From a virus, in the IMG/VR virus record IMGVR_UViG_3300046171_000113, positions 1 through 62,993 of that record: a DNA stretch of 62,993 bases; one strand, 5' to 3'. Shown in pieces: positions 1 through 62,993 of this stretch. A program made the translations under genes and the position numbers. Numbering within the stretch: position 1 is the first letter of the stretch; every line of letters starts with the position of its first letter. The notes below the pieces were generated by a model. The model saw only the letters and a program-made list of their open reading frames with translations, was not told where the DNA came from and did not search any database.

Positions 1-1333
1 GCACATTCTTCAATTACATCTTGTGCAAACTCCATTTCAGTTGGAGCCCAGATTCTACCAGACTCAAACAATGGAGATACAGAGTTAACTCTAGTGTGTT
101 TGTCATTACCTTTTGATGGTGTGAAATTTAAAACTGGTATACCCATCTTTCTTAATTCATAAGTAAGCGGTAACCCTGATGCCTTACTCTCGATTATAAC
201 CGTCTCTGGATTCCAATAACCATATTGATCCATAGCCACTCTACGTAACTCTGGAAACTCATACCGACCTTTTATTGCATCAAGAAGCATGAGACAGGGA
301 CCACTATCCTCGTTGGATGAAACACGCCCCAGGTAGTAATTGCAGAATAGTCAGCAGTTTGTTTTTTCATAAAAGCTGTATCGTAAGATTGAATAACATG
401 TTCGATTGCAGGTAAACTATCTTTCTCCCAAGGTTGCCACCATTCACGTTTTATTAATGCTCCTTCTTCTGAAGTAGGATTCTGCATGTATTGTGCATTC
501 CACTTTGAACCAGGAATAGAAGCCTTGACTGATTCTAAATCCTTCAGGTTCCAGTATTCAGGCCACAGGGGTTTACCACTTGGTAGGATCGCAGGAAACT
601 CAATCACCTCCCATTGATCAGCCTTTGGTTCTTTTTGTGCAGAGATCAAACGACCTGCTAAATCTTTTTCATTCCATCTAGTCATTACAATTACAATTGT
701 TCCACCAGGTTGAAGACGTTGACGTGGACCAGATGTATACCACTCATAAGTTCTATCTAGAGCTTGAGCATTCATTGCATCTTGTTCAGTATGTGGATCA
801 TCAATAATCAAGAGATCGGCACCACGACCTGTGATGGCTGAACCAACACCAGCAGCATAATATTCACCACCTTGTTGAGTTTCCCATTTACCAGCAGCTT
901 GAGAATCTTCTTTGAGTCTTGTTTGAAATACTTCTTTGTACTCAGGTGAATCCATAAGTTGTTTTGCCTTACGACCAAACCTTACAGATAATTCAGTTGT
1001 GTTAGTTGATTGAATAATTTTTAGTTTAGGATTACGACCCACCATCCAAGCAGGTAATAGATATGATGCAAACTCAGACTTTGTATGTCTAGGTGCCATA
1101 TTAATAATTACACGTTTAACTTTACCTTTTGCTATGTCATTAAATTTTTTAGCAACTTGTTTGTGATGTGATCCTTCAATAAAATCTGGCCAGACGTGTT
1201 TTACAAAAGCCATAAAGTCATCTCTAATATCAGCTTCTTTTTTCTTGTCTTTCCATTTAGCCATATACAAAGCTAATTGTCTTTTTACATCAGGTGGTAA
1301 TTTCTCAAACTTTTTTAACTTATCTATATCCAT
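1..1333 (-). CDS. terL: Terminase large subunit, left copy (3' end cut by window, one frameshift)
   Basis: ATPase-nuclease that pumps DNA into the procapsid. The first ~340 residues match the intact copy at 57584-59065 closely: the atypical Walker A element PPRHTKS-like (here APRHTKS), the Walker B LLIIDDPH and the adjacent hexad region are all present. Near position 316 the frame is lost just after the WGVF segment; reading one base over restores NEDSGPCLML and the rest of the nuclease domain down to position 1. This is a one-base loss relative to the right copy. The protein is visibly diverged from the right copy (many substitutions in the first 75 residues), so it is a different allele, not a duplicate read. 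Confidence 0.9.
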
Positions 1334-1390
1334 AACTCATTCGAAAAAATTTTCTAAAAAATTTTTACAGCTTTAATTTAGAAAGTCCAA

Positions 1391-1450
1391 AAGTATTTTA
1401 CACCTTTAAGTGTATGAAACTCGCAATAAATGCGTAACTCTGGGACCCCT
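1391..1450 (-). promoter_or_regulatory. Conserved block upstream of terL (candidate late promoter), left copy
   Basis: Although the surrounding intergenic DNA differs between the copies, this block aligns with 59117-59174: on the - strand both have AAAGGGGTCCCA, then TTTCATACA, TTAAAG and a TATAAT-like hexamer (TAAAAT here). Conservation in otherwise diverged DNA suggests a promoter or packaging-related signal. No good -35 is present, so a phage activator would be needed if it is a promoter. Inference from comparison only. Confidence 0.45.
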
Positions 1451-1501
1451 TTATATACATATCTATATATTAATAATAATAAAAATTCAAATTTAGGGAG
1501 C

Positions 1502-1531
1502 GCCCTGGTACCTCTATTGAGGGACCAGGGC
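1502..1531 (-). terminator. Strong hairpin after the 81-aa gene
   Basis: Arms 1503-1514 and 1519-1530 pair with one mismatch around a 4-nt loop, just past the stop of the 81-aa gene; the outer pair 1502/1531 extends it. There is no clean U-tract directly after the stem on the - strand, only an A/T-rich stretch about 15 nt later, so it may be a terminator or an RNA-end-stabilising hairpin before terL. The right copy has an unrelated hairpin in the same location (59269-59315). Confidence 0.5.
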
Positions 1532-1545
1532 CAGAAAGGTTGGTT

Positions 1546-1791
1546 CTAGTCTAGTAGAACCATGTATGCTTCAGCATTATGCTGTCTGAAGTAGTTTATA
1601 TCTTTACGTACTTTGTCCCAAAGCTTTGACGTACCGTCGACGCCTGCTGCTTTGTCCTCTAGTGTAGCTGCTAACTCGTTGATGAATAGTCTGTCATGAA
1701 TGATAGCTTCTTCCTTAGTTAACATAATAGACTCGCCATTGAATCTATTCTTACGTTCTTCTGTCTTGTTGTCTGTGTTTGTTTGTGTCAT
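1546..1791 (-). CDS. Hypothetical protein, 81 aa (left-copy allele)
   Basis: Unknown function. The protein is charged and soluble, with no membrane segment. It occupies the position held by a different 89-aa gene (59323-59592) in the right copy; the two proteins look unrelated except for their ends, which share an aromatic-F-(R/Q) element and a final VLLD. A good ribosome site (AAAGGT) lies just ahead of the ATG, and a consensus promoter overlaps the end of the upstream gene (1818-1846). An internal start at the MLTKEE methionine is possible but has no better ribosome site. Confidence 0.7.
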   Translation of the reverse strand: MTQTNTDNKTEERKNRFNGESIMLTKEEAIIHDRLFINELAATLEDKAAGVDGTSKLWDKVRKDINYFRQHNAEAYMVLLD

Positions 1792-1810
1792 ATTATACCT
1801 TTCTTGTTAA

Positions 1811-1846
1811 TAGGATTATCCTACTCTATAAGCTGACCATTGTCAA
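1811..1846 (-). promoter_or_regulatory. Promoter with TAGGATTATCCTA palindrome
   Basis: On the - strand TTGACA (1841-1846) is followed, 17 nt later, by TAGGAT (1818-1823). The -10 sits inside the 13-bp palindrome TAGGATTATCCTA (1811-1823). The same palindrome core is found in several other promoters of this window. The promoter lies within the last codons of the upstream gene and would drive the 81-aa gene. Confidence 0.6.
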
Positions 1847-2156
1847 CCCTTTGAATAGAATATTCTGGACCCCACCTAGACTCATCGTTCTTGACCTTGG
1901 CATATCCTTGGGTTTCTCGTCTGTGTCTAATAAACTCAATCGGTCGACCATGCTCAATGTTTTCCATGTTATCACTTAACCAATCTAATTTACATGATTG
2001 ACTACAAAAGAATTTATCTGAGTCTGAATACCAATTCTGTTGGTCCATGTTACAGTACGCATATCGCCCTCTAACTACACCTCTAGATTTTAGAAATCTA
2101 TCTTGTGTAGGGTTTTCATGACAGGTTGGTCCTTGGCAAAAATGTTTATTACTCAT
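1821..2156 (-). CDS. Cys-rich putative zinc-binding protein, 111 aa (left copy)
   Basis: Start chosen at the MSNKHF methionine: its ATG overlaps the TGA of the upstream 23-aa peptide (ATGA), whereas the longer frame starts with TTG and lies over that peptide. Cysteines near residues 7, 12, 33 and 50-54 (FCQGPTCHE, YAYCN, FFCSQSCK) resemble a zinc-binding knuckle. The last ~20 residues differ from the right copy (59660-59986). No specific function recognised; small Cys-rich early phage proteins often bind host enzymes or nucleic acid, but that is only a guess here. Confidence 0.7.
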   Translation of the reverse strand: MSNKHFCQGPTCHENPTQDRFLKSRGVVRGRYAYCNMDQQNWYSDSDKFFCSQSCKLDWLSDNMENIEHGRPIEFIRHRRETQGYAKVKNDESRWGPEYSIQRVDNGQLIE

Positions 2157-2224
2157 GCTACTACCACCAATCCCATAATTAAACCAAAGAAACCAACGCA
2201 ACAATAAAATTCAAAGCTTGTCAT
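2153..2224 (-). CDS. 23-aa hydrophobic membrane peptide (left copy)
   Basis: A very short frame whose ATG overlaps the stop of the upstream 63-aa gene (TAATG) and whose TGA overlaps the ATG of the next gene (ATGA). The product is almost entirely hydrophobic (CCVGFFGLIMGLVVVA at the C-terminal end) and long enough for one membrane span. The double stop/start overlap and identity in both copies (right copy 59983-60054) argue that it is translated. Function unknown. Confidence 0.55.
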   Translation of the reverse strand: MTSFEFYCCVGFFGLIMGLVVVA

Positions 2225-2415
2225 TAATACCTCACTTTCCAACTGCCTTTGGCAGTTCTATATCCCTCTGCGTCATCATCAAAATAAGTCATTAGATTTG
2301 CACCTGCTTTGCTTGTCCAATATCTGCACTTGTCTGTCCAAGTTCCATTTCTTGTGATGTGTTTCTTATCCTTGTTAGAATAGTATGTGATTTTAAATTT
2401 AGTGTTTTCTTGCAT
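2224..2415 (-). CDS. Hypothetical protein, 63 aa (left copy)
   Basis: Start chosen at MQENTKF because AAAGGT lies about 5 nt upstream and a consensus promoter lies before it; a longer in-frame ATG falls at the promoter's expected transcript start. The product is small, polar, rich in K/D/Y/W, with no recognised motif. It is the first gene of a coupled trio (this gene, 23-aa membrane peptide, Cys-rich protein) and is identical in the right copy (60054-60245). Confidence 0.7.
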   Translation of the reverse strand: MQENTKFKITYYSNKDKKHITRNGTWTDKCRYWTSKAGANLMTYFDDDAEGYRTAKGSWKVRY

Positions 2416-2436
2416 TTCTACCTTTCTGTTATGTAT

Positions 2437-2468
2437 GGGAGTATATACCAATACTCCCATAATGTCAA
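2437..2468 (-). promoter_or_regulatory. Consensus promoter with overlapping operator-like inverted repeat
   Basis: On the - strand TTGACA (2463-2468), a 17-nt spacer and TATACT (2440-2445). A perfect 8-bp inverted repeat (GGGAGTAT 2437-2444, ATACTCCC 2451-2458) straddles the -10 element, where a repressor would block polymerase. The same site is at 60267-60298. Confidence 0.75.
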
Positions 2469-2471
2469 CCC

Positions 2472-3439
2472 TTAATTTATACTTTCTTCATATTTTTTTC
2501 TAGCTAATATCTTCGCCTCTCTTGATTGATGTTTATTCTTCATGCCCTTAATCATACTTGCAAGGTTGCTTGGATTGTAGATAGTCAAACCTGTTGAGTT
2601 AGTTCTAATTAACTCTGCCTCATCAACTTGAATACCTAGTTCAGTAGCCAACTCAATACCCTCTGAAAGATATCTATATGCTTTCAATCCAATTTTTAAT
2701 TGATCGCATTGTTTTTGAATTGTATCAATCCAAGTTTGGTGTTTTGATACAACATTACCTTTTGCAATTCGCCAATCATTAAATGTTTCGTACTCATCTT
2801 TGGTACAGGCTATTGCTCTTGATCTGCAATAAGATGTTCCAATAACATCAAGATAGTATTGGTCATCAAATGTTTTTGTCATACCATTGTGGTCGCCATT
2901 TGAATAACTATGACTACGACTATGGCCAAGTGCTTTTGAACACTCGTCAATATGTTTTGTTTTGTGTGGGTTATCTTTGTTTTCATTTTGTTGAGCATAG
3001 ATATCTGGGTTGCAATCCATAGCTTTTAAATCTTCTCGTAAATATGCAAACGCAAATTTCTTTCCCTCCTCATCACTATACTCACTACCATTTAGATTAC
3101 CAAACAAACCAAAATCAAAATGAGATTTAGTTTCTTTGATATCGCCTCCTCATCTTTGTCCTCACTATGTGCAAAGTAAAAGCATTTATCTTTTGCAACA
3201 ACATCACAAGGACTTCCATATTTCTTTTTGAAAGTTCTAAGAACAGAAACATCTTCTGGTGGATATGATCTTTCAACAACTTGCTTTGCAAGTTTGTGTG
3301 CTATGTCATAATGATAATCAACACTCTCTCTTGCTGACAAGAAATCTTCTCGTTCTTGTGTGTCCTCGTTCTCAAAGACATTTTTCATTTTATTAAAGAG
3401 TTTGTTTCGCAACTCTGTATTCATTCTTATTTTTTGCAT
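2472..3439 (-). CDS. 322-aa hypothetical protein, left copy, broken by a one-base frameshift
   Basis: Same protein as the intact right-copy gene (60302-61270). Near position 3137 one base is missing in the run that reads CCATCC in the right copy, splitting it into a 115-aa N-terminal and a ~211-aa C-terminal frame. Start at 3439 has an AAAGG ribosome site. The protein is hydrophilic and has no motif I can name with confidence. Given the near identity of the copies here, a consensus error is as likely as a true mutation. Confidence 0.8.
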
Positions 3440-3471
3440 TTTTGCCTTTCGTTTTTGTTAAACATAATCCT

Positions 3472-3500
3472 AATATATCCTATATTATATAATCTGTCAA
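3472..3500 (-). promoter_or_regulatory. Promoter of the 322-aa gene (left copy)
   Basis: TTGACA (3495-3500), 17 nt, TATATT (3472-3477) on the - strand; the spacer carries TATAGGATA, the half-site seen in other early promoters. Repeated at 61303-61331. Confidence 0.65.
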
Positions 3501-3582
3501 TCCCTTAAATAAAAAAACTTTCAACCTGTACGTGCATGGTTTTTTAATATATATACTAACCACCATCCCCAGCCACCGTCCA

Positions 3583-3611
3583 AGTATATAGGATAATTTG
3601 GGATATGTCAA
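3583..3611 (-). promoter_or_regulatory. Second upstream promoter with TATCCTATATACT core (left copy)
   Basis: TTGACA (3606-3611), 17 nt, TATACT (3583-3588) on the - strand. It shares the ATTATCCTATATACT block with the right-copy promoter at 59618-59646. It faces the 322-aa gene across about 140 nt of leader without a gene. Repeated at 61414-61442. Confidence 0.65.
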
Positions 3612-3666
3612 GAAAATAAAAAATATTTATTTTTGTATGTGCCTTAATTCTGCCTTATTTATCCTA

Positions 3667-3672
3667 TATACT
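3667..3672 (+). promoter_or_regulatory. -10-like TATACT before the 53-aa gene
   Basis: TTATCCTATATACT occurs here on the + strand, the same block found at -10 of the opposing promoter. The -35 position is poor (TTAATT). It would start transcription just before the 53-aa gene, giving a back-to-back regulatory region (3440-3705). Confidence 0.4.
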
Positions 3673-3705
3673 CCTAATATGTTTAATCTAACAAAACGAG
3701 GTAAA

Positions 3706-3867
3706 ATGACAGATAGAGAAACTATCGATATGGTCAAAGGTTTGACCGATGCAGGAAATAGTACAATGGAAATAATTAAAATGCAAAAAGAATTAATCGA
3801 CCTTTTATCTAAAAGAGTTGGAATTCTAGAAGAGTTTGTATTTAGAGATGTTAGAAAGAAAGCTTAA
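3706..3867 (+). CDS. Hypothetical protein, 53 aa (left copy)
   Basis: Start chosen at MTDRET because GAGG lies 5 nt upstream; a longer frame begins within the promoter. The product is helical and charged (TMEIIKMQKELIDLLSKRV resembles a short amphipathic helix), with no recognised motif. Its stop overlaps the next start (TAATG), so the two small genes are likely translated together. Identical in the right copy. Confidence 0.65.
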   Translation: MTDRETIDMVKGLTDAGNSTMEIIKMQKELIDLLSKRVGILEEFVFRDVRKKA

Positions 3868-3977
3868 TGGAAACTGAACAATTAAAAAGAATTGCGGATG
3901 CCCTTGAAGAGGTCATTCGTATGGTGAAAGAAGACCAAGAAAGAACTAAAAAATATTTAGAAAAAGAGAAATCTTAA
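3867..3977 (+). CDS. Hypothetical coiled-coil peptide, 36 aa (left copy)
   Basis: A 36-residue, highly charged, helix-forming product (begins METEQLKRIADALEEV) starting at the TAATG overlap with the preceding gene. It ends 10 nt before the first hairpin of the terminator region. Probably a partner of the 53-aa protein, since both are short charged helices; function unknown. Confidence 0.6.
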   Translation: METEQLKRIADALEEVIRMVKEDQERTKKYLEKEKS

Positions 3978-3986
3978 TCTAAATCT

Positions 3987-4019
3987 GTAGCGTCCTGGAA
4001 GAAAGCCATTGGACGCTAC
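3987..4019 (+). other. Hairpin 1 (9-bp perfect stem)
   Basis: GTAGCGTCC (3987-3995) pairs exactly with GGACGCTAC (4011-4019) around a 15-nt loop, immediately upstream of a longer second hairpin. Repeated at 61818-61850. Confidence 0.75.
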
Positions 4020-4078
4020 TCAATCGCAAGTTGCATCATCCAACACTGGTGCAACTTGCGATTGAATTTATTTTTTGT
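4020..4078 (+). terminator. Rho-independent terminator (16-bp perfect stem plus T-rich tail)
   Basis: 4020-4035 and 4050-4065 are perfect reverse complements with a 14-nt loop, followed by ATTTATTTTTTGTTTT. It ends the two-gene + strand transcript. Repeated at 61851-61909. Confidence 0.8.
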
Positions 4079-4082
4079 TTTG

Positions 4083-4209
4083 GGTCAAGGCTCAAGCTTC
4101 AAGCAGCAAGCCACAAGCTGGTCAATTGGTCTTGGACGCTATGCGCGGCACGCGTTAGGGATAATTCCGGGTGAGACCTACCGGAAACCAGCAAGCAACA
4201 AGCAGCTTG
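4083..4209. repeat. CAAGC-type short repeats, first block (left copy)
   Basis: CAAGC occurs repeatedly at about 7-nt spacing (4083-4120, 4189-4209), flanking a GC-rich segment with a TTCCGG/CCGGAA stem (4157-4179). A frame through this DNA (4056-4262) has repeat-derived composition and is not annotated. The same block is at 61914-62040. Confidence 0.7.
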
Positions 4210-4240
4210 ACAAGATAAAGTTTATAGTATATAGGATAAT
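4207..4240 (+). promoter_or_regulatory. Promoter of the Gp88-like gene (left copy)
   Basis: TTGACA (4207-4212) followed by TATAGGATAAT (4230-4240); TATAGG lies at 17-nt and GATAAT at 22-nt spacing. This carries the TAGGATAAT half-site of the other early promoters. AAAGGAG follows at the right distance for the ATG at 4256. Confidence 0.6.
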
Positions 4241-4255
4241 AAAGGAGAAAGATTT

Positions 4256-4861
4256 ATGTTAATAAAAGAAGCAAAGAAAATTACAGACTCATTAACAAGA
4301 ACCAGCAAGATGCCAGGGCCTGAGCTTACAGCCTTGCCAGCGTGGGCCTGCCAGACTGGCGCGAAGCTTAGGAAGATTCCAACGAGCCCGTGCTTTGGTT
4401 GTTATGCTATGAAAAATAATTATACACGTTACCCAGCAATCAAGGAAGCCCAGTATAGAAGGCTCGACGCTATTAATCACCCGCAATGGGTGGAGGCAAT
4501 GGTAGCACAAATCAAACGCCAAAAATGGTTTAGATGGCATGACGCCTGGCGACCGTACAGAGTCAAAGAGCATATGGCAAAAATTATAGAAGTATGTAAG
4601 CTCACACCTGACACCCAGCACTGGATGCCAACACAAGAGCGACAATACCTGCCGGACCCTGAACAGGTTCCAGCAAATTTAATTATTAGGTTATCCGCTG
4701 CTAAGGTAGACGGGAACGCTGGCAACGCCTGGTCTCACTCTTCAACGGTGGTGACTGATGGAAACCCGAGCTGTCCAGCGCCTAAGCAAGGCGGCCAGTG
4801 TCTAGATTGTAGAGCATGCTGGAATAAAGATATAAAAAATGTTAGTTATGGTAAACACTAA
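4256..4861 (+). CDS. Gp88-like protein, 201 aa (left copy)
   Basis: Start has a strong ribosome site (AAAGGAG). The conserved layout SLPAWACQTGAKLRKIP, CFGCYAMKNNYTRYP, WFRWHDAGDLQ, PTQERQYLP and the C-terminal CPAP...CLDCRACW resembles the 'gene product 88' family of phage and plasmid proteins as I remember it; cysteines and histidines suggest metal binding. In this copy the HDAGDLQS stretch is altered (HDAWRPYRV, around 4541-4565) and three bases longer than in the right copy, which looks like local indel damage. Biochemical role unknown to me. The gene is distinctly more GC-rich than its surroundings. Confidence 0.75.
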   Translation: MLIKEAKKITDSLTRTSKMPGPELTALPAWACQTGAKLRKIPTSPCFGCYAMKNNYTRYPAIKEAQYRRLDAINHPQWVEAMVAQIKRQKWFRWHDAWRPYRVKEHMAKIIEVCKLTPDTQHWMPTQERQYLPDPEQVPANLIIRLSAAKVDGNAGNAWSHSSTVVTDGNPSCPAPKQGGQCLDCRACWNKDIKNVSYGKH

Positions 4862-4976
4862 TCATGACACATGTTTTTAAACATCCAAAATTTTACAGAA
4901 TCCCTAGGGATAAATCGGATCAGGTCATTAGCAAGAGCGAACGCGACGGCGAAAGTGAGCGTGCACCTGGTCCGGG

Positions 4977-5112
4977 CCACAAGCAACAAACCTCAAGCAA
5001 CAAGCAACAAGCGGGTGAGGCTCAAGCCTCAAGCTACAAAGACTCAAGCAGCAAGTAACAAGCCTCAAGCCCCAGGGCGCAAGGCTCAAGCTTCAAGCCA
5101 CAAGCGTCAAGC
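4977..5112. repeat. CAAGC heptamer repeat array (left copy)
   Basis: About 13 copies of CAAGC, mostly with 7-nt spacing (units such as AACAAGC and CTCAAGC), forming a degenerate tandem array downstream of the Gp88-like gene. Frames across it on the + strand are repeat artefacts; on the - strand it encodes the C-terminus of the nuclease at 5034-5402. Repeated at 62802-62937. Possible roles: replication or packaging site, or recombination hot spot. Confidence 0.85.
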
Positions 5113-5402
5113 TCCATGATATCCTTCCCCTTATAAAGTTTTACAAGGTTAAGGGGAAGGGTCTTAACCATAATAAATGAATGGTTCGGATGTTTCACGT
5201 GAAACGAAAATTGATGGGGTGAGAAGCGTACCTTGTTGGTTTTTGTAGCCTTTAGCTCCAATGTAAAAAAGTGCCCACGAGAATTATAGCCCAATAGATC
5301 GGGAGTACCAAAAGAGCCAGTGTTTTCAATCCTAGTCCACGATATTTTAGGTGTAAATGCTTTAAGTTCATGCCATAGTTTTCGTTCAGGTTTGACTGAC
5401 AT
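5034..5402 (-). CDS. PD-(D/E)XK nuclease (VRR-NUC/resolvase-like), 122 aa
   Basis: Probable DNA endonuclease. An N-terminal Glu in the helix, then TRIEN, GTPDLLGYN (catalytic Asp), FFTLELKAT (E-x-K) and SPHQFSFH fit the small PD-(D/E)XK nucleases of phages, used in recombination or DNA processing. The last ~25 residues (from about DACGLKLE) are translated CAAGC repeats and are probably an added tail rather than part of the fold. The gene faces the Gp88-like gene tail to tail across the repeat array. Confidence 0.8.
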   Translation of the reverse strand: MSVKPERKLWHELKAFTPKISWTRIENTGSFGTPDLLGYNSRGHFFTLELKATKTNKVRFSPHQFSFHVKHPNHSFIMVKTLPLNLVKLYKGKDIMELDACGLKLEPCALGLEACYLLLESL

Positions 5403-5410
5403 TTTTAATA

Positions 5411-5635
5411 CTACAGCTTCTTAATGACTTTGCCCATTTTCCAAGTTTCAGGAGTAATTGTAAATACCAATCGATGAGATTCTCTTACTCCTACTAATTT
5501 ATTTTGCAAGAGTTTTACACCATCAATGTCATAAAATTCTCCATTGGGTAATACGACTTGCACTCTAGCCTCTTGAGCAGCGGGTGATGCAGTAAATTTA
5601 TCTACAATCTGCTTTAATAACTTTCCGGTAAACAT
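5411..5635 (-). CDS. Hypothetical protein, 74 aa
   Basis: Start chosen at MFTGKLL: a promoter (5643-5671) sits right before it, while the upstream part of the long frame overlaps the small terminase gene on the other strand. Content includes VQVVLPNGEFYDIDGVKLL and a mixed alpha/beta pattern; no recognised family. With the promoter only 7 nt away and no ribosome site, translation may be leaderless. Confidence 0.6.
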   Translation of the reverse strand: MFTGKLLKQIVDKFTASPAAQEARVQVVLPNGEFYDIDGVKLLQNKLVGVRESHRLVFTITPETWKMGKVIKKL

Positions 5636-5642
5636 GGGTTGA

Positions 5643-5671
5643 TTTATAGAATAAGTTGTATTAAAAGTCAA
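5643..5671 (-). promoter_or_regulatory. Promoter for the 74-aa gene and nuclease
   Basis: TTGACT (5666-5671), 17 nt, TATAAA (5643-5648) on the - strand, in the divergent gap before the small terminase gene. An 11-bp direct repeat AAACATGGGTT occurs at both start codons (about 5631 and 5670). Confidence 0.6.
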
Positions 5672-5673
5672 AC

Positions 5674-6255
5674 ATGGGTTTGCCAAAAAAATTAACAGAA
5701 AAACAAATGAAGTTCGCTCACGAGATAGTAACGAACGAAGGCAGGAAGACAGCAACTGAGTGTGCTGTTGATGCAGGATTTGAATCAGAGTTTGCTAGAC
5801 AGTATGCAAGTAAACTTCAGAATCCAAAATTATATCCGTTAGTTGTAAAATATATTGGCGAGCTAAGAGAAGAGTGGCAGAAAAAATATGAAGTCACTTA
5901 CGATAGACATATATCAGAATTAGGTAAGATAAGACAGCAGGCTCTTAACAAGGGAGCGTGGTCAGCTGCAGTTAACGCTGAAGTAGCGAGAGGGAAAGCG
6001 GCTGGTCTATATATTGAGCAGAAGATAATACGTACTGGAAAATTAGAAGACCTAACAACAGAAGAACTAGAGAACAGGATGAAACAAATAATTGATGACT
6101 ACTCACCAATCCTAGAAGACGTGCCATTTGAAGAAATAAAAGAAAAATTAAATAAAGGTAAAAACCCACAAACCAATGGGCATCAACAAGAAACATCTAA
6201 TGAATCTTCGTTATCTTCTTCACGCAAGAAGAAGGAAAAACAGAACGTTCACTAA
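5674..6255 (+). CDS. terS: Terminase small subunit-like protein, 193 aa
   Basis: DNA-recognition subunit of the packaging enzyme. LTEKQMKFAHEIVTNEGRKTATECAVDAGF with ASKLQNPKLYPLV has the N-terminal helix-turn-helix pattern of small terminase subunits (Terminase_2 type), followed by a long helical oligomerisation segment and a Lys/Ser-rich tail. It is on the + strand and about 4.3 kb from the terminase large gene, which lies on the - strand, an unusual split. The 3' end overlaps the next gene on the opposite strand by 59 nt. Confidence 0.8.
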   Translation: MGLPKKLTEKQMKFAHEIVTNEGRKTATECAVDAGFESEFARQYASKLQNPKLYPLVVKYIGELREEWQKKYEVTYDRHISELGKIRQQALNKGAWSAAVNAEVARGKAAGLYIEQKIIRTGKLEDLTTEELENRMKQIIDDYSPILEDVPFEEIKEKLNKGKNPQTNGHQQETSNESSLSSSRKKKEKQNVH

Positions 6256-6508
6256 AATGTATTGAGCCGTCATCATCGATATCATAGCCAGCAAAAATTC
6301 TTACTGTATCTTTGTCTTTACTAAATAGCCAACCTTCACTTACAGGCGTAGCTAACTTCATATTTTTAAACTCACGTTCAGAACCCCAGCCACCTTCAGT
6401 GATGATATCAATCCAATCGATACGTACACGTTTGTATGGAAACTTAACCTGCTGCTTTACAGTCTTAGGTTTAGTGTAAGTATTGATGCTTCTAGATTTC
6501 TTTGCCAT
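6197..6508 (-). CDS. Hypothetical protein, 103 aa
   Basis: A basic N-terminus (MAKKSRSINTYTKPKT) followed by a domain with VRIDWIDIITEGGWG and YDIDDDGSIHFS. No family recognised. Its end overlaps the small terminase gene convergently. An iteron-like repeat cluster lies upstream. Confidence 0.65.
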   Translation of the reverse strand: MAKKSRSINTYTKPKTVKQQVKFPYKRVRIDWIDIITEGGWGSEREFKNMKLATPVSEGWLFSKDKDTVRIFAGYDIDDDGSIHFSERSVFPSSCVKKITKIH

Positions 6509-6715
6509 GTCTAAACCATAGAGTTTTTATTTTGAAAAACAAGTTTTTTAAAAAAGGTAAAAAGGTTCTCTCACGCAGGGAATTTGTAACACCTTGAAAC
6601 ACATTGTAACAGCATTGTAACAGCACTTTATGTAGTAATATCAACAGTTTAAAGCCATTGTCACATTGTAACACCCTATCTACGCTGAAAAAAATATTTA
6701 ATATCATTTTCAAAT
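6509..6715. repeat. Intergenic TTGTAACA repeat cluster
   Basis: No gene in this gap. TTGTAACA occurs at 6584, 6604, 6615 and 6666, with the variant TTGTCACA at 6658; spacings are 8, 11, 20 and 43 nt. Poly-A/T runs lie at 6526-6562. The layout resembles iterons or an operator array for a dimeric DNA-binding protein. Confidence 0.6.
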
Positions 6716-7426
6716 TTAAACTACTAAGGGTCCCTTGGTCCCTGATGCCTGGTTCTTGTAATATAGGTCAACTCTTCTTAACCATTCGAACATAAACCCT
6801 TGAAATTCCTTACCAGATGACACGTACTTTAGAATAGTTCCATTCTTTACAGAGATTAGAATCACTCCAGAGTTAATGTTTGAGCCATACACATGGTTAT
6901 GAGCCACGGCATAAGCCGCAGTCTGTATGAAATAATCGTCAATCCATTCACGTTTCTTGTATTTGTTAGACTGTTTAAAATCCATTATGGCCTCTTTACC
7001 TTCATAGACTCCAGCGATGTCACAAGCTCCGGCGTATAGTCCGGGGTAGTACATCATCATTTCCATGCCCCACACCTCGTCTATGGAGTTCTTAAAGCCA
7101 CTATCAATCAAATTTTGAGCCATGACGCCTGCCTCTTGGCCAAGGTCTGTCATATCCATATGACCCTCACCCTTGATATATCCTTCAAGAATTCGGTGCA
7201 TAATCGTACCTCTAGCTGCTGCATTGTCTCTAATCTTGTCTGCCTCAATTTCGCCAACTTTCTGCCTCCATCTCGCCAAACTCTCTTCTTTCTCAGGTGT
7301 ACGAGTCTTGCCTAGTATAGTTGTAACCGATGGCAATTTCTCGCCATTAACTGAATACTTACGTCCATCAGGACCATCAACTCGTTTTGGGTCTTTGTAA
7401 TCGTACTTCTTATTCCATGTTATCAT
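6716..7426 (-). CDS. RecB/Cas4-like PD-(D/E)XK exonuclease, 236 aa
   Basis: Probable 5'-3' exonuclease acting in recombination or DNA processing. PSVTTILG, a His in GTIMHRILEG (residue ~77), GACDIAG (Asp ~136), MDFKQS (D-x-K, 149-151) and the IQTAAYA helix (Gln ~168) follow the order of the RecB-type nuclease domain. Its start overlaps the LAGLIDADG gene by 4 nt (ATGA), implying coupled translation. Confidence 0.85.
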   Translation of the reverse strand: MITWNKKYDYKDPKRVDGPDGRKYSVNGEKLPSVTTILGKTRTPEKEESLARWRQKVGEIEADKIRDNAAARGTIMHRILEGYIKGEGHMDMTDLGQEAGVMAQNLIDSGFKNSIDEVWGMEMMMYYPGLYAGACDIAGVYEGKEAIMDFKQSNKYKKREWIDDYFIQTAAYAVAHNHVYGSNINSGVILISVKNGTILKYVSSGKEFQGFMFEWLRRVDLYYKNQASGTKGPLVV

Positions 7427-7866
7427 TTTATTCCTAACTCTTTAGCTACTTTATATTCGGTTAGGTCTACCACATTTTCTCTACCATTGGTAGTGTAGTG
7501 TTCTATTACTTGTTGTATCTTAGGTAGCTTGGTATGTGCCCAAGGCCAGATTAGGCAACACACATAAAAAGCATCTCTAAATGTACAACGCCATCTATAT
7601 TGTTTTAAGTACGGTGTACCATCAACCCGTTTACCCTTACGCGGCTTGTCAGTTAAAGTACCTACTCCTAAGACTTCATGAGCCCAAATCAAAACAGATT
7701 TATCTGTCATGGTTATTTCCATACTTAGTCTTAGACTATTTGACCACCTATACCCAGGTCTACCTTTGTGTTTCTTTTTCTTTTCCGGTCCTCGTTTAAA
7801 ATGTATCGAGCCTTCGCCATCAAATAGGCCGGCAATGTAGGCCTTATCTGTATCTGGTATTGTCAT
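7423..7866 (-). CDS. LAGLIDADG-type homing endonuclease, 147 aa
   Basis: YIAGLFDGEGSI (residues ~10-21) is a LAGLIDADG motif with the catalytic acid, followed by the usual beta-rich DNA-binding fold. Only one motif is visible, so it should act as a homodimer on a palindromic-type site. It is free-standing, not within an intron or intein, and sits directly upstream of the exonuclease gene with an ATGA overlap, so it may have targeted this locus in related phages. Confidence 0.85.
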   Translation of the reverse strand: MTIPDTDKAYIAGLFDGEGSIHFKRGPEKKKKHKGRPGYRWSNSLRLSMEITMTDKSVLIWAHEVLGVGTLTDKPRKGKRVDGTPYLKQYRWRCTFRDAFYVCCLIWPWAHTKLPKIQQVIEHYTTNGRENVVDLTEYKVAKELGIK

Positions 7867-7909
7867 ATTTGTACTACCACCATTAAAGTTAAAAGCATTA
7901 GAACTATTA

Positions 7910-8497
7910 TTATTTTTTCTCCAAACATATTTTTGTATCTCCCATCTCTATTGTCTTAAAACCAAAGTAAGTTAAGACGTGAGCGATAACACTTGTTTCC
8001 ATCTTATCTGTGTCATCAATAATTATTCTAGTATGGGGCGCCGAACGATTAGCAAACCACACAGCTTCAGTGAGTACATCTTTAGTCATGTGGGGACCAT
8101 CTAAATACACAAACGCATAAGTTTTTTCATTCCAAGCAGGATGACACATAAACATCGTGTCAGTCATGTTAGCGAGCGTAAACCTACCTTGATTTCTGTA
8201 TTCATACATGTCTTTCAACATAGTATCTCTCATTTGATCAGTATAATCTGCTGAAAAAGAACCTCTAAAAAATTCAGGCCAACCTTGTGTAAAAGTTCGA
8301 TCATGATGTTGGTATTTTAATTCACCATATGGATCAACTCCAACATGCATGTAGTTATTTTTTACATTGTCTAAGATAAGTTTAGAGCCATAACCTTGAC
8401 GTACACCTATCTCACAACTGTAATGACCTCTACAATCAAAGTCTTTAGCCCACTTCGTAAGAAGTTCATACTCCTTACCATCACCCTCGATTGTCAT
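7910..8497 (-). CDS. Class I SAM-dependent methyltransferase-like protein, 195 aa
   Basis: CEIGVRQGYGSK (28-39) is the glycine-rich SAM site, VGVDPYG the acid after strand 2, YAFVYLDGPHMT the strand-4 region and RIIIDDTD strand 5. The pattern resembles the Methyltransf_24/cephalosporin-hydroxylase-like group that methylates sugars or small molecules. No DNA-methylase catalytic motif (DPPY) is visible, so the substrate is unclear. Confidence 0.75.
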   Translation of the reverse strand: MTIEGDGKEYELLTKWAKDFDCRGHYSCEIGVRQGYGSKLILDNVKNNYMHVGVDPYGELKYQHHDRTFTQGWPEFFRGSFSADYTDQMRDTMLKDMYEYRNQGRFTLANMTDTMFMCHPAWNEKTYAFVYLDGPHMTKDVLTEAVWFANRSAPHTRIIIDDTDKMETSVIAHVLTYFGFKTIEMGDTKICLEKK

Positions 8498-8666
8498 TTT
8501 TCATCCTCTTCATTCTTTTCATCTCTGAATAAAGTTCTTGCATATGAAATTGACTACAGTTCATTACAAAAAAAGATAATTCATCTCTCATGTCTTTTTG
8601 TTGTTCGTGTGCCCTTGCTTTGTTTTTACTTATCACTTCAAAGTGTTCATCTCTTAACTCTGCCAT
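8481..8666 (-). CDS. Hypothetical protein, 61 aa
   Basis: A small helical, charged protein overlapping its neighbours by 17-20 nt on both sides, as in the rest of this compact gene string. C-terminus is a Met/Lys/Arg-rich helix. No family recognised. Confidence 0.55.
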   Translation of the reverse strand: MAELRDEHFEVISKNKARAHEQQKDMRDELSFFVMNCSQFHMQELYSEMKRMKRMKNDNRG

Positions 8667-8937
8667 CTTGTTCCTTTCTAAAGTAGTTAGTTGCTTTCAT
8701 TCTTACGTATTCATGATCAAAGCCGGCAAACGTACACACCGCCTTAAAATCTGCGTTAGGATCAGTAAACCATCTACGTGCTGAGTCATTATAATTTTTA
8801 TAAGACATCCCGTAAGATTTAAAACCCTTACCCATTGCATCCTCAAGAGCAACGATTAATACGTTTCTCCATAAAGATCTAACAGGGTCTTTACTTTCTC
8901 CTGCTATGTTAAGCGCTTTTAGATTTGAGTTTTCCAT
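8647..8937 (-). CDS. Hypothetical protein, 96 aa
   Basis: Soluble protein with VRSLWRNVLIVALEDAMGKG and a tryptophan-containing SARRWFTDPNADFKAVCTFAGFDHEYVR segment. I recall similar proteins in uncultured marine phages, but no function. Overlaps the upstream small gene by 29 nt. Confidence 0.7.
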   Translation of the reverse strand: MENSNLKALNIAGESKDPVRSLWRNVLIVALEDAMGKGFKSYGMSYKNYNDSARRWFTDPNADFKAVCTFAGFDHEYVRMKATNYFRKEQDGRVKR

Positions 8938-9088
8938 TAAGCTTCTTAACTTTCTCTTCTACTAACATTCTTATTACTTGTGCTCTAGACAGAGTGACCC
9001 CTGGTGCCAGAACCTTTGCTAACTTATCGATGTTACCATAACAGGTATGATCAACAGCTAGACTTTTATATTTACTTATATCAGTCAT
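8909..9088 (-). CDS. Small helix-turn/RHH-like protein, 59 aa
   Basis: Frame MTDISKYKSLAVDH...LSRAQVIRMLVEEKVKKL. The LSRAQVIRMLVEE segment looks like the helical part of a ribbon-helix-helix or similar small DNA-binding protein, which would make it a candidate regulator. AAAGGA lies 8 nt before the ATG, and a TTGACA promoter precedes it. DNA-binding is an inference from a short pattern. Confidence 0.65.
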   Translation of the reverse strand: MTDISKYKSLAVDHTCYGNIDKLAKVLAPGVTLSRAQVIRMLVEEKVKKLNGKLKSKSA

Positions 9089-9118
9089 TAGTATATCCTT
9101 TCGTTATTATATATAATC

Positions 9119-9154
9119 ATATAGGATTATTATATTTATTTACAAGGTTGTCAA
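9119..9154 (-). promoter_or_regulatory. Promoter with TATAGGATTAT half-site
   Basis: TTGACA (9149-9154), 17 nt, AATAAT (9126-9131) on the - strand, overlapping TATAGGATTAT (9119-9129). It drives the string of small genes from 9088 downward. The -35 element overlaps the ATG of the + strand gene starting at 9154. Confidence 0.6.
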
Positions 9155-9435
9155 TGAAATTTTTTTTAACAATATTCGTATGTTCAGTAGTTAATCAAAA
9201 CTGTGCTGAGGTTCCACCAACAAAACATGATTATAAACGTTTATATAGTAGTCATTATGAATGTGTACAGAAAGGACTTGGTGAGTCTTACTCTATCTTG
9301 TATGACGGCGAACTTTTTGCACAACCTGTTGTGGAGGCTTTAGAATTATATCCCAAGTTTCATTGTGCAAAGGTTGAAAATTATCAAGAGAGCGAACCAG
9401 CCGATACCACTCCTCCCGTAACGCAGGATCTTTAG
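9154..9435 (+). CDS. Putative secreted protein with signal peptide, 93 aa
   Basis: Start chosen at MKFFLTIFVCSV, a hydrophobic N-terminal segment followed by a Cys, typical of a signal peptide (possibly a lipoprotein); AAGG lies 7 nt upstream. The mature part has Cys residues (CVQKGL, FHCAKV) and a Pro/Thr tail. Similar short secreted proteins are common in marine phage genomes in my memory, function unknown. The 3' half overlaps an antisense frame (9293-9502). Confidence 0.65.
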   Translation: MKFFLTIFVCSVVNQNCAEVPPTKHDYKRLYSSHYECVQKGLGESYSILYDGELFAQPVVEALELYPKFHCAKVENYQESEPADTTPPVTQDL

Positions 9436-9502
9436 TTTTATTATACCGTCTACTTAGCTCGTCTGCCTTGACGGTGATATTTCTTATGATGTGTTCTTTC
9501 AT
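9293..9502 (-). CDS. Hypothetical protein, 69 aa
   Basis: MKEHIIRNITVKADELSRRYNKT with PALREEWYRLVRSL looks like a genuine helical phage protein and fits the - strand gene string. Its C-terminal half overlaps the + strand gene at 9154-9435 by 143 nt, so one of the two ends may be wrong. Confidence 0.55.
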   Translation of the reverse strand: MKEHIIRNITVKADELSRRYNKTKDPALREEWYRLVRSLDNFQPLHNETWDIILKPPQQVVQKVRRHTR

Positions 9503-9584
9503 TTTTATTTAAACTTTTTTTATGACGTCGAGGTCGTTTCTTAGGTTTGTCTCTTGTCTCGAATGATTTAAATTTTCTCGCCAT
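9450..9584 (-). CDS. Very basic 44-aa protein
   Basis: A short frame beginning MARKFKSFETRDKPKKRPRR, more than a third Lys/Arg with several His, ending KYHRQGRRAK. It overlaps both neighbours. Proteins of this composition are typical nucleic-acid binders; its maintained place in the string and the composition support it as real. Confidence 0.6.
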   Translation of the reverse strand: MARKFKSFETRDKPKKRPRRHKKSLNKNERTHHKKYHRQGRRAK

Positions 9585-9795
9585 TTTGTTTTATAAATTT
9601 TTTATCTCTTTCATTTAATTTTAAGTATCTTATACTTCCGTTTATGTGTTGTCTAGTGTCACTTCCACAGTTAACACACCTGTAATACTCTGACACTATA
9701 GCTACTAGTATTGTCTCTTCTTGACACTCTTCACATATACCATGAACAGTATCTATTTTTGCAAATGTTTTAAATTTATTCGACAACTCTACCAC
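9568..9795 (-). CDS. Zinc-ribbon protein, 75 aa
   Basis: Two CxxC pairs (CEEC near residue 21 and CVNC near residue 40) separated by a beta-rich stretch form a zinc ribbon; the sequence continues GSDTRQHINGSIRYL. Possible transcription-related or nucleic-acid-binding adaptor. Overlaps the endolysin gene by 20 nt and the basic 44-aa gene by 17 nt. Confidence 0.75.
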   Translation of the reverse strand: MVELSNKFKTFAKIDTVHGICEECQEETILVAIVSEYYRCVNCGSDTRQHINGSIRYLKLNERDKKFIKQNGEKI

Positions 9796-10261
9796 CTTTC
9801 CATTTCATATCTGGTAAGCCTTCAGTGTATCGTTTACCATCAAAAGTTAAAACTTGTTTTCTATTTGAACCTGATTCGTGATAAGATATGTGGACCCAGC
9901 CCCCTGCGGGATCGTCTTTGTCAAAAAATTCCATGATCAATTGATCAAAGTCAACGTTGTTTTGTAACCAGTAAGCTGTCTGAATGTTGGGTACGCCAAA
10001 TATTTCTAGGTCAACCGCCTGGCCTTTGGCATGCTGCGATGTCTTTTTGCTGCCGATCGCCTCACACAACGCCTCGCTCCGGTATCCGCTGGTAATTGTA
10101 ACTGGTTTGTCAAAGTGTGCACGTAGTGGTTCAAGAATTTCATAACAAAGATCACCTAGACTTTTAATCTCACCAGATCCTGGTGTATTGTCTATACCCT
10201 TACGTGTCGCTGTCATCGACTTGGTCATCTCTTTAAGAGTAAAGTGTTTGGAAAGTTGCAT
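9776..10261 (-). CDS. Endolysin, peptidase M15-type, 161 aa
   Basis: Probable D-Ala-D-Ala/L-Ala-D-Glu type murein peptidase for host lysis. Zinc ligands are visible: SQHAKGQAVDLE (His ~77, Asp ~84) and WVHISYH (His ~124), with the SGYRSE element before. No signal peptide, so export needs a holin. Several membrane/coiled-coil proteins follow directly upstream (10262-12001), consistent with a lysis cassette. Confidence 0.88.
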   Translation of the reverse strand: MQLSKHFTLKEMTKSMTATRKGIDNTPGSGEIKSLGDLCYEILEPLRAHFDKPVTITSGYRSEALCEAIGSKKTSQHAKGQAVDLEIFGVPNIQTAYWLQNNVDFDQLIMEFFDKDDPAGGWVHISYHESGSNRKQVLTFDGKRYTEGLPDMKWKGGRVVE

Positions 10262-10480
10262 TTATTTTATAATTTTTTTAATAGCCTTAGATCCATCTAT
10301 GTTTTCTTCTAATTCTGCCTCTACCTTTTCACATTTGTATCCAATATTATCATTTGCTGAACGTTCTGCAACACGTTTTCCTTTTAAACAATCTGACATT
10401 GCTGGTTGTATTCTATGTTCTGTAAGTTCGCCTGCTACAAACATACAAAGTGCAACAACACTACTGATGACCGTTTCCAT
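10262..10480 (-). CDS. Small N-terminally anchored membrane protein, 72 aa
   Basis: METVISSVVALCMFVAGELT is a hydrophobic N-terminal anchor or signal; the rest is charged with two Cys and a helical tail. Directly upstream of the endolysin, overlapping the coiled-coil membrane protein by 20 nt. Candidate spanin or lysis-regulator component, by position only. Confidence 0.65.
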   Translation of the reverse strand: METVISSVVALCMFVAGELTEHRIQPAMSDCLKGKRVAERSANDNIGYKCEKVEAELEENIDGSKAIKKIIK

Positions 10481-10841
10481 TTGCTCTTACCTTATCTTTT
10501 AATTGTTCTACATCATCTAATGCTTTTTCTAATTGTGTTTTTAAAAATTCTATATTAACTTTGTTAGTCATATTTTGTTCTTGATTTTCAGTTAATTTTT
10601 CAACGTCACCGTACAACGCTTCTATTAACATAAATTGTTCTTGGTCTGTAGGTTTCTGTTCAGATTTTTTTAATAAATCAGCATTAAATAATTCTCTGGA
10701 TGTCTCCAACGATACCAGCCTCGCAGTTAGCTCTGTGTATCCGAGTACGCCCATTCCAACAAGAATAATTAGACTAGCAACCGTCTTCATCGGCATCTGT
10801 ACAGCTGCAGATTCAGATATGTTTAATGGTTTGTTACTCAT
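10461..10841 (-). CDS. Membrane-anchored coiled-coil protein, 126 aa (spanin-like candidate)
   Basis: One membrane span (TVASLIILVGMGVLGYTEL, about 21-39) followed by a long periplasmic-type coiled coil (KLTENQEQNMTNKVN, LKTQLEKALDDVEQLK). This layout is that of inner-membrane spanins, which help rupture the outer membrane, but no partner lipoprotein is clear. Sits in the lysis cassette, overlapping both neighbours. Confidence 0.65.
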   Translation of the reverse strand: MSNKPLNISESAAVQMPMKTVASLIILVGMGVLGYTELTARLVSLETSRELFNADLLKKSEQKPTDQEQFMLIEALYGDVEKLTENQEQNMTNKVNIEFLKTQLEKALDDVEQLKDKVRANGNGHQ

Positions 10842-11371
10842 CTTATAATTTTATCACCCATAAGTTTGATGTCAGGGTTTTCTTTTTTATAATCATCTTT
10901 AATTGAATCCCAGTAGCTTCCATCAGGTTTAATAATTTTATCATCGGGGATTATTATACCAGAACATTTAGAAACCAAAAGTTTGAAGTTAGGATTTCTG
11001 CTTAAAGTGGGGTTTTTATTGACTTTTCCGCACATTTTCATTAGCTCTAGCTGTTGTTTTAGCTCCATATTTTCTTGTTGAACGTCTTTAAATCTGTCGG
11101 TACATGCAGAGCCTAAATAGTGTCTCCAAGTTAATCTTAACGACCTATCATCAGAAGGACTAGTATAATTATTATCGGGATTAAAATGCCTATAACTGTT
11201 TTCTGAATCTCTTTGTTCGACTGATAAGCTGAGATCACCAGTGCTACAAGTATTAGTACCATTATTAAGATACTCATTTCTACTATGCGCTGGTCCACCA
11301 AACAAAGCTAGCAGAGTTAACATAATTATTAGTATCGCTGTAAATCTGTAATCCATCCTGGCTATCTCCAT
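10838..11371 (-). CDS. Exported protein with signal sequence, 177 aa
   Basis: A hydrophobic segment (FTAILIIMLTLLALFGG, residues ~11-27) acts as signal or anchor; the rest has four Cys, a helical segment (QQENMELKQQLELMKMC) and a polar tail. No enzyme motif found. Its start overlaps none but its end overlaps the next gene by 4 nt, indicating coupled translation in the lysis cassette. Confidence 0.65.
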   Translation of the reverse strand: MEIARMDYRFTAILIIMLTLLALFGGPAHSRNEYLNNGTNTCSTGDLSLSVEQRDSENSYRHFNPDNNYTSPSDDRSLRLTWRHYLGSACTDRFKDVQQENMELKQQLELMKMCGKVNKNPTLSRNPNFKLLVSKCSGIIIPDDKIIKPDGSYWDSIKDDYKKENPDIKLMGDKIIR

Positions 11372-11379
11372 AATACATC

Positions 11380-11691
11380 CTAATAATTAATTTCCCGATT
11401 GAGATCTTTGATATCATAACTGTGTTCTCTAACTTGATCAGCTAATTGTCTATATAAATTTTCTGCCATCTGCCATGTTGCTTCAGCAGAAGATAGTCTT
11501 GTATTTATATCTGTAATATTTTTTTCTAATACACCTACGTCTCTTTCAAGATTAGTAAGTCTTAGCTCATTTTGATTAATAGTATCTGTTAGATTAACAA
11601 TATAACGTACACCCGTAAATGTCCCGACTAGCACTGAAGCTACCACAGGTACCATTACTATGTTTTTCTTTAACAGGTCTACTAAATTCAT
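11380..11691 (-). CDS. Membrane-anchored coiled-coil protein, 103 aa
   Basis: One membrane segment (NIVMVPVVASVLVGTFTGV, about 10-28) followed by a continuous coiled coil (NQNELRLTNLERDVGVLEKN...). Same architecture as the 126-aa protein two genes downstream, so possibly a paralogous or partner envelope protein in lysis. Confidence 0.65.
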   Translation of the reverse strand: MNLVDLLKKNIVMVPVVASVLVGTFTGVRYIVNLTDTINQNELRLTNLERDVGVLEKNITDINTRLSSAEATWQMAENLYRQLADQVREHSYDIKDLNREINY

Positions 11692-11700
11692 ATTGCATCC

Positions 11701-11859
11701 TTATGTCAACCAACTAATAATTTTCTCCCACCATTTGTTCCCTGGTGCTTGACTCAAACTGCAATCACAGTGAGCACACTTGTTAATACCTTCGTGAACG
11801 TGACGTCTTAACATGTGTCCACAAAGATCACACATCTTTGGTTGCGGTTGTTTAATCAT
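11701..11859 (-). CDS. Small double-CxxC (zinc ribbon) protein, 52 aa
   Basis: Short frame MIKQPQPKMCDLCGHML...INKCAHCDCSL...NKWWEKII. CDLC and CAHC pairs with His residues between form a small zinc knuckle; the C-terminus is amphipathic with WW. It lies between two membrane-protein genes. Function unknown. Confidence 0.65.
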   Translation of the reverse strand: MIKQPQPKMCDLCGHMLRRHVHEGINKCAHCDCSLSQAPGNKWWEKIISWLT

Positions 11860-11863
11860 GTTA

Positions 11864-12001
11864 TTAAAATATTACTGCGCCAAGTACAAAAGATACTACA
11901 GCGATTACGATTTCAGTTCTGTTTTGTAGTTGCCAAACCAGAAATTTCTCAAATTTTAAGATTGATTGTTGCTTAATCACTTCTTTGTATTTACTTATCA
12001 T
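11864..12001 (-). CDS. C-terminally anchored membrane peptide, 45 aa
   Basis: Frame MISKYKEVIKQQSILKFEKF... ending in a hydrophobic segment (IVIAVVSFVLGAVIF). Its ATG overlaps the acidic end of the upstream 219-aa gene. A tail-anchored small membrane protein in the lysis area, possibly a pinholin- or antiholin-like factor; that is only positional inference. Confidence 0.6.
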   Translation of the reverse strand: MISKYKEVIKQQSILKFEKFLVWQLQNRTEIVIAVVSFVLGAVIF

Positions 12002-12650
12002 CATCATCCTCCAAGTTTCTCAGCTTATAATCGTAACTACCTTCTTCGTGTTCGTCAGTAATCCATTTAGCTGAATTTTCTACGGAGTATATTTTACTCG
12101 TAACTAGTCTATTGATCAAGGTTTTATTTAGGTCTGTACCCATTGATGCATCAAACATTTTAAGTCTATTATTTGGCTGTATTGCGTAGTTTCCATCCTC
12201 TAATTCAAGAACATGGCCACACTTATGTTGATCAGGTTTTTCTGCATAACCAAAATTTAACTCATTAAAGTCACCTGCGCACCAATCAATTGTAAATAAA
12301 TATTTACCTTTACGCTTTACCTTACGTCTGGATACGTATTGCATAGTAGCACCAGCTAATTCATAAAAAGTTGTAACACTTACATTATAACTAAAACTGT
12401 CCCACATAACTATTTCGTCAAGTGGTAGTTCTTTTACACCAGGTTTAGTACAAAAAGCTGATATAGGTGCTCGCCACCATAGACCACCATCTTCCATTAA
12501 GAAATGAAACATAGGAACTCTGTTTGGAATAGAACTAAAACCAAATATTGAACAGTCAAAATATTTATCGTGTGAATCTTTTTGATCTCTTAAAAAATTA
12601 CCTCTTACGTAACACTCTATTACTGGTATGTTTGCATTTAAATAAGCCAT
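11991..12650 (-). CDS. Hypothetical protein, 219 aa
   Basis: A globular protein rich in aromatic residues and beta strands (MFHFLMEDGGLWWRAPISAF, YLFTIDWCAGDFNELNFGYA), with a very acidic tail ending in DDDDK. Similar sequences occur in other marine phages as I remember, without function. It sits 2 nt after the SET-domain gene, so both are likely made from one transcript. Confidence 0.75.
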   Translation of the reverse strand: MAYLNANIPVIECYVRGNFLRDQKDSHDKYFDCSIFGFSSIPNRVPMFHFLMEDGGLWWRAPISAFCTKPGVKELPLDEIVMWDSFSYNVSVTTFYELAGATMQYVSRRKVKRKGKYLFTIDWCAGDFNELNFGYAEKPDQHKCGHVLELEDGNYAIQPNNRLKMFDASMGTDLNKTLINRLVTSKIYSVENSAKWITDEHEEGSYDYKLRNLEDDDDK

Positions 12651-12652
12651 AA

Positions 12653-13027
12653 TTATTTCATTTCTCCATTTTTGTAATCACAAGAGCTATCAAATAATTT
12701 ATAATTACAAGTTAACTCTTCTCCAATGTTTATATCTCTTAATGCATACCCTTCATTGTCAATGTTAGGGCTATCACTATGATTTATATAGTTTGTATTT
12801 CCTAATTCTAACACTAATAAATTAGAATCTAAGTCATAATTATATGCATGATTGTTAAAATGTTTTTGTATAGAGTATTCTAAATTTTTTAAGTTATCCT
12901 TTTCAACTATACAATCAAGTCCAGGAATAATTTTAGATATTAAAATTTTTTCTTTTATAAATTCATCGGCAAACACACCTATTCCATGTATTTTACTTTT
13001 ATCTAAATATGTATTGACTATTAACAT
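12653..13027 (-). CDS. SET-domain protein (putative lysine methyltransferase), 124 aa
   Basis: SET domains use SAM to methylate protein lysines. Motifs present in order: GIGVFADEFIKEKILIS (15-31), the pseudoknot-forming NYINHSDSPN (79-88, like NHSxxPN) and RDINIGEELTCNY (97-109, like RDIxxGEELTxDY). This is a minimal SET core without pre- or post-SET Cys clusters, although two Cys follow at the C-terminus. It lies between DNA polymerase and a conserved hypothetical gene. Substrate unknown; candidates are host or phage proteins. Confidence 0.85.
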   Translation of the reverse strand: MLIVNTYLDKSKIHGIGVFADEFIKEKILISKIIPGLDCIVEKDNLKNLEYSIQKHFNNHAYNYDLDSNLLVLELGNTNYINHSDSPNIDNEGYALRDINIGEELTCNYKLFDSSCDYKNGEMK

Positions 13028-13033
13028 TATTTC

Positions 13034-14989
13034 TCATTTTATGTTACCCCAATTTGGCCCTGATTCATAGTCAACCTTATTAGGAATTTGTAATTTAACC
13101 GCCGTCTCCATTATTTTTATAATGTCGTCAGAGTTATCTTTTTCTCCAAGAGGAATAGATATATCAAGCTCATCGTGTATCTGTATATGCGGTGTGATGC
13201 CTTCCTTATATAGTTCTAACATAGCTTTTTTAGTCATGTCTGCAGCACTACCTTGAATTAATTTGTTTAATGCTTTGTAAGTAAAAGCTCTACGATGACC
13301 ATTCTCATGCCAATAATTTTTTTGTTTATTACCATCTTTGTCTTTAATAAATTCCCCTTCTTCATCTTTCATAAACTCACCCATTGCTTGGAGCTCTAAC
13401 ATTCTTTCATGATCTTGTGCAGGTACAAACCTACCCCAATCACTGCCTTTTAATATAGGTTCGTATTTTGGAAATCTACATTTTCTGTTTAAGATAGTTT
13501 TAATTCTACCTTGATCTTGAGCAGCACTCATTAATTGATTTGTTAATTGTTTTACAAATGGAACTTTACCATGATAGGTATCAAATAATTCTTTAGCTTT
13601 GTCTTTAGATACACCAAGTTCTGCTTCTAGTTTAGCTTTACCCATTCCATAAAACAAACCTAAGTTAATTACTTTAGCTTGACCTCTTGGAATTTTAGCC
13701 ATGTCAGCAACAGTCTGGTGAAAGTCTGCTTTTGGATCAGTGTCATATGCATCAGCAATTTTATTAACTGAAGCTAATCCAAATCTTAATGCATACTCTG
13801 TAACTAATCTTGGCTCCTGTTGCGAGTAGTCAAACGTACCCCACTTGCAACCTTCTTCAGGTAAGAATAAACTTCTTATCAAAGGTCCTGTGTTTGGATC
13901 CTTAGCTGGAATTTGTTGCAGGTTAGGATTAGAATAACTAAATCTACCGGTAACTGTGCCTCCATCATCAGATCTAATTTGATTTATCTCTGCATGAATT
14001 CTACCATTATGTTCGTGTCTTAAAATTGTATCAATGAATGTTGTATTAACCTTGTTTATTTTCCTAGCTTCTGCTATCATTTTAATTACAGGATGCTCAT
14101 GATTAGAAAGGAAATTTTTTGTAAATGAAGGTGCACCAGTTTTTACAGTTTTTTCAAAAGGTAGTTTCAAATGTTCAAAGACTTTTTGAATACTACGTGC
14201 AGCCCATATTTGAGTTTCTACTCCTGTCTCTATTTTTACTTGGTGGATTAATCTTTCTTCTTGTGTTGTTAATTCTTTTTTTAATTGATTGGCTCTTGTC
14301 ACGTCTACCCGCACCCCTAGGAAACGCATATCGACTAAACAAGGAAACAGATCTGTCTCAAGATTAAATATATCTTGACAATCATCTTCTACTAATAATT
14401 TTTTTACATGTTGCCAAAGTTTAAAAGTTAATTCAGCATCTTTTTCAGCATAAGCTCCTACTTCACTTGCAGGTAATTTCCACATTTCTGCTTTTGGATC
14501 AAGCCCTCTTGACTTAGCTGCTTCATTCAAAGCTTTTTCATTCTTACCTTCGTTAAGATAATGCCATGACAATGCATTTAATGTATATGCAAATCTATTC
14601 TCATCTAAGACTGAACATGCAATCATGGTATCTACGATTAAACCATTGATTTTTATACCTAAATTACGTATCCAACATACGTCATACATTGCGTTATGAA
14701 ATATTTTTGTAGCTGGACATTCACAAATATCTTTAAACCATTCTAAAGTTTTAACTCTATTCATGTTTGGTCCTTCACCATGTGCTATAGGAAAATACCA
14801 TTTATCATTAAAAGTAGCGACAGCAATACCAACAACTTCACCATTACCTGTAACTGCACCAGATCCTTTTGATTTTAAATTTGGATCACGTGTTTCTAAG
14901 TCAATTGATATCTCATCATAACTTCTTAGATCAGGGTATTCTGTGGGCTGTACCCATTCGGTTTGTGTTAAGTATTTAGGTATCTTCAT
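13034..14989 (-). CDS. polA: Family A DNA polymerase with 3'-5' exonuclease, 651 aa
   Basis: Replicative polymerase. Exonuclease motifs: SIDLET (D30/E32), HNAMYDV, and YAEKDAE. Polymerase motifs: A in FDYSQQEPRL, B in RGQAKVINLGLFYG, C in IHDELD. In motif B the residue matching E. coli Phe762 is Leu (four after the motif Lys), a variant known in phages and thought to slow or alter nucleotide selection. No 5'-3' exonuclease domain. Frame intact, unlike several neighbours. Confidence 0.95.
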   Translation of the reverse strand: MKIPKYLTQTEWVQPTEYPDLRSYDEISIDLETRDPNLKSKGSGAVTGNGEVVGIAVATFNDKWYFPIAHGEGPNMNRVKTLEWFKDICECPATKIFHNAMYDVCWIRNLGIKINGLIVDTMIACSVLDENRFAYTLNALSWHYLNEGKNEKALNEAAKSRGLDPKAEMWKLPASEVGAYAEKDAELTFKLWQHVKKLLVEDDCQDIFNLETDLFPCLVDMRFLGVRVDVTRANQLKKELTTQEERLIHQVKIETGVETQIWAARSIQKVFEHLKLPFEKTVKTGAPSFTKNFLSNHEHPVIKMIAEARKINKVNTTFIDTILRHEHNGRIHAEINQIRSDDGGTVTGRFSYSNPNLQQIPAKDPNTGPLIRSLFLPEEGCKWGTFDYSQQEPRLVTEYALRFGLASVNKIADAYDTDPKADFHQTVADMAKIPRGQAKVINLGLFYGMGKAKLEAELGVSKDKAKELFDTYHGKVPFVKQLTNQLMSAAQDQGRIKTILNRKCRFPKYEPILKGSDWGRFVPAQDHERMLELQAMGEFMKDEEGEFIKDKDGNKQKNYWHENGHRRAFTYKALNKLIQGSAADMTKKAMLELYKEGITPHIQIHDELDISIPLGEKDNSDDIIKIMETAVKLQIPNKVDYESGPNWGNIK

Positions 14990-15171
14990 TTTGATAATAT
15001 ATATTTCTTTTCTACTAACTTATTTAATTTATTTTTATTACTAAACGCATACAAAGCTGCTTCATAGCTATGTGGAAATATTTCCCAATCAACTAGAGTA
15101 CCATAAATTTCTAAACGAAACTCATGTTTATTTACTGTAATATTTTTTGCTTTAAAATTTCTGTTAGGCAT
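14986..15171 (-). CDS. Hypothetical protein, 61 aa
   Basis: Small basic protein overlapping the polymerase start by 4 nt and sharing a stop/start overlap with the DUF3310-like gene upstream. No motif recognised; probably co-translated with the polymerase. Confidence 0.65.
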   Translation of the reverse strand: MPNRNFKAKNITVNKHEFRLEIYGTLVDWEIFPHSYEAALYAFSNKNKLNKLVEKKYILSK

Positions 15172-15419
15172 TATTTTTTCTTTTTCATATCATTCATTTT
15201 TAACATTTCTAATTGACAGTAGTGTACAATTTTTTTAAGATCCTCTGCTCCCCCTTTCCTTTGATAGCGACAAACATATTTAATAACGTTGCCCTGAAAG
15301 AACGAGAGATCGTTTTTAGAAATAAATTCATATGGTTGAATAGGAAATTTTGTGTAATGATTCCCGCCTACCTGAGTGTATTGTGGAAATGATTCTTCGA
15401 ATATATCTTTATGCGTCAT
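15171..15419 (-). CDS. DUF3310-like protein, 82 aa
   Basis: GGNHYTKFPIQPYEFI...FFQGNVIKYVCRYQRKGGAEDLKK matches the DUF3310 pattern (HY...PIQPxEFI, GNxxKYxxRYxxKGGxEDLxK), a small protein frequent in phage replication modules, sometimes called nucleotide-kinase-like. Role not firmly known. In the polymerase operon. Confidence 0.85.
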   Translation of the reverse strand: MTHKDIFEESFPQYTQVGGNHYTKFPIQPYEFISKNDLSFFQGNVIKYVCRYQRKGGAEDLKKIVHYCQLEMLKMNDMKKKK

Positions 15420-15717
15420 AGTTTTTCTCCCTTTTTAAATATAATTGTTTTAAGTTTTTTAGAAATCCTTCCTCCCATACCCAGAATCTATCAGTGTATG
15501 ATTCCATATTACCTGGCATTCCAACATAAGAATATGAACGATCTTTTTTAAGCCATGATCTAGGTACCCACATCTCAACAGGATCTAAAAACTTTTTAAA
15601 TTTTTTGTATAATTTATTATACTTTGTGCTTTTAACTTTATTTACTTTTATCAAAACAGCTTTCGGTGTTTTTCTTAATACATCAAATTCAATTTGTCTG
15701 TGAAAAAATGTACTCAT
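15409..15717 (-). CDS. Hypothetical protein, 102 aa
   Basis: Basic N-terminal half and the element VEMWVPRSWLKKD, which I recall in similar marine phage proteins of unknown role. Start overlaps the helicase stop (ATGA), end overlaps the DUF3310-like gene by 11 nt. Confidence 0.7.
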   Translation of the reverse strand: MSTFFHRQIEFDVLRKTPKAVLIKVNKVKSTKYNKLYKKFKKFLDPVEMWVPRSWLKKDRSYSYVGMPGNMESYTDRFWVWEEGFLKNLKQLYLKREKNYDA

Positions 15718-17141
15718 AGTTGATACTCCTTTATTTTCTTTTTAGCTTTCAATTTGTATAAGTTATTTCTTGCTCTTGTGATACCCACGTACCACACTCT
15801 ATGCTCTTCATCTTGTTTGTCAACACTTAGACGAATACTTTTCTGTACTTTAGAACCTTGATGTAAAGAAAGTATTACATTATCTTCTTCACCACCTTTT
15901 ATTGCATGAATAGTTGATAACCATATCCTTGCATTTTCATAAAGTTTTTCACCCCCAGAAATTATATTTCGAATGTAAAGTATTTCTTTCTGATCAGCTA
16001 CGAATATATCATACCAATTTTTTTCAGGATCCCAATTACCATTGGGAATATATTCTCTGACATCATTGATTTCTTTTTCTTCAACTTACCTTCTCTTATC
16101 CATTTAGTGTAAGCCATTGCTCCATTATAAATACCTACGTTAAAACTTTTACCTTTGTTACTTTGATAATAAATATTTTTACTTTTAAGTTCTTTCATTA
16201 TGTCTAACAAATTGCTTTTAGTTCTTGTTAAGATTAACCACTTACCTTTTGTAAGATCAACTTGTCCTAAATTATTGATATGAGACGCAAAGCCCTCTTG
16301 CGCCCGTGGTAGATATTCTTTGTGTTTCCTGATGCCTGATATACGACTCACTGCTATTTGAGATTGTTCTTGCACTGCTCTTGATACTCTTCTCGAATAC
16401 CTTAAAACACTTTCATTTGCAGGTTCTTTTATAAATCTATTAACGTCAGCTCCAGCCCAAGCAAATATAGCTTGGTCGTCATCGCCAGCTAAATACATAT
16501 CATCACAGTTCTCTCTTAACTTATCATACAGTTGCCATTGTAATGGAGACAAGTCTTGTGCTTCATCAATGAAGATAGCTTTTAATTTAGGAATCTTACC
16601 TGAGTTTATAACTTTTTTAATTAGATCATTAAAATCTAATAGATGCATTTTCTTTTTATATTCTTGTAGGTTTATGTAAATATGATTTAACGTGTCCCAA
16701 CTTCTATATCTTTTCTATCATGTTCATTAAGATTAAATTCTTCTCGTAGAGGTATATCTTTGTTAATAGATCTTTGTATCATTTGAAAGTAAGGATTATT
16801 ACAAGTTAAGAAATGTGTCTGTTCATCATTATACTTATCATTAAAGTTAACTCTTACATTTAACTTCTTACCAAAGCTTCATAGTGATGTGGTTGAATGA
16901 TAGCGCTTTCATTTAAATTTAATAAGTGAAAACAAAATGCGTGAAGTGTTTGAAAATATGGAACTTGTTTTTCATCTACACCAATTCTATTTCTAGCTTC
17001 TTTCGCTGCTTTCTTTGTGAAAGCAAAGTAACCTATCTTGTGATAAGGTGTACCTGTTCTTACATAAGCATTAACTCTTCTAATTAATCTAAAAGTTTTA
17101 CCTGTCCCAGGTGGACCATATATCTTAATAGGTTTTTTCAT
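15714..17141 (-). CDS. UvrD-like superfamily 1 helicase (broken by at least three frameshifts)
   Basis: ATP-dependent DNA helicase. The motifs are all there but in different frames: GPPGTGKT (Walker A) and YFAFTKKAAKEA in 16860-17141; IDEAQD and GDDDQAIFAWAGAD in 15998-16648; STIHAIKGGEEDNVIL and EEHRVWYVGITRAR in the last part. Frames shift near 16860, 16700 and 16000-16080, each time rejoining a continuous helicase sequence, which points to single-base consensus errors. Start shares TAATG with the primase stop; end shares ATGA with the next gene. Confidence 0.85.
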
Positions 17142-18770
17142 TAAACAATATTCTGTTTATCTTCTATTGCTATTTTTTCCTCTGGTATTTCTTCTTTCAT
17201 CAAATCATCTGCAGGCATTTTTATACATCTAACTGGTGGAAATGATTTTTCACTTTCACCTTTTGGAAATCTTTTTTGAAATCCAAACTCAGCTTTGAAA
17301 TGACTCTTAATTAAAGTTGCAGTTCTTGGCCTGTCTTTTGTCCATTCATTTCTTTTTATCTCTTCATAAAATTTATCGTAGTCAAAGTAATAATGCTCTT
17401 CATCTTTCAATACAGCACCACTTTTAAATGAAGCATACGTTGTAGCCTCTGGTCCATTGACATAGTCTTCTAGATATTTCTTAACATCTCAATAGGATTA
17501 GTACCAGCAGGTGGCTTTAATATCCTCTTTAGTGGCCCATAGAGCGTCCAGGATAGGCTGATATTCATTATTCTTAATAATGGGAGGGAATATTGATGTT
17601 TGGTCTGCTATAAGCGCTCTCATCTCTTTCATCTCTGAAATCTTTTTTTATATGTTTTGCATGTATTTGAACAACTTTACTGTCAGATAATTCTACATTA
17701 AAAAAATATTCTGGATCAGGTCTTATAACATATTTTTATTAAACCTGATATCTGAGGCCAACTACTTTCTCTATGACTTCCAATACCATATTTTCTACGT
17801 AGACAAGTTCCCTTTGCACAATAAGAAGATATAGGTATGTCATGACAAGTATGTCCAGCTGTATCTTTGCTCCAGCTTTTTATTTTTTGATTTACTTTGT
17901 CATCGCCCCACACTTCATCATACTTAATAAAATCTCTTGCAGCATTTAAAACTTTTTTACCCCACTCGTCTTTAAATTTTTTCTTAGCAAACACCATGTA
18001 GTTAAATAAAAATCTATCTCTTTCATCTTTTAATTTGATCCTGATTCCTGAACCTGTTTGCATATCATCTGTAAACATGGAGGACCATCTAATAAATCTT
18101 CTGGACCACCAGTTAATATTTCTTTTACCTTTTTGTTTGATACTTCTTTTAATGATTCTTTTGTTTGTAAATTATCTTTTACTACGTTTATAAAATCTTC
18201 AAACTCTAGTTCTGTTCCGTCTGGTAATAATGCTTTACGCTCTGTTTTCTTAAAATAAGGTAAGTTAATAAATGATCCAGAAGTTCTAACATTATCTTGA
18301 TTCATTCCTAGTTGTGTTTGTTTAGGAAATATTTCTGTCTTAGAAGATAGTCCAAATAAAAATAATAAGTTTTGTAAAAACTCTCTAATTAAAGTTGCAG
18401 GTACTTTTTCTGCTGTAAATACATAAATGTGAAGACCATTACTTTTTGATTTAATTGGTACAACGGGTAGGTCCTTGTCTTGAATTACTTTTAAATAGTG
18501 ATGAATATCAAAACTAGAATAATCAGATGGATCAATGTCAATTGCACCAAAGCTAGCCATACCTTTATCATCACAGGCTTGTATACCTATTGCACGTTTA
18601 CCATCTAAATGATCTTGATAATCTTGATCAGATATATTTCTTTTAGACCAGCCATAATCGCCTGGATCAAATTTTAATTTGTTTGTTTGTGGATCATGAT
18701 AACCATTGTTAACATTACAGAAACCAAAGTCTCTCTCAAGCCCACTAAAATATTTTCTAAAATCTTTCAT
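17141..18770 (-). CDS. Primase (archaeo-eukaryotic-type) broken by frameshifts
   Basis: Probable replicative primase. N-terminal part: YFSGLERDFGFC, the acidic FGAIDIDPSDY (metal-binding DxD) and IKSKSNGLHIYVF (the S-x-H element of AEP primases). Central Cys/His cluster (GHTCHDIP, CAKGTCLRRKYG). C-terminal part is helical and ends at the helicase start. Frames change near 18065, 17740, 17610 and 17480, but the sequence reads on after each. The AEP assignment rests on two motifs, so a related primase-polymerase is possible. Confidence 0.7.
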
Positions 18771-18776
18771 AATTAT

Positions 18777-18806
18777 ACGGCGCCTCCAGTCTCCCTTCAG
18801 CGCCGT
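18777..18806 (-). promoter_or_regulatory. Hairpin enclosing the primase ribosome-binding region
   Basis: A perfect 7-bp stem (18777-18783 with 18800-18806, ACGGCGC/GCGCCGT) lies 7 nt before the primase ATG; its 16-nt loop holds AAGGGAG and GGAG. GC-rich stems are rare in this AT-rich region. It may control access of ribosomes to the primase start. Confidence 0.5.
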
Positions 18807-18821
18807 TGTTATAACACTTTA

Positions 18822-19592
18822 TTATACTATGTCTTGCTTCTTTTGACCAGCATCATACTTTGGTTTAGCTGCACCTTTAGAAACTGATTTCTGAAGTTGT
18901 GCTGCTATCTCATACATAGACGCATCATCTTTATTAGCGATATCAAGATTTCTTACTCTTGATGGTTTGTAGACATGCCAGCTTTTACTTCCCGCAGTTC
19001 TTCCAAATGTATTTAACTTATACATAGCTGAATAACTTGCAGGATTAAATGAACCTTGATCATCTGAGAATCTCAGATTCTTAATAAGGTTATTTAACTC
19101 CCTCGCTGGAGATAAATTAGAAGATCTCATTGGGACCACTGCAGGTTTTAACTCACCATCTACCATTGCTAGTACATAGAAGTATGCAGTCTTCTCAACA
19201 TAGTTACCGTTTGGCAATCTATATCTTCCATTCTTTTCTTCCACAGCATCGGCTGGAATCTCTAAATGAGTTCCTACTGGAGCTGAAGCACTATCGCCTC
19301 TCTCCTGCCATTCGGGATACCTAGTTTGTGCGTGAGCAATTATGATATCTAATCCCTCTTCACCACTTATAAGTTTACCAAACCCTGATGCATAAATCAT
19401 ACCAGGTTTAGCCCCTTCTACATGCTTGGCGTCTCTCTCATTACATTCAGGTGATAGCTGATGTAAGATTTTCAGAATCGGTGTTGATACGTCATCTGAT
19501 TTAATCTCTTCAGCTCCTTTACCAGAGTCTGCTCTGAGATTTATTGTTGCTAATGCACCTGCATCAGCCTTCTTTGCTACTTGACTTTCCAT
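18822..19592 (-). CDS. Putative replication/recombination protein, 256 aa
   Basis: Unknown protein with N-terminal ATINLRADSG (shared with the next gene upstream), an internal segment GDSASAPVGTHLEIPADAV and a C-terminal basic tail. Position between primase and helicase genes suggests a DNA-binding role such as single-strand binding, but no motif proves it. A clear ribosome site (AAAGGAG) precedes the start. Confidence 0.65.
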   Translation of the reverse strand: MESQVAKKADAGALATINLRADSGKGAEEIKSDDVSTPILKILHQLSPECNERDAKHVEGAKPGMIYASGFGKLISGEEGLDIIIAHAQTRYPEWQERGDSASAPVGTHLEIPADAVEEKNGRYRLPNGNYVEKTAYFYVLAMVDGELKPAVVPMRSSNLSPARELNNLIKNLRFSDDQGSFNPASYSAMYKLNTFGRTAGSKSWHVYKPSRVRNLDIANKDDASMYEIAAQLQKSVSKGAAKPKYDAGQKKQDIV

Positions 19593-19613
19593 AGATTCTC
19601 CTTTGTTAGTCTA

Positions 19614-20174
19614 TTAGTCTGTTGATTTAGATTTGTTAGTTATCTTAGTTTGATAACCAGCAAACGTACTGAAATACTCTGAAGGAATCTGACCACCACG
19701 TGTATGGAGATCCTCCAGAGCAACTCTAAGGGTTCCGGCATGAACAGAAACTTTTTGTTCCGGTTCATAACCTTGTCCTCTTGCAAGGGTAGCATATTGC
19801 GTCGCCTTGGTATCTTCGTCCTTTCCAAACCTCACTGTGATTTCATTTTTCACAATGTTGCCTAGTCCGTTCTCTCGAAGCCATTGATATGCCTCTGCTC
19901 TTTTAGCTGCTAGAGCGTTAGCAAAAAACTTATTAGATATTTCTATTTCAGAACCATCTTTTAATTTCATAGTTTTAAGATTCATAGCATTCATCATATC
20001 TGGAATTACTACTTGAGAAAAATATTTCTCACTCTCTTCTAAATCTTTAATTCTATCTTTATAGTTCTGTATCTCTTGTTGTATGTCTTGAAGTTTTTTT
20101 ATTTCGTCTGTTAGTTTTTGGGGTTCTGTTTGCGTCACCTGACTGGGCGCATCAGCTCTTAGATTGATCGTCAT
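19614..20174 (-). CDS. Hypothetical replication-region protein with coiled coil, 186 aa
   Basis: Begins MTINLRADAPS, the peptide also found near the start of the 256-aa protein. A coiled coil (LTDEIKKLQDIQQEIQNYKD...) is followed by an alpha/beta part. AAGGAG precedes the ATG and a promoter lies at 20220-20248. Probably works with the 256-aa protein; function unknown. Confidence 0.65.
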   Translation of the reverse strand: MTINLRADAPSQVTQTEPQKLTDEIKKLQDIQQEIQNYKDRIKDLEESEKYFSQVVIPDMMNAMNLKTMKLKDGSEIEISNKFFANALAAKRAEAYQWLRENGLGNIVKNEITVRFGKDEDTKATQYATLARGQGYEPEQKVSVHAGTLRVALEDLHTRGGQIPSEYFSTFAGYQTKITNKSKSTD

Positions 20175-20219
20175 GTTACTCCTTAATAGTTTAATAGTTT
20201 AATTTATATTTGCACTATC

Positions 20220-20248
20220 GTATATATAGGAGAATTTATATATGTCAA
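20220..20248 (-). promoter_or_regulatory. Promoter of the replication operon
   Basis: TTGACA (20243-20248) with ATATAC or TATACG at 17-18 nt on the - strand; the spacer contains TTCTCCTATATA, a variant of the TTATCCTATATA block in other early promoters. It is followed by a ~45-nt leader to the 186-aa gene. Confidence 0.55.
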
Positions 20249-20250
20249 TA

Positions 20251-20589
20251 CTAGTTTTGAAAAATATTTAATTCAATTGGATAATAAGAAAATTGTCTTC
20301 TATCGTACTTTAATAATTTAAATTTACCATTTGTAAGATCAGAAGCTACTGCACATACAACACCAATTATGGCAGGATCGCCATAAAGTAATAAGTAATC
20401 ATCGGTTGTAAAATCTTTTAATGAGTTTTTTATTTCCATCACCATTGGACCTGGTGTAAATTGCATTTGTTTTAAACGAGGAAATAAAATCTTAATTTCG
20501 CCATACTTTAATGCAGGCGTAATATCAATTTTAGGTTGACCTGTTTCTCTATCTGTAGGAATTTCTTGTACTAAATAAACTTTGCTCAT
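20251..20589 (-). CDS. Hypothetical protein, 112 aa
   Basis: VYLVQEIPTD...ITPALKYGEIKILFP...DYLLLYGDPAIIGVVCAVASD...FKLLKYDRRQ. I recall close relatives in many marine phages near replication genes, with no known function. Divergently transcribed from the SNF2-type helicase. Confidence 0.75.
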   Translation of the reverse strand: MSKVYLVQEIPTDRETGQPKIDITPALKYGEIKILFPRLKQMQFTPGPMVMEIKNSLKDFTTDDYLLLYGDPAIIGVVCAVASDLTNGKFKLLKYDRRQFSYYPIELNIFQN

Positions 20590-20617
20590 TGACTTTTTTC
20601 TTTCTATACACTATATA
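20589..20617 (+). promoter_or_regulatory. Promoter of the SNF2-type helicase
   Basis: TTGACT (20589-20594), 17 nt, TATATA (20612-20617) on the + strand in the short divergent gap before the ATG at 20645. Confidence 0.6.
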
Positions 20618-20644
20618 ACTTTTTAGAAAGAAAAGTAAACAACT

Positions 20645-22104
20645 ATGAATGTATTAGACAGTAAAATTAATTGGTATAAGTTTAAAACAAGTCCTTATAA
20701 ACATCAACTTGATGCTTTAGAACGGTCGTGGGATAAAGAATACTTTGCGTACTTTATGGAAATGGGTACCGGTAAATCTAAAGTATTAATTGATAATGCA
20801 GCTATGCTTTATAACCAAGGCAAGATAAATGGTTTACTTCTTATTGCACCAAAAGGTGTATATAAAAATTGGTATGAAGATCAGATACCTACACACTTAC
20901 CTGACTATATAAATAAAAAAGTTGTTCTTTGGAAAAGTTCAGACAAGACTCATGAACAAACAAAAAAACTAAATTCATTATTTGAAACAGGTGAAGACCT
21001 ACACATATTAGTTATGAATGTAGAATCTTTATCTACTAAAAAAGGTGTAGCGTTTGCAGAAAAGTTTTTAAATTCTCACAGAGCATTAATGGCTATTGAT
21101 GAGTCTACTACAATAAAAAATCCAGAAGCCAAACGTACAAAAAATATTGTAACCTTGGTAAGCTTGCAACATACAGAAGAATACTTACAGGTTCACCGGT
21201 AACTAAATCACCACTAGACCTATACAAACAATGTGAGTTTTTAGAAGATGAACTATTAGGTTTTAATTCTTACTATGCATTTAGAACTAGATACGCTGTT
21301 ATGAGAACAGCAAACTTTAGTGGTCGATCTGTACAGATAGTTGTGGGTTATAGAAACCTAGATGAGTTAGCTGATAAACTAAAAGAATTTTCTTACCGTG
21401 TATTAAAAGATGAGTGTCTAGATTTACCTAAGAAAACGTTTATGAAACGAGAAGTGTTGTTGACACCAGAACAGACTAAGGCATATCTACAGATGCAGAA
21501 ACTAGCTCATGCTCAAATGAATGGTAAGATGATGTCTACAGCTACTGTGTTAACTCAGTTAATGAGACTACAGCAGATAACTTGTGGTCACTTTACAGCT
21601 GATGATGGCACCATACAAGAAATGCCAAACAACAGGGTAGGTGAACTACTTAATTTACTTGATGAGATAGAGGGTAAGGTTGTTATCTGGGCTCAGTTTC
21701 AAAGAGATGTACATAATATTATTAAAGTCTTATCTAAAGAATATGGAGAAGATTCTTTTGTAGATTATTATGGACTAACACCACAAGAAGAAAGACAGGA
21801 TAATATTAAAAAATTCCAGGACCCCGATTCTCCTGTCCGGTTTTTTATAGGAACTACTCAAACTGGTGGGTATGGTATCACACTTACAGCTGCATCAACT
21901 ATGATCTATTATTCTAATGGTTATGATCTAGAGAAAAGACAGCAATCAGAGGCTAGAATAGATCGTATTGGTCAAGAGTATCCAATGACTTATATTGATA
22001 TAGTAACAGAAGATACTATCGATACTAAAGTTGTAAAAGCTTTACGTAAAAAATTAAATATTGCCTCGGATATTATGGGCGAAGAATTAAAGACTTGGAT
22101 TTAA
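20645..22104 (+). CDS. SNF2-type DNA helicase/translocase (one frameshift)
   Basis: Superfamily 2 ATPase. MEMGTGKSKV (Walker A), LMAIDEST (DExx-type motif II), RRILTGSPVTK (motif III) and QSEARIDRIGQ (motif VI) are present. The frame shifts near 21152: reading one base over gives LGKLATYRRILTG and continues to the stop at 22104, so a single base is missing from the sequence. Full length would be about 486 aa. It is the only long + strand replication gene and ends converging with the late - strand genes. Confidence 0.88.
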
Positions 22105-22313
22105 AAAAAGAAACCTTTATCTAAAACTTTTTCTAGCAACAGAAGTGATACTGCCCCAACAGTACCCAATAACACCCAATAGATCTTGTCTATCTTACCG
22201 CCCAAATCGTGTATACCATCGTGCATATGTTTAACATCTTTTTTTAATCCAGTAATATATCCATAGATAGAAAGCAGGTGCTCTCTTGTAGTTTTGGGGT
22301 TTAGTTTAGACAT
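22101..22313 (-). CDS. Small tail-anchored membrane protein, 70 aa
   Basis: N-terminal polar helix (HLLSIYGYITGLKKDVKHMH) and a C-terminal membrane span (IYWVLLGTVGAVSLLLLEKV). Last gene of the late string, overlapping the ejection protein gene by 8 nt. Possible holin or virion-membrane component; not certain. Confidence 0.65.
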   Translation of the reverse strand: MSKLNPKTTREHLLSIYGYITGLKKDVKHMHDGIHDLGGKIDKIYWVLLGTVGAVSLLLLEKVLDKGFFF

Positions 22314-25300
22314 TTGTTATGCCTCTTGATCTTAATCTTATTGCTTTTTCTTCAGAGCTCAACAACGCCTCCTCTAATGCAGTTAGTCCCCCTGCATTTG
22401 CAGAAGCCATTTGAGTTTGATTTAAAATGTTTTGTCCTTGAGTAATTGTTTGGTTGTTAGGCATTGCAGAAGTAACTGATGTCGGCAATGGTGGTGTAGG
22501 TGGTGCAGGTGGTATTAAATATTGTAGAGGATCAATATTAAAAGGTTCACCTAATTGTAATTGTCTTAATTCTCTTCTTATTTCATTTAGTTCTGGTAGT
22601 GCTTCTCTGAATGGATTATCTTCACCAAGATTATTTGCAATGTCTCTAAACTTATTCGCAATTTCACCTGATGGAACATAGGGATCAAATCTACCTCTTC
22701 TTAAATTAGTATAGTCTTCGTTACTAATTTGTCTTTCATCAAACTGTCTTCTTAAATCATTATTTTCTATACCTAATGTTTCAGCCGCATTTAAATCATT
22801 ATACATATTTTGTTGTACATCAAACTTAGCTTTGTTTGATTTTATATATCTTAAAATAATATCATTAGGATCAACTGAACCACCTTTTAACAAACCAAAA
22901 TAACCACCAGTAAATTCTCTTCTTGCATCCCTGATACCTCTTTGGTAACCAGAAATTTTAAAACCCATTGACTTTAATGGATCAACTTTAATAGGTCTAA
23001 GTCCCATGAAGCCCGCTATCTCAGGCCCGACATCCAATACATTACCTCTTGCATCTGGTGTTTCTGTTGCAGCTTGAGCTAGTCTTACAAATTGTTTGTA
23101 TGATGGTGCTAGTGCATTTCCTAAATGTAAAAATCTAATTGCAGCTTTGTCACCAGCAGATGTTTGATCTGTATATAATCTTCTACCATCTTTGGTTACT
23201 CCACCTCTAACAGTTAAATCCCCTGCAGCTTCTGTCCAAATAGATTCTGAAATAAATGGGTTCATAATTTCAGCACCTGCTTCATTAACTCCACTTACAA
23301 AACTATCTAGTAACTGTTTATCATTTGCTTGACCATCCTGAATATTATTTAATAAAGTTCTAAGAGGTCTAGCTATTACATCGTAAGCATTGCTGTGACT
23401 AAAATCTATGTATCTTAACTCACCATCATCATCTCTAATTGGAATCAGTGTAGAGTTCTTAGACCACTCAGGTACAAATCTTCTTAATGCATCTAGTTCG
23501 TCTTGAGATATATCATACAAAGCTTTTGCACCTTCTGTTAATGCGACTGGAGCTGCTGTTGTAAACGTAGCAAGACCTAATAATCTTTTTATTCCATCAC
23601 CATATGCTCCACTATCAAGAGCATTGTTCTTAACAACTTGCTCAGTACCATCTTCTAATATCTCTGTAACTGTTAAACCTAAATTACTTCCTTTAATTCT
23701 TACGCCCGCTGCTGGTATGTGTCTCATTTCATTTAAACCTAGTTCAGCAATGTTAGTTGTAGTTCTAATCATCTCTGATGGAAACGACATGAAGTTACCT
23801 ACTGGTAAAAGTCTTGCAGTTCTAACTGCAGAACCTACAAATGCATAATTAGGTACAGTATTTTTTACAACGTTAGCTGCTTCTCTGTTAAGCACAGCTT
23901 CAGTCACATCTATTTTTCTTTTAGCATAACGACTTTTTAGTTTAGCTTTCTCCATTACATAACTAGCTATTTTAAAAGTATCATCCTCAGCTACATACTT
24001 ACCTTGAAAAAATGATCCTACCTTTTTCAACTTAGCTAACATAGGGTTTAATACTGTGTCTACGTTTGCAGCTTGTTGACCAAATCTAATATCTTGTAAC
24101 AAAGCTTTTAGATCTCCTATTTGAACTTGTGAGTTTACAACACCAAGCTCTACTAATTCTCTGTAAGCCGCTTGTGCTGTTTCATCTGCAGGACCTAGTT
24201 TTAAAAGACCTGTAGTTTCTATACCTTCTTTAAATGCTCTAGAAAATTCTACTGGATTAAATAAATTACCATTGGCTCCAGCAAAACCAAATGCACTAAT
24301 TACGTTTCTTATGTGTGTAGGTATAGAGAATACTGTTTTAGCTAATTGTGAAACTCCTTTTGGAAACAATAATAAATTTCTATACATCCAACTAACAGCA
24401 GCCTCTGCTCCTTCTTTACCTTCACCTCTTACAAAACCTTGAAGGCCACCTGCTATGTTGTTTGCATTTTTTATAGCCTCCGCTATTTCAGGTGTAGTAA
24501 TTTTACCGGCTAAAGGATTGGGTATGTTGGCTGCTTCAGGTAGTTTACTTATGACATCATCCATTTTAACAGAAGATATACCTGTGTTTTTTTGATTTAC
24601 TCCTAGTCTAAAAGCGTCTTCGTTATCCCAAAAAAATCCTCTACCACCAGCTCTTTGCACTTCATCATTTTTAGCTGCTACACTTTTTAAATACTCGGAT
24701 GTTCTAGATACAGAAGATAGATTAGTTATACCATTAAATATAGAGTACCTTGGATCCTGAACCTCTCCAAATAATTCTCTAAGTTCTTTTGGTGGTAACT
24801 TAGTTTCTTTTATTTCTGCTCTTATAAAATCAGCGCCTGGTTTTCCCTCCATCGTTTTGTTAATATATTCATTAAACTTTAAAGCTTTAGGCTTACCTCT
24901 AAGACTAGCTTCTCTAAGAATGTCATCTACTATAACACTAGCTTCTTTTTGATAAGCAGTGCCAGCTATATCAAAAGCTGTATCACCATTTTCTTTTGCA
25001 ATTTCTCTTCTAAAAAAATTAGTAGCATTATTAATTACTTCATCAGTTGGTTCATATCTTTTAAAGAATTTAAATATACCTTTACCTTGATCTTCAAATA
25101 TTTTGTATGTACCACCTATCCAGCCATTGACTCTACCTTTTAATAAAGACTGAAGTTCTTTAACACCTTTACCTAATTTTGATCCTGAAACATTGTTGTC
25201 TAATATATTTATTAAATTAGTAAACTCACCTCTAGCATTATTAATTCCATTAACAATTAATTGTCTAGACTCTTCACCTACATTACTTTTTCTCATAAGA

Positions 25301-26301
25301 TCTAAAAGACTATCTAATTTTTTAGGATCAACTGTGTCTCTAATATTACCTTCAAATAAAAGTTCATTAAGACCTTTTAAAAATTTTTCTTTTTCTACTT
25401 GCACTGATTTGTTAAACATTACTTCTGATTGAGGATATATATTATCTACTTCTCTTGTAATGTTATCTACAATTTCTTTTGCTCTTATTGTATCTCTAGA
25501 TTTTAAAGCTTGTTTAAATGTTTCTTCTCCAAATAATTCTTTAGTCATACCACCTTGAGGAGTAAAAGGTGCTCTTACATATTTGTCTAACCATCTTGCA
25601 AATTGAGAGTTACTATAAGCAAGATCTTTACCTCTGTTAGCTAATAACTTAGCTGATTTCCCTGCACCATATACAAAAGGAGTAACTAATAAAGATTCAG
25701 AACCAAACTTAAGTCTATTTAATAATTTTCTTGTAGCATCTTCTCTACCAAAACTTTCTTCTCTGTCCATTTTAGTTGGACCACCACCAAACAAATCACC
25801 AAACGATCCAATGTTTTCTACATCAGCTACAAATGTTTCACCAGCTGCACCACCAGCAACCGCCGCTGCGTATCTAAACTTCTTAGATTTTTTATTTAAA
25901 TCTCTAGCTTTGTTTATTGCTGATAAAACAGGAGCTCCTCTTAGATTAGCATAAGCATTAGCTTTCTTTGCTCTAATTGCTTTTGCTGTAAGATTTCTAG
26001 CTACCTTGTTTGCTGCTTTAAATCCAATGGCGCCTGGTACACCAACCTGTACTAATGTTTCAGTAAGTTTACCTATAGCTCTTTCTTCTGCTATCTCTTC
26101 AAATGGATTTAGTTTATCAAAAAATTCTTCTACACTTGCTGCTGTGTTTGTATCAGCTCCAAGATCAATTAGTTCTGCTGCAAGAGAGACTACACCTTCA
26201 GGTATTTTTAATAGACCTGATGCAATACCAGAAGCGGCAGCTGTGTACCACGCTGTATCATTGTTTTCTTCGGCGTTATTTAAAGGTAGAAACTCTGCCA
26301 T
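22306..26301 (-). CDS. Large internal virion/ejection-type protein, 1331 aa
   Basis: The longest protein in the window. N-terminus has Ala/Gly-rich amphipathic stretches (AAASGIASGLLKIPEGVVSLAAEL), the middle is helical and basic, and a hydrophobic stretch lies around KTVFSIPTHIRNVISAFGFAG. This size, position at the end of the tail module and amphipathic nature fit podovirus internal core proteins that cross the host envelope with the DNA. No lysozyme or protease motif recognised. Confidence 0.7.
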   Translation of the reverse strand: MAEFLPLNNAEENNDTAWYTAAASGIASGLLKIPEGVVSLAAELIDLGADTNTAASVEEFFDKLNPFEEIAEERAIGKLTETLVQVGVPGAIGFKAANKVARNLTAKAIRAKKANAYANLRGAPVLSAINKARDLNKKSKKFRYAAAVAGGAAGETFVADVENIGSFGDLFGGGPTKMDREESFGREDATRKLLNRLKFGSESLLVTPFVYGAGKSAKLLANRGKDLAYSNSQFARWLDKYVRAPFTPQGGMTKELFGEETFKQALKSRDTIRAKEIVDNITREVDNIYPQSEVMFNKSVQVEKEKFLKGLNELLFEGNIRDTVDPKKLDSLLDLMRKSNVGEESRQLIVNGINNARGEFTNLINILDNNVSGSKLGKGVKELQSLLKGRVNGWIGGTYKIFEDQGKGIFKFFKRYEPTDEVINNATNFFRREIAKENGDTAFDIAGTAYQKEASVIVDDILREASLRGKPKALKFNEYINKTMEGKPGADFIRAEIKETKLPPKELRELFGEVQDPRYSIFNGITNLSSVSRTSEYLKSVAAKNDEVQRAGGRGFFWDNEDAFRLGVNQKNTGISSVKMDDVISKLPEAANIPNPLAGKITTPEIAEAIKNANNIAGGLQGFVRGEGKEGAEAAVSWMYRNLLLFPKGVSQLAKTVFSIPTHIRNVISAFGFAGANGNLFNPVEFSRAFKEGIETTGLLKLGPADETAQAAYRELVELGVVNSQVQIGDLKALLQDIRFGQQAANVDTVLNPMLAKLKKVGSFFQGKYVAEDDTFKIASYVMEKAKLKSRYAKRKIDVTEAVLNREAANVVKNTVPNYAFVGSAVRTARLLPVGNFMSFPSEMIRTTTNIAELGLNEMRHIPAAGVRIKGSNLGLTVTEILEDGTEQVVKNNALDSGAYGDGIKRLLGLATFTTAAPVALTEGAKALYDISQDELDALRRFVPEWSKNSTLIPIRDDDGELRYIDFSHSNAYDVIARPLRTLLNNIQDGQANDKQLLDSFVSGVNEAGAEIMNPFISESIWTEAAGDLTVRGGVTKDGRRLYTDQTSAGDKAAIRFLHLGNALAPSYKQFVRLAQAATETPDARGNVLDVGPEIAGFMGLRPIKVDPLKSMGFKISGYQRGIRDARREFTGGYFGLLKGGSVDPNDIILRYIKSNKAKFDVQQNMYNDLNAAETLGIENNDLRRQFDERQISNEDYTNLRRGRFDPYVPSGEIANKFRDIANNLGEDNPFREALPELNEIRRELRQLQLGEPFNIDPLQYLIPPAPPTPPLPTSVTSAMPNNQTITQGQNILNQTQMASANAGGLTALEEALLSSEEKAIRLRSRGITNV

Positions 26302-26309
26302 TTAACCTC

Positions 26310-27560
26310 CTATGCTCCAGGGAAAGGATCTGGAGGCCTGTTTCTTATTTCTTCTAATATTTTTCTTTGATCATCACTTAAAATTTCAAATCTTTTATCT
26401 ATCTCTGCATCTTTTTCTTTTTGTGTACTACCTTTTGGTGTTGGTTCTTCTACAAATGTATCAAGATTTATATCTTCAAACTCATAACCATCTTTTGTTT
26501 TTCTAAATCTTCTAATTGTACCTGTTTTTAAATCATAGAAAACTTTTCCTACATCTTTATCTTTAGGTTTATTTAACATTCCTTCTGAAGAACGATCCAT
26601 ATCTGTGCCATTTAAAAATCCAGCAGCTTGAGATCCAAATTTTTCTTGCATCTTAATACTTATTTGCTCATCCTCATATTTTTTTCTATTTGCTCCTTTA
26701 ACAGTATCGTCCCCGTAATACTTTTCTGCATAATATGTTGCTGGTCTTTTTTCATCTGCATCTAATTGTTTATCAATCATTCTCTCTCTAAACTCTTGGT
26801 CATCTCTAATTTTTTCCAGTTCAAATTCTTCTTTTCTCTTAATTTGTTCTAGTTCAAAAGCTCTACCTTCTCTAATTAATCTCTCTTCGTATTCTTTTCT
26901 TTCTTGCTCATCTAATTTTTGATAAGCTCTAGCTTTATCTGCCACTGCTTCATTATAATCTCTTTTGTCTTGATCTTTTAAATTTTCATAAGCTCTTTGA
27001 TCATTTAAAAATTTAACTTGATTTTCTTGATCCATATCTTGTAGATTTAATTTAAATCTTTTATCTTCTGATTTTTCCTCTGCTCCTAAAGCAAGTTTAG
27101 TTGCTGCCATTCTAAGATCTCTATTATATTTAGCTTTTGCATCAGCACCTTTTATTAATTGTTTAGTAGCTGGCTGTAATCTATTTACTGCATCTGCAAA
27201 ACTAGTAGCTCCTGCCACACTTGGTCCAGCAGTAAGTAAAAAACTTGTTAAAGGATCCATACCACCATATTCACCAGCCCCTGCTCTAAGTTCTTCTATG
27301 TATTCAGCTTGAGTTTTTGGTGTACCAACTAATGCATCTATGTCCATATTTTCATATACCATAGGTTTAAATTCACTAACTGTTGGTAATGGATTAGCAA
27401 GATCTATACCTTCTTCTGTAACCCCTGATGCACCTTTCATTTGTGCAGTGCTACCTGGTAAATAACCATCTTGAGCTTCTATTCTATCTACGATACCAGT
27501 CATAATACCGTTACCGACATTACCACCTTTTCTAAACATTGGTCTTTTAAAAGTTCTCAT
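26310..27560 (-). CDS. Internal virion protein, coiled-coil, 416 aa
   Basis: N-terminus MRTFKRPMFRKGG is a tag-like start I recall in many marine phage virion proteins. The motif LPGSTAQMKGA near residue 35 also occurs in the 339-aa protein. Residues ~165-290 form a long charged coiled coil (EYEERLIREGRAFELEQIKR). Likely part of the internal core or ejectosome. Confidence 0.65.
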   Translation of the reverse strand: MRTFKRPMFRKGGNVGNGIMTGIVDRIEAQDGYLPGSTAQMKGASGVTEEGIDLANPLPTVSEFKPMVYENMDIDALVGTPKTQAEYIEELRAGAGEYGGMDPLTSFLLTAGPSVAGATSFADAVNRLQPATKQLIKGADAKAKYNRDLRMAATKLALGAEEKSEDKRFKLNLQDMDQENQVKFLNDQRAYENLKDQDKRDYNEAVADKARAYQKLDEQERKEYEERLIREGRAFELEQIKRKEEFELEKIRDDQEFRERMIDKQLDADEKRPATYYAEKYYGDDTVKGANRKKYEDEQISIKMQEKFGSQAAGFLNGTDMDRSSEGMLNKPKDKDVGKVFYDLKTGTIRRFRKTKDGYEFEDINLDTFVEEPTPKGSTQKEKDAEIDKRFEILSDDQRKILEEIRNRPPDPFPGA

Positions 27561-27561
27561 A

Positions 27562-28473
27562 TTAACTATTCAATACGCCTGGTTGATTAAATGCTCTGTA
27601 AATACCAGCTAACGTTCCACCAGCTCCTATTGCTGTCATCATAGGATTTGGACTAGGTGCAGTAACTTGAGTTTGTTGACCTGGGTATCCAGCAATCAAA
27701 CTTGTTACACCTGTTCCATAAGCATTAGCCGCTGTTAGTGGTTGTTGTAATTGTTGTTGAGCCAACTGTTGTTGTGCTGCTAATTGTGCTTGTACTTGTG
27801 CTTGATTTTGTGCACCAAGAGTAGATAATGCTCCTACATCTTGACCTAAGAAAGCTTGTTGCTGACTACCTAATCCAGTTGCAGCCGCACCTAAACCTAA
27901 TTGTTGATTAGCCAAAGTCTGTTGATTTTGAAATGCTTGTTGTGCAGCCGTTTGAGCCTGACCAAAACCTTGTTGTAATAATTGTGCCTGTAATGCTGCT
28001 CGGTTCCTGTCGCTTGTTGATTGATATTCTGATCTCATAACACCTTCACGACCTCCACCAAGAACACCTTGGTTAACTGCTTGAGCTGCAATATTTGGAA
28101 TGCCTTTTGCTGCTTGTGTATCAAATTCTGTTAACGTTGCGTTAATGACATCCTGTTGGTAAGGAGACATAAATTGTTGGTAAGCTTGTGGACCAGAAAA
28201 CTGACCAGCTTGGCCAGCTAAAACCCCAGCTTGAGTTTGTGCTGCTTGTGCTTGATTTAAAAAAGGTTGATAAGCACCAATACCTTGAGTTGCTAATTTT
28301 TGAGCCTGAGCCTGTAATGGATCTTGACCTGCTGTAAATTGTGGACCAAATACTTTTGAAAGATCAGCTGTTTTATATTGACCTGCTGCAGTTCCTAAAT
28401 TACCTAAGTAAGTTTTACCTGCTGCTTCTATAAATTCTGGTGGTAATACTCTTGTTGTTGTTACTTCAGCCAT
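27562..28473 (-). CDS. Gln/Ala-rich virion protein, 303 aa
   Basis: Low-complexity helical protein with dozens of Gln and Ala in runs (AQAAQTQAGVLAGQAG, AQLAAQQQLAQQQLQQ). It overlaps the 339-aa gene by one base. Composition resembles scaffold-like internal proteins packed in the head or injected; function inferred from place only. Confidence 0.65.
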   Translation of the reverse strand: MAEVTTTRVLPPEFIEAAGKTYLGNLGTAAGQYKTADLSKVFGPQFTAGQDPLQAQAQKLATQGIGAYQPFLNQAQAAQTQAGVLAGQAGQFSGPQAYQQFMSPYQQDVINATLTEFDTQAAKGIPNIAAQAVNQGVLGGGREGVMRSEYQSTSDRNRAALQAQLLQQGFGQAQTAAQQAFQNQQTLANQQLGLGAAATGLGSQQQAFLGQDVGALSTLGAQNQAQVQAQLAAQQQLAQQQLQQPLTAANAYGTGVTSLIAGYPGQQTQVTAPSPNPMMTAIGAGGTLAGIYRAFNQPGVLNS

Positions 28474-29492
28474 TATACTACTCTCTTTTCTGCTTGTTTC
28501 ATTTGATCATACAACCTTTGAGCACCTTTTTCAATGTTGCCGCCACCCATTCCTCTAACAGCATCTGCTGTCATTACAAATTCGTTTTTACTTAACATAG
28601 CAGGTACGTCATCTGCTTTTTCTTTTATACCAACTGGTACAAATCCGCCAGTCTCTCTATAGTCTCGTTCTATAGTGCCAGCTTTATTTTTTCTCATTTG
28701 ACCCATAGGCATACTTTGTAAGCCACCCATAGCTAATTTGTTTCTTTTTAAAGGTAAAATAAAAGGCATATTTTTTCTATCAAATTTTTTATCTGGATTA
28801 TATTTATGTGGTTCTCCTTTTCTTGGAAATTCAGGTCTTATAGGATTACCATCTTCATCATATTTAACTATATAAGGCATTTTCATTATATATTTTTCCA
28901 TATCTTTTATTGATAAGGAGTTTAATCCTTTTTTAGGTGTACCAGATTCTAAACCAACTCTACCACCTACAGCCATATACTCAGATGTATTGGTTGTAAC
29001 AAACTCTTCTACTTCTTTAGAAGATGCGTCAGGATTTGTTTTACTATAGTAGTCTCTTAAATAAATTTTTACTTTTTCTGGATCTCTTTTAGTTTCTTCT
29101 ATCTCTTCTGGACTCATACCTGAAGCAGCTAAGATACTTCCTATCGCTCCTACAGTGTATCCACCGCCAGGAATACTACCAAAGATACCTGGTGTTGTAA
29201 CAGCTGCACCTTTCATAGCTGCAGTGCTTCCTGGTAAAAATTTTGTGCCACCACTAAGCAAAGCACTGATACCACCAGTCTTACCAAAAATACTTGGAGC
29301 AGCTCCACCAAAAGAGGCTCTACCAAGTAAGCCACCAAACTGTGTTCCTGGTATACCAAAACCAACTGCTGCTAATAGGGCAGCTTTACCTAAATCAGAT
29401 TTAACAACTTTTTTAACTGTCTTACCTATTGATTTAACTAAACTTCCTAGTCCGTATAATTGTCTGGGTTCTTGCATTCTTGATATTGCCAT
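28473..29492 (-). CDS. Virion protein with C-terminal VPAMLSKNEFV motif, 339 aa
   Basis: Gly/Ala-rich hydrophobic N-terminal half (LLAAVGFGIPGTQFGGLLGR), motif LPGSTAAMKGA shared with the 416-aa protein, and a C-terminal DDVPAMLSKNEFVMTADAV segment that is common at the ends of phage tape-measure or internal proteins. Likely a component of the DNA-ejection apparatus. Confidence 0.65.
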   Translation of the reverse strand: MAISRMQEPRQLYGLGSLVKSIGKTVKKVVKSDLGKAALLAAVGFGIPGTQFGGLLGRASFGGAAPSIFGKTGGISALLSGGTKFLPGSTAAMKGAAVTTPGIFGSIPGGGYTVGAIGSILAASGMSPEEIEETKRDPEKVKIYLRDYYSKTNPDASSKEVEEFVTTNTSEYMAVGGRVGLESGTPKKGLNSLSIKDMEKYIMKMPYIVKYDEDGNPIRPEFPRKGEPHKYNPDKKFDRKNMPFILPLKRNKLAMGGLQSMPMGQMRKNKAGTIERDYRETGGFVPVGIKEKADDVPAMLSKNEFVMTADAVRGMGGGNIEKGAQRLYDQMKQAEKRVV

Positions 29493-29548
29493 AATTTAAA
29501 TACACTTATATTGTTGAGCAGGCATAGATATCCTGAAAATACTACACT

Positions 29549-30508
29549 TTATTTGATTTTTGTATCTTCGTCAAGTGGTTTGGCATGCTTTGCAGGTCGT
29601 GTACCTTGGTATAAATCATCAAAGAAACGACCACGATATAAGAACTCTCCAACGTGCGTAATAGTATCCATTACATATATATGAACTTTACCACCCATAT
29701 CTGTCCATTTTTGACAGAAACCAAAGTCTTCTCCAAAGTATCTTTTAGTTTTAAGATCATGCCAAGTATCAAACAAGTTATAAAAATTATCTTTCTTTTC
29801 TTCTTTGCCGTTAATATAGGTAGGTTGGTATATTTCTAATTCAGGGTGATTCTTAATCATGTCTTCAATAACATGTCTTTTAATTAACATACATCCAGTA
29901 GGTGCATGAGTTACTTCTATAATACCTTTGTCAGCTATAATGTTATACTGGTCTTCTACTTTAATTGGATAAGTAAAACCTGCTCTTGACATATCTTCTG
30001 CAGAAGTAATAGCATCTTCTTTGTTGTTTACTCTTCTCCATATTTTATTCCAATCCATCATCTTCATTGGATAAGGACATGCAATAACATCTTTGTCAGC
30101 CTTTAACATTTTTTCAATAGTAGAAAAACTAAAGTCAATATCAGAGTCTATAAATAATAAATGAGTGTATTTGTCTTTATGATTTAAAAATTCTGCTACA
30201 CTTAAATTTCTACCTTGTGTAACTAAAGAAGATTTTAACAAAGTAAAACTAACTAATATATTTCTTTGTAAACATTCTTGTTGAAATTTTAAAACAGCTT
30301 GACAATAATGCATAGACACATCGCTATGACAAGGAGTACAAACCATTATTTTATAAGGCGATCTACCACCTTCTCCGCCTACATTTATTTCAATCACATT
30401 ACTATCCCCTTCAACTTTATTAGTTTTTACAGTTTGATAAGTATCATTACTAGCTTCTGTTTTTTTATCTTCTTCAAACCAGATAGGTGTATTACTTAGT
30501 CTTGGCAC
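29549..30508 (-). CDS. GT-A-type glycosyltransferase, 319 aa
   Basis: Probably transfers a sugar from a nucleotide donor. YKIMVCTPCHSDVSMHY opens the fold, HLLFIDSDIDF gives the DxD metal site, followed by ACPYPMKMMDW and GEDFGFCQKW, as in Anp1/mannosyltransferase-like families found in phages. It overlaps the GT-B gene by 17 nt. The pair sits in the late virion operon, so the acceptor may be a virion or host surface component. Confidence 0.85.
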   Translation of the reverse strand: MPRLSNTPIWFEEDKKTEASNDTYQTVKTNKVEGDSNVIEINVGGEGGRSPYKIMVCTPCHSDVSMHYCQAVLKFQQECLQRNILVSFTLLKSSLVTQGRNLSVAEFLNHKDKYTHLLFIDSDIDFSFSTIEKMLKADKDVIACPYPMKMMDWNKIWRRVNNKEDAITSAEDMSRAGFTYPIKVEDQYNIIADKGIIEVTHAPTGCMLIKRHVIEDMIKNHPELEIYQPTYINGKEEKKDNFYNLFDTWHDLKTKRYFGEDFGFCQKWTDMGGKVHIYVMDTITHVGEFLYRGRFFDDLYQGTRPAKHAKPLDEDTKIK

Positions 30509-31439
30509 TAATTGCTCCTGTTAGAAATCTTGTCCATGATGTACCTATTTTATTCCAATTGTAATAAGCATTAACATAATCAGACTGAGTTTCTAAATGT
30601 TTATGTATAGTTTCTTCATGTAATATATTCGCTGAAGCTTCTATTGCGGAAGCAAATTTCATTGATAGCCTTCTTAAATTATTATCAAAAGGTATATACA
30701 TAGGAAATTCAGCACCTGTTTCAAACAAAGCACCAAGATTAGTTGTAACACAATATAATCCACCAGCCATACATTCTAATAAAGATATACAAGATGTTTC
30801 TTCAAAGATACTTGGGTATGCATACATATTATATTTATGCATATTACTTTTTATAAAACTATTTGGTTTATACCCTATGTAATTTACATTAGGTAGTTGT
30901 CTTGCTTGTTCATATAGTTCTGTGTATTCATGATCATTTTGATCAAAGAATTGTTTTCCATACACTTCACATGATGAATATACATCTAAAGTAATCAATG
31001 GATTCTTAACTAATTGCATTGCACCTAATAAAACAGATAATCCTCTCCAAGGTGTGTTTTGATGAATTATTCTAATAGGGTCACCTTGCTTATAAGGTTT
31101 TGCTTTTTGTATTTTATCTACACCATTTTTAATTACCAAACATTTTTCTGCAGGTAAACCAAACATCATTCTAAATTTTTCAAAAGTCCAATGAGAATTA
31201 AATACATACCAATCATACTTGTGATGATTAGATTTTTCTTGAAACCAAGGAGCTAAGTTAGGCTGATCGTATGAATTTTTTTGCCAAAGTATATTTACTT
31301 TGTTTGGATGTAACGGAATTTTTTCTGGCACAGAAGTTGTAATCTGTACTTGATCTAATAACTTTTTATCAACGTATTCTTCTAAATAGTTGAATTGTAA
31401 TTCTGTTCCACCCTTAGGGTTTTGGTTTCTTATTATCAT
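30492..31439 (-). CDS. GT-B-type (GT4-like) glycosyltransferase, 315 aa
   Basis: N-terminal GGTELQ, central IHQNTPWRGL and the C-terminal YPSIFEETSCISLLECMAGG (E-x7-E) are hallmarks of GT4-type retaining glycosyltransferases. Coupled with the GT-A-type gene downstream. Acceptor unknown. Confidence 0.88.
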   Translation of the reverse strand: MIIRNQNPKGGTELQFNYLEEYVDKKLLDQVQITTSVPEKIPLHPNKVNILWQKNSYDQPNLAPWFQEKSNHHKYDWYVFNSHWTFEKFRMMFGLPAEKCLVIKNGVDKIQKAKPYKQGDPIRIIHQNTPWRGLSVLLGAMQLVKNPLITLDVYSSCEVYGKQFFDQNDHEYTELYEQARQLPNVNYIGYKPNSFIKSNMHKYNMYAYPSIFEETSCISLLECMAGGLYCVTTNLGALFETGAEFPMYIPFDNNLRRLSMKFASAIEASANILHEETIHKHLETQSDYVNAYYNWNKIGTSWTRFLTGAISAKTK

Positions 31440-31608
31440 TGTTCATTACTTTCTGGAATACATCTAAACCTTTTGGTGATACCTGCACTGTTACATCAGT
31501 AACAATATCTGATCCTTCTAATTTTTCTTTAGAAGTTTCACCTGTCTTTGTATTTCTATAAATTGTTATAGTTGTACAATCGATCTTATGTATATTATCC
31601 GTTTTCAT
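31414..31608 (-). CDS. Hypothetical protein, 64 aa
   Basis: Small polar beta-rich protein (IDCTTITIYRNTKTGE) between virion and glycosyltransferase genes, overlapping both by 14-26 nt. No motif recognised. Confidence 0.6.
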   Translation of the reverse strand: MKTDNIHKIDCTTITIYRNTKTGETSKEKLEGSDIVTDVTVQVSPKGLDVFQKVMNNDNKKPKP

Positions 31609-31936
31609 TCTCTCTGTTTATAAGCGCATAACTAACTACTACTTCAAGTTTGTTAGCTGTTTCCGCTTGAGCTTTTATAGCATCTCCTGCTTCTAAATTC
31701 AACCCCTGTTCTGTAGCGTTGACTGTGCTTGAAGCAGGTATATCCTTTCTAAAAAATTCTACATCTGTACTAGCAGATGAATCTCTTAAATCACAATTAA
31801 CTAATACAGCTCCTGTGCTATTGTTAGATACATACACAGATTTTATAATAGCAACAGCTGATGTTGATATAGTCAAAACAGTTGTCATAGCTGTTCCATC
31901 TAATATCTTAGATGCATTTTTATATTGTATGCTCAT
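31595..31936 (-). CDS. Beta-rich virion-associated protein, 113 aa
   Basis: Short beta-rich protein (TTVLTISTSAVAIIKSVYVSN...GLNLEAGDAIKAQAETANKLEVVVSYAL) with the pattern of small tail or decoration proteins in marine phages. Coupled to its neighbours by overlaps on both sides. Confidence 0.65.
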   Translation of the reverse strand: MSIQYKNASKILDGTAMTTVLTISTSAVAIIKSVYVSNNSTGAVLVNCDLRDSSASTDVEFFRKDIPASSTVNATEQGLNLEAGDAIKAQAETANKLEVVVSYALINRENENG

Positions 31937-32097
31937 GATAAAAAGTAGTTAAAAGCGTCTTGTTCGTTTTTTAAATCTTGTTGAAAAGAAAAATTAAGTT
32001 GTTGTTTCATTGTATTCAAAGACTCCATAATCTGCCTTTGATTATCTACATCATATTCTTCTTTTGGCTCAGGTATGTAATTAGTAATCTTTGCCAT
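31933..32097 (-). CDS. Hypothetical protein, 54 aa
   Basis: Short frame MAKITNYIPEPKEEYDVDNQ...FNYFLS filling the gap between the 336-aa virion gene and the 113-aa gene, with ATG/TAA and ATGA overlaps at its ends. Acidic and helical; likely a real coupled gene of unknown role. Confidence 0.65.
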   Translation of the reverse strand: MAKITNYIPEPKEEYDVDNQRQIMESLNTMKQQLNFSFQQDLKNEQDAFNYFLS

Positions 32098-33107
32098 TAA
32101 TAATCAGTTCTTCCTCTACCAGTTCTATTACTTACTGGGCCACCAGTTGTTGCATTTATACCAAACCCTTGTCCTGAATCAAAAGATTGTCTACCATCAT
32201 CACCTCGTCCATAGTTAGTTGGTCCGTGTATGTTAGGATTATAATCGCTTTGTCCTTGTTTGTTAATTTTTTCTATTATTTTTTGTCTTTCTTTTTCTTT
32301 TCTTTTTTCTATTTTACTCTCAGTAATTGTATCAGCTATTTTATTTCTTCTATTAAATAACTTTTGAGCTTCATTTAATGTAACTATTCTACCTAATAAA
32401 TCAGTTTGAACTGGTCCCGTATATGTTCCCGCAAGAGCTTGTTCTATTTCCTCCTGACTTAATCCATATTTTTCAGATAAAGTATTTGCAATTGTACCTC
32501 GTCTTTTATCAAAAGTTTCATCAGTTATCATATTAGCGTTATATCCAGCCATAATACCTTCAGGTGTGTTATAATCATTTGTCACGACTCTTCCAATATT
32601 ATCTAACTGCACTCCAGCGCCTAATAATTCATTTTCTAAAATACCTCTTCTATTTGGAGGAAGCATTCCACCAATTAATTTTCCTGCTCCATAAACACCT
32701 AAAGCTGCAGGTATAAGTTGTCCACCTGTCATTAAACTCCCTGCTCCTAAAGCTACTTTAGATCCCATAGGTAAAGCTTTATATTTATCGTATAAACCCA
32801 TGACTCCTGTTCTAGGAGATCCTGGATAACCATAATCAGGTGTTCCTAAATTATCATCAGGATTAAATGGAAAAGGATTTACATAATTTCTAGAAGTTCT
32901 TGTCATATTTGGATCAGGATTATAAACACCATATCCATCTCCGTTGCCACCTGGTCTAGGTAATAATGGATCTACAAGAGTTTTATCCTCAGGTTCTACA
33001 GGTACTATAGGGCCAATGCTAGGCGGGGTAGGTTGAAAAATAGGTGATATGCTAGGCATCCCCTGGTTTAAATAGGCTTGAGCTAAATCAAATAAAGTGT
33101 TTGCCAT
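32097..33107 (-). CDS. Pro/Gly-rich virion protein, 336 aa
   Basis: N-terminal ~130 residues are Pro/Gly/Asn-rich and probably unstructured, then a hydrophobic Gly-rich segment (SKVALGAGSLMTGGQLIPAALG) and a charged helical part. Overlaps the 657-aa tail gene by one base. Probably an internal or tail-associated protein. Confidence 0.65.
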   Translation of the reverse strand: MANTLFDLAQAYLNQGMPSISPIFQPTPPSIGPIVPVEPEDKTLVDPLLPRPGGNGDGYGVYNPDPNMTRTSRNYVNPFPFNPDDNLGTPDYGYPGSPRTGVMGLYDKYKALPMGSKVALGAGSLMTGGQLIPAALGVYGAGKLIGGMLPPNRRGILENELLGAGVQLDNIGRVVTNDYNTPEGIMAGYNANMITDETFDKRRGTIANTLSEKYGLSQEEIEQALAGTYTGPVQTDLLGRIVTLNEAQKLFNRRNKIADTITESKIEKRKEKERQKIIEKINKQGQSDYNPNIHGPTNYGRGDDGRQSFDSGQGFGINATTGGPVSNRTGRGRTDY

Positions 33108-35080
33108 TATCTTCTTCCATCTGGTTGTGCATCTAATCTAAGTGTGCCATATCTCCATGACTCACCCACTGCTGTGTTTTCTATTTGAACAGAAACTAAT
33201 CTGCCTCTTGCTCTTGTATCTACCTTATCAGTCGTAGAAGTAATTGTAAAGGGTCCAAGTGGTGAGCTAACAGCCACGTCATCTGGATAACTACTTACAA
33301 ATAAAGTTACTTTAGCATTACCTGTTTGATATTTAAAATCAGGTATGAATCTTTTAACTGACATAAAAAATTCTCCATCACCTCTGTAATCAGCAACTCC
33401 TGTTGCCTGACCCAAGGCGCTCTTACGTGAAGTAATATCCCAATCTCCCGATCTAATAAAAGCATCTATAGAAGTTGTGCCTGAGCTATTGACTTGATCG
33501 GTTCCTACTTCATGAGCATAGTAAATACTAGCTCCATATTTATTTGTAATACCTAATATATCGGGAAATACAGGAGTACCGTTGTCTACATAATCAGTTG
33601 CATAAGGAGCATTAAATACCCCTTGATCTTGATACGTAGTTCTATCTAACGATGAAGTTGTCCAAACATTTTCTGAGTAATTATAAGTCACACATCTATC
33701 AACTTGATCAGATCCATCTTTTGGATAGAACCAGTTTATTTCTGTATACAAAGTATTAGGTGAGGAATAAATAACATCTCTTGAATCTAAATTAATTCCT
33801 AGGTTATCTCCATCTGTACTAAATACAAAATCTTCTACAAGAGATGGCAATGATTTAACTGTACCATCATAAGCAAAAAAACCACCTTCTGCTGACATCC
33901 ACCATACAGCACCGTTTGCATAAGACATAGCGTGTTGACCAATGCAACCACAATTGGTACCGACTTGTCTAACAGAAAAAGTAAAAGGTGGACCAACAAA
34001 TTGAATTACATAAGCTGCAACATCTGTTGATACAAAAATATAGTCTTTACCTTGTATAGCTGCTCTAATTTCATTTCCACTGTCTAATCTAAAAGTTCCT
34101 GCAGTATTAGTAGCAGTTGGAGCATATGTGTTTAAATCCTCTTGATTAGAAAATCTTACAAACATAGGGTCTTGTGTTGTAGGATCACCTATAGTTGTTT
34201 CTGTTCCAAAATGGAACACATGTCTATCTCTATCTGATACAATAGAAATTCTAGTAGCCGTTGGATTATTTGTTGTTTGAAAATTACTTGTTGATTGTGA
34301 TGCTCTTATGGTCCTAGCATTTGATGCTCCAGCGTTCCAAGTAAAAGTTTTGCCATTAAATATAGTTGCTACTAAAACTTCACCAAAGTTATCTAAACTC
34401 CAGTTGCCTGGATCCAGAGTCACGTTACTAATAGTTCTTTCAGTACCCCAAGTAGAATCTCCCCATAAATAAGTTCCCCAACCATAGCCACTTGTTTGAG
34501 TAGTTGGTCCAACTTCAATATAAGGATTAACAGTCGCTGCACCTGCTGCAGTCATACCAGATCCCCCTTCAGCTCTTACAGCCTGCACTGTAAATTTATC
34601 TACAGTTGCAACTGTTAAAATTTCATAAGCTACTTCTAATTCTGCAGCTGTAAAATCTGATGCTCCTGTAACAGTGACACCAGATAAAGTTATATATCTT
34701 CCAACAGCTAAACCATGTGATCCTTTATTAACAGTTAATACATTTGAACCATTAACTGTTGTTAAAGTACATCCTGTGATAGCTGTATCTAACGGTGTAA
34801 TATCAAAAAAATTATTACCATAATATAAGAATAAACCTTGAGATGTACCAATAGCTGAATATTTTTCCCCAGCGAAAGAGGTAAAAGAATGTTGTTTTCT
34901 AGCTGCTCCAGGTAAAGTTTTGGATGCTGCTGTAAGTTGAGACCAACCACCTATTTTTTCTGGTAATCCGTATCTAAATCTAACAAAATCACCATCTGTC
35001 CATTGCCCCTCAGCGCCAGATTCAGTGTCTTGTTTGTTAAAGCCAGGCTTGAAATTTAATTTTTGTAGCATATAATGCAT
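33107..35080 (-). CDS. Tail nozzle/stabilisation-type protein, 657 aa
   Basis: KLNFKPGFNKQDTESGA...GQWTDGDFVRFRYGLPEKIGGW is a start I recall from tail tube/stabilisation proteins of marine podoviruses, followed by a long beta-rich body. The translated start may be the MHYM or the MLQK methionine 9 nt later; the first lies within a palindromic promoter region. Function inferred from family memory and position. Confidence 0.7.
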   Translation of the reverse strand: MHYMLQKLNFKPGFNKQDTESGAEGQWTDGDFVRFRYGLPEKIGGWSQLTAASKTLPGAARKQHSFTSFAGEKYSAIGTSQGLFLYYGNNFFDITPLDTAITGCTLTTVNGSNVLTVNKGSHGLAVGRYITLSGVTVTGASDFTAAELEVAYEILTVATVDKFTVQAVRAEGGSGMTAAGAATVNPYIEVGPTTQTSGYGWGTYLWGDSTWGTERTISNVTLDPGNWSLDNFGEVLVATIFNGKTFTWNAGASNARTIRASQSTSNFQTTNNPTATRISIVSDRDRHVFHFGTETTIGDPTTQDPMFVRFSNQEDLNTYAPTATNTAGTFRLDSGNEIRAAIQGKDYIFVSTDVAAYVIQFVGPPFTFSVRQVGTNCGCIGQHAMSYANGAVWWMSAEGGFFAYDGTVKSLPSLVEDFVFSTDGDNLGINLDSRDVIYSSPNTLYTEINWFYPKDGSDQVDRCVTYNYSENVWTTSSLDRTTYQDQGVFNAPYATDYVDNGTPVFPDILGITNKYGASIYYAHEVGTDQVNSSGTTSIDAFIRSGDWDITSRKSALGQATGVADYRGDGEFFMSVKRFIPDFKYQTGNAKVTLFVSSYPDDVAVSSPLGPFTITSTTDKVDTRARGRLVSVQIENTAVGESWRYGTLRLDAQPDGRR

Positions 35081-35085
35081 TATAT
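35049..35085 (+). promoter_or_regulatory. Divergent promoter with 16-bp palindrome before the oxygenase genes
   Basis: TTGAAA (35049-35054), 16 nt, TATAAT (35071-35076) on the + strand fit a promoter for the oxygenase cluster. The -10 lies in the perfect palindrome ATATAATGCATTATAT (35070-35085), which also offers TATAAT on the - strand. A regulator binding it could control both directions. Confidence 0.55.
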
Positions 35086-35121
35086 AATAGTTTTATAGAG
35101 AATGAAAGATAGAAAATATAT

Positions 35122-35658
35122 ATGAAAACTACAGTGTTAAACAATATCCTTTCTGAAAAGGAATTATTTTTTATGTATAATCAAATTATAAGTAGTCCAA
35201 CATGGAAAATGAATGGTTTATCAGAACCCGCTAGAGGTTTTATGTCTTCACCTGTTTTAATAATTAAAGAATATAATGATTTAGTTACACATTATCCTTT
35301 TTATATTTGGGGACAAACCATAGTATATAGAATAGCAAAAATGTTAGAGAATAAAAATATAGGTATACCCACGACTGTAGAAAGAATGTGGTTTAATTGT
35401 ACTTATCATGGTAAGAAAACTCAACACTGGTTACATCGAGACGATGAAAAAGATTTAAAATTAAAATCAATTTTATTATTTATGACTCCTGTTTGGCAAC
35501 CAGATTGGAGAGGTTCTTTTTATATTGATGGTGAAGAATTTAAATTTAAACCAGGCAACGCGGTAGTGTTTGATTCAAATGAATATCACAAAGGAGAATC
35601 TCCTGAGTCGGAAACATATAATTGGCAAAGGATATGTTGTAATATAATAGTGGGATAA
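35122..35658 (+). CDS. 2OG-Fe(II) oxygenase-like protein 1, 178 aa
   Basis: Predicted dioxygenase that hydroxylates a substrate using 2-oxoglutarate, oxygen and Fe(II). Iron ligands HRD (His105/Asp107) and EYHKGE (His156), with Arg170 in the expected 2OG-binding place and the FKPGNAVVFDS element before the second His. First of seven consecutive genes of the same fold; its stop overlaps the next start (TAATG). Substrate unknown. Confidence 0.8.
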   Translation: MKTTVLNNILSEKELFFMYNQIISSPTWKMNGLSEPARGFMSSPVLIIKEYNDLVTHYPFYIWGQTIVYRIAKMLENKNIGIPTTVERMWFNCTYHGKKTQHWLHRDDEKDLKLKSILLFMTPVWQPDWRGSFYIDGEEFKFKPGNAVVFDSNEYHKGESPESETYNWQRICCNIIVG

Positions 35659-36266
35659 TGATTAATTTTATAGACAAAAATAATAAATTAGAAGAAACTA
35701 GAAGTAGCTTAACTATTACTTACCCTAGAACTGTAAGTATAATATTTGGTAATTACTCTTACCCAGATATAATTCATAATCTTATTATGGATATAAAAAA
35801 TAATTTAGATTCAAATATGAATAATTACACTAATGTAAAAGGTGGCATGACTAATTGGTATTATTTTTTAGATAATATTAATTTTAAAAACTTTTTTGCT
35901 TATTTAATAAATAAACATCAAACAACTAATCCACAACTTTTTGAATATTTTTTAGAAAGATATGAAGTTACAAATGCTTGGGGAAATGAAATAAAACCAA
36001 ATGATAGTTTAAATTATCATGCACACCCTTGTTGGCATGGAATTTTATATCTAACAAAAGGTTGTGAGTTACATTTACCAGAATTAAATATAAAAATAAC
36101 ACCTGAACCGGGAGACTATTATATATTTCCCTCTGAAATAGTACATGGTTTTGATAAATCTAAAGACGAAAATAATAGATACAGTTTAATTTTTAACATA
36201 GAACGACTTGATGAGTTTAGTTTTAAAAATAAAATAAAAGAAATAAATGAAAAACATAAAAAATAA
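35658..36266 (+). CDS. 2OG-Fe(II) oxygenase-like protein 2, 202 aa (HxH variant)
   Basis: C-terminal half has LNYHAHPCWHGILYLTKG, PGDYYIFPSEIVHGF and RYSLIFNI, the layout of the 2OG-FeII_Oxy_5-type family where HxH replaces HxD. Likely ligands His121, His123 and His163, with Arg174 for 2OG. AT-rich gene overlapping the next by 20 nt. Confidence 0.75.
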   Translation: MINFIDKNNKLEETRSSLTITYPRTVSIIFGNYSYPDIIHNLIMDIKNNLDSNMNNYTNVKGGMTNWYYFLDNINFKNFFAYLINKHQTTNPQLFEYFLERYEVTNAWGNEIKPNDSLNYHAHPCWHGILYLTKGCELHLPELNIKITPEPGDYYIFPSEIVHGFDKSKDENNRYSLIFNIERLDEFSFKNKIKEINEKHKK

Positions 36267-36849
36267 AACAATAAATTACCAATTTTTTCATTGGGGACCA
36301 TTTTTATATAAAACCACTTTAACTGAAGATGAATTAAAAGACATAAAAAATTTATGTGTTAAAGATCCTAAAAAAGACACAAGAAAAAATTTAGCTGGTC
36401 TAATTAAACACGAATATGACATTGACCCTAAAAAATTATTTCCAATACTATTACCTTATTTTGAAAGCTATGCAAAATCTTATCAAGATTATTCTGGTGA
36501 ATTTTTTGGAAAAGAATTAGAATTAGTTCGATCTTGGGTAAATTATATGACAAAATTTGAATCAAATCCTATTCATACTCATGGCGAAGATTTATCTTTT
36601 GTTATATTTACTAAAATCCCTAAAGAACTAAAACAAGAATGGAACGATACCATATCATCAGGGCAAAAACCCGGTGCTCTAAATTTTTTAATATCTTTAA
36701 ATAGTAAACAAAAATTTATTAATCAACGTACTTTTCAACCCGAAGAAAGAGACTTTTATATTTTTCCTTCTGATCTAAATCATTTTGTAACTCATTTTGA
36801 AACTAATGGTGAAAGAGTATCTATTTCAGGAAACTTAAAAATAAAATAG
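36247..36849 (+). CDS. 2OG-Fe(II) oxygenase-like protein 3, 200 aa (HxH variant)
   Basis: Same layout as protein 2: NPIHTHGEDLSFVIF (His110/His112), ERDFYIFPSDLNHFV (His179) and ERVSISGN (Arg190). The insertion between the two halves is longer. Starts inside the end of gene 2, so translation is probably coupled. Substrate unknown. Confidence 0.72.
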   Translation: MKNIKNKTINYQFFHWGPFLYKTTLTEDELKDIKNLCVKDPKKDTRKNLAGLIKHEYDIDPKKLFPILLPYFESYAKSYQDYSGEFFGKELELVRSWVNYMTKFESNPIHTHGEDLSFVIFTKIPKELKQEWNDTISSGQKPGALNFLISLNSKQKFINQRTFQPEERDFYIFPSDLNHFVTHFETNGERVSISGNLKIK

Positions 36850-36858
36850 AAGAAATAA

Positions 36859-37455
36859 ATGAAAGAAAAAACAGTTAATATAAATAATTTTATTGGAATA
36901 TATGACAACTATATTACAGAAGAAGAATGTGACAGGGCTATTAACTTATATGAAAATCAAAACAGATTTAATAATACTATTAATAGAATAGGTTTTGAAA
37001 AAGCATCTATCTTAGATAAACAAGATCAACAATATTTTGCAGCGCCACATAATATTAGCATATGGTGGGAAGAATTAAAAACTCTTATGATTAATTTTGA
37101 TATTGCTTGGAAACATTATGAAAAAAATGTAGGAGCTGCGGCAGCTTATGGAGTAGATGATTTTAAATATACTACTTTAAAAATTCAAAAAACTTTACCT
37201 ACTGAAGGATATCATATTTGGCATTTAGAACATAACAAAGGTTTTGATAACGAACCAAGAGCTTTTGTTTTTTCTGTATATTTAAATGATGTAGAAGAAG
37301 GTGGAGAAACAGAATTTTTACATTTTTCTAAAAGAGTAAAACCCAAAAAAGGTAGAATAGTTATTTGGCCCGCTGCTTTTCCTTACATTCATAGGGGTAA
37401 TCCACCATTGTCGGGTGAGAAATATATACTTACTTCTTGGTTAATGTTAAGATGA
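36859..37455 (+). CDS. Prolyl-hydroxylase-like 2OG oxygenase 4, 198 aa (HxE)
   Basis: GYHIWHLEHN gives His122-x-Glu124 in place of HxD; FSVYLNDVEEGGETEF and PKKGRIVIWPAAFPYIHRG (His178) then SGEKYILTSWL (Lys188) match prolyl-4-hydroxylase-type enzymes closely. HxE is a known but less common iron-binding form. It is the clearest P4H-type member of the array. Confidence 0.85.
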   Translation: MKEKTVNINNFIGIYDNYITEEECDRAINLYENQNRFNNTINRIGFEKASILDKQDQQYFAAPHNISIWWEELKTLMINFDIAWKHYEKNVGAAAAYGVDDFKYTTLKIQKTLPTEGYHIWHLEHNKGFDNEPRAFVFSVYLNDVEEGGETEFLHFSKRVKPKKGRIVIWPAAFPYIHRGNPPLSGEKYILTSWLMLR

Positions 37456-37973
37456 TAAAGATTATTAACAATTTTTTTGATGATAAGTTATTAGCAAATA
37501 TACAGAATCATATTACAACAAAATTACACTACACCCCTTGTTTCTTTGATAATAAAGAAAAGAATAAAGAGAACTATTATGGTAATAGATTTGTTTTATC
37601 TGATGATAAAAATTTATTAAATACATTTACTAAACAAGCGGAAAAAAAATTTAAAATAAAAATAAAAAAAATGCAAAATGATTCTGGTATAGATCTAAGA
37701 AACTTAGATCATTTTAACCCTCATCAAGACAGTGCAAAAGTAAATGTTTTAGTTATGTTAAAAGGACCTACAGCAGTTACTAATGGCACTGTTTTTTATA
37801 CAGGACCTGTAAATAAATGCGACTTAGATATTCATGTAGGATTTAGAGAAAATAGAGCCATATTATTTCCATCTAATTGGGTGCATTCTAATCATTTAAG
37901 TAAAGTTCCAAATCTTAGAAGATATACAGCTAGTTTGTTTATCACAGAATATGAAGAGTTAAACAATGATTAA
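37452..37973 (+). CDS. 2OG-Fe(II) oxygenase-like protein 5, 173 aa
   Basis: Start chosen at the ATG overlapping the previous stop (ATGA) rather than the upstream TTG. NPHQDSAKVNVLVML gives His91/Asp93, ILFPSNWVHSNH gives His145, and LRRYTASLF gives Arg157. Classical HxD...H...R arrangement. Overlaps gene 6 by 8 nt. Confidence 0.78.
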   Translation: MIKIINNFFDDKLLANIQNHITTKLHYTPCFFDNKEKNKENYYGNRFVLSDDKNLLNTFTKQAEKKFKIKIKKMQNDSGIDLRNLDHFNPHQDSAKVNVLVMLKGPTAVTNGTVFYTGPVNKCDLDIHVGFRENRAILFPSNWVHSNHLSKVPNLRRYTASLFITEYEELNND

Positions 37974-38465
37974 TTCATATAATTTATTTGCAGTTCGTAT
38001 GTCTCATGGAGTTTACCAATTCCAATAAATATACATAAAAAGATTTTAGAGTTTGTAAAACAAAACTATAAAGAGACACATAATATTTCTTGTGTAAATG
38101 GTTTTCAATATCATGATGATTTTGATGGCAAAAAAGAATTAAATGAATTTATAAATAAATATTTAGGAAATGTTCATAACTTAAAAATATATAATGGTTG
38201 GTTAAATGTTTTAGATAATAAATCTTACAATAAACCTCATTGTCATACAGGTAATCAAGTTACACATGCAGCTGTTTTATATCTTTCTAATAATAACAAT
38301 AATATTAACTTTGTAAAAGAAGGTGATGTATTTGAAATACAACCAAAACTTTTTGATTATCTAATCTTTCCATTTAATTTATTTCATTATGTTTTGCCAG
38401 AAGAACGTTCTGAAAAAAGAATATGCTACGCTTTTAATTTAACAGAAGTAACTAATGTCCTTTGA
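37966..38465 (+). CDS. 2OG-Fe(II) oxygenase-like protein 6 (one frameshift)
   Basis: Starts MINSYNLFAVRMS, then the frame breaks near 38005; one base over it continues LPIPINIHKKILEFVKQ to the stop at 38463-38465 with PHCHTGNQVTHAAVLYL (HxH), YLIFPFNLFHYV and EKRICYAFNL. It belongs with proteins 2 and 3. The 500-nt length fits a single missing base. Probably functional in the true genome. Confidence 0.72.
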
Positions 38466-39042
38466 TCATAAAATAACCGACCTTAAATTTCATATAGATA
38501 AATTAGTACCGAAAGATGTTTGTCAATATTTTATTGATTTTTATGAAAATAATACTCAACATTCAAAACCTGAAACAAGTTATAAATATCAAACTAAAAA
38601 AAAGGAATATGATGATTATGGCTGTATCAATTTAACTGCTCTTTATGATAAAGATAAAGCATTTGAAGAACCATTAAATATAGCTAAAAAATACATACAA
38701 ATAATGATAACTAATTATGAATTGTATATTAAAAATAATATTTGTCCTACGTTTGATTTAACAACTATGTCTCAATCAAGTAATATTCGTATTTTAAAAT
38801 ATGAAAAAGGAAATCAAATTAAAGATCATAGTGATGTAGATTTTAATATAAGAGCCTCTTGTACTTTAAATTTAAACGAAGATTATGAAGGTGGAGATTT
38901 TAGATTTTTTGATGGTCAAATAAAACATTCTTTTAAAACAGGAGATGCTATGTTATTTCCAGCAGAACCTATTTGGATTCACGGGACTGAACCCGTTACA
39001 AAAGGTATTAGATATTCTATTAATTGTTTTTTACACCAATAA
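38455..39042 (+). CDS. Prolyl-hydroxylase-like 2OG oxygenase 7, 195 aa
   Basis: KDHSDVDFNIRASCTLNL (His125/Asp127), YEGGDFRFFDG, TGDAMLFPAEPIWIHGTEP (His176) and KGIRYSINCFL (Arg186) give a complete classical 2OG oxygenase core. Last gene of the array; ends one base before the end of the next - strand gene, a tail-to-tail junction. Confidence 0.85.
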   Translation: MSFDHKITDLKFHIDKLVPKDVCQYFIDFYENNTQHSKPETSYKYQTKKKEYDDYGCINLTALYDKDKAFEEPLNIAKKYIQIMITNYELYIKNNICPTFDLTTMSQSSNIRILKYEKGNQIKDHSDVDFNIRASCTLNLNEDYEGGDFRFFDGQIKHSFKTGDAMLFPAEPIWIHGTEPVTKGIRYSINCFLHQ

Positions 39043-39402
39043 TTATGAAGAATAAGAAGTAGGTCTTGCACCTAATCTAGCAATTTTTTCAGCTTCAGTT
39101 TCATCCTCAACAACATCATTATCCCAGTCACTTTGCAATCTAGTTAAATGTGCAGAGTCCCATAAATCTATAAATTGTTGAAAATCTCCAAGATTAGCAT
39201 CGGCATAAGTACCGTTTGGAGTTGTGTCTCTATGTTCTACTTCATCTGTAGTTACTGGAGTTTGATATTGCAAAGCCCAAATATTTGAAAATTTAGGTTG
39301 ACTCCAAAAAGAATCGTTATCAATTATATAACCAATCTTAGAAATTTGGTTAACAATTAATTTATCATCAAATACTACTGTCCAATTTGCGTTAGTTGCC
39401 AT
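39043..39402 (-). CDS. Hypothetical tail-region protein, 119 aa
   Basis: Begins MATNANWTVVFDDKLIV and ends with a helical acidic segment (DNDVVEDETEAEKIARLGARP). Between the fibre genes and the oxygenase array; likely a fibre accessory or chaperone, by position only. Confidence 0.65.
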   Translation of the reverse strand: MATNANWTVVFDDKLIVNQISKIGYIIDNDSFWSQPKFSNIWALQYQTPVTTDEVEHRDTTPNGTYADANLGDFQQFIDLWDSAHLTRLQSDWDNDVVEDETEAEKIARLGARPTSYSS

Positions 39403-39410
39403 TTTTTCTC

Positions 39411-39980
39411 CTACGTTTTTATAATATAAATTACTGTTAAATAAGGTTGTAAAACTGATGTTGCATCTCCACTAAAAGTTGCACTCATATTATGCGAGTG
39501 ACCCGCTGAACCCCCAGTTGTATAATAAGTTTGTTGTGTTGTAGGCCCTGAAGCTAGTGCAAAACGAATATATTGAGTACCAGGAGAATTACCTCCAAGT
39601 ATGTCGTGTTGGTGAGCTGCAACTTGTGCTATTGATATAGCAGTATTTGCTGTTGAACCACCAACGTTTCCAGTTGAAGCTACAGTATCTGCTCCACCTG
39701 TTGAAGCTAAAGCTTTATTATTAGATTTACTTACAGCTACTTTATTTTGTAAATCAGGAACTAAAAAAGTAGATGAGCCATCACCCGCACCATAAGTTGT
39801 GCCTACCGCTGCAAATAATGCAGAGTAAGTTGATCTTGAAACTGCTTGACCGTTACATTCTAGAAATCCTGTTGGCACTGAAGAAGTAGACCACGGCACA
39901 ATAGTAGCTGTAGGAATTCCCTCGATACCTGTAAGGTTTGCTCCAGTGAAATCGTATTTTGTTGCTTCGTAATTTGACAT
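39411..39980 (-). CDS. Tail-collar-domain fibre protein, 189 aa
   Basis: Start chosen at MSNYEATK, which has GGAG upstream. IVPWSTSSVPTGFLECNGQAVSR...YSALFAAVGTTYGAGDGSSTFLVPDLQNKV is the phage tail collar domain, and AAHQHDILGG with GSAGHSHNMS forms the His-rich receptor-end seen in short fibres. Probable receptor-binding fibre tip. Confidence 0.88.
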   Translation of the reverse strand: MSNYEATKYDFTGANLTGIEGIPTATIVPWSTSSVPTGFLECNGQAVSRSTYSALFAAVGTTYGAGDGSSTFLVPDLQNKVAVSKSNNKALASTGGADTVASTGNVGGSTANTAISIAQVAAHQHDILGGNSPGTQYIRFALASGPTTQQTYYTTGGSAGHSHNMSATFSGDATSVLQPYLTVIYIIKT

Positions 39981-39981
39981 A

Positions 39982-40683
39982 TTATTTCTCCGTGTAAGTC
40001 CATCCTGTTGTAGCATCTCCAGAATATACTAATCCAAAAGCTGCACCTTGTGTATTAACAACAAGATCAGATGCTGCATTAGCTATATTAGAAGAGTTTC
40101 TACCAACAGTCAATGCGTTAGTATTGAAATCATAACCTTGATCTACAAAATGTACTTCATCTCCTGTAGCAGGTGAGGCTGGAAGCGTTACTGTAACTGC
40201 TCCGCTATTTGTATTTACTAAAAGTTTAGCACCAGCTTGAACTGTTTCTGCTGCTGATACTGCTCTCCAGTTTCTTTGTTCATGAAGTTTTACAACATTT
40301 GTTCCATCAGAATATAATGTGTAATTATTTCCTTCACATAATAATACACCTGTTCCAGATGCAGTTTTAAAAGTTAAAGTATGTTCAGCATGATTACATG
40401 CGTCTTGAACTAGGTAAGTTTTTTCAACTGAGTTTGGAATACTAACTGTTAAGTTAGAAGCTAAAGTTCCTGTTAATTTAATAACTTCATTTTTACCATT
40501 TGATAAAGCACCATTAGTAAAAGTTAAAGATCTAGCAGCGTTAGTAATATTAAAAGTAGTAAAACCACCAATTGCTTGTTCTAGAATTAAAAGGTTAGTG
40601 TTTGTAATTTGTCCCCAAGTTCCTGAGTTTTCTCCAGTTGCTTGTACTGTAAGTTTTAAATTTGCTGATGTTGAATTCGCCAT
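39982..40683 (-). CDS. Tail fibre protein, 233 aa
   Basis: MANSTSANLKLTVQATGENSGTWGQITNTNLLILEQAIGG is a fibre N-terminus common in marine phages; the rest is beta-rich with Thr/Asn/Ser repeats. Two bases before the collar-domain gene. Probably shaft or attachment part of the same fibre. Confidence 0.75.
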   Translation of the reverse strand: MANSTSANLKLTVQATGENSGTWGQITNTNLLILEQAIGGFTTFNITNAARSLTFTNGALSNGKNEVIKLTGTLASNLTVSIPNSVEKTYLVQDACNHAEHTLTFKTASGTGVLLCEGNNYTLYSDGTNVVKLHEQRNWRAVSAAETVQAGAKLLVNTNSGAVTVTLPASPATGDEVHFVDQGYDFNTNALTVGRNSSNIANAASDLVVNTQGAAFGLVYSGDATTGWTYTEK

Positions 40684-40704
40684 ATTAAATTCCTTATATC
40701 GTTT

Positions 40705-40733
40705 ATTTTATTAAAATAAAGAGAAAGTGTCAA
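40705..40733 (-). promoter_or_regulatory. Consensus promoter for the fibre genes
   Basis: TTGACA (40728-40733), 17 nt, TAAAAT (40705-40710) on the - strand, in the gap before the 233-aa fibre gene. Confidence 0.55.
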
Positions 40734-40738
40734 ACTCT

Positions 40739-41684
40739 TTATGCAACGACTTCCCTCCATCCAGGAGGATCTATTGGAGCAGAACCGGTATTTACCTCGT
40801 TCCAGATAAGAGCATTACCACTTCCTACTGTTGTAGTCAACCCAAAACCATTGAAAGTTGCAGTAACATCTGTAAATGCAGATACAGAAGCAACTCTTGC
40901 TAATAAAGGATTTCCTGTAGATTTACTAGTTGATTTAATCTATTGTATCAGTTCCTAAAGTAGCGCTTAATCCAATACCTGTTACTAGTTGGTGCAACAT
41001 CTCCTTGCAATCCTAAGAGTTCCTAAAGCACCTATCATAAAGTTTCCAGTTACTGCTGCATCTGGTGCAGGATCGACAACGCCTAAAGTTAACTTGAGCT
41101 ACGTTTAAAGTATTTGCAACAATAGTTGCATCACCAGTAATTTCTGTAGGAGTTCCTAAAGCTGCAGTCATTGCAATTCCAGTAAACAGCTGCTTGACAG
41201 AACTACCTGCATCACCCCAGTCATTTATTCCAACCAAGTCTACCCCAACCTGTATTGTTAAAGCTTCTACTGTACCAAGACCCATAGCACTGCATACCTG
41301 TCAGCCATTGCATCAGGACCAGCATCAGCTGTTCCTAAACTATTGTAATGCAAAACCGTACTGGAACTTCAGCTAAATCTACGGCTGTTAATTCCAAGAG
41401 TTGCTGTTATGAATTGATTGTTATTGTAATGGACGTTTGCATCGGCTGTCTGTACAGTCCTAAATAAGAGCAGAAATACCTGTAGGAATAGTTGTACCAG
41501 CTATACCCCAACCTTGAAGACCCCATTCTTGTCTACCCCAACCTACATTAACTTCTGTTGAGCTTGACTCGTCTCCCAAAGATGCAGTGAGGGCAATACC
41601 CGTGACTGTAAAAGTCGGGTCTGCTAAATCATTCCATTGGTTTTGACCCCATGTGCCGACGCCCCAAGTTCCTGATCCACTCAT
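40739..41684 (-). CDS. Repeat-containing tail protein broken by several frameshifts
   Basis: Starts MSGSGTWGVGTWGQNQWNDL and ends, in another frame, IDPPGWREVVA. Repeat elements TGIALTASLG, TGIAMTAALG and TGIGLSATLG appear in different frames at intervals, together with Trp-rich joints (WGRQEWGLQGWG). Frames shift at least four times (about 41450, 41290-41400, 41080, 40950). Repeats plus homopolymers probably defeated the assembly consensus. Likely a tail or fibre component. Confidence 0.6.
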
Positions 41685-41703
41685 AGGAGGTTACCTCCTA
41701 CGA

Positions 41704-42141
41704 TTAACCAGAGATCCTTAGAATCGCTGCTGTTGATGTTGGTGCTGGAAACTGAACTGTAAACGTACCTGAAGTAGCTGTTTTATCTGCTCCGAAATCT
41801 AAAACACAAACTGCAGAGTTAGTAGTCGCAGATGATGTGTTGTAAATTAAAGCTCCTCTTGCTGTCAACGTAACGTTTTGAAACGACAGGTCAGCAAAAT
41901 CTGCTCTTGCAACACCTGCTGTCAAAGAAGTAGGATTGTTTACAAGTGCTCCACCACCAGATGTGTAGTTCGCTGAAGTAACTTCGTTACCTGTTGTGAA
42001 TGAAGTTGTTGATGAGTTAAGAGTAGCTGAAGAAGTATAAAGAGCTAACTTATATTTATCACCACCAGATTGTTTAAAATTAGAATCACCCTCTAGTAGT
42101 AACTTTTTAAAGTTGTTTGCAATTGCTTGTGTTATAGCCAT
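41704..42141 (-). CDS. Virion protein, 145 aa
   Basis: MAITQAIANNFKKLLLEGDSNF followed by Ser/Thr-rich beta strands and FTVQFPAP; a kind of small tail or fibre protein I recall in many phages. Intact frame between two frameshift-affected areas. Confidence 0.7.
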   Translation of the reverse strand: MAITQAIANNFKKLLLEGDSNFKQSGGDKYKLALYTSSATLNSSTTSFTTGNEVTSANYTSGGGALVNNPTSLTAGVARADFADLSFQNVTLTARGALIYNTSSATTNSAVCVLDFGADKTATSGTFTVQFPAPTSTAAILRISG

Positions 42142-42152
42142 AATTTATTCTC

Positions 42153-42809
42153 CTATTTACCTATACGAGGAACACCACTTTGATATTCGTCTCGTCTTCT
42201 TCTTCCCATTTGTTCAATAGAGAAGCCTTCTACCACTTGTTTATACTTTTGTTCGTATAATTGCAAGAGGTCTTGTGGCCCTTTTAAAAAACCATAAGCC
42301 TCGACAAGGCATGCATACAGAAGTCCATTGGGAAAGTTTAGACTTATATATGTTGTTGTATTTGTACTCGATAATCCAGGATCTTTCAAGATATAATTTA
42401 ACTGAATTATATAAGTTTGATCAGGTGTAGGGGCTACAATAATTCTAGTATCATCCCACCAGCTATAATATTTTGGTACTCCAGTCACAGCAGTTGGGTT
42501 AAATTCAGACATAAAACTTGTGTCTCTCCACTGTAAAAAATCTCTCACTTGATTAGTATTTCCATCAGCCAGCTCTGTGTCTACAATTTGAGCAGATCTA
42601 ATAATTAAAGCATCTGTAGGAGCGTCAATAAATCTTGTAGAAGCTACTAGATTGGCTGATACATATTTTCTGTTATTATCAGAATCTATGTCTCTAAATA
42701 TTCTGTATTCTGCATCAAGAATAATACCATTTAAAATAGTGTCAGATAATACTGTTGATCCAACTTCTGTGTAATCTCTGATTTTTGTTTTTAATTCGTC
42801 GTATGTCAT
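42153..42809 (-). CDS. Neck/adaptor protein, 218 aa
   Basis: MTYDELKTKIRDYTEVGS...ILNGIILDAEYRIFRDID is typical of podovirus head-tail adaptor (tail tube A-like) proteins; the C-terminus is helical and basic (EQMGRRRRDEYQ). Overlaps the 270-aa gene by 4 nt. Confidence 0.7.
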   Translation of the reverse strand: MTYDELKTKIRDYTEVGSTVLSDTILNGIILDAEYRIFRDIDSDNNRKYVSANLVASTRFIDAPTDALIIRSAQIVDTELADGNTNQVRDFLQWRDTSFMSEFNPTAVTGVPKYYSWWDDTRIIVAPTPDQTYIIQLNYILKDPGLSSTNTTTYISLNFPNGLLYACLVEAYGFLKGPQDLLQLYEQKYKQVVEGFSIEQMGRRRRDEYQSGVPRIGK

Positions 42810-43618
42810 CCTTGTTTAGTATCCAATGGTCCAGCTAAGACTTGAATACCTCCTCCTGTTTCTGTACTCGAAGCATTTGAAACCAAGTTAAACGTATAAC
42901 TATTTTCTAAAGTTATTGTAGAAGGTTGGCCTGCTTGTTGTTGAGTTGTTTGTATCATAGTTATTGAATAACCGCCAACAATAATTGCACCTGAATTATG
43001 AGCGCTAGCAGTTGTGTTTTTAGGTAAGACTCCTCTAAACTGTGAGTTAGTTCCTCTCACACATCCTGTTAAATCATTACTTGATTTACCAGTGTATTGA
43101 ATAACTTCATTGTTAAAATAAGAATCTCCATCATCTGATACATCTACTTTTTCAATCATAAAAAATCCTGACGTAGGAAACGCTGAAGCATCTGTTAAAG
43201 AAATAGTTGTGTCAGTCGCAGTTATGTTTGAAGCTAAAGTTGTAGTTAGTTCTAATGTAGATTTTGCTACACCGCCAACAGTCTGAGATTTAACTGCTTG
43301 AAATCTTACAATGTCATTATTTACTCTTGCACTGTTAGGTTCTGATACAGTTACTGAAGTTGAACTTGAAGCTGTTGTAAAAGGATTAAGAGGTAAAAAA
43401 TCTGTAGTTCCAAATTCTGTTCTTGCAGGTCTAGCAGTTTCTAAACCTTGTGGATCAGCAACAAATGGTTTTGGTTCTAACTGTGGTTGCTTACGTTCGA
43501 ACTCTGAATAATGTACAAACTGACCATTCCATTCTGTTACCATTTCTCTCCACGGAAAAGCTAATCCGCTTCGGTCAGAGATTGCTAAAGCGTGTTTCCC
43601 TTTTGCAAACTTCGCCAT
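42806..43618 (-). CDS. Virion protein with inserted beta domain, 270 aa
   Basis: N-terminal FAKGKHALAISDRSGLAFPWREMV...WNGQFVHYSEFERKQP is a recurrent marine phage neck protein start. The middle (about 125-215) has a beta domain with ITATDTTISLTDASAFPTSGFF...NEVIQYTGKSSNDLTGC, similar to one in the next gene. Shares TAATG with it. Confidence 0.7.
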   Translation of the reverse strand: MAKFAKGKHALAISDRSGLAFPWREMVTEWNGQFVHYSEFERKQPQLEPKPFVADPQGLETARPARTEFGTTDFLPLNPFTTASSSTSVTVSEPNSARVNNDIVRFQAVKSQTVGGVAKSTLELTTTLASNITATDTTISLTDASAFPTSGFFMIEKVDVSDDGDSYFNNEVIQYTGKSSNDLTGCVRGTNSQFRGVLPKNTTASAHNSGAIIVGGYSITMIQTTQQQAGQPSTITLENSYTFNLVSNASSTETGGGIQVLAGPLDTKQG

Positions 43619-44557
43619 TAGATCTCCGGATAATAAGTTTTAGGTGATATGTAAACACTAGCAGATGAACCGTCTTCAGCTAATGCTCTTTGTAATTCAT
43701 CTTCGTAAAGTAATTTCATTTCTTGTGTTCGTTGAGGAGCCTTTCTTTTGTGATACATAGTAAGCTAAACCTGCACACATACAAGGTACAAATCTATTAA
43801 CCACATCTGCTTCGTTAGTATATTTACCTGCGTCTTGTAATCTTTGTAAGTAATAAAAGAAAACAAAATCTCCAACTTGAGAAGTACCTGGAGTTAAATA
43901 TAAAGTTACTGTAACTCTATCTATAAATCTTTGTACCCAATATTGAGAAGGTTGACCTGTAGAAGTTTTATTTGAAAAAGCTGAATACTGTGATCTGTTT
44001 ACTTTTGATAAAGGTGAATCTACATTAGCAGCAGTTCTGTAACTAGATTCTAAAAGATCAGAAGCCATATTTACAAAGTTATTTACAGAATCATTTTGTG
44101 CATGAGAAGCAGCTGTTGTATCATCAATTCCTCTATCAGCTGTTGAAGAAACAATTAAATTATTTCCTGAAATAGAACTGTATTGAATTATTTCGTTATT
44201 GATTTTTATTTTACCTGAAGCAGGCATCTGGGCCACAGAAGCAACAGGAATAGTTAAAGTCGTTGCGATAATAGCAGATGTTAAAGTAGTTGTAATTCCG
44301 TCTGATGCACCATCGCTTGGTGATCTATAAATTACATATTCGTTTTGACCATTAACTAAACTAAATGCATGTTCTCTAACTTGCCAAAAATGGATACCTC
44401 TGTTGTCCCATTCTTGAAGCATTATGTTTAATGATCTTCTAGCTGAACGCAGGTCATTACCTGAGTAATCAAAGAAACCTAATCTTTCAAAAGCTTCAGT
44501 TATAATATCGTCGATCGAGAATGTTTTCTCGAATGTAGTTGTGCCTGAAAAAGCCAA
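43618..44557 (-). CDS. Head-tail adaptor-like protein (one frameshift near its end)
   Basis: SIDDIITEAFERLGF...RSARRSLNIMLQEWDNRGIHFWQV is typical of phage neck/adaptor proteins. An inserted beta domain (about 85-155) carries KIKINNEIIQYSSISGNNL, like the 270-aa gene. The frame changes near 43742 because of one extra G after QKK; read through, it continues APQRTQEMKLLYEDELQRAL to a TAATG overlap with the next gene. Confidence 0.75.
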
Positions 44558-44565
44558 GTTGCCTC

Positions 44566-44877
44566 CTACGAGTTACTTCCGCCGCTATGAAAAACAGTAA
44601 TAGCTGTAATCTGTTCAGTAGTGAATGCAGAGTAAACATCTGTTTTAAATAAAATTGGTGCAGGGAAATTAATTGTCATATCATGAATATGAGCACCCTT
44701 ATTTAATTTTACTTTTGATGTTCCACTTGCTCCACCATCTTTAAGTTCTAAAACTCCAGCTTGGTTAGGACCAGATACATGGACTCCATATACTCTAGTT
44801 CTTCCAGTTTGGACTGTTTTAGTTTCAGTAGTTACGTTAGTTGCAACTCCATCAATTGCTGATCCAAATGTTGACAT
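44566..44877 (-). CDS. Small beta-rich virion protein, 103 aa
   Basis: Compact beta-rich protein (TETKTVQTGRTRVYGVHVSGP...VLELKDGGASGTSKVKLNKG) resembling small neck or decoration proteins. Ribosome site AAGGAG lies upstream after the UUCG hairpin. Confidence 0.7.
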   Translation of the reverse strand: MSTFGSAIDGVATNVTTETKTVQTGRTRVYGVHVSGPNQAGVLELKDGGASGTSKVKLNKGAHIHDMTINFPAPILFKTDVYSAFTTEQITAITVFHSGGSNS

Positions 44878-44902
44878 AATTTTTATCTCCTTAAAATTTA
44901 TA

Positions 44903-44922
44903 TGTGGGGCCGAAGCCCCACA
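44903..44922 (-). promoter_or_regulatory. Intercistronic hairpin with UUCG tetraloop
   Basis: TGTGGGGC and GCCCCACA form a perfect 8-bp stem; on the - strand RNA the loop reads UUCG closed by C-G, an exceptionally stable tetraloop. No U-tract follows, so it likely protects or separates mRNA segments rather than ends transcription. Confidence 0.65.
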
Positions 44923-44933
44923 CTAATTACTTA

Positions 44934-45470
44934 TTACGTATCGCTAAATGGTGTAACAATAGTTCCTGATCCTAAGATCAAAGTATTGTGTACCAAGTAT
45001 TGAGCTGCTTCTAAAGCAGTAACTGTAATTACTGAACCTACGATTCCACCAGTTGTTGTTCCATTCATAGAAAGAACATCATTTGCTGCTGCAGGAAAGA
45101 AAGCTTTTTTAGCTCCATCATCCACTGCAATCATAGCTGCGCCTGTGAATTTATCCACACCATCAGTTATGATTTGAACATCAGTTGCTAGTGTATCTAT
45201 GTAAAACATAAATGTAGCACCAACGTTATTTAGGTTATTGTAGTCAGTTAGTCCTGCTGTTGCTCCATTAGCATTAGTGTTAATGCTTGGTAACTTGTAG
45301 ATACCATCTGCGTCTTGTGAAATTAAAATTCTTCCAGCATGGTCGTTAACGGTTAAAGCTAAACCGCTTGCACCTAAGCCAGTAGAATTAATTGCTTTTG
45401 TTGCTCCAGGGCCTGTAGTTATAAAGCCATTTTTAGAAATGACCGGTCCTGAAAAAGTTGTATTTGCCAT
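44934..45470 (-). CDS. Virion protein, 178 aa
   Basis: MANTTFSGPVISKNGFITTGPG followed by small beta strands and Gly/Asn/Thr-rich linkers; decoration-like or fibre-like. Placed between capsid and neck genes. Flanked on both sides by stem-loop-containing gaps. Confidence 0.7.
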   Translation of the reverse strand: MANTTFSGPVISKNGFITTGPGATKAINSTGLGASGLALTVNDHAGRILISQDADGIYKLPSINTNANGATAGLTDYNNLNNVGATFMFYIDTLATDVQIITDGVDKFTGAAMIAVDDGAKKAFFPAAANDVLSMNGTTTGGIVGSVITVTALEAAQYLVHNTLILGSGTIVTPFSDT

Positions 45471-45636
45471 AGTATTATTCTCCTAGTTTCCGTTCACATA
45501 GTCTCTAGGCCGTCGACTGTACGCGTCTATGTAAACTAATTAAATTATACAGTGAGTTTTTTATACACTAGTTTTTAGTAGAGTGCAAGAGAGCCTGTAG
45601 TGTGGAGTGAATTTTTCCAACGATGTAGCTTTTTGT
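45471..45636. other. Gene-free gap with nested stem
   Basis: No gene seen. ACATAG/CTATGT and flanking AAACTA/TAGTTT form a nested stem around 45486-45536 with a GC-rich loop. The gap lies downstream of the short overlapping genes after the capsid gene. Confidence 0.4.
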
Positions 45637-45864
45637 TTAAGTAGCTACGGAAACTTGCGGAGCAGAGTCTTCAACTTTATTACGCATGTGTTCTCTTTGC
45701 GCCTCTGCCATCTTAATATGACTTAAAACATCTCGAACTTTTCGATCTATTTTAACCATATCGAGAGTATATCTACCCTCTTTAAGATGCTCTTGCTCCC
45801 ACTGTAGATCTAGACCCCTCTTTTGTTGGTAAAGGTCCTGTAAGTGTTGCATCATTTTTTCCAT
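45637..45864 (-). CDS. Hypothetical protein, 75 aa
   Basis: Helical, charged protein (HLQDLYQQKRGLDLQWEQEHLKEG...). It overlaps the 90-aa gene by 83 nt in another frame, starting at an A-rich run (GGAAAAAATGATG). Coiled-coil pattern suggests a capsid accessory protein. Confidence 0.65.
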   Translation of the reverse strand: MEKMMQHLQDLYQQKRGLDLQWEQEHLKEGRYTLDMVKIDRKVRDVLSHIKMAEAQREHMRNKVEDSAPQVSVAT

Positions 45865-46054
45865 CTATAACCTCCTCATAGGTTATTCTGTTCATCCTGT
45901 CACTATAAGAGTTTCCAAGATATTCCCAAACTATACTTTTTTCTCCCAACTTGTCAAGTATAGCTTGTTCTAGTGAGGCTGGGTTATCATTAGCCATAAC
46001 GTTAAATGTAGCGTGATGATCGTACGCCCAGATATTTACTAGAAATTTTACCAT
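45782..46054 (-). CDS. Hypothetical protein, 90 aa
   Basis: MVKFLVNIWAYDHHATFNVMAND with an alpha/beta pattern. Its last ~28 residues are read from the same DNA as the start of the 75-aa gene. Either true overlapping genes or an early end caused by a shift at the A-run. Located right after the capsid gene. Confidence 0.6.
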   Translation of the reverse strand: MVKFLVNIWAYDHHATFNVMANDNPASLEQAILDKLGEKSIVWEYLGNSYSDRMNRITYEEVIDGKNDATLTGPLPTKEGSRSTVGARAS

Positions 46055-46073
46055 TATTCTTTCTATCAGTTAA

Positions 46074-46100
46074 TTGTGGCGAGACTATGTCCCGCCACAA
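46074..46100 (-). promoter_or_regulatory. Hairpin downstream of the major capsid gene
   Basis: TTGTGGCG (46074-46081) and CGCCACAA (46093-46100) form a perfect 8-bp stem that extends inward (GAGAC/GTCCC-type pairs with one G-U) to a 3-nt loop. On the - strand there is no U-tract after it; probable mRNA-end stabiliser for the capsid message. Confidence 0.6.
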
Positions 46101-46110
46101 AAAATTACGA

Positions 46111-47019
46111 TTAACTTGCTCCTGAAGATCCGAAGATACCTCTATAGTCAGATACACCGAATCTGTATCTTTCTCTAGCTTTGTATCTTACGTTTCCAGT
46201 ATCAAAATCACCTTCCATTGCTGTTCTAATAGGTGTTCTTTCAAAATACTTCATTCCGTTAGGAACATCAGTAATGAAGAAGTACGCATTAGGATCAGTT
46301 AAGAAATTGTTCACTCTGTAACCTTGAGGAACCATTCCCATAGAAACGATTGCATTGATATCGTTATCAGCAGTGCCAGTTCTACCTTGAGACTTCATAA
46401 GTCTTTCAGCTTGGAATTGAAGCTCAGAAGGAACGATCATTTTCATTCCTCTAGCAGCAATTTTAAGACCTCTTTCGTCAGTCATTGCAGCGATGTCAAT
46501 TAAAGACTGCTCCAATGAAGTTTCGTTAAGGTCAGCCTGTGTAGCCAAAGTGTTTGACACAGTTCCAGCGATCGTTGGGTGAGTAGTTGCAAACAAGTTG
46601 CTTCCATCTCCAGAAGTGAAACCACCTCCGAAACCATTGATCAGTGGATTTACTGATTTGATTTGTTTAGTATTCGCCATAGATCTAGCTAGCGCTTTTG
46701 TATATCTAGACGCAAGTCTATCATACAGGTTGTCCTCAATCGCTTCTTCAGTGATTGCGAACGCAAGCGCAACAGTTTCCATAGTGTATCTAGCTGTGTA
46801 AGTCTCTTGAGCATTGTCAAAAGTTACGCCAGAACCTTCAGGTTTAACTGCAGCATTAGCAAAACCAGATAACATAACTTCTTCTTCAAACGCTCTGTCT
46901 GAAGTTTCTGTTGTGTAGATCTCAGCATGCTGATTCTCATAACGTTTATATTCCAGTCCGAATAGTGCATTCAGGCCTGGTTCTAGTTCTTTAACTAGTT
47001 GTCCTCGTGATATAGCCAT
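46111..47019 (-). CDS. Major capsid protein, 302 aa
   Basis: HK97-fold type shell protein. MAISRGQLVKELEPGLNALFG...TTETSDRAFEEEVMLSGFANAAVK and MKMIVPSELQFQAERLMKSQGR...KYFERTPIRTAMEGDF are typical of the Mu-gpT-like major head subunit family. It follows the scaffold in the usual order. Strong ribosome site (AGGAG) upstream. Flanked by intercistronic hairpins. Confidence 0.88.
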   Translation of the reverse strand: MAISRGQLVKELEPGLNALFGLEYKRYENQHAEIYTTETSDRAFEEEVMLSGFANAAVKPEGSGVTFDNAQETYTARYTMETVALAFAITEEAIEDNLYDRLASRYTKALARSMANTKQIKSVNPLINGFGGGFTSGDGSNLFATTHPTIAGTVSNTLATQADLNETSLEQSLIDIAAMTDERGLKIAARGMKMIVPSELQFQAERLMKSQGRTGTADNDINAIVSMGMVPQGYRVNNFLTDPNAYFFITDVPNGMKYFERTPIRTAMEGDFDTGNVRYKARERYRFGVSDYRGIFGSSGAS

Positions 47020-47041
47020 GTTTTTTCTCCTATTCTAACTA

Positions 47042-47614
47042 TTATATTCCTGCCGTAGCAGAGTTGTATATGTGTTCGTTAATCATCACAACCCAATTCA
47101 AATAACCAGCGCCAACTGTACTGTTGTCGATGTTAGTTGATGGACCTATGATTTTTAACTGACCACTTACTGTTGATAGCGTATTGTCATCTAACATTGA
47201 GTTAGAAACAAAGTTCGCTGCAACACCAGCTGAAACAACGATATCCGCATTCATAAATACATCAGTCTGCGCTGAAGCAGTTGATATATCAGTTTGGATT
47301 TCGAATCTTTCATATGGGTCGTCACTTACGAATGCTACTATGTCAGAAGCGTTAACTTGTGCATAGTGGTTAGCAAACGTAGGTTTACTTGTATTTGGGT
47401 CTGTGTAGAAAACACCATTAAGTGATCCAAGTAATCTGTCTCCAGCTGCAGCTTGTTCGATAGTTCCGCCAGCTACTGGTTTTACAGCATCTTGAAAATA
47501 GATAGTAGTCGCATAGTTTGCAGCGATACTATATTCACTTAAACCTTGGTTGTCTCTATTTTGACCAACTTTTCCGATCGCTCTTAGACCGAAAGGTTCG
47601 TTTTTATTTGCCAT
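47042..47614 (-). CDS. Capsid-associated (decoration-like) protein, 190 aa
   Basis: MANKNEPFGLRAIGKVGQNRDNQGLSEYSIAANYATTIYFQDAVKP is a recurring capsid-gene neighbour in phages with this type of head; beta-rich and Asn/Ser-rich. Possibly decorates or stabilises the shell. Confidence 0.7.
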   Translation of the reverse strand: MANKNEPFGLRAIGKVGQNRDNQGLSEYSIAANYATTIYFQDAVKPVAGGTIEQAAAGDRLLGSLNGVFYTDPNTSKPTFANHYAQVNASDIVAFVSDDPYERFEIQTDISTASAQTDVFMNADIVVSAGVAANFVSNSMLDDNTLSTVSGQLKIIGPSTNIDNSTVGAGYLNWVVMINEHIYNSATAGI

Positions 47615-47638
47615 AGAGGCCTCCTTATAAATGTACCT

Positions 47639-47650
47639 GCCCTTGCGGGC
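47639..47650 (-). promoter_or_regulatory. Short intercistronic hairpin with GCAA tetraloop
   Basis: GCCC/GGGC stem; on the - strand RNA the loop is GCAA, a GNRA tetraloop. An outer GTAC/GTAC pair could extend it. Similar in kind to the hairpins after the capsid and 178-aa genes. Confidence 0.5.
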
Positions 47651-47692
47651 CTCCAGTACGGGTTAAATGAACTTTAATGGTTAGGAAATTGT

Positions 47693-48157
47693 TTAAGATT
47701 TCTTTGAGCCACCAAAAGTTACACGAGTCTGTCTATCAATATCGATAGGCATACTTGGGTGCTCTTCCTTCATCAGATCATTATCCAGAGCTTTTTCTTT
47801 TTCATTATGCTGTGCTGCATAATATTCTTGTCTCTGTTTAATTATCTCTTCAGGTATCCTAGCGAGCAGTAGGCCGCCAACTCCGATCACTCCTGAGTAT
47901 TTCCCGTCTTCAATGACTGGAAATTGTGAATCTGGGTATTCATCGGCACGAACTAATTCGTATCCTTCTCTTAACGAGGCAGATACATTTTTCGTATCTT
48001 GAAATCCCATTGACTCAGCTCTAATCCATCTATGTTTAAAACCTGATGGAGCAGGTGGTGAATCTAAAGGTGATGGTGGAGTCCAAACTTTTTTATGAGC
48101 TGTTTTTTCTCTTGTTTGACTCGCACGTGAGGTCTTCTTGTCTATTGTATTTTCCAT
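47693..48157 (-). CDS. Hypothetical capsid-module protein, 154 aa
   Basis: Contains PSPLDSPPAPSGFKHRWIRAESMGFQDTKNVSASLREGYELVRADEYPD, which I recall next to scaffold genes in marine phages, then a helical part with RQEYYAAQHNEKEK. Function unknown; perhaps head assembly. Confidence 0.7.
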   Translation of the reverse strand: MENTIDKKTSRASQTREKTAHKKVWTPPSPLDSPPAPSGFKHRWIRAESMGFQDTKNVSASLREGYELVRADEYPDSQFPVIEDGKYSGVIGVGGLLLARIPEEIIKQRQEYYAAQHNEKEKALDNDLMKEEHPSMPIDIDRQTRVTFGGSKKS

Positions 48158-48161
48158 ATGC

Positions 48162-49142
48162 TTATCCCTCCTTCGTGATATTTAATTGTTTCGCATACTC
48201 TTCGAGTGGCACACCTAATTTTTTGGCGATAGTAACCTGTGATGGTGTGAGCCTCACAGTTTTGCGACCAGATTTGGTACTTCGCTTCGCCGAAGCTACT
48301 GTTTGTACCGGAGCAGGTCGTGTATTTTCTCCCGAACTATTAGTATTACCAAATTTGTGCGGAAATTCAAGTCTTATTCTTTTATCTATTTCAGAATAAT
48401 ACTCATCACTCGATGGGTCAAAACCCTCTGATTCAGTTAACTTTTTATGAAGATCAAAAGCTGTGTAAGTCATAGCTGTATCTTGACCAAACCATGAATT
48501 TTTTTCACTCCATGCTTCAGCTTTGGGATCAGGTGAACCTTGCGCTGCTTGTTGCCTTCTTAAATTAACTTCAGGTCTTGCTTGTGGTTGTTTTTCTAGA
48601 TTCTCTCTAGCGAGTTTTGCTTCTTCAAGTCTAGCTTTTTTAACACCTAACTCAGAGATAGAAGCCATAGCATCCGCTTCAGCACTTAGATCATTTGCTT
48701 CTCTAGCTGCTGCAAGTTTTGCTTTTGCTGCTTCAACACCTGAAGTAATACTTTCTTCAGACACAGAAAGAAAATTAGGTTCTATTTTTTCTAATTTAGC
48801 TTCTGTTTGTTTTTTCTCTTTGATGGTTCTTTCAGCGTAAGATAAAGCTTCATCTTTTTGTCTTTCAGCTTCTCTCCACTTTTTAGTTAACTTTGCTATT
48901 CTTTTTTGTACACTATCACTGTACTGTTCTAATTCTTCTGTATTTTCTTTCTTGTCATCTAGTTTGACTTCTCTTTCATTTTCGTAAGTCTTATCCTCTT
49001 CAACAGGTCTTACAGCCGGATTTTCTTTTACTTCCGGTTGTTCAACTTCTGCTTGATCTTTTTCTTCAGGTAAATCGACGTCCATTGCTGGACCAGAGGT
49101 GTCGATATCAACTGTTTTTTTCACTTCGTCAGTGTCTGGCAT
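48162..49142 (-). CDS. Scaffolding protein, 326 aa
   Basis: Very acidic N-terminal half, long coiled coils (ERTIKEKKQTEAKLEKIEP, AKLARENLEKQ) and a short basic C-terminus (LTPSQVTIAKKLGVPLEEYAKQL), a classic scaffold composition placed just before capsid genes. Aids shell assembly and leaves or is cleaved. Confidence 0.75.
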   Translation of the reverse strand: MPDTDEVKKTVDIDTSGPAMDVDLPEEKDQAEVEQPEVKENPAVRPVEEDKTYENEREVKLDDKKENTEELEQYSDSVQKRIAKLTKKWREAERQKDEALSYAERTIKEKKQTEAKLEKIEPNFLSVSEESITSGVEAAKAKLAAAREANDLSAEADAMASISELGVKKARLEEAKLARENLEKQPQARPEVNLRRQQAAQGSPDPKAEAWSEKNSWFGQDTAMTYTAFDLHKKLTESEGFDPSSDEYYSEIDKRIRLEFPHKFGNTNSSGENTRPAPVQTVASAKRSTKSGRKTVRLTPSQVTIAKKLGVPLEEYAKQLNITKEG

Positions 49143-49159
49143 AGTATCCTCCTATGTTG

Positions 49160-49624
49160 TTAATATTGATGAAGTATATCTTCAGGGTTATCGATTGTAG
49201 CTAATACTTCATCATCGTTTAGCAATCTAACTTCACCCCCGTCAATTTGTATACGGCTCCCTGCATATCTTGCAAAGACAACCCAATCACCTTTTTTACA
49301 CCAAGGTCCTTCAGGGAATTTTTCTTTGTCATAACAATGTGGTCCCATTGCTAAAACCAAACCGCATTGAGATGCAACTTGTTGTTTCTCTAAAGTATCT
49401 TGTCCTAAAATTAATCCACCTTTAGTTTTTTCTTTCATCTTGAAAGGGAGAAGTAACATTCTCCAACCAGTGGGTTGAGGTAATCTATCTGATTCTTTTG
49501 ATTTTAATCTATCGTAAGTTTTTTGTTCTTTATCTTCGATCTCTTTATTTTCTTTTTCGTACTTATCCGCCAAAGCATATTTAATCTTTGGGCTCTCCGA
49601 ATTTGATAACTGTTCCTTTTTCAT
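49160..49624 (-). CDS. GroES-like co-chaperonin, 154 aa
   Basis: RMLLLPFKMKEKTKGGLILGQ is the GroES beta-barrel with the mobile-loop region, followed by GLVLAMGPHCYDKEKF, KKGDWVVFARYAG and DGGEVRLLNDDEVLATI. Phage co-chaperonins of this kind work with host GroEL to fold the capsid protein; position before scaffold and capsid fits. Longer N-terminus (~50 aa charged helix) than host GroES. Confidence 0.88.
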   Translation of the reverse strand: MKKEQLSNSESPKIKYALADKYEKENKEIEDKEQKTYDRLKSKESDRLPQPTGWRMLLLPFKMKEKTKGGLILGQDTLEKQQVASQCGLVLAMGPHCYDKEKFPEGPWCKKGDWVVFARYAGSRIQIDGGEVRLLNDDEVLATIDNPEDILHQY

Positions 49625-49814
49625 CTTTTTGCTCCTTCTTGTTTAGCAGGTTAGAGATATCCTGTGATATTTTAAAGTAGGCATGTGCCTGTCCCATCAT
49701 ATACTTATATTTTTCCATATTGTCAACACTACCCGCAATCATAGCGTCACCAATTTGTTGATAAGATTCTTTCAGTTCTCTCTGTATTTTAGTTATTATT
49801 GTTAGTTCGTCCAT
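49581..49814 (-). CDS. Hypothetical protein, 77 aa
   Basis: Helical acidic protein (KIQRELKESYQQIGDAM, YFKISQDISNLLNKKEQ) overlapping the co-chaperonin gene by 44 nt. No family recognised; small capsid-operon protein. Confidence 0.6.
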   Translation of the reverse strand: MDELTIITKIQRELKESYQQIGDAMIAGSVDNMEKYKYMMGQAHAYFKISQDISNLLNKKEQKDEKGTVIKFGEPKD

Positions 49815-49974
49815 TTGCTATTTTACCTTTGTTTATACCTTTCTTAATAATGTATTCTTGTGTTCCATTTGCACCTGTTTCAACTTCTTTACGAAGATTT
49901 TTAAACAGATGTTTTTCTTTTTCTTTTTTTTCTTTTTCTATTGAAAAATTCTCTAATAGTTTTGTATCTCTCAT
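49789..49974 (-). CDS. Hypothetical protein, 61 aa
   Basis: Charged Lys/Glu-rich N-terminal helix and a NGRTNNNN tail. First gene after the promoter at 49982-50010 and overlapping the 77-aa gene by 26 nt. Function unknown. Confidence 0.6.
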   Translation of the reverse strand: MRDTKLLENFSIEKEKKEKEKHLFKNLRKEVETGANGTQEYIIKKGINKGKIANGRTNNNN

Positions 49975-49981
49975 AACACCA

Positions 49982-50010
49982 ATTATCTATATAATCTGTA
50001 ATATTGTCAA
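49982..50010 (-). promoter_or_regulatory. Promoter of the co-chaperonin/scaffold/capsid operon
   Basis: TTGACA (50005-50010), 17 nt, GATAAT (49982-49987) on the - strand. The spacer end TTATATAGATAAT resembles the TATAGGATAAT element of the early promoters with one base less. Confidence 0.6.
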
Positions 50011-50040
50011 TAGTCGCACAAAATTTATATATAAAATTAT

Positions 50041-50322
50041 CTAACATTTCCATCTTTTCCTAGCTTGTCTTAATCTTGAATTAGGATCTTTAGCAGCTTT
50101 AGGAAATTTTTTCATTTGCCCTGCACTACGTGCACAATACGACTTACGTCTATTAGCATCTTTAGAACCAGGTTTTACTTTACCTGTTACAGCTGTTTTT
50201 AATTTTGATCCAGGATTTTTTCTTCTATAAGCAGCTACACCTTTAGCTGTCATACCTGCACCAGATTTTGTTGATCTAAAATTTTTTTTATTTCTAGCAG
50301 GCATGTTATCTTGTTTTCTCAT
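50041..50322 (-). CDS. Small basic Cys-containing protein, 93 aa
   Basis: Rich in Lys/Arg/Ala/Gly; KGVAAYRRKNPGSKLKTAVTGKVKP and KSYCARSAGQMKKFP resemble the DUF6321-type proteins of aquatic viruses as I remember them. Such proteins may bind DNA within the virion. Overlaps the next gene by 4 nt. Confidence 0.65.
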   Translation of the reverse strand: MRKQDNMPARNKKNFRSTKSGAGMTAKGVAAYRRKNPGSKLKTAVTGKVKPGSKDANRRKSYCARSAGQMKKFPKAAKDPNSRLRQARKRWKC

Positions 50323-50594
50323 ATCAAACCTCCCATGCTTGCTTTTTTTCTTTTAGTAAATGTTGAAACGTTTGTTGGCTTACCGCCAGGATTACCTGCC
50401 GCTCTTTTTCGTTTGACAGCACTCGCCTTTTGCGAGCTTGACATCCGTGTGGCTTTTGCAAGTGGGACGCATTTCGGATATTTCCTTTTCGAGCCTTTGC
50501 TTCTCCCGCAAGGTTGATATTTTCCGTTCTTCTTCGGAGCTCCAATGTCCACCCATTTCTCTTTCACCCATTCTCTTAATCCTTTCTCGGCCAT
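50319..50594 (-). CDS. Small basic Cys-containing protein, 91 aa
   Basis: Begins with LREWVKEKWVDIGAPKKNG, then PCGRSKGSKRKYPKCVPLAKATRM and a Lys/Arg-rich tail ending KKASMGGLI. The KWVDIGAPKKNG...YPKCVP pattern resembles DUF5872-type proteins. Likely a virion or DNA-condensing component; shares a stop/start overlap with neighbours. Confidence 0.65.
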   Translation of the reverse strand: MAEKGLREWVKEKWVDIGAPKKNGKYQPCGRSKGSKRKYPKCVPLAKATRMSSSQKASAVKRKRAAGNPGGKPTNVSTFTKRKKASMGGLI

Positions 50595-50791
50595 TAGACA
50601 TCAACCATCATCGTTAAATCTTCATCAACGATTAGACCTCCATTAGCGGCTTTTTTTCTTTTACCTTTTTTACCACCTGGAGTAATTTTGCCAGAGCACA
50701 CACCGGACGCATACATATTAGCGTATGCAGAAGGATAAACTTTAAATTTTCTTTTTGCTGCTGCTTTTCCTTTTGGACATAGTTTAGCCAT
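50594..50791 (-). CDS. Small basic Cys-containing protein, 65 aa
   Basis: KVYPSAYANMYASGVCSGK followed by a Lys-rich stretch and an acidic end. The YPSAYAN(M)YAS-x-VC element is typical of the same DUF5872/6321 group as the two adjacent genes, so these may be relatives. Confidence 0.65.
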   Translation of the reverse strand: MAKLCPKGKAAAKRKFKVYPSAYANMYASGVCSGKITPGGKKGKRKKAANGGLIVDEDLTMMVDV

Positions 50792-50805
50792 TATGAATTT
50801 GCTCC

Positions 50806-51027
50806 TTATTTAAACTTTGGATTAGGTTTACTTGGTATATTAGAATAATCTCTTTTATACCCATCATCAGGTGTTCCTGGAGTTTCTTTAGCCTCTTTAG
50901 CTCTTTTTTGAAATTTTTTTGTTTCCTTACTAAACTTTTCTTCTTGTTTTTTAATTTGATCTTTTTCAAGTTGTGTAAGATTAGTTCCCTTACTTAAAAA
51001 TTTCCTATTATTATAATCTCTTCTCAT
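50806..51027 (-). CDS. Small charged protein, 73 aa
   Basis: Lys/Glu-rich helix (KDQIKKQEEKFSKETKKFQKRAKEAKE) and a Pro/Asn tail. RRDYNNRKFLSKG and YKRDYSN are tag-like elements. Part of the tiny-gene nest; function unknown. Confidence 0.6.
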   Translation of the reverse strand: MRRDYNNRKFLSKGTNLTQLEKDQIKKQEEKFSKETKKFQKRAKEAKETPGTPDDGYKRDYSNIPSKPNPKFK

Positions 51028-51029
51028 AA

Positions 51030-51275
51030 TTATATTAATCCTTTGTAATATTTTTTATAACTAGGGTTGCCAACTTCTACTCCACCAAGATCTCCTGAAA
51101 TATAACTTCCGTTATAATCTCTTTGAGCTTGTTTAACCATATCGTTTTCTCCAGAACCTTTAGAAAAATATTTTCTACCTCTAAGAGCTTCTGCTCTTAA
51201 ATCAGGTTTCTTAACTTTTTTCTTTTTCTTACCAGACATTTGCTGAATAAGTTTCTGAAGTTTTTGCTTAGACAT
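51030..51275 (-). CDS. Small basic protein, 81 aa
   Basis: Lys-rich segment (MSGKKKKKVKKPDL), then RKYFSKGSGENDMVKQAQRDYNG and a Gly/Tyr end. No motif recognised. Lies two bases from one neighbour and overlaps the other by one. Confidence 0.6.
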   Translation of the reverse strand: MSKQKLQKLIQQMSGKKKKKVKKPDLRAEALRGRKYFSKGSGENDMVKQAQRDYNGSYISGDLGGVEVGNPSYKKYYKGLI

Positions 51276-51604
51276 TACTTATTAATCTTACCTGATTTTT
51301 TAGCTTTAGAACCAAACTTACCATAAGACTCATCTCTTGATGCTTTCAATTGTTTTGGAGTTCTTTTCTTTTTGATTCTCATTGCAATTGACTCATCTTT
51401 TCTATCTTTGTAACCTTGTTTCTTTTTCTTAACAGAACCACCTTTTTTATACATAGCTCCGCCTCTCATACCCATGTCATCTTTGTAGTAACCAGATTCC
51501 ATGTCTTTTCTAGCAGTAGACATTCCACCACCCATTTTACTTACTCTTCCACCTACTTTGTATCCTTTAGGTGTTACTTGTTTATTAAATCTATTGTTTG
51601 CCAT
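51275..51604 (-). CDS. Gly/Lys-rich basic protein, 109 aa
   Basis: GYKVGGRVSKMGGGM and MYKKGGSVKKKKQGYKDRKD show Gly-Gly/Lys modules; the tail is very basic. Likely a nucleic-acid-binding or virion surface protein. Shares a one-base overlap with the holin candidate gene. Confidence 0.6.
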   Translation of the reverse strand: MANNRFNKQVTPKGYKVGGRVSKMGGGMSTARKDMESGYYKDDMGMRGGAMYKKGGSVKKKKQGYKDRKDESIAMRIKKKRTPKQLKASRDESYGKFGSKAKKSGKINK

Positions 51605-51993
51605 TATTTTTTTCCTCCGTTGTTTCTAAATATTTGTGTTCCCTTTATACCATAAATGCTCGCCACGACAAGGATCCACAAATTTGTAAACCATGACGGC
51701 AGTGCTGCGAAATGCTCAAAGAAGACATTTACTTTTGTCATCGCATCTGGATCATCAGACCAAACTGAAAATGCCAGCACCGCGATGGGCAACGTGAGAA
51801 CTACAAGAACCGCCTCGTCCTTATAATCGTTTTGCCTAGCTTCTAAAAGTTTGCCTTGATAAGCTTCCTTACCTTCGGCCATTTTAGTAGCATGCATTAA
51901 CTGAGCATCGGACATCGCCATCTTCGTTCTCTGCTTATTAGCATAAATTTTACTACCAGCAGAAACGGCTAATTTAATTGCCGATAACCACAT
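51604..51993 (-). CDS. Holin candidate with two to three membrane spans, 129 aa
   Basis: A weakly hydrophobic N-terminal helix (LSAIKLAVSAGSKIYA), then AVLVVLTLPIAVLAFSVW and WFTNLWILVVASIYGIKG as clear spans. Resembles holin-type membrane proteins seen in the late operon of marine podoviruses. It lies in the structural module, far from the endolysin, as in other such phages. Confidence 0.65.
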   Translation of the reverse strand: MWLSAIKLAVSAGSKIYANKQRTKMAMSDAQLMHATKMAEGKEAYQGKLLEARQNDYKDEAVLVVLTLPIAVLAFSVWSDDPDAMTKVNVFFEHFAALPSWFTNLWILVVASIYGIKGTQIFRNNGGKK

Positions 51994-51994
51994 G

Positions 51995-52186
51995 TTAGTA
52001 CCAAGTTGCTGTTTTCTTTTTGTCTTTTAGCATTCTTTTAGTTCCTCTAACCTCAGTTTTGTCTCCAGTTGGTATGTAGTTTCTTGGCATACCATTTGCA
52101 GTCGTAACAGATCTCGGATCCAACTCAATATTTTGAGAAGGAATGCCTATTTCAGACGCTTTAAAAGATTCTTCTTTTTTAGCCAT
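51995..52186 (-). CDS. Hypothetical protein, 63 aa
   Basis: Polar small protein (FKASEIGIPSQNIELDPRSVTTANGMPRNYIPTG) with a basic end. Likely a head-associated peptide; no family recognised. Confidence 0.6.
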   Translation of the reverse strand: MAKKEESFKASEIGIPSQNIELDPRSVTTANGMPRNYIPTGDKTEVRGTKRMLKDKKKTATWY

Positions 52187-52195
52187 AGTTTCTCC

Positions 52196-52375
52196 TTATT
52201 TTTTCTTCAATTTTTTTAATGTTATAGCAAATCTTGCTCTTTGTCCAAGCTTTCCTGGTTTCTTAGCTGCTGCTTTTAGTTTTGAAGCAGGAATTGTCTT
52301 ACCTTTTTTAATTCCAAGAGATTTTCTTAGTGAACCAGGTTTTTTTATTGCTTTTTTAATGTCTAGTTTAGCCAT
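52196..52375 (-). CDS. Lys-rich protein, 59 aa
   Basis: Start chosen at MAKLDIKK, right after the portal stop (a longer frame would overlap the portal end). About one third Lys; ends ARFAITLKKLKKK. Probably DNA-binding or a virion stabiliser. Belongs to the nest of tiny basic genes. Confidence 0.6.
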   Translation of the reverse strand: MAKLDIKKAIKKPGSLRKSLGIKKGKTIPASKLKAAAKKPGKLGQRARFAITLKKLKKK

Positions 52376-52376
52376 T

Positions 52377-54881
52377 TTATCTATTTTCTCCTTTATACTT
52401 TTCAATCTCTACACTTGGTATCATTTTATCTACATTTGGTATTGATTTACTAAGAATTGTTTTTTCAATTGATGTTTCAGCTCTCATTTCTGCTAAATCT
52501 GCGTTTTGATTAAGCTTATCTTCATGCTCACGTTGATTCATCATTGCTTTCATACGATCAAGATTAATTCTTTGCTCACCTTCTTTTCTTTTTCTCTCAT
52601 TATCTTGTGCTCTTAGGTCTAATTCTCTTGCTCTTAACTTAGCAATTGGATCATCACCAAAACCAGAAGTAACTTCTCTCTCTTCTTTTAAGAATTCTTC
52701 CATCATTTCAGCAATCAAGACAGCTTTTCTTCCTTCAATCTTCTGACTGATCTGTTGAGCAGCTTGTGCAATCTGTGGATTGTTCTGAGCCATCTGATTC
52801 ATCTGAGCTAACTGTTGTAACTCTTGTGGAAACTCTAATTCAATTTGTTCTTGTGCCATCAAACTTATGTGCTCCATAATATTTTTTTCCATTGCAGCCA
52901 TAACAACAGGATTATTTCTAGCAATGTTAGTTGCCATAAAATTTAAATGCGAAGTTATGTGTGCTCTATGATCTTGACCAGGGAAAGCTTGAAAATTTTT
53001 ACCACTTAACGCCATGATATTTTCTAAAGCAGGATCAATTGGTTGTGGTTGTTCAGGTTTAACTAATAATGTGTCAATATCTTTTACACCTAATGCTTCA
53101 TACATATTTCTATACGCTTGATACATGTTGTGCATCTGTGGATTAGAAGTTGCCAGCTGCAACTCTGTTTGTGCGAGGGAAATACGCTGAGTTTGAGAAA
53201 AGATGTTGGGATCAGCAACTGGCAATATATCTACTCTGTCATCAAAGTCTGTTTGTTTAACTGTTCTTTGACCCCCAACTACGTCATACGGATATTCCGG
53301 TGGTAGATATAACTTGAATACTCTTGCTAACAATTTAAATTCTTGTTTTAGCGAAGAGTAAATTCTTTTGTGAATAGCTGACATTGTTCTACTACCACGT
53401 TCTAGTAAAGCAACTGTAGTTCCAACTGCAGCTTGTTGATTGCCATCACCAACTTGTAAATCAGCAATTGATGCAAACCTTTGACCAGCATTAACTACGA
53501 TACCCATAAGGTTTAGTAATGTAGCTGATGGTTCTTTGAATGGTAACATCATAAATGAATCTTTTAAATTTCCACCTGGTGCATCTACGTCTCTAAATTC
53601 ACCTGGTTGAATAGATTGCGCGTCATCTCTAATTCTAATACCACGCATTTTAAATCCAGCTGGTAAGTTAGATAAAGTTCCTGCATCTAATAACTGACGG
53701 AGTGCAGCAGTTGCAGTTCTGCTCAATCCGCCAATCATGTGGATTAGACCAAAGCCATAAAACCCTAGTCCTGGAAGAAACTTAAAATGAGTAAAGTAAG
53801 GAATTTTGTTTTTATCTGGATCACCTATTTCATAGTTACGTCTAATAGATAAAATATTTCTTGTTCCTTCATCGACTGTTACGATGTATGGAATTTTAAT
53901 TCCTGAAGGTTCACCTGTATCATCAGTGTCTTCAAAACCTTCTATATCTAAATTAACATGACATTCTAAAAGAGTGTAGACATCGTCGTCTTGAGTTTTT
54001 CTTTGACCTTCTAACTCTCTTTCTTTTTTCTCAACGTCATCTGATTCTTGAGTAGGATCTCCTAATTCAATGTCTAAATAAAAACCTGCTACTTGTTGTT
54101 TTCTTAATTCGTTCTTAGAAATTTTTACCCGATGGATGATTGCCTCTGCATCGTCTAATGAGGTAGCCGTGTAGGGTACAATCAAATCATCTGCCGGTAC
54201 GAACTTTGATGTCGCTTTTTTAGATAACTCATCGTAATAAGTTTTCTTAAAAGCTGATCCTGCTAAAGGTAAATAAAATAACAGTTGATCAAAGTCGGGC
54301 TCATAGTCTTTCATTTTTTCCATGAGCTCGTAGTTCATAAAATCTTTAACACGTTGTGCTTGTTTAGCTTTCTCTTCAGTTGGTGCACCAATCACAGCTG
54401 TTCTAACTGGACCATCTGCTGGAAGTAATTCTTTATAAGCTAACGCTTGAAACTGAGTAACAGCTTCTGCAAGAACTGGGTGCGTTGCACCTGAAGCTCC
54501 TTGAAAAGGTTCTGTTCTCATATCATATTTGAAACCTAATAAATCTAAACCTTGAGTGTAAGAACGTTCCCATTCTTTTCTACCTGCTTGATAATCTTGA
54601 TATTTTTGAGAAAGGTCTGAACCCATCTCTTGTAAAACATTTTCTGGTAAAAACTCTGCTAAGTTTGCGTAGTGTTCATCTCCACCTTCTGGTTGAGCTG
54701 CCGCTGGATCAAAATCTATTTGTACTGATCCATCTTCTAATTCTGTTTGTTCTATGGGCCCTGGTGCCTGTTCCTGTATTACTTGTTCTTCAACAATTGC
54801 TTCTTGAATTTGTTCTTCACCCGGTATAATTGCTGAGCCTCTTGGACCTTGCGTCAGGGACTTGTCTACTTTGTCTGCCAT
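52377..54881 (-). CDS. Portal protein, 834 aa
   Basis: Dodecameric ring at the packaging vertex. Acidic N-terminus, then ENVLQEMGSDLSQKYQDYQAGRKEWERSY, RTEPFQGASGATHPVLAEAVTQFQALAYKELLPA and a long body with a Gln-rich C-terminal coiled coil, as in large podovirus portals of marine phages. Length fits the P22-like/large portal type. Located after terminase and large virion proteins. Confidence 0.85.
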   Translation of the reverse strand: MADKVDKSLTQGPRGSAIIPGEEQIQEAIVEEQVIQEQAPGPIEQTELEDGSVQIDFDPAAAQPEGGDEHYANLAEFLPENVLQEMGSDLSQKYQDYQAGRKEWERSYTQGLDLLGFKYDMRTEPFQGASGATHPVLAEAVTQFQALAYKELLPADGPVRTAVIGAPTEEKAKQAQRVKDFMNYELMEKMKDYEPDFDQLLFYLPLAGSAFKKTYYDELSKKATSKFVPADDLIVPYTATSLDDAEAIIHRVKISKNELRKQQVAGFYLDIELGDPTQESDDVEKKERELEGQRKTQDDDVYTLLECHVNLDIEGFEDTDDTGEPSGIKIPYIVTVDEGTRNILSIRRNYEIGDPDKNKIPYFTHFKFLPGLGFYGFGLIHMIGGLSRTATAALRQLLDAGTLSNLPAGFKMRGIRIRDDAQSIQPGEFRDVDAPGGNLKDSFMMLPFKEPSATLLNLMGIVVNAGQRFASIADLQVGDGNQQAAVGTTVALLERGSRTMSAIHKRIYSSLKQEFKLLARVFKLYLPPEYPYDVVGGQRTVKQTDFDDRVDILPVADPNIFSQTQRISLAQTELQLATSNPQMHNMYQAYRNMYEALGVKDIDTLLVKPEQPQPIDPALENIMALSGKNFQAFPGQDHRAHITSHLNFMATNIARNNPVVMAAMEKNIMEHISLMAQEQIELEFPQELQQLAQMNQMAQNNPQIAQAAQQISQKIEGRKAVLIAEMMEEFLKEEREVTSGFGDDPIAKLRARELDLRAQDNERKRKEGEQRINLDRMKAMMNQREHEDKLNQNADLAEMRAETSIEKTILSKSIPNVDKMIPSVEIEKYKGENR

Positions 54882-55002
54882 TTTTTATTTTCTCCAGTTT
54901 CACTGTCTTAACAGTATTATAGTTAATATTCAACCCTTGAGGCGTGGGTCCTGATTCAGGCGGCAGGAGCCAGGTTTTAGGGTACGTATGTTTCGGTTTC
55001 AT
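54817..55002 (-). CDS. Small protein upstream of the portal, 61 aa
   Basis: MKPKHTYPKTWLLPPESGPTPQGLN looks like a known marine phage mini-protein; its ATG overlaps the 621-aa gene by 26 nt. The second half overlaps the portal start in another frame, so the true end is uncertain. Confidence 0.5.
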   Translation of the reverse strand: MKPKHTYPKTWLLPPESGPTPQGLNINYNTVKTVKLEKIKNGRQSRQVPDARSKRLSNYTG

Positions 55003-56842
55003 CTTTTACACCTTTGTTTTCTTCTATCGTCTCTCTAAATCTTGCAGGGATATTCTCCAGCATAGATTCAAGGCCTTGTCTTCTCTCCATTGCATTTTTT
55101 AAAAATTGTTCTTCTTCACTTAGTGAAGCTTGCTCTAAAGCAACGTTTGCCATTTTACCAATATTAGGATTGTTCATAAACATAGATCCTGCACTTGCAG
55201 CAGCTTGAGAAAAAGGTGCTCCAGACATATACATCATTGGAAAATCTATTGCAGCGGCTATTGCATTATCTGCTTTACCAGGAAAGGCAGTGGTAAGCGC
55301 ATCAATACCTGGTCTAATGCTTCTATAAGCGTTACCTGCATTTTTTATTTTTTGATTAAAAGAATCAAACATATTTCTTATTTTAGATTTTTCTGGTTGC
55401 TCTACTTTATCTGCAGTGGTTACATTAGGTATTTTTTTTAAAAGTTCTAAATCAATTTTCTTTTTACCTAGTTCAATAATTTGATTAGCTTGTTCTTTTG
55501 TAATTTTAGATAAATCTAAATCACCTAATTCACTTCCATAAGCCATTCCTTTTTTAGGATCAAAGGAAATATCTTTTGATTTTTTTACATTTCCTTTTTC
55601 ATCAATATTTAATAATTCAAAATTAACTAAACCTTGAGCACTAGATCCTTTTAACTGACTACGTAATCCTTTCATTTTACTATTATAGTCTTCAATAAGT
55701 ATTTTTTTATCCTCAAGTGATATATTTTTACTTTTTAATTTTTGATTTAATTTAGTAAGAAGATCATTTCTTTGACCTTCTATTTTTTCTACTATTGGGG
55801 AAGTATTAATTTCTGATGGTATCAAACCAAATCTACTTAAAGTTTGAGTAGTAAACTTTGGTTGACCATGTTGAATAACAATATCTTTAGACATTGTTCC
55901 AGGAAATTTTTCTGTCTTATATTCTCTTAAAGCTCTGTAGACTCCATAGGGGTCTTGTTTTTTATACATAGCGGCTTTAGCTCTTTTTATAGCTAATTTT
56001 TCTTTTGAAGATAAAAAGGGAGTTACATTTTTTTGATACTCAGGGCTATCTGCTATTTGAGTTATTAAATCTTTTAATTTATTAATACCATCTTTGTCAG
56101 CAGGAAAATATTTTGTTTTTTGACCATCTAAAAAAGTATCCATTAACTCTTTGTATTGATCTCCAATTCTTAAACCAGCGGATTTACTTTTAGTACCTGT
56201 AGATTGAATACTTATACCTTTAATATCTTTTGTAATTTTTTTTAAATCGTCAAAAGCTTCTTGGTCAACTTCATATACTCCAGTATTTTTTTTAGCTGCA
56301 GATGCGTCCCCAGCTTTTTTACCAGACTCTATATAAGAACTAACTTTAAAATCATCTCCTTCTTTTAAATATTTTCTGACAGAAGTTGTTGAAGATTTAG
56401 TTCCTTTAGCTATCTCCATTATAGTAGGAGCTGTGCCTTTTGTTTTTTTAAAATTTTCTACAAACTCTACAAGTTTAGTTTTAGTCCCTTCGCCAAACTC
56501 TTCTCTCTCTTCTATTTGTGGTAAACCAATAGGGCCATCAGTAGTTTTACTTTGTTCTTTTAAATAATCATCGTAATATTTTTTTCTGCTTTTAATAAAC
56601 TCAAGACCTTCTTGCATTGTAACGACACCTTCAGTAACAGCCTTGTCTAATTCTTTCTGCATCAAGTCTACAAGAAAAGCGTTAGAAGACTTTCCAGTTC
56701 CATATACGCCTTGTAATAAAGTGTCTGCTTTATTTTTAAACTGAACTGCGCTGTAAGGTTTTTTTGGTGGGGGTGAGCCGTCAGCAAACTTCTCTCGACG
56801 CGTAAGATACGCCATCATCTCGTTGTACTCGTGGATTTTCAA
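54977..56842 (-). CDS. Large virion-associated protein with HTH-like segment, 621 aa
   Basis: N-terminus MAYLTRREKFADGSPPP is a tag found in marine phage injected proteins. Residues ~125-170 (TKTKLVEFVENFKKTKG...APTIMEIAKGTKSSTTSVRKYL) look like a helix-turn-helix domain. The rest is Lys-rich helical, with a hydrophobic stretch near the C-terminus. May bind DNA inside the head or host DNA after entry. Confidence 0.65.
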   Translation of the reverse strand: MKIHEYNEMMAYLTRREKFADGSPPPKKPYSAVQFKNKADTLLQGVYGTGKSSNAFLVDLMQKELDKAVTEGVVTMQEGLEFIKSRKKYYDDYLKEQSKTTDGPIGLPQIEEREEFGEGTKTKLVEFVENFKKTKGTAPTIMEIAKGTKSSTTSVRKYLKEGDDFKVSSYIESGKKAGDASAAKKNTGVYEVDQEAFDDLKKITKDIKGISIQSTGTKSKSAGLRIGDQYKELMDTFLDGQKTKYFPADKDGINKLKDLITQIADSPEYQKNVTPFLSSKEKLAIKRAKAAMYKKQDPYGVYRALREYKTEKFPGTMSKDIVIQHGQPKFTTQTLSRFGLIPSEINTSPIVEKIEGQRNDLLTKLNQKLKSKNISLEDKKILIEDYNSKMKGLRSQLKGSSAQGLVNFELLNIDEKGNVKKSKDISFDPKKGMAYGSELGDLDLSKITKEQANQIIELGKKKIDLELLKKIPNVTTADKVEQPEKSKIRNMFDSFNQKIKNAGNAYRSIRPGIDALTTAFPGKADNAIAAAIDFPMMYMSGAPFSQAAASAGSMFMNNPNIGKMANVALEQASLSEEEQFLKNAMERRQGLESMLENIPARFRETIEENKGVKDETETYVP

Positions 56843-56843
56843 T

Positions 56844-57584
56844 TTACAATCCTAGTATTGCTGCTAGACCGCCTGATTGTTTTTCATCTCTATCGATAAC
56901 ACCTTTACCAATTAAGATATCTTTTTGTGTGATTTGTCCGTCACCAGATAGATCAGGGAAAGATCCACCAGCTAAAGTAATTCTAGTTTTATCATCTTCG
57001 ACTAATTCTTTAACAACTTCCATTCCAGGATCTCTACTAGCTGTACCCATTCTTAATTCATAAAATTCTTTTAGTTCATCTAATGAATTTGGCTTACGTC
57101 CTTTTTCTCTAATAAATTCTTTTACAACTTCTTCAATTCTAACTTCAGGTCTTATAGCAGCCATATCACTCATAGCTTCTCTTCTGAAACTATCAAAGTC
57201 CATAGGCTCTAAGCCTTGTTCTAACATATCGAATCTGTATTTTTGATATTCGTCTTCTAAAGGATCTAATTCTGCGCTTGCCATTTGCATGATGCCTGAA
57301 TCCTGAGCCCTGACTTGTTCACCCATAGGCACGCCTTGGTCTTTCATTAATTCAATTGTATCTAAGTCTTCTTCCTGAAACTCTTCAACTTCATCACCGT
57401 TTGCATAAAAATTTCTCATAATTCCTCCGTTAGCCTCTTTGGATCTTCCAGAATCTTTTAGTCTAAAAGTATCCATTTCAATAATATTTATATTATTTCT
57501 TTTTATGTAATCAGTCAAGGACTCTCCTGGTTCTACTCCTACACCACTTTCGTAAGCATCAATTACATCTTCATAATATTCCAT
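56844..57584 (-). CDS. Acidic virion-associated protein with EF-hand-like loop, 246 aa
   Basis: Mostly acidic and helical. Near the C-terminus, FPDLSGDGQITQKDILIGKGV matches a calcium-binding EF-hand/dockerin-type loop (D-x-S-x-D-G-x-I-x-x-x-D). Between terminase (TAATG overlap) and the 621-aa gene. Role unknown. Confidence 0.65.
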   Translation of the reverse strand: MEYYEDVIDAYESGVGVEPGESLTDYIKRNNINIIEMDTFRLKDSGRSKEANGGIMRNFYANGDEVEEFQEEDLDTIELMKDQGVPMGEQVRAQDSGIMQMASAELDPLEDEYQKYRFDMLEQGLEPMDFDSFRREAMSDMAAIRPEVRIEEVVKEFIREKGRKPNSLDELKEFYELRMGTASRDPGMEVVKELVEDDKTRITLAGGSFPDLSGDGQITQKDILIGKGVIDRDEKQSGGLAAILGL

Positions 57585-59065
57585 TAATAATAAGTCCTCT
57601 GTTGTGGAGGCATTTTTTCCTCCTCGTAATCTTCAGGGTGATTTATTAAACCTCCCTGTCTAAATCTCATTACAGCTTGGGTCATTGAGTCCACTAGATC
57701 ATCATGGTCTCCATAAGGAAAAGCTGCACATTCCTCAATGACTTCTTGTGCGAAGTCCATATCTTTGGGCGCCCATATCAGTCCCGACTCAAAGAGCGGA
57801 GATACTGCGTTTACCCTCGTGTGTTTATCGTTACCACGAGATGGTGAAAAATTTATAACAGGAATACCCATCTTACGCAACTCATAAGTTAAGGGAAGCC
57901 CTGATGCCTTACTCTCGATTATAACTGTTTCCGGATTCCAGTAGCCGTATTGCTCCATTGCAATACGCCGGAGTTCAGGAAATTCATATCTACCTTTTAA
58001 TGCATCAACCAATATTAAACTTGGTGGTGAGTCTTCATTTTCTTGAAACACGCCCCAGGTTGTAATAGCTGAGTAGTCGGCAGTTTCTTTTTTCATAAAA
58101 GCTGTATCGTAAGATTGTATAATATGTTGAAGCGGTGGCATTTCATCCTCTTCCCAATCTTTCCACCACTCACGTTTTATTAAGGCACCTTCTTCTGAAG
58201 TAGGATTCTGCATATACTGTGCATTCCATTTAGTCAGGGGAATACTAGCTTTGACAGATTCTAAATCATCTAACTTCCAATACTCTGGCCAAACAGGTTT
58301 ACCTGATGGAAGTATTGCAGGAAATTCTACAATCTCCCACTGATCAGCTTTAACTCCTTTTTGAGCACTTAATAATCTACCTGTTAAATCTTTTTGATTC
58401 CATCTTGTCATGATAACAACAATTGATCCACCAGGTTGAAGACGTTGACGTGGACCAGAAGTATACCACTCATAAGTTCTATCAAGAGCTTGATTGTTCA
58501 TAGCATCTTGTTCAGTATGTGGGTCATCAATAATTAGTAGATCAGCTCCCCGTCCTGTAATAGCAGAGCCAACACCGGCAGCATAATATTCACCACCTTG
58601 TTCGGTTTCCCATTTACCAGCAGCTTGAGAATCAGGATTAAGTCTAGTTTTAAAAACTTGTTTATATTCTGGTGAGTCCATCAAAGATTTAGCCTTACGA
58701 CCAAACCTTACAGATAATTCAGTTGTGTTAGTTGATTGAATAATTTTTAGTTTAGGATTTCTACCAACCATCCATGCAGGTAAAAGATAAGAACCAAATT
58801 CAGACTTGGTATGTCTGGGTGGCATATTAATAATTAATCTTTTAATTTTACCTTGAGCAAGTTGATCAAACTTATTTGCAATTCTTTGGTGATGTTTACC
58901 TTCAATAAAATCAGGCCAAACATGTTTTACAAAATCCATAAAGTTATTTTGTATACCAGCAGTCTTTTTCTTTTCACCATACTGATTAGCCAATAATGAA
59001 AATTGTCTTCTCACATCTGCAGGTAACTTATCGAAGTTCTTTAGTTTATCTTTATCTATCTTCAT
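57584..59065 (-). CDS. terL: Terminase large subunit, complete (right copy), 493 aa
   Basis: ATP-driven packaging motor with nuclease. Residues 82-88 PPRHTKS form an atypical Walker A, 176-183 LLIIDDPH the Walker B with catalytic acid, then RQRLQPGGSIVVIMTRWNQKD (motif III region), and nuclease acids in LVDALKGRYEF, VIIESKASG and DDLVDSMTQAV. Terminase_6-type. Intact, while the left copy is frameshifted and cut. First gene of the late operon. Confidence 0.95.
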   Translation of the reverse strand: MKIDKDKLKNFDKLPADVRRQFSLLANQYGEKKKTAGIQNNFMDFVKHVWPDFIEGKHHQRIANKFDQLAQGKIKRLIINMPPRHTKSEFGSYLLPAWMVGRNPKLKIIQSTNTTELSVRFGRKAKSLMDSPEYKQVFKTRLNPDSQAAGKWETEQGGEYYAAGVGSAITGRGADLLIIDDPHTEQDAMNNQALDRTYEWYTSGPRQRLQPGGSIVVIMTRWNQKDLTGRLLSAQKGVKADQWEIVEFPAILPSGKPVWPEYWKLDDLESVKASIPLTKWNAQYMQNPTSEEGALIKREWWKDWEEDEMPPLQHIIQSYDTAFMKKETADYSAITTWGVFQENEDSPPSLILVDALKGRYEFPELRRIAMEQYGYWNPETVIIESKASGLPLTYELRKMGIPVINFSPSRGNDKHTRVNAVSPLFESGLIWAPKDMDFAQEVIEECAAFPYGDHDDLVDSMTQAVMRFRQGGLINHPEDYEEEKMPPQQRTYY

Positions 59066-59116
59066 TTGAAAAATTTTTTCTAGAAAATTTTTACACTATT
59101 TTTTTAAAAAGTAAAA

Positions 59117-59174
59117 AAGTATTATAAGGCTTTAAATGTATGAAAGCTGGCATAAATACAAACTATTGGGACCC
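59117..59174 (-). promoter_or_regulatory. Conserved block upstream of terL, right copy
   Basis: Aligns with 1391-1450: AAAGGGGTCCCA, TTTCATACA, TTTAAAG and here a full TATAAT hexamer on the - strand. Candidate late promoter with an activator site, or a packaging signal. Confidence 0.45.
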
Positions 59175-59268
59175 CTTTTATAAAAATAAAAAAACCTTTT
59201 TGTAAAAAAATCAAAACCCATAATGGGTCTGGTACCTCTATCATACATCTTAAATTCTCTTGATGCCT

Positions 59269-59315
59269 GGCGCACAACCTATGCTTGTATGCAAGGATTG
59301 CATAGGGTGTGCGCC
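59269..59315 (-). other. Long hairpin after the 89-aa gene
   Basis: 59269-59284 and 59300-59315 pair over 16 positions with one mismatch, around a 15-nt loop that can itself pair (TTG/CAA). It sits just past the 89-aa stop where the left copy has a different hairpin (1502-1531). Confidence 0.65.
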
Positions 59316-59322
59316 TGAGCTA

Positions 59323-59592
59323 CTAGTCTAACAGAACGTAGTATTCATCAACGAAGTTCTTTTGGAACCACGTCAAACCTTTTTGCATTGTGGTATAATC
59401 CTCGGTACGTTCTGCACCAATGATTGTATCATAGATCGCCACAGCAAATGCCGGTAGCTTTGCTGATTGGCTAAATGTTTCATCGCTGAATCTATTAAAG
59501 ATTGTCATCTCTTTAGTAGGCTCTGAACCAAAGTAACATTGGTCAAATGGTTTTGGTATTGTGTATGTTTTGTTTTTGTATTGTATTTGCAT
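59323..59592 (-). CDS. Hypothetical protein, 89 aa (right-copy allele)
   Basis: Replaces the 81-aa gene of the left copy at the same site. Only the ends are alike (aromatic-F-Q and a final VLLD). Aromatic-rich (PFDQCYFGSEPTKEMTIFNRF), soluble. Clean AAAGGT ribosome site and its own promoter. Function unknown. Confidence 0.7.
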   Translation of the reverse strand: MQIQYKNKTYTIPKPFDQCYFGSEPTKEMTIFNRFSDETFSQSAKLPAFAVAIYDTIIGAERTEDYTTMQKGLTWFQKNFVDEYYVLLD

Positions 59593-59617
59593 TTCTACCT
59601 TTCTGTTATATGTGACT

Positions 59618-59646
59618 AGTATATAGGATAATCCTACTTATGTCAA
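59618..59646 (-). promoter_or_regulatory. Promoter with TAGGATAATCCTA palindrome
   Basis: TTGACA (59641-59646), 17 nt, TATACT (59618-59623) on the - strand; the 13-bp palindrome TAGGATAATCCTA (59624-59636) fills the spacer next to the -10. Best example of the recurrent early promoter in this window. Confidence 0.75.
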
Positions 59647-59659
59647 ATGTTTTTTTGTA

Positions 59660-59986
59660 CTATTCTGTCACACCCTCAACCCTTTGAATAATATTTCTTG
59701 GACCCCACCTATCATCACTAGTTACCTTGCGATAACCTTGGCTCTCTCGTCTGTGTCTGATAAACTCAATCGGTCGACCATGTTCTATATTCTTCATGTT
59801 AACTGATAACCAATCTAATTTACATGATTGACTACAAAAGAATTTATCTGAGTCTGAATACCAATTCTGATGGTCCATGTTACAGTATGCATATCGCCCT
59901 CTAACTACACCTCTAGATTTTAGAAATCTATCTTGTGTAGGGTTTTCATGACAGGTTGGTCCTTGGCAAAAATGTTTATTACTCAT
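59660..59986 (-). CDS. Cys-rich putative zinc-binding protein, 108 aa (right copy)
   Basis: Near-identical to the left-copy protein (1821-2156) in the Cys-rich body, with a different C-terminus (VTSDDRWGPRNIIQRVEGVTE). Start taken at MSNKHF, overlapping the membrane peptide's stop. Function unknown. Confidence 0.7.
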   Translation of the reverse strand: MSNKHFCQGPTCHENPTQDRFLKSRGVVRGRYAYCNMDHQNWYSDSDKFFCSQSCKLDWLSVNMKNIEHGRPIEFIRHRRESQGYRKVTSDDRWGPRNIIQRVEGVTE

Positions 59987-60054
59987 GCTACTACCACCAA
60001 TCCCATAATTAAACCAAAGAAACCAACGCAACAATAAAATTCAAAGCTTGTCAT
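59983..60054 (-). CDS. 23-aa hydrophobic membrane peptide (right copy)
   Basis: Identical to 2153-2224, again joined to its neighbours by TAATG and ATGA overlaps. Predicted single membrane span. Confidence 0.55.
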   Translation of the reverse strand: MTSFEFYCCVGFFGLIMGLVVVA

Positions 60055-60245
60055 TAATACCTCACTTTCCAACTGCCTTTGGCAGTTCTATATCCCTCTG
60101 CGTCATCATCAAAATAAGTCATTAGATTTGCACCTGCTTTGCTTGTCCAATATCTGCACTTGTCTGTCCAAGTTCCATTTCTTGTGATGTGTTTCTTATC
60201 CTTGTTAGAATAGTATGTGATTTTAAATTTAGTGTTTTCTTGCAT
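60054..60245 (-). CDS. Hypothetical protein, 63 aa (right copy)
   Basis: Identical to the protein at 2224-2415; same start choice based on AAAGGT. First gene of the coupled trio. Confidence 0.7.
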   Translation of the reverse strand: MQENTKFKITYYSNKDKKHITRNGTWTDKCRYWTSKAGANLMTYFDDDAEGYRTAKGSWKVRY

Positions 60246-60266
60246 TTCTACCTTTCTGTTATGTAT

Positions 60267-60298
60267 GGGAGTATATACCAATACTCCCATAATGTCAA
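60267..60298 (-). promoter_or_regulatory. Consensus promoter with operator-like inverted repeat (right copy)
   Basis: Same as 2437-2468: TTGACA, 17 nt, TATACT, with GGGAGTAT/ATACTCCC across the -10. Confidence 0.75.
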
Positions 60299-60301
60299 CC
60301 C

Positions 60302-61270
60302 TTAATTTATACTTTCTTCATATTTTTTTCTAGCTAATATCTTCGCCTCTCTTGATTGATGTTTATTCTTCATGCCCTTAATCATACTTGCAAGGTTGCT
60401 TGGATTGTAGATAGTCAAACCTGTTGAGTTAGTTCTAATTAACTCTGCCTCATCAACTTGTATTCCAAGTTCAGTTGCAAGTTCTATCCCCTCACTCAAA
60501 TACCTGTATGCTTTCAATCCAATTTTTAATTGATCGCATTGTTTTTGAATTGTATCAATCCAAGTTTGGTGTTTTGATACAACATTACCTTTTGCAATTC
60601 GCCAATCATTAAATGTTTCGTACTCATCTTTGGTACAGGCTATTGCTCTTGATCTGCAATAAGATGTTCCAATAACATCAAGATAGTATTGGTCATCAAA
60701 TGTTTTTGTCATACCATTGTGGTCGCCATTTGAATAACTATGACTACGACTATGACCAAGTGCTTTTGAACACTCGTCAATATGTTTTGTTTTGTGTGGG
60801 TTATCTTTGTTTTCATTTTGTTGAGCATAGATATCTGGGTTGCAATCCATAGCTTTTAAATCTTCTCGGTAATATGCAAACGCAAATTTCTTTCCATCCT
60901 CATCACTATACTCACTACCATTTAGATTGCCAAACAAACCAAAATCAAAATGAGATTTAGTTTCTTTGATATCGCCATCCTCATCTTTGTCCTCACTATG
61001 AGCAAAGTAAAAGCATTTATCTTTTGCAACAACATCACAAGGACTTCCATATTTCTTTTTGAAAGTTCTAAGAACAGAAACATCTTCTGGTGGATATGAT
61101 CTTTCAACAACTTGCTTTGCAAGTTTGTGTGCTATGTCATAATGATAATCAACACTCTCTCTTGCTGACAAGAAATCTTCTCGTTCTTGTGTGTCCTCGT
61201 TCTCAAAGACATTTTTCATTTTATTAAAGAGTTTGTTTCGCAACTCTGTATTCATTCTTATTTTTTGCAT
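60302..61270 (-). CDS. Hypothetical protein, 322 aa, intact (right copy)
   Basis: Soluble, charged protein: N-terminal helices (FNKMKNVFENEDTQEREDFL), a DVVAKDKCFYFAHSEDKDEDGD segment, and a His/Ser-rich middle (SRSHSYSNGDHNG). No enzymatic motif found. Largest early gene of the small-gene cluster, under two consecutive promoters, so probably made early and in quantity. Function unknown. Confidence 0.8.
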   Translation of the reverse strand: MQKIRMNTELRNKLFNKMKNVFENEDTQEREDFLSARESVDYHYDIAHKLAKQVVERSYPPEDVSVLRTFKKKYGSPCDVVAKDKCFYFAHSEDKDEDGDIKETKSHFDFGLFGNLNGSEYSDEDGKKFAFAYYREDLKAMDCNPDIYAQQNENKDNPHKTKHIDECSKALGHSRSHSYSNGDHNGMTKTFDDQYYLDVIGTSYCRSRAIACTKDEYETFNDWRIAKGNVVSKHQTWIDTIQKQCDQLKIGLKAYRYLSEGIELATELGIQVDEAELIRTNSTGLTIYNPSNLASMIKGMKNKHQSREAKILARKKYEESIN

Positions 61271-61302
61271 TTTTGCCTTTCGTTTTTGTTAAACATAATC
61301 CT

Positions 61303-61331
61303 AATATATCCTATATTATATAATCTGTCAA
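61303..61331 (-). promoter_or_regulatory. Promoter of the 322-aa gene (right copy)
   Basis: TTGACA, 17 nt, TATATT; identical to 3472-3500. Confidence 0.65.
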
Positions 61332-61413
61332 TCCCTTAAATAAAAAAACTTTCAACCTGTACGTGCATGGTTTTTTAATATATATACTAACCACCATCCC
61401 CAGCCACCGTCCA

Positions 61414-61442
61414 AGTATATAGGATAATTTGGGATATGTCAA
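61414..61442 (-). promoter_or_regulatory. Second upstream promoter (right copy)
   Basis: TTGACA, 17 nt, TATACT with TTATCCTA before the -10; identical to 3583-3611. Confidence 0.65.
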
Positions 61443-61536
61443 GAAAATAAAAAATATTTATTTTTGTATGTGCCTTAATTCTGCCTTATTTATCCTATAT
61501 ACTCCTAATATGTTTAATCTAACAAAACGAGGTAAA

Positions 61537-61698
61537 ATGACAGATAGAGAAACTATCGATATGGTCAAAGGTTTGACCGATGCAGGAAATAGTACAATGG
61601 AAATAATTAAAATGCAAAAAGAATTAATCGACCTTTTATCTAAAAGAGTTGGAATTCTAGAAGAGTTTGTATTTAGAGATGTTAGAAAGAAAGCTTAA
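61537..61698 (+). CDS. Hypothetical protein, 53 aa (right copy)
   Basis: Identical to 3706-3867; start at MTDRET with GAGG upstream. Confidence 0.65.
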   Translation: MTDRETIDMVKGLTDAGNSTMEIIKMQKELIDLLSKRVGILEEFVFRDVRKKA

Positions 61699-61808
61699 TG
61701 GAAACTGAACAATTAAAAAGAATTGCGGATGCCCTTGAAGAGGTCATTCGTATGGTGAAAGAAGACCAAGAAAGAACTAAAAAATATTTAGAAAAAGAGA
61801 AATCTTAA
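61698..61808 (+). CDS. Hypothetical coiled-coil peptide, 36 aa (right copy)
   Basis: Identical to 3867-3977, coupled to the previous gene through TAATG. Confidence 0.6.
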   Translation: METEQLKRIADALEEVIRMVKEDQERTKKYLEKEKS

Positions 61809-61817
61809 TCTAAATCT

Positions 61818-61850
61818 GTAGCGTCCTGGAAGAAAGCCATTGGACGCTAC
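61818..61850 (+). other. Hairpin 1 (right copy)
   Basis: Same 9-bp perfect stem as 3987-4019. Confidence 0.75.
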
Positions 61851-61909
61851 TCAATCGCAAGTTGCATCATCCAACACTGGTGCAACTTGCGATTGAATTT
61901 ATTTTTTGT
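61851..61909 (+). terminator. Rho-independent terminator (right copy)
   Basis: Same 16-bp perfect stem and T-rich tail as 4020-4078. Confidence 0.8.
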
Positions 61910-61913
61910 TTTG

Positions 61914-62040
61914 GGTCAAGGCTCAAGCTTCAAGCAGCAAGCCACAAGCTGGTCAATTGGTCTTGGACGCTATGCGCGGCACGCGTTAGGGATAATTCCG
62001 GGTGAGACCTACCGGAAACCAGCAAGCAACAAGCAGCTTG
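61914..62040. repeat. CAAGC-type short repeats, first block (right copy)
   Basis: Identical to 4083-4209. Confidence 0.7.
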
Positions 62041-62071
62041 ACAAGATAAAATTTATAGTGTATAGGATAAT
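62038..62071 (+). promoter_or_regulatory. Promoter of the Gp88-like gene (right copy)
   Basis: TTGACA followed by TATAGGATAAT, as at 4207-4240, with two single-base differences in the spacer. Confidence 0.6.
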
Positions 62072-62086
62072 AAAGGAGAAAGATTT

Positions 62087-62686
62087 ATGTTAATAAAAGA
62101 AGCAAAAAAAATTACAGACAGTTTAACAAGAACCTCTAAGATGCCTGGCCTGAGTTACAGCCTGCCAGCGTGGGCCTGCCAGACTGGCGCGAAGCTTAGG
62201 AAGATTCCAACGAGCCCGTGCTTTGGTTGTTATGCTATGAAAAATAATTATACACGTTACCCAGCAATCAAGGAAGCCCAGTATAGAAGGCTCGACGCTA
62301 TTAATCACCCGCAATGGGTGGAGGCAATGGTTGCACAAATCAAACGGCAAAAATGGTTTAGATGGCATGATGCCGGCGACCTTCAATCAAAAGAGCATAT
62401 GCAAAAAATTATAGAAATCTGTAAACTTACACCTGATACCAAACACTGGTTACCGACTCAAGAGCGGCAATACCTGCCAGCACCTGAAGATGTTCCGGAA
62501 AATTTAATTATAAGATTAAGCGCTGCGAAGGTAGATGGCACCGCTGGCAACGCCTGGTCTCATAGCTCAACGGTGGTGACTGATGGAAACCCCAGCTGTC
62601 CAGCGCCTAATCAGGGCGGCCAGTGTCTAGATTGTAGAGCATGCTGGAATAAAGATATAAAAAATGTTAGTTATGGTAAACACTAA
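62087..62686 (+). CDS. Gp88-like protein, 199 aa (right copy)
   Basis: Better-preserved version of the gene at 4256-4861: SYSLPAWACQTG, CFGCYAMKNNYTRYP, WFRWHDAGDLQSKEH, WLPTQERQYLP, and the C-terminal CLDCRACW are continuous. Resembles the 'gene product 88' family in my memory. Nucleotide differences from the left copy cluster between 62100-62160 and 62360-62540, with identical DNA between, suggesting recombination between variants. Confidence 0.78.
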   Translation: MLIKEAKKITDSLTRTSKMPGLSYSLPAWACQTGAKLRKIPTSPCFGCYAMKNNYTRYPAIKEAQYRRLDAINHPQWVEAMVAQIKRQKWFRWHDAGDLQSKEHMQKIIEICKLTPDTKHWLPTQERQYLPAPEDVPENLIIRLSAAKVDGTAGNAWSHSSTVVTDGNPSCPAPNQGGQCLDCRACWNKDIKNVSYGKH

Positions 62687-62801
62687 TCATGACACATGTT
62701 TTTAAACATCCAAAATTTTACAGAATCCCTAGGGATAAATCGGATCAGGTCATTAGCAAGAGCGAACGCGACGGCGAAAGTGAGCGTGCACCTGGTCCGG
62801 G

Positions 62802-62937
62802 CCACAAGCAACAAACCTCAAGCAACAAGCAACAAGCGGGTGAGGCTCAAGCCTCAAGCTACAAAGACTCAAGCAGCAAGTAACAAGCCTCAAGCCCCAG
62901 GGCGCAAGGCTCAAGCTTCAAGCCACAAGCGTCAAGC
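62802..62937. repeat. CAAGC heptamer repeat array (right copy)
   Basis: Same array as 4977-5112; the window stops about 55 nt after it, inside the nuclease gene region. Confidence 0.85.
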
Positions 62938-62993
62938 TCCATGATATCCTTCCCCTTATAAAGTTTTACAAGGTTAAGGGAGAGGGCCTTAAC

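Follow-up and report, generated by a model that had tools for sequence, protein, structure and literature searches.

The hosts of the phage lineage discussed here, Pelagibacter, are the commonest bacteria of the ocean. Wittmers et al. (2022; PMC9599517) reported 2-oxoglutarate (2OG)-Fe(II) oxygenase genes in HTVC023P-type pelagiphages, representing eight non-orthologous families that often lie near one another though not adjacent, together with partners labelled 'ferrochelatase'. Multiple 2OG-Fe(II) oxygenases are also found in T4-like cyanophages (Sullivan et al., 2010; PMC3037559), and cyanophage S-SZBM1 has nine copies, scattered through its genome (PMC9146016). Among the 'auxiliary metabolic genes' of marine phages, few are reported as often as these, and the question of their substrates dates from at least 2010.

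The window, i.e., the whole stretch of 62,993 nucleotides analysed here (IMG/VR record IMGVR_UViG_3300046171_000113), is a podovirus record. Judging from its 657-aa structural protein, which is 90% identical to HTVC027P gp75, and from its syntenic flanks, it is a close relative of Pelagibacter phage HTVC027P. Related loci also occur in a Pelagibacteraceae single-cell genome. Within its minus-strand tail module, seven adjacent genes (g1-g7) occupy the + strand at 35122-39042. The locus shares lineage, genomic region and gene families (PF13640, PF13759, phrog_61/81/274/2954) with the HTVC023P-type pelagiphages, and HTVC027P itself has three oxygenases, gp72-74, orthologues of g5, g4 and g2, which occupy this slot in the same orientation. 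It differs from the description of Wittmers et al. in that the genes are contiguous, with seven here and as many as eight in relatives. At least in 023Pt_psg01, the gaps stem partly from annotation, because the intervening 'ferrochelatase' and 'endonuclease V' genes are themselves of the 2OG type. In HTVC023P, the counterparts are named gp65-67 and gp71.

The T4-like cyanophages are similar in superfamily and PHROG families, and some also hold carbamoyltransferase and PrnA-type halogenase genes (PMC3037559). In contrast to the scattered copies of S-SZBM1, the pelagiphage genes form a single-slot operon that opposes the late genes. 2OG genes in pelagiphages were already known; for the slot organisation found here, we found no published description.

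The seven-gene array

The coordinates, strand and overlaps given in the initial annotation all matched on re-checking (Table 1). Genes g1 and g2 overlap by 1 nt and g2 and g3 by 20 nt, a gap of 9 nt separates g3 from g4, and the 3' half has overlaps of 4 nt (g4/g5), 8 nt (g5/g6) and 11 nt (g6/g7). Our results support the proposed operon, in which seven tightly coupled, mutually divergent genes for 2OG-type oxygenases run against the late genes. One gene needed correction: g6 had been taken as reading through, which is wrong for this record. Its start frame (ATG at 37966) ends after ~20 codons and the remainder lies in another frame, with the frameshift placed between about 37990 and 38030. In five other contigs, which match the window at 99.8-99.98%, g6 is intact (166 aa).

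Table 1. Features of the array and its surroundings, in window positions.
Feature	Position	Strand	Evidence
Glycosyltransferase gene, part of the same late module	30492-31439		phrog_2170
Left flank of slot: 657-aa virion structural protein	33107..35080	-	phrog_3287; 'stabilization protein' in relatives' annotation
Promoter-like site TTGAAA-16-TATAAT, 11/12 matches	35049..35076	+	consensus scan only
Non-coding leader with conserved core AGTTTTATAGAGAATGAAAG, ahead of first gene	35081..35121	+	conservation in relatives
g1, 178 aa, HxD 2OG-type oxygenase	35122..35658	+	phrog_274; weak PF13640
g2, 202 aa, PF13759 type, HxH motif	35658..36266	+	Pfam 31.9 bits (cut-off 27); phrog_81
g3, 200 aa, PF13759 type, HxH motif	36247..36849	+	Pfam E 1.9e-13; phrog_81 E 7e-28
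g4, 198 aa, PF13640 type, HxE motif	36859..37455	+	Pfam, PHROG
g5, 173 aa (ATG start), HxD 2OG-type oxygenase	37452..37973	+	phrog_274; predicted fold
g6, PF13759 type, HxH motif, frameshifted here	37966..38465	+	Pfam
g7, 195 aa, PF13640 type, HxD motif	38455..39042	+	Pfam, PHROG
Right flank of slot: 119-aa protein	39043-39402	-	
Right flank of slot: tail-collar protein	39411-40016	-	

All seven genes can be placed in the 2OG-Fe(II) oxygenase superfamily, five of them through Pfam, one through PHROG with a weak Pfam match and one through its predicted fold. Matches above the curated Pfam cut-off were obtained for g2, g3 and g6 (PF13759) and for g4 and g7 (PF13640). For g1, PF13640 remained below the cut-off (E 0.001) and phrog_274 was matched; g5 matched phrog_274 only, without any Pfam 2OG match. 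Searches of PDB sequences with g7, g3, the g2 profile and the phrog_2954 profile gave no convincing match, and therefore a fold search was needed. The AlphaFold2 model of g5 (pLDDT 91) has a 2OG-oxygenase fold, for which Foldseek retrieved 2OG oxygenases from the PDB at probability 1.00. Protein hydroxylases (PHD2, P4H with EF-Tu, Tpa1, OGFOD1) are frequent among these matches, which also include small-molecule enzymes (SnoN, phytanoyl-CoA hydroxylase).

The predicted His-pair metal motifs were recovered as HxD in g1, g5 and g7, HxE in g4, and HxH in g2, g3 and g6, each with a distal His and a downstream Arg, replaced by Lys in g4. The metal-site residues are invariant or nearly so among non-redundant relatives (n = 14 for g1, 41 for g2, 25 for g3, 111 for g4, 24 for g5, 8 for g6 and 64 for g7); those invariant in their families include H105, D107, H156 and R170 in g1, H121, H123, H163 and R174 in g2, and H91, D93, H145 and R157 in g5. 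Genes g1, g4, g5 and g7 have the 2-His-1-carboxylate triad (HxD/E...H) and a distal basic residue for 2OG. The carboxylate of the facial triad is missing from g2, g3 and g6, where HxH is present in 41/41, 25/25 and 8/8 non-redundant relatives, respectively. As members of PF13759, which Pfam itself names 'putative 2OG-Fe(II) oxygenase', these three are putative 2OG oxygenases, and their three-His site would be compatible with another metal or cosubstrate. Profile comparison groups g4 with g7, g2 with g3 and g6, and more weakly g1 with g5 (controls about 0). With at least three subfamilies mixed, the earlier conclusion that the array is not the product of a recent duplication holds.

Two labels attached to these families are misleading. 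'DNA endonuclease V' is the label of phrog_274, the family matched by g5, which folds as a 2OG oxygenase in its model. 'Ferrochelatase' is the label of phrog_2954 and phrog_3531, present among the cassette genes of relatives, and the tested members lack any Pfam match. The top PDB matches of the phrog_2954 model (pLDDT 90) are 2OG prolyl/PKHD hydroxylases (e.g., 3dkq, E 7.6e-8; 4iw3, TM 0.71), and HxD...H is invariant in the pelagiphage 'ferrochelatase' family. By predicted fold, this partner is itself a 2OG oxygenase, and iron-into-heme scenarios that rest on it need review.

A fixed slot with variable contents

The slot is fixed, and the same array recurs in five other contigs; among relatives the contents vary. 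Between the same two flanks we found 102 non-redundant cassettes with 1-8 oxygenases each, in 76 different orders, a collection in which large arrays are favoured because about half of it came via the g7 and g3 queries. The contents are drawn from about 48 gene groups (defined at 40% identity), 32 of which are of the 2OG type. The unbiased set of 50 cassettes, obtained with the flank query and leaving out the window's own near-identical contig, has 1-6 oxygenases per cassette with a mode of 2; the seven oxygenases of the window represent the upper tail of cassette sizes. The g4 type is near-constant, occurring in 49/50 cassettes of this set. Nearly all oxygenase ORFs between the flanks (368/379) oppose the flanking genes, and 75% of the cassette gene junctions overlap, while 91% are within 25 nt.

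Phages whose flanking tail protein is 95-98% identical share little of their cassette gene content (mean Jaccard 0.33). Such turnover beside closely similar flanks speaks against a seven-step pathway in a set order and in favour of modifications that are additive and interchangeable. What the window shows is one state of a fixed slot that is hypervariable across HTVC027P-type pelagiphages.

Other cassettes also hold a carbamoyltransferase (Carbam_trans_C, E 4e-57), a tryptophan halogenase family member (Trp_halogenase, E 2.5e-90), sulfotransferase-like genes (Sulfotransfer_2, weak, with conserved HKNGxxS and IRxPYxRF motifs) and, in some cases, methyltransferases. Transferases occur in a minority of the unbiased cassettes (carbamoyl- 2/50, sulfo- 2/50, methyl- 1/50). 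Judged by their families, these enzymes would act on hydroxyls, amines or aromatic rings.

The leader core is kept in 89 distinct relatives with differing first genes and has one copy only in the window. The promoter-like site precedes the array and overlaps the beginning of the tail gene that points the other way. The region is AT-rich, and the consensus scan gave 43 such sites with 33 expected. The surrounding region is likewise kept in relatives with a different first cassette gene. A scan for intrinsic terminators gave none beyond chance.

Possible functions of the cassette

The explanation that we favour, tentatively and at slightly less than an even chance, is a combinatorial tailoring cassette, in which oxygenases hydroxylate a common target and transferases decorate it. 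Such a cassette would consist of the near-constant g4 type and shuffled small 2OG-type oxygenases, sometimes with transferases or a flavin-dependent halogenase, co-expressed behind the conserved leader with its promoter-like sequence. In its favour are the conserved metal sites, the slot anatomy, the accompanying transferases and halogenase, the protein hydroxylases among the g5 fold matches and a leader that is kept ahead of differing first genes. With O2, Fe(II) and 2OG, the enzymes may add hydroxyls to, or oxidise in some other way, the side chains or sugars of a single exposed target that belongs to the phage or lies next to it. Transferases could then cap the new hydroxyls, resulting in different chemical decorations on different phages. 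As the target we would first suspect a tail or receptor-binding protein, given the position of the slot and the fact that halogenase, hydroxylases and sulfotransferase best suit a polypeptide. The fast turnover would mirror selection for diversity, either in receptor recognition or in evasion of host countermeasures. In natural-product clusters, halogenases, 2OG oxygenases and carbamoyl-, sulfo- and methyltransferases jointly tailor one scaffold. The pelagiphage slot has the same enzyme mix, a resemblance in the kind of chemistry only, but no scaffold-making enzyme was seen in the cassette.

Some points count against this tailoring hypothesis. Transferases are present in a minority of cassettes only, and the fold would also suit enzymes that act on small molecules. 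Cassette content did not correlate with the neighbouring tail proteins (Spearman -0.003 for the right-flank protein and -0.09 for the 657-aa protein), and hence gives no support for co-evolution with either. The orientation against the late genes could mean that expression of the cassette and tail assembly fall at different times; the class of gp72-74 is not given in the text of the HTVC027P transcriptome paper (PMC12753301). The cellular relatives of g4 offered no clue to a substrate; they are mostly solitary genes, ~30% identical, of marine gammaproteobacteria, with unremarkable metabolic surroundings at the two loci examined. In the literature, we found nothing usable on virion hydroxylation by phage 2OG enzymes. 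An interchangeable operon beside tail genes, with partners that modify hydroxyls or rings, makes the substrate question directly testable, and phages differing mainly in the slot allow comparison of virion proteomes and glycomes.

Possibly, although we would sooner doubt it than accept it, the slot is a chemical-diversification island, where dozens of oxygenase families, halogenases and transferases are reshuffled for strain-specific decoration of the tail or another exposed target.

An alternative explanation, unlikely in our judgement, is that the cassette alters the host surface, i.e., LPS or envelope glycans or lipids, for example to exclude superinfecting phages, such that shuffling tracks the diversity of hosts or competitors. 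Glycans are commonly decorated with hydroxyl, carbamoyl, sulfate and methyl groups, which fits the carbamoyl-, sulfo- and methyltransferases in the slot, and the late module contains a glycosyltransferase gene. However, the tryptophan halogenase member suits aromatic rings rather than glycans, the benefit for a lytic phage would be short-lived, and the slot lies among tail genes.

We consider it similarly improbable that these are independent auxiliary metabolic genes, acting on separate host metabolites or proteins, or jointly drawing down 2OG and so altering how the host senses nitrogen. Wittmers et al. (2022; PMC9599517) list the genes as auxiliary metabolic genes, and 2OG draw-down has been proposed for cyanophages (Sullivan et al., 2010; PMC3037559). 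Yet, this reading leaves the single slot, the orientation, the leader, the strong gene coupling and the accompanying tailoring enzymes unexplained, and draw-down would take a single enzyme, not about 32 families in shuffled combinations.

Very unlikely is a role in nucleic-acid oxidation, either AlkB-/TET-like repair or hypermodification of phage DNA or RNA in which transferases load hydroxymethylated bases. Carbamoyltransferases do occur in DNA hypermodification systems, cyanophage 2OG genes have in the past been placed close to repair genes, and 'DNA endonuclease V' is among the PHROG labels. The latter conflicts with the 2OG fold of g5, the Pfam search of the array proteins gave no match to the TET/JBP or AlkB families, and the slot sits in the tail module.

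Finally, over-called motifs or misassembly can practically be dismissed despite the frameshift in g6 and the imperfect overlap of the two record ends, given the family and fold evidence and the same seven genes in the five near-identical contigs, several of which independently cross both array borders.

Seven oxygenase genes and their families

The genes g1–g7, which encode 2OG-Fe(II)-type oxygenases, run opposite to the terminase, portal, capsid, tail and collar genes of the record, all of which lie on the minus strand. Their coordinates and overlaps (1, 20, 4, 8 and 11 nt, with one 9-nt gap), as described in the initial annotation, held when rechecked. The seven genes are contiguous here, whereas HTVC023P-type phages were reported to carry eight non-orthologous 2OG families whose genes are frequently nearby 'although not adjacent', often beside 'ferrochelatases' (Wittmers et al., 2022; PMC9599517). 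The array is AT-rich, with a GC content of 25.8% versus 35.5% in the remaining record.

Coordinates and assignments of the features (Pfam matches of g1–g7 above curated cut-offs unless marked weak)
Feature	Position	Strand	Pfam	PHROG	Metal motif
g1	35122-35658	+	PF13640 (weak)	phrog_274	HxD
g2	35658-36266	+	PF13759	phrog_81	HxH
g3	36247-36849	+	PF13759	phrog_81	HxH
g4	36859-37455	+	PF13640	phrog_61, phrog_274	HxE
g5	37452-37973	+		phrog_274	HxD
g6	37966-38465	+	PF13759	phrog_81	HxH
g7	38455-39042	+	PF13640	phrog_61	HxD
Leader before g1	35081-35121	+			
Sigma-70-like site	35049-35076				
657-aa virion protein	33107-35080				
Two further ORFs (185, 267 aa)	20645-22104	+			
Glycosyltransferase-like gene and neighbour	29549-31439			phrog_2170, phrog_1574	
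Predicted 2OG-type 'ferrochelatase' genes	L006:671-1192 and 21 related loci; HTVC023P gp67; 023Pt_psg01 URG13120			phrog_2954	HxD...H
Flavin-dependent tryptophan-halogenase homologues (inside or beside cassettes)	L173:3173-4594, L179:1902-3344, L192:5999-7420, L185:4003-5124, L200:734-2053		PF04820		
ParB-N-like gene	L107:2025-2396 and relatives				

The Pfam search gave no 2OG match for g5. Its fold, modelled from a family of 23 sequences (pLDDT 91), matched the structures of PiuC, PHD2, prolyl-4-hydroxylase, Tpa1 and OGFOD1 with probability 1.00. Profile-profile comparison grouped g4 with g7 (94–95%) and g2 with g3 and g6 (74–96%), and moderately linked g1, g5 and the phrog_2954 family (27–70%), while comparisons with control families reached at most ~2%. 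The metal motifs are near-invariant among relatives. As the classical triad's carboxylate is absent from the HxH genes, these may or may not use the usual cofactors and are putative 2OG oxygenases. Because g1 and g5 are 2OG-type (g5 by its fold), the label 'DNA endonuclease V' is probably wrong for this branch of phrog_274, another entry of which is URG13117 of 023Pt_psg01.

In this record, the start frame of g6 stops after ~20 codons and the other 160 codons lie in a different frame. The gene is intact (166 aa) in five other contigs, 99.8–99.98% identical across the array. The frameshift may stem from misassembly or may be genuine variation.

Genes labelled 'ferrochelatase' recur in the literature on marine phages. 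Sullivan et al. (2010; PMC3037559) list multiple 2OG genes in cyanophages, together with carbamoyltransferase, prnA and 'ferrochelatase-domain' genes, and seasonal phages of a Western English Channel time series are enriched in 2OG and 'ferrochelatase' (phrog_2954) genes (PMC11561400). The phrog_2954 proteins of the cassettes are ~174 aa long with an invariant HxD...H, and matched no Pfam profile, including that of ferrochelatase. The top Foldseek matches of their model (pLDDT 90) were 2OG prolyl and PKHD-type hydroxylases. The modelled fold suggests that this gene encodes the same kind of enzyme as the oxygenases it supposedly partners, which would correct the published labelling.

A mosaic cassette behind a single leader

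Relatives were gathered via the flanking 657-aa protein (80 loci) and also via g7 and g3. Profiles were rebuilt for every 2OG type found, and gene content was read between the right-flank proteins (a 119-aa protein and the tail-collar protein) and the 657-aa protein. The slot holds a tightly packed, single-leader mosaic cassette of 2OG-type oxygenases, at times with transferases or halogenases. The 102 non-redundant complete cassettes contain 1–8 oxygenases each (eight in the largest, L094–L096) in 76 different orders, and 32 of their 48 gene groups are 2OG-type. Among the 50 cassettes found by the flank alone, 8, 18, 10, 6, 7 and 1 carry one to six oxygenases, respectively, and 49 contain the g4 group. 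Three quarters of the gene junctions overlap, and 91% lie within 25 nt. Of the 379 oxygenase ORFs between the flanks, 368 are oriented against the genes on either side; most of the 11 exceptions belong to a few loci in which, as in HTVC023P, they share the orientation of the tail genes. Content hardly differs in similarity between phages with 95–98% identical 657-aa proteins (mean Jaccard 0.33) and distant phages (0.26), and rises only above 98% identity (0.80, ten pairs).

The 41-nt non-coding gap before g1 contains a core, AGTTTTATAGAGAATGAAAG, that occurs once in the window and is kept in 89 distinct relatives irrespective of the following gene. This conserved leader is more telling about the control region than the sigma-70-like site (11 of 12 positions), since the consensus scan found 43 such sites versus 33 expected in this AT-rich stretch.

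Other cargo of the slot in relatives comprises NodU/CmcH-type carbamoyltransferases (PF16861/PF02543), methyltransferases, tryptophan halogenases (E 2.5e-90), JmjC/cupin-type proteins and a DUF6817-2OG fusion. A sulfotransferase-like family of 15 members conserves HKNGxxS-like and IRxPYxRF motifs, and one member matched PF03567 below the cut-off (E 0.0015). These co-cargo enzymes modify hydroxyl, amine or aromatic positions. Some cassettes open with the small ParB-N-like gene ahead of the methyltransferase, an order that recurs.

Our search of open-access papers, leaving aside Figure 3A of PMC9599517, turned up no account of the slot, of its mosaic gene content or of the transferase and halogenase partners inside it. 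Among the cassette genes of HTVC027P (gp72–74), the transcriptome study (PMC12753301) mentions only gp73 by name.

Possible target of the cassette enzymes

Nitrogen-sensing or repair roles were proposed for the cyanophage genes (Sullivan et al., 2010; PMC3037559). We suggest that the cassette enzymes may jointly modify one kind of exposed target, with decorations that would be interchangeable. The position of the cassette and the halogenase make a polypeptide of the tail our favoured candidate; overall, we give this reading slightly less than an even chance. Against a tail target, cassette content did not correlate with either of the adjacent tail proteins, and the open-access papers searched record no modified virion protein.

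The phage record and its host

The closest cultured relative of the record is Pelagibacter phage HTVC027P (57,595 bp), with counterparts 90% identical to the 657-aa protein and 81% identical to the g4 protein. Syntenic loci sharing the flanking genes are found in single-cell genomes, L203 carrying the label Pelagibacteraceae and L200 the label Alphaproteobacteria; this possible host link fits a SAR11 host. Cellular genes related to g4 mostly occur singly, in marine gammaproteobacteria.

The ends of the 62,993-base virus contig overlap imperfectly (1–1457 with 57726–59182, and 1843–5168 with 59676–62993, at 79% and 96.6% identity), so that it seems longer than one genome (~57.8 kb), with two strains or variants joined at the ends. 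The two further plus-strand ORFs stand amid an otherwise minus-strand region, and in the late module the glycosyltransferase-like gene adjoins a phrog_1574 gene without known function.
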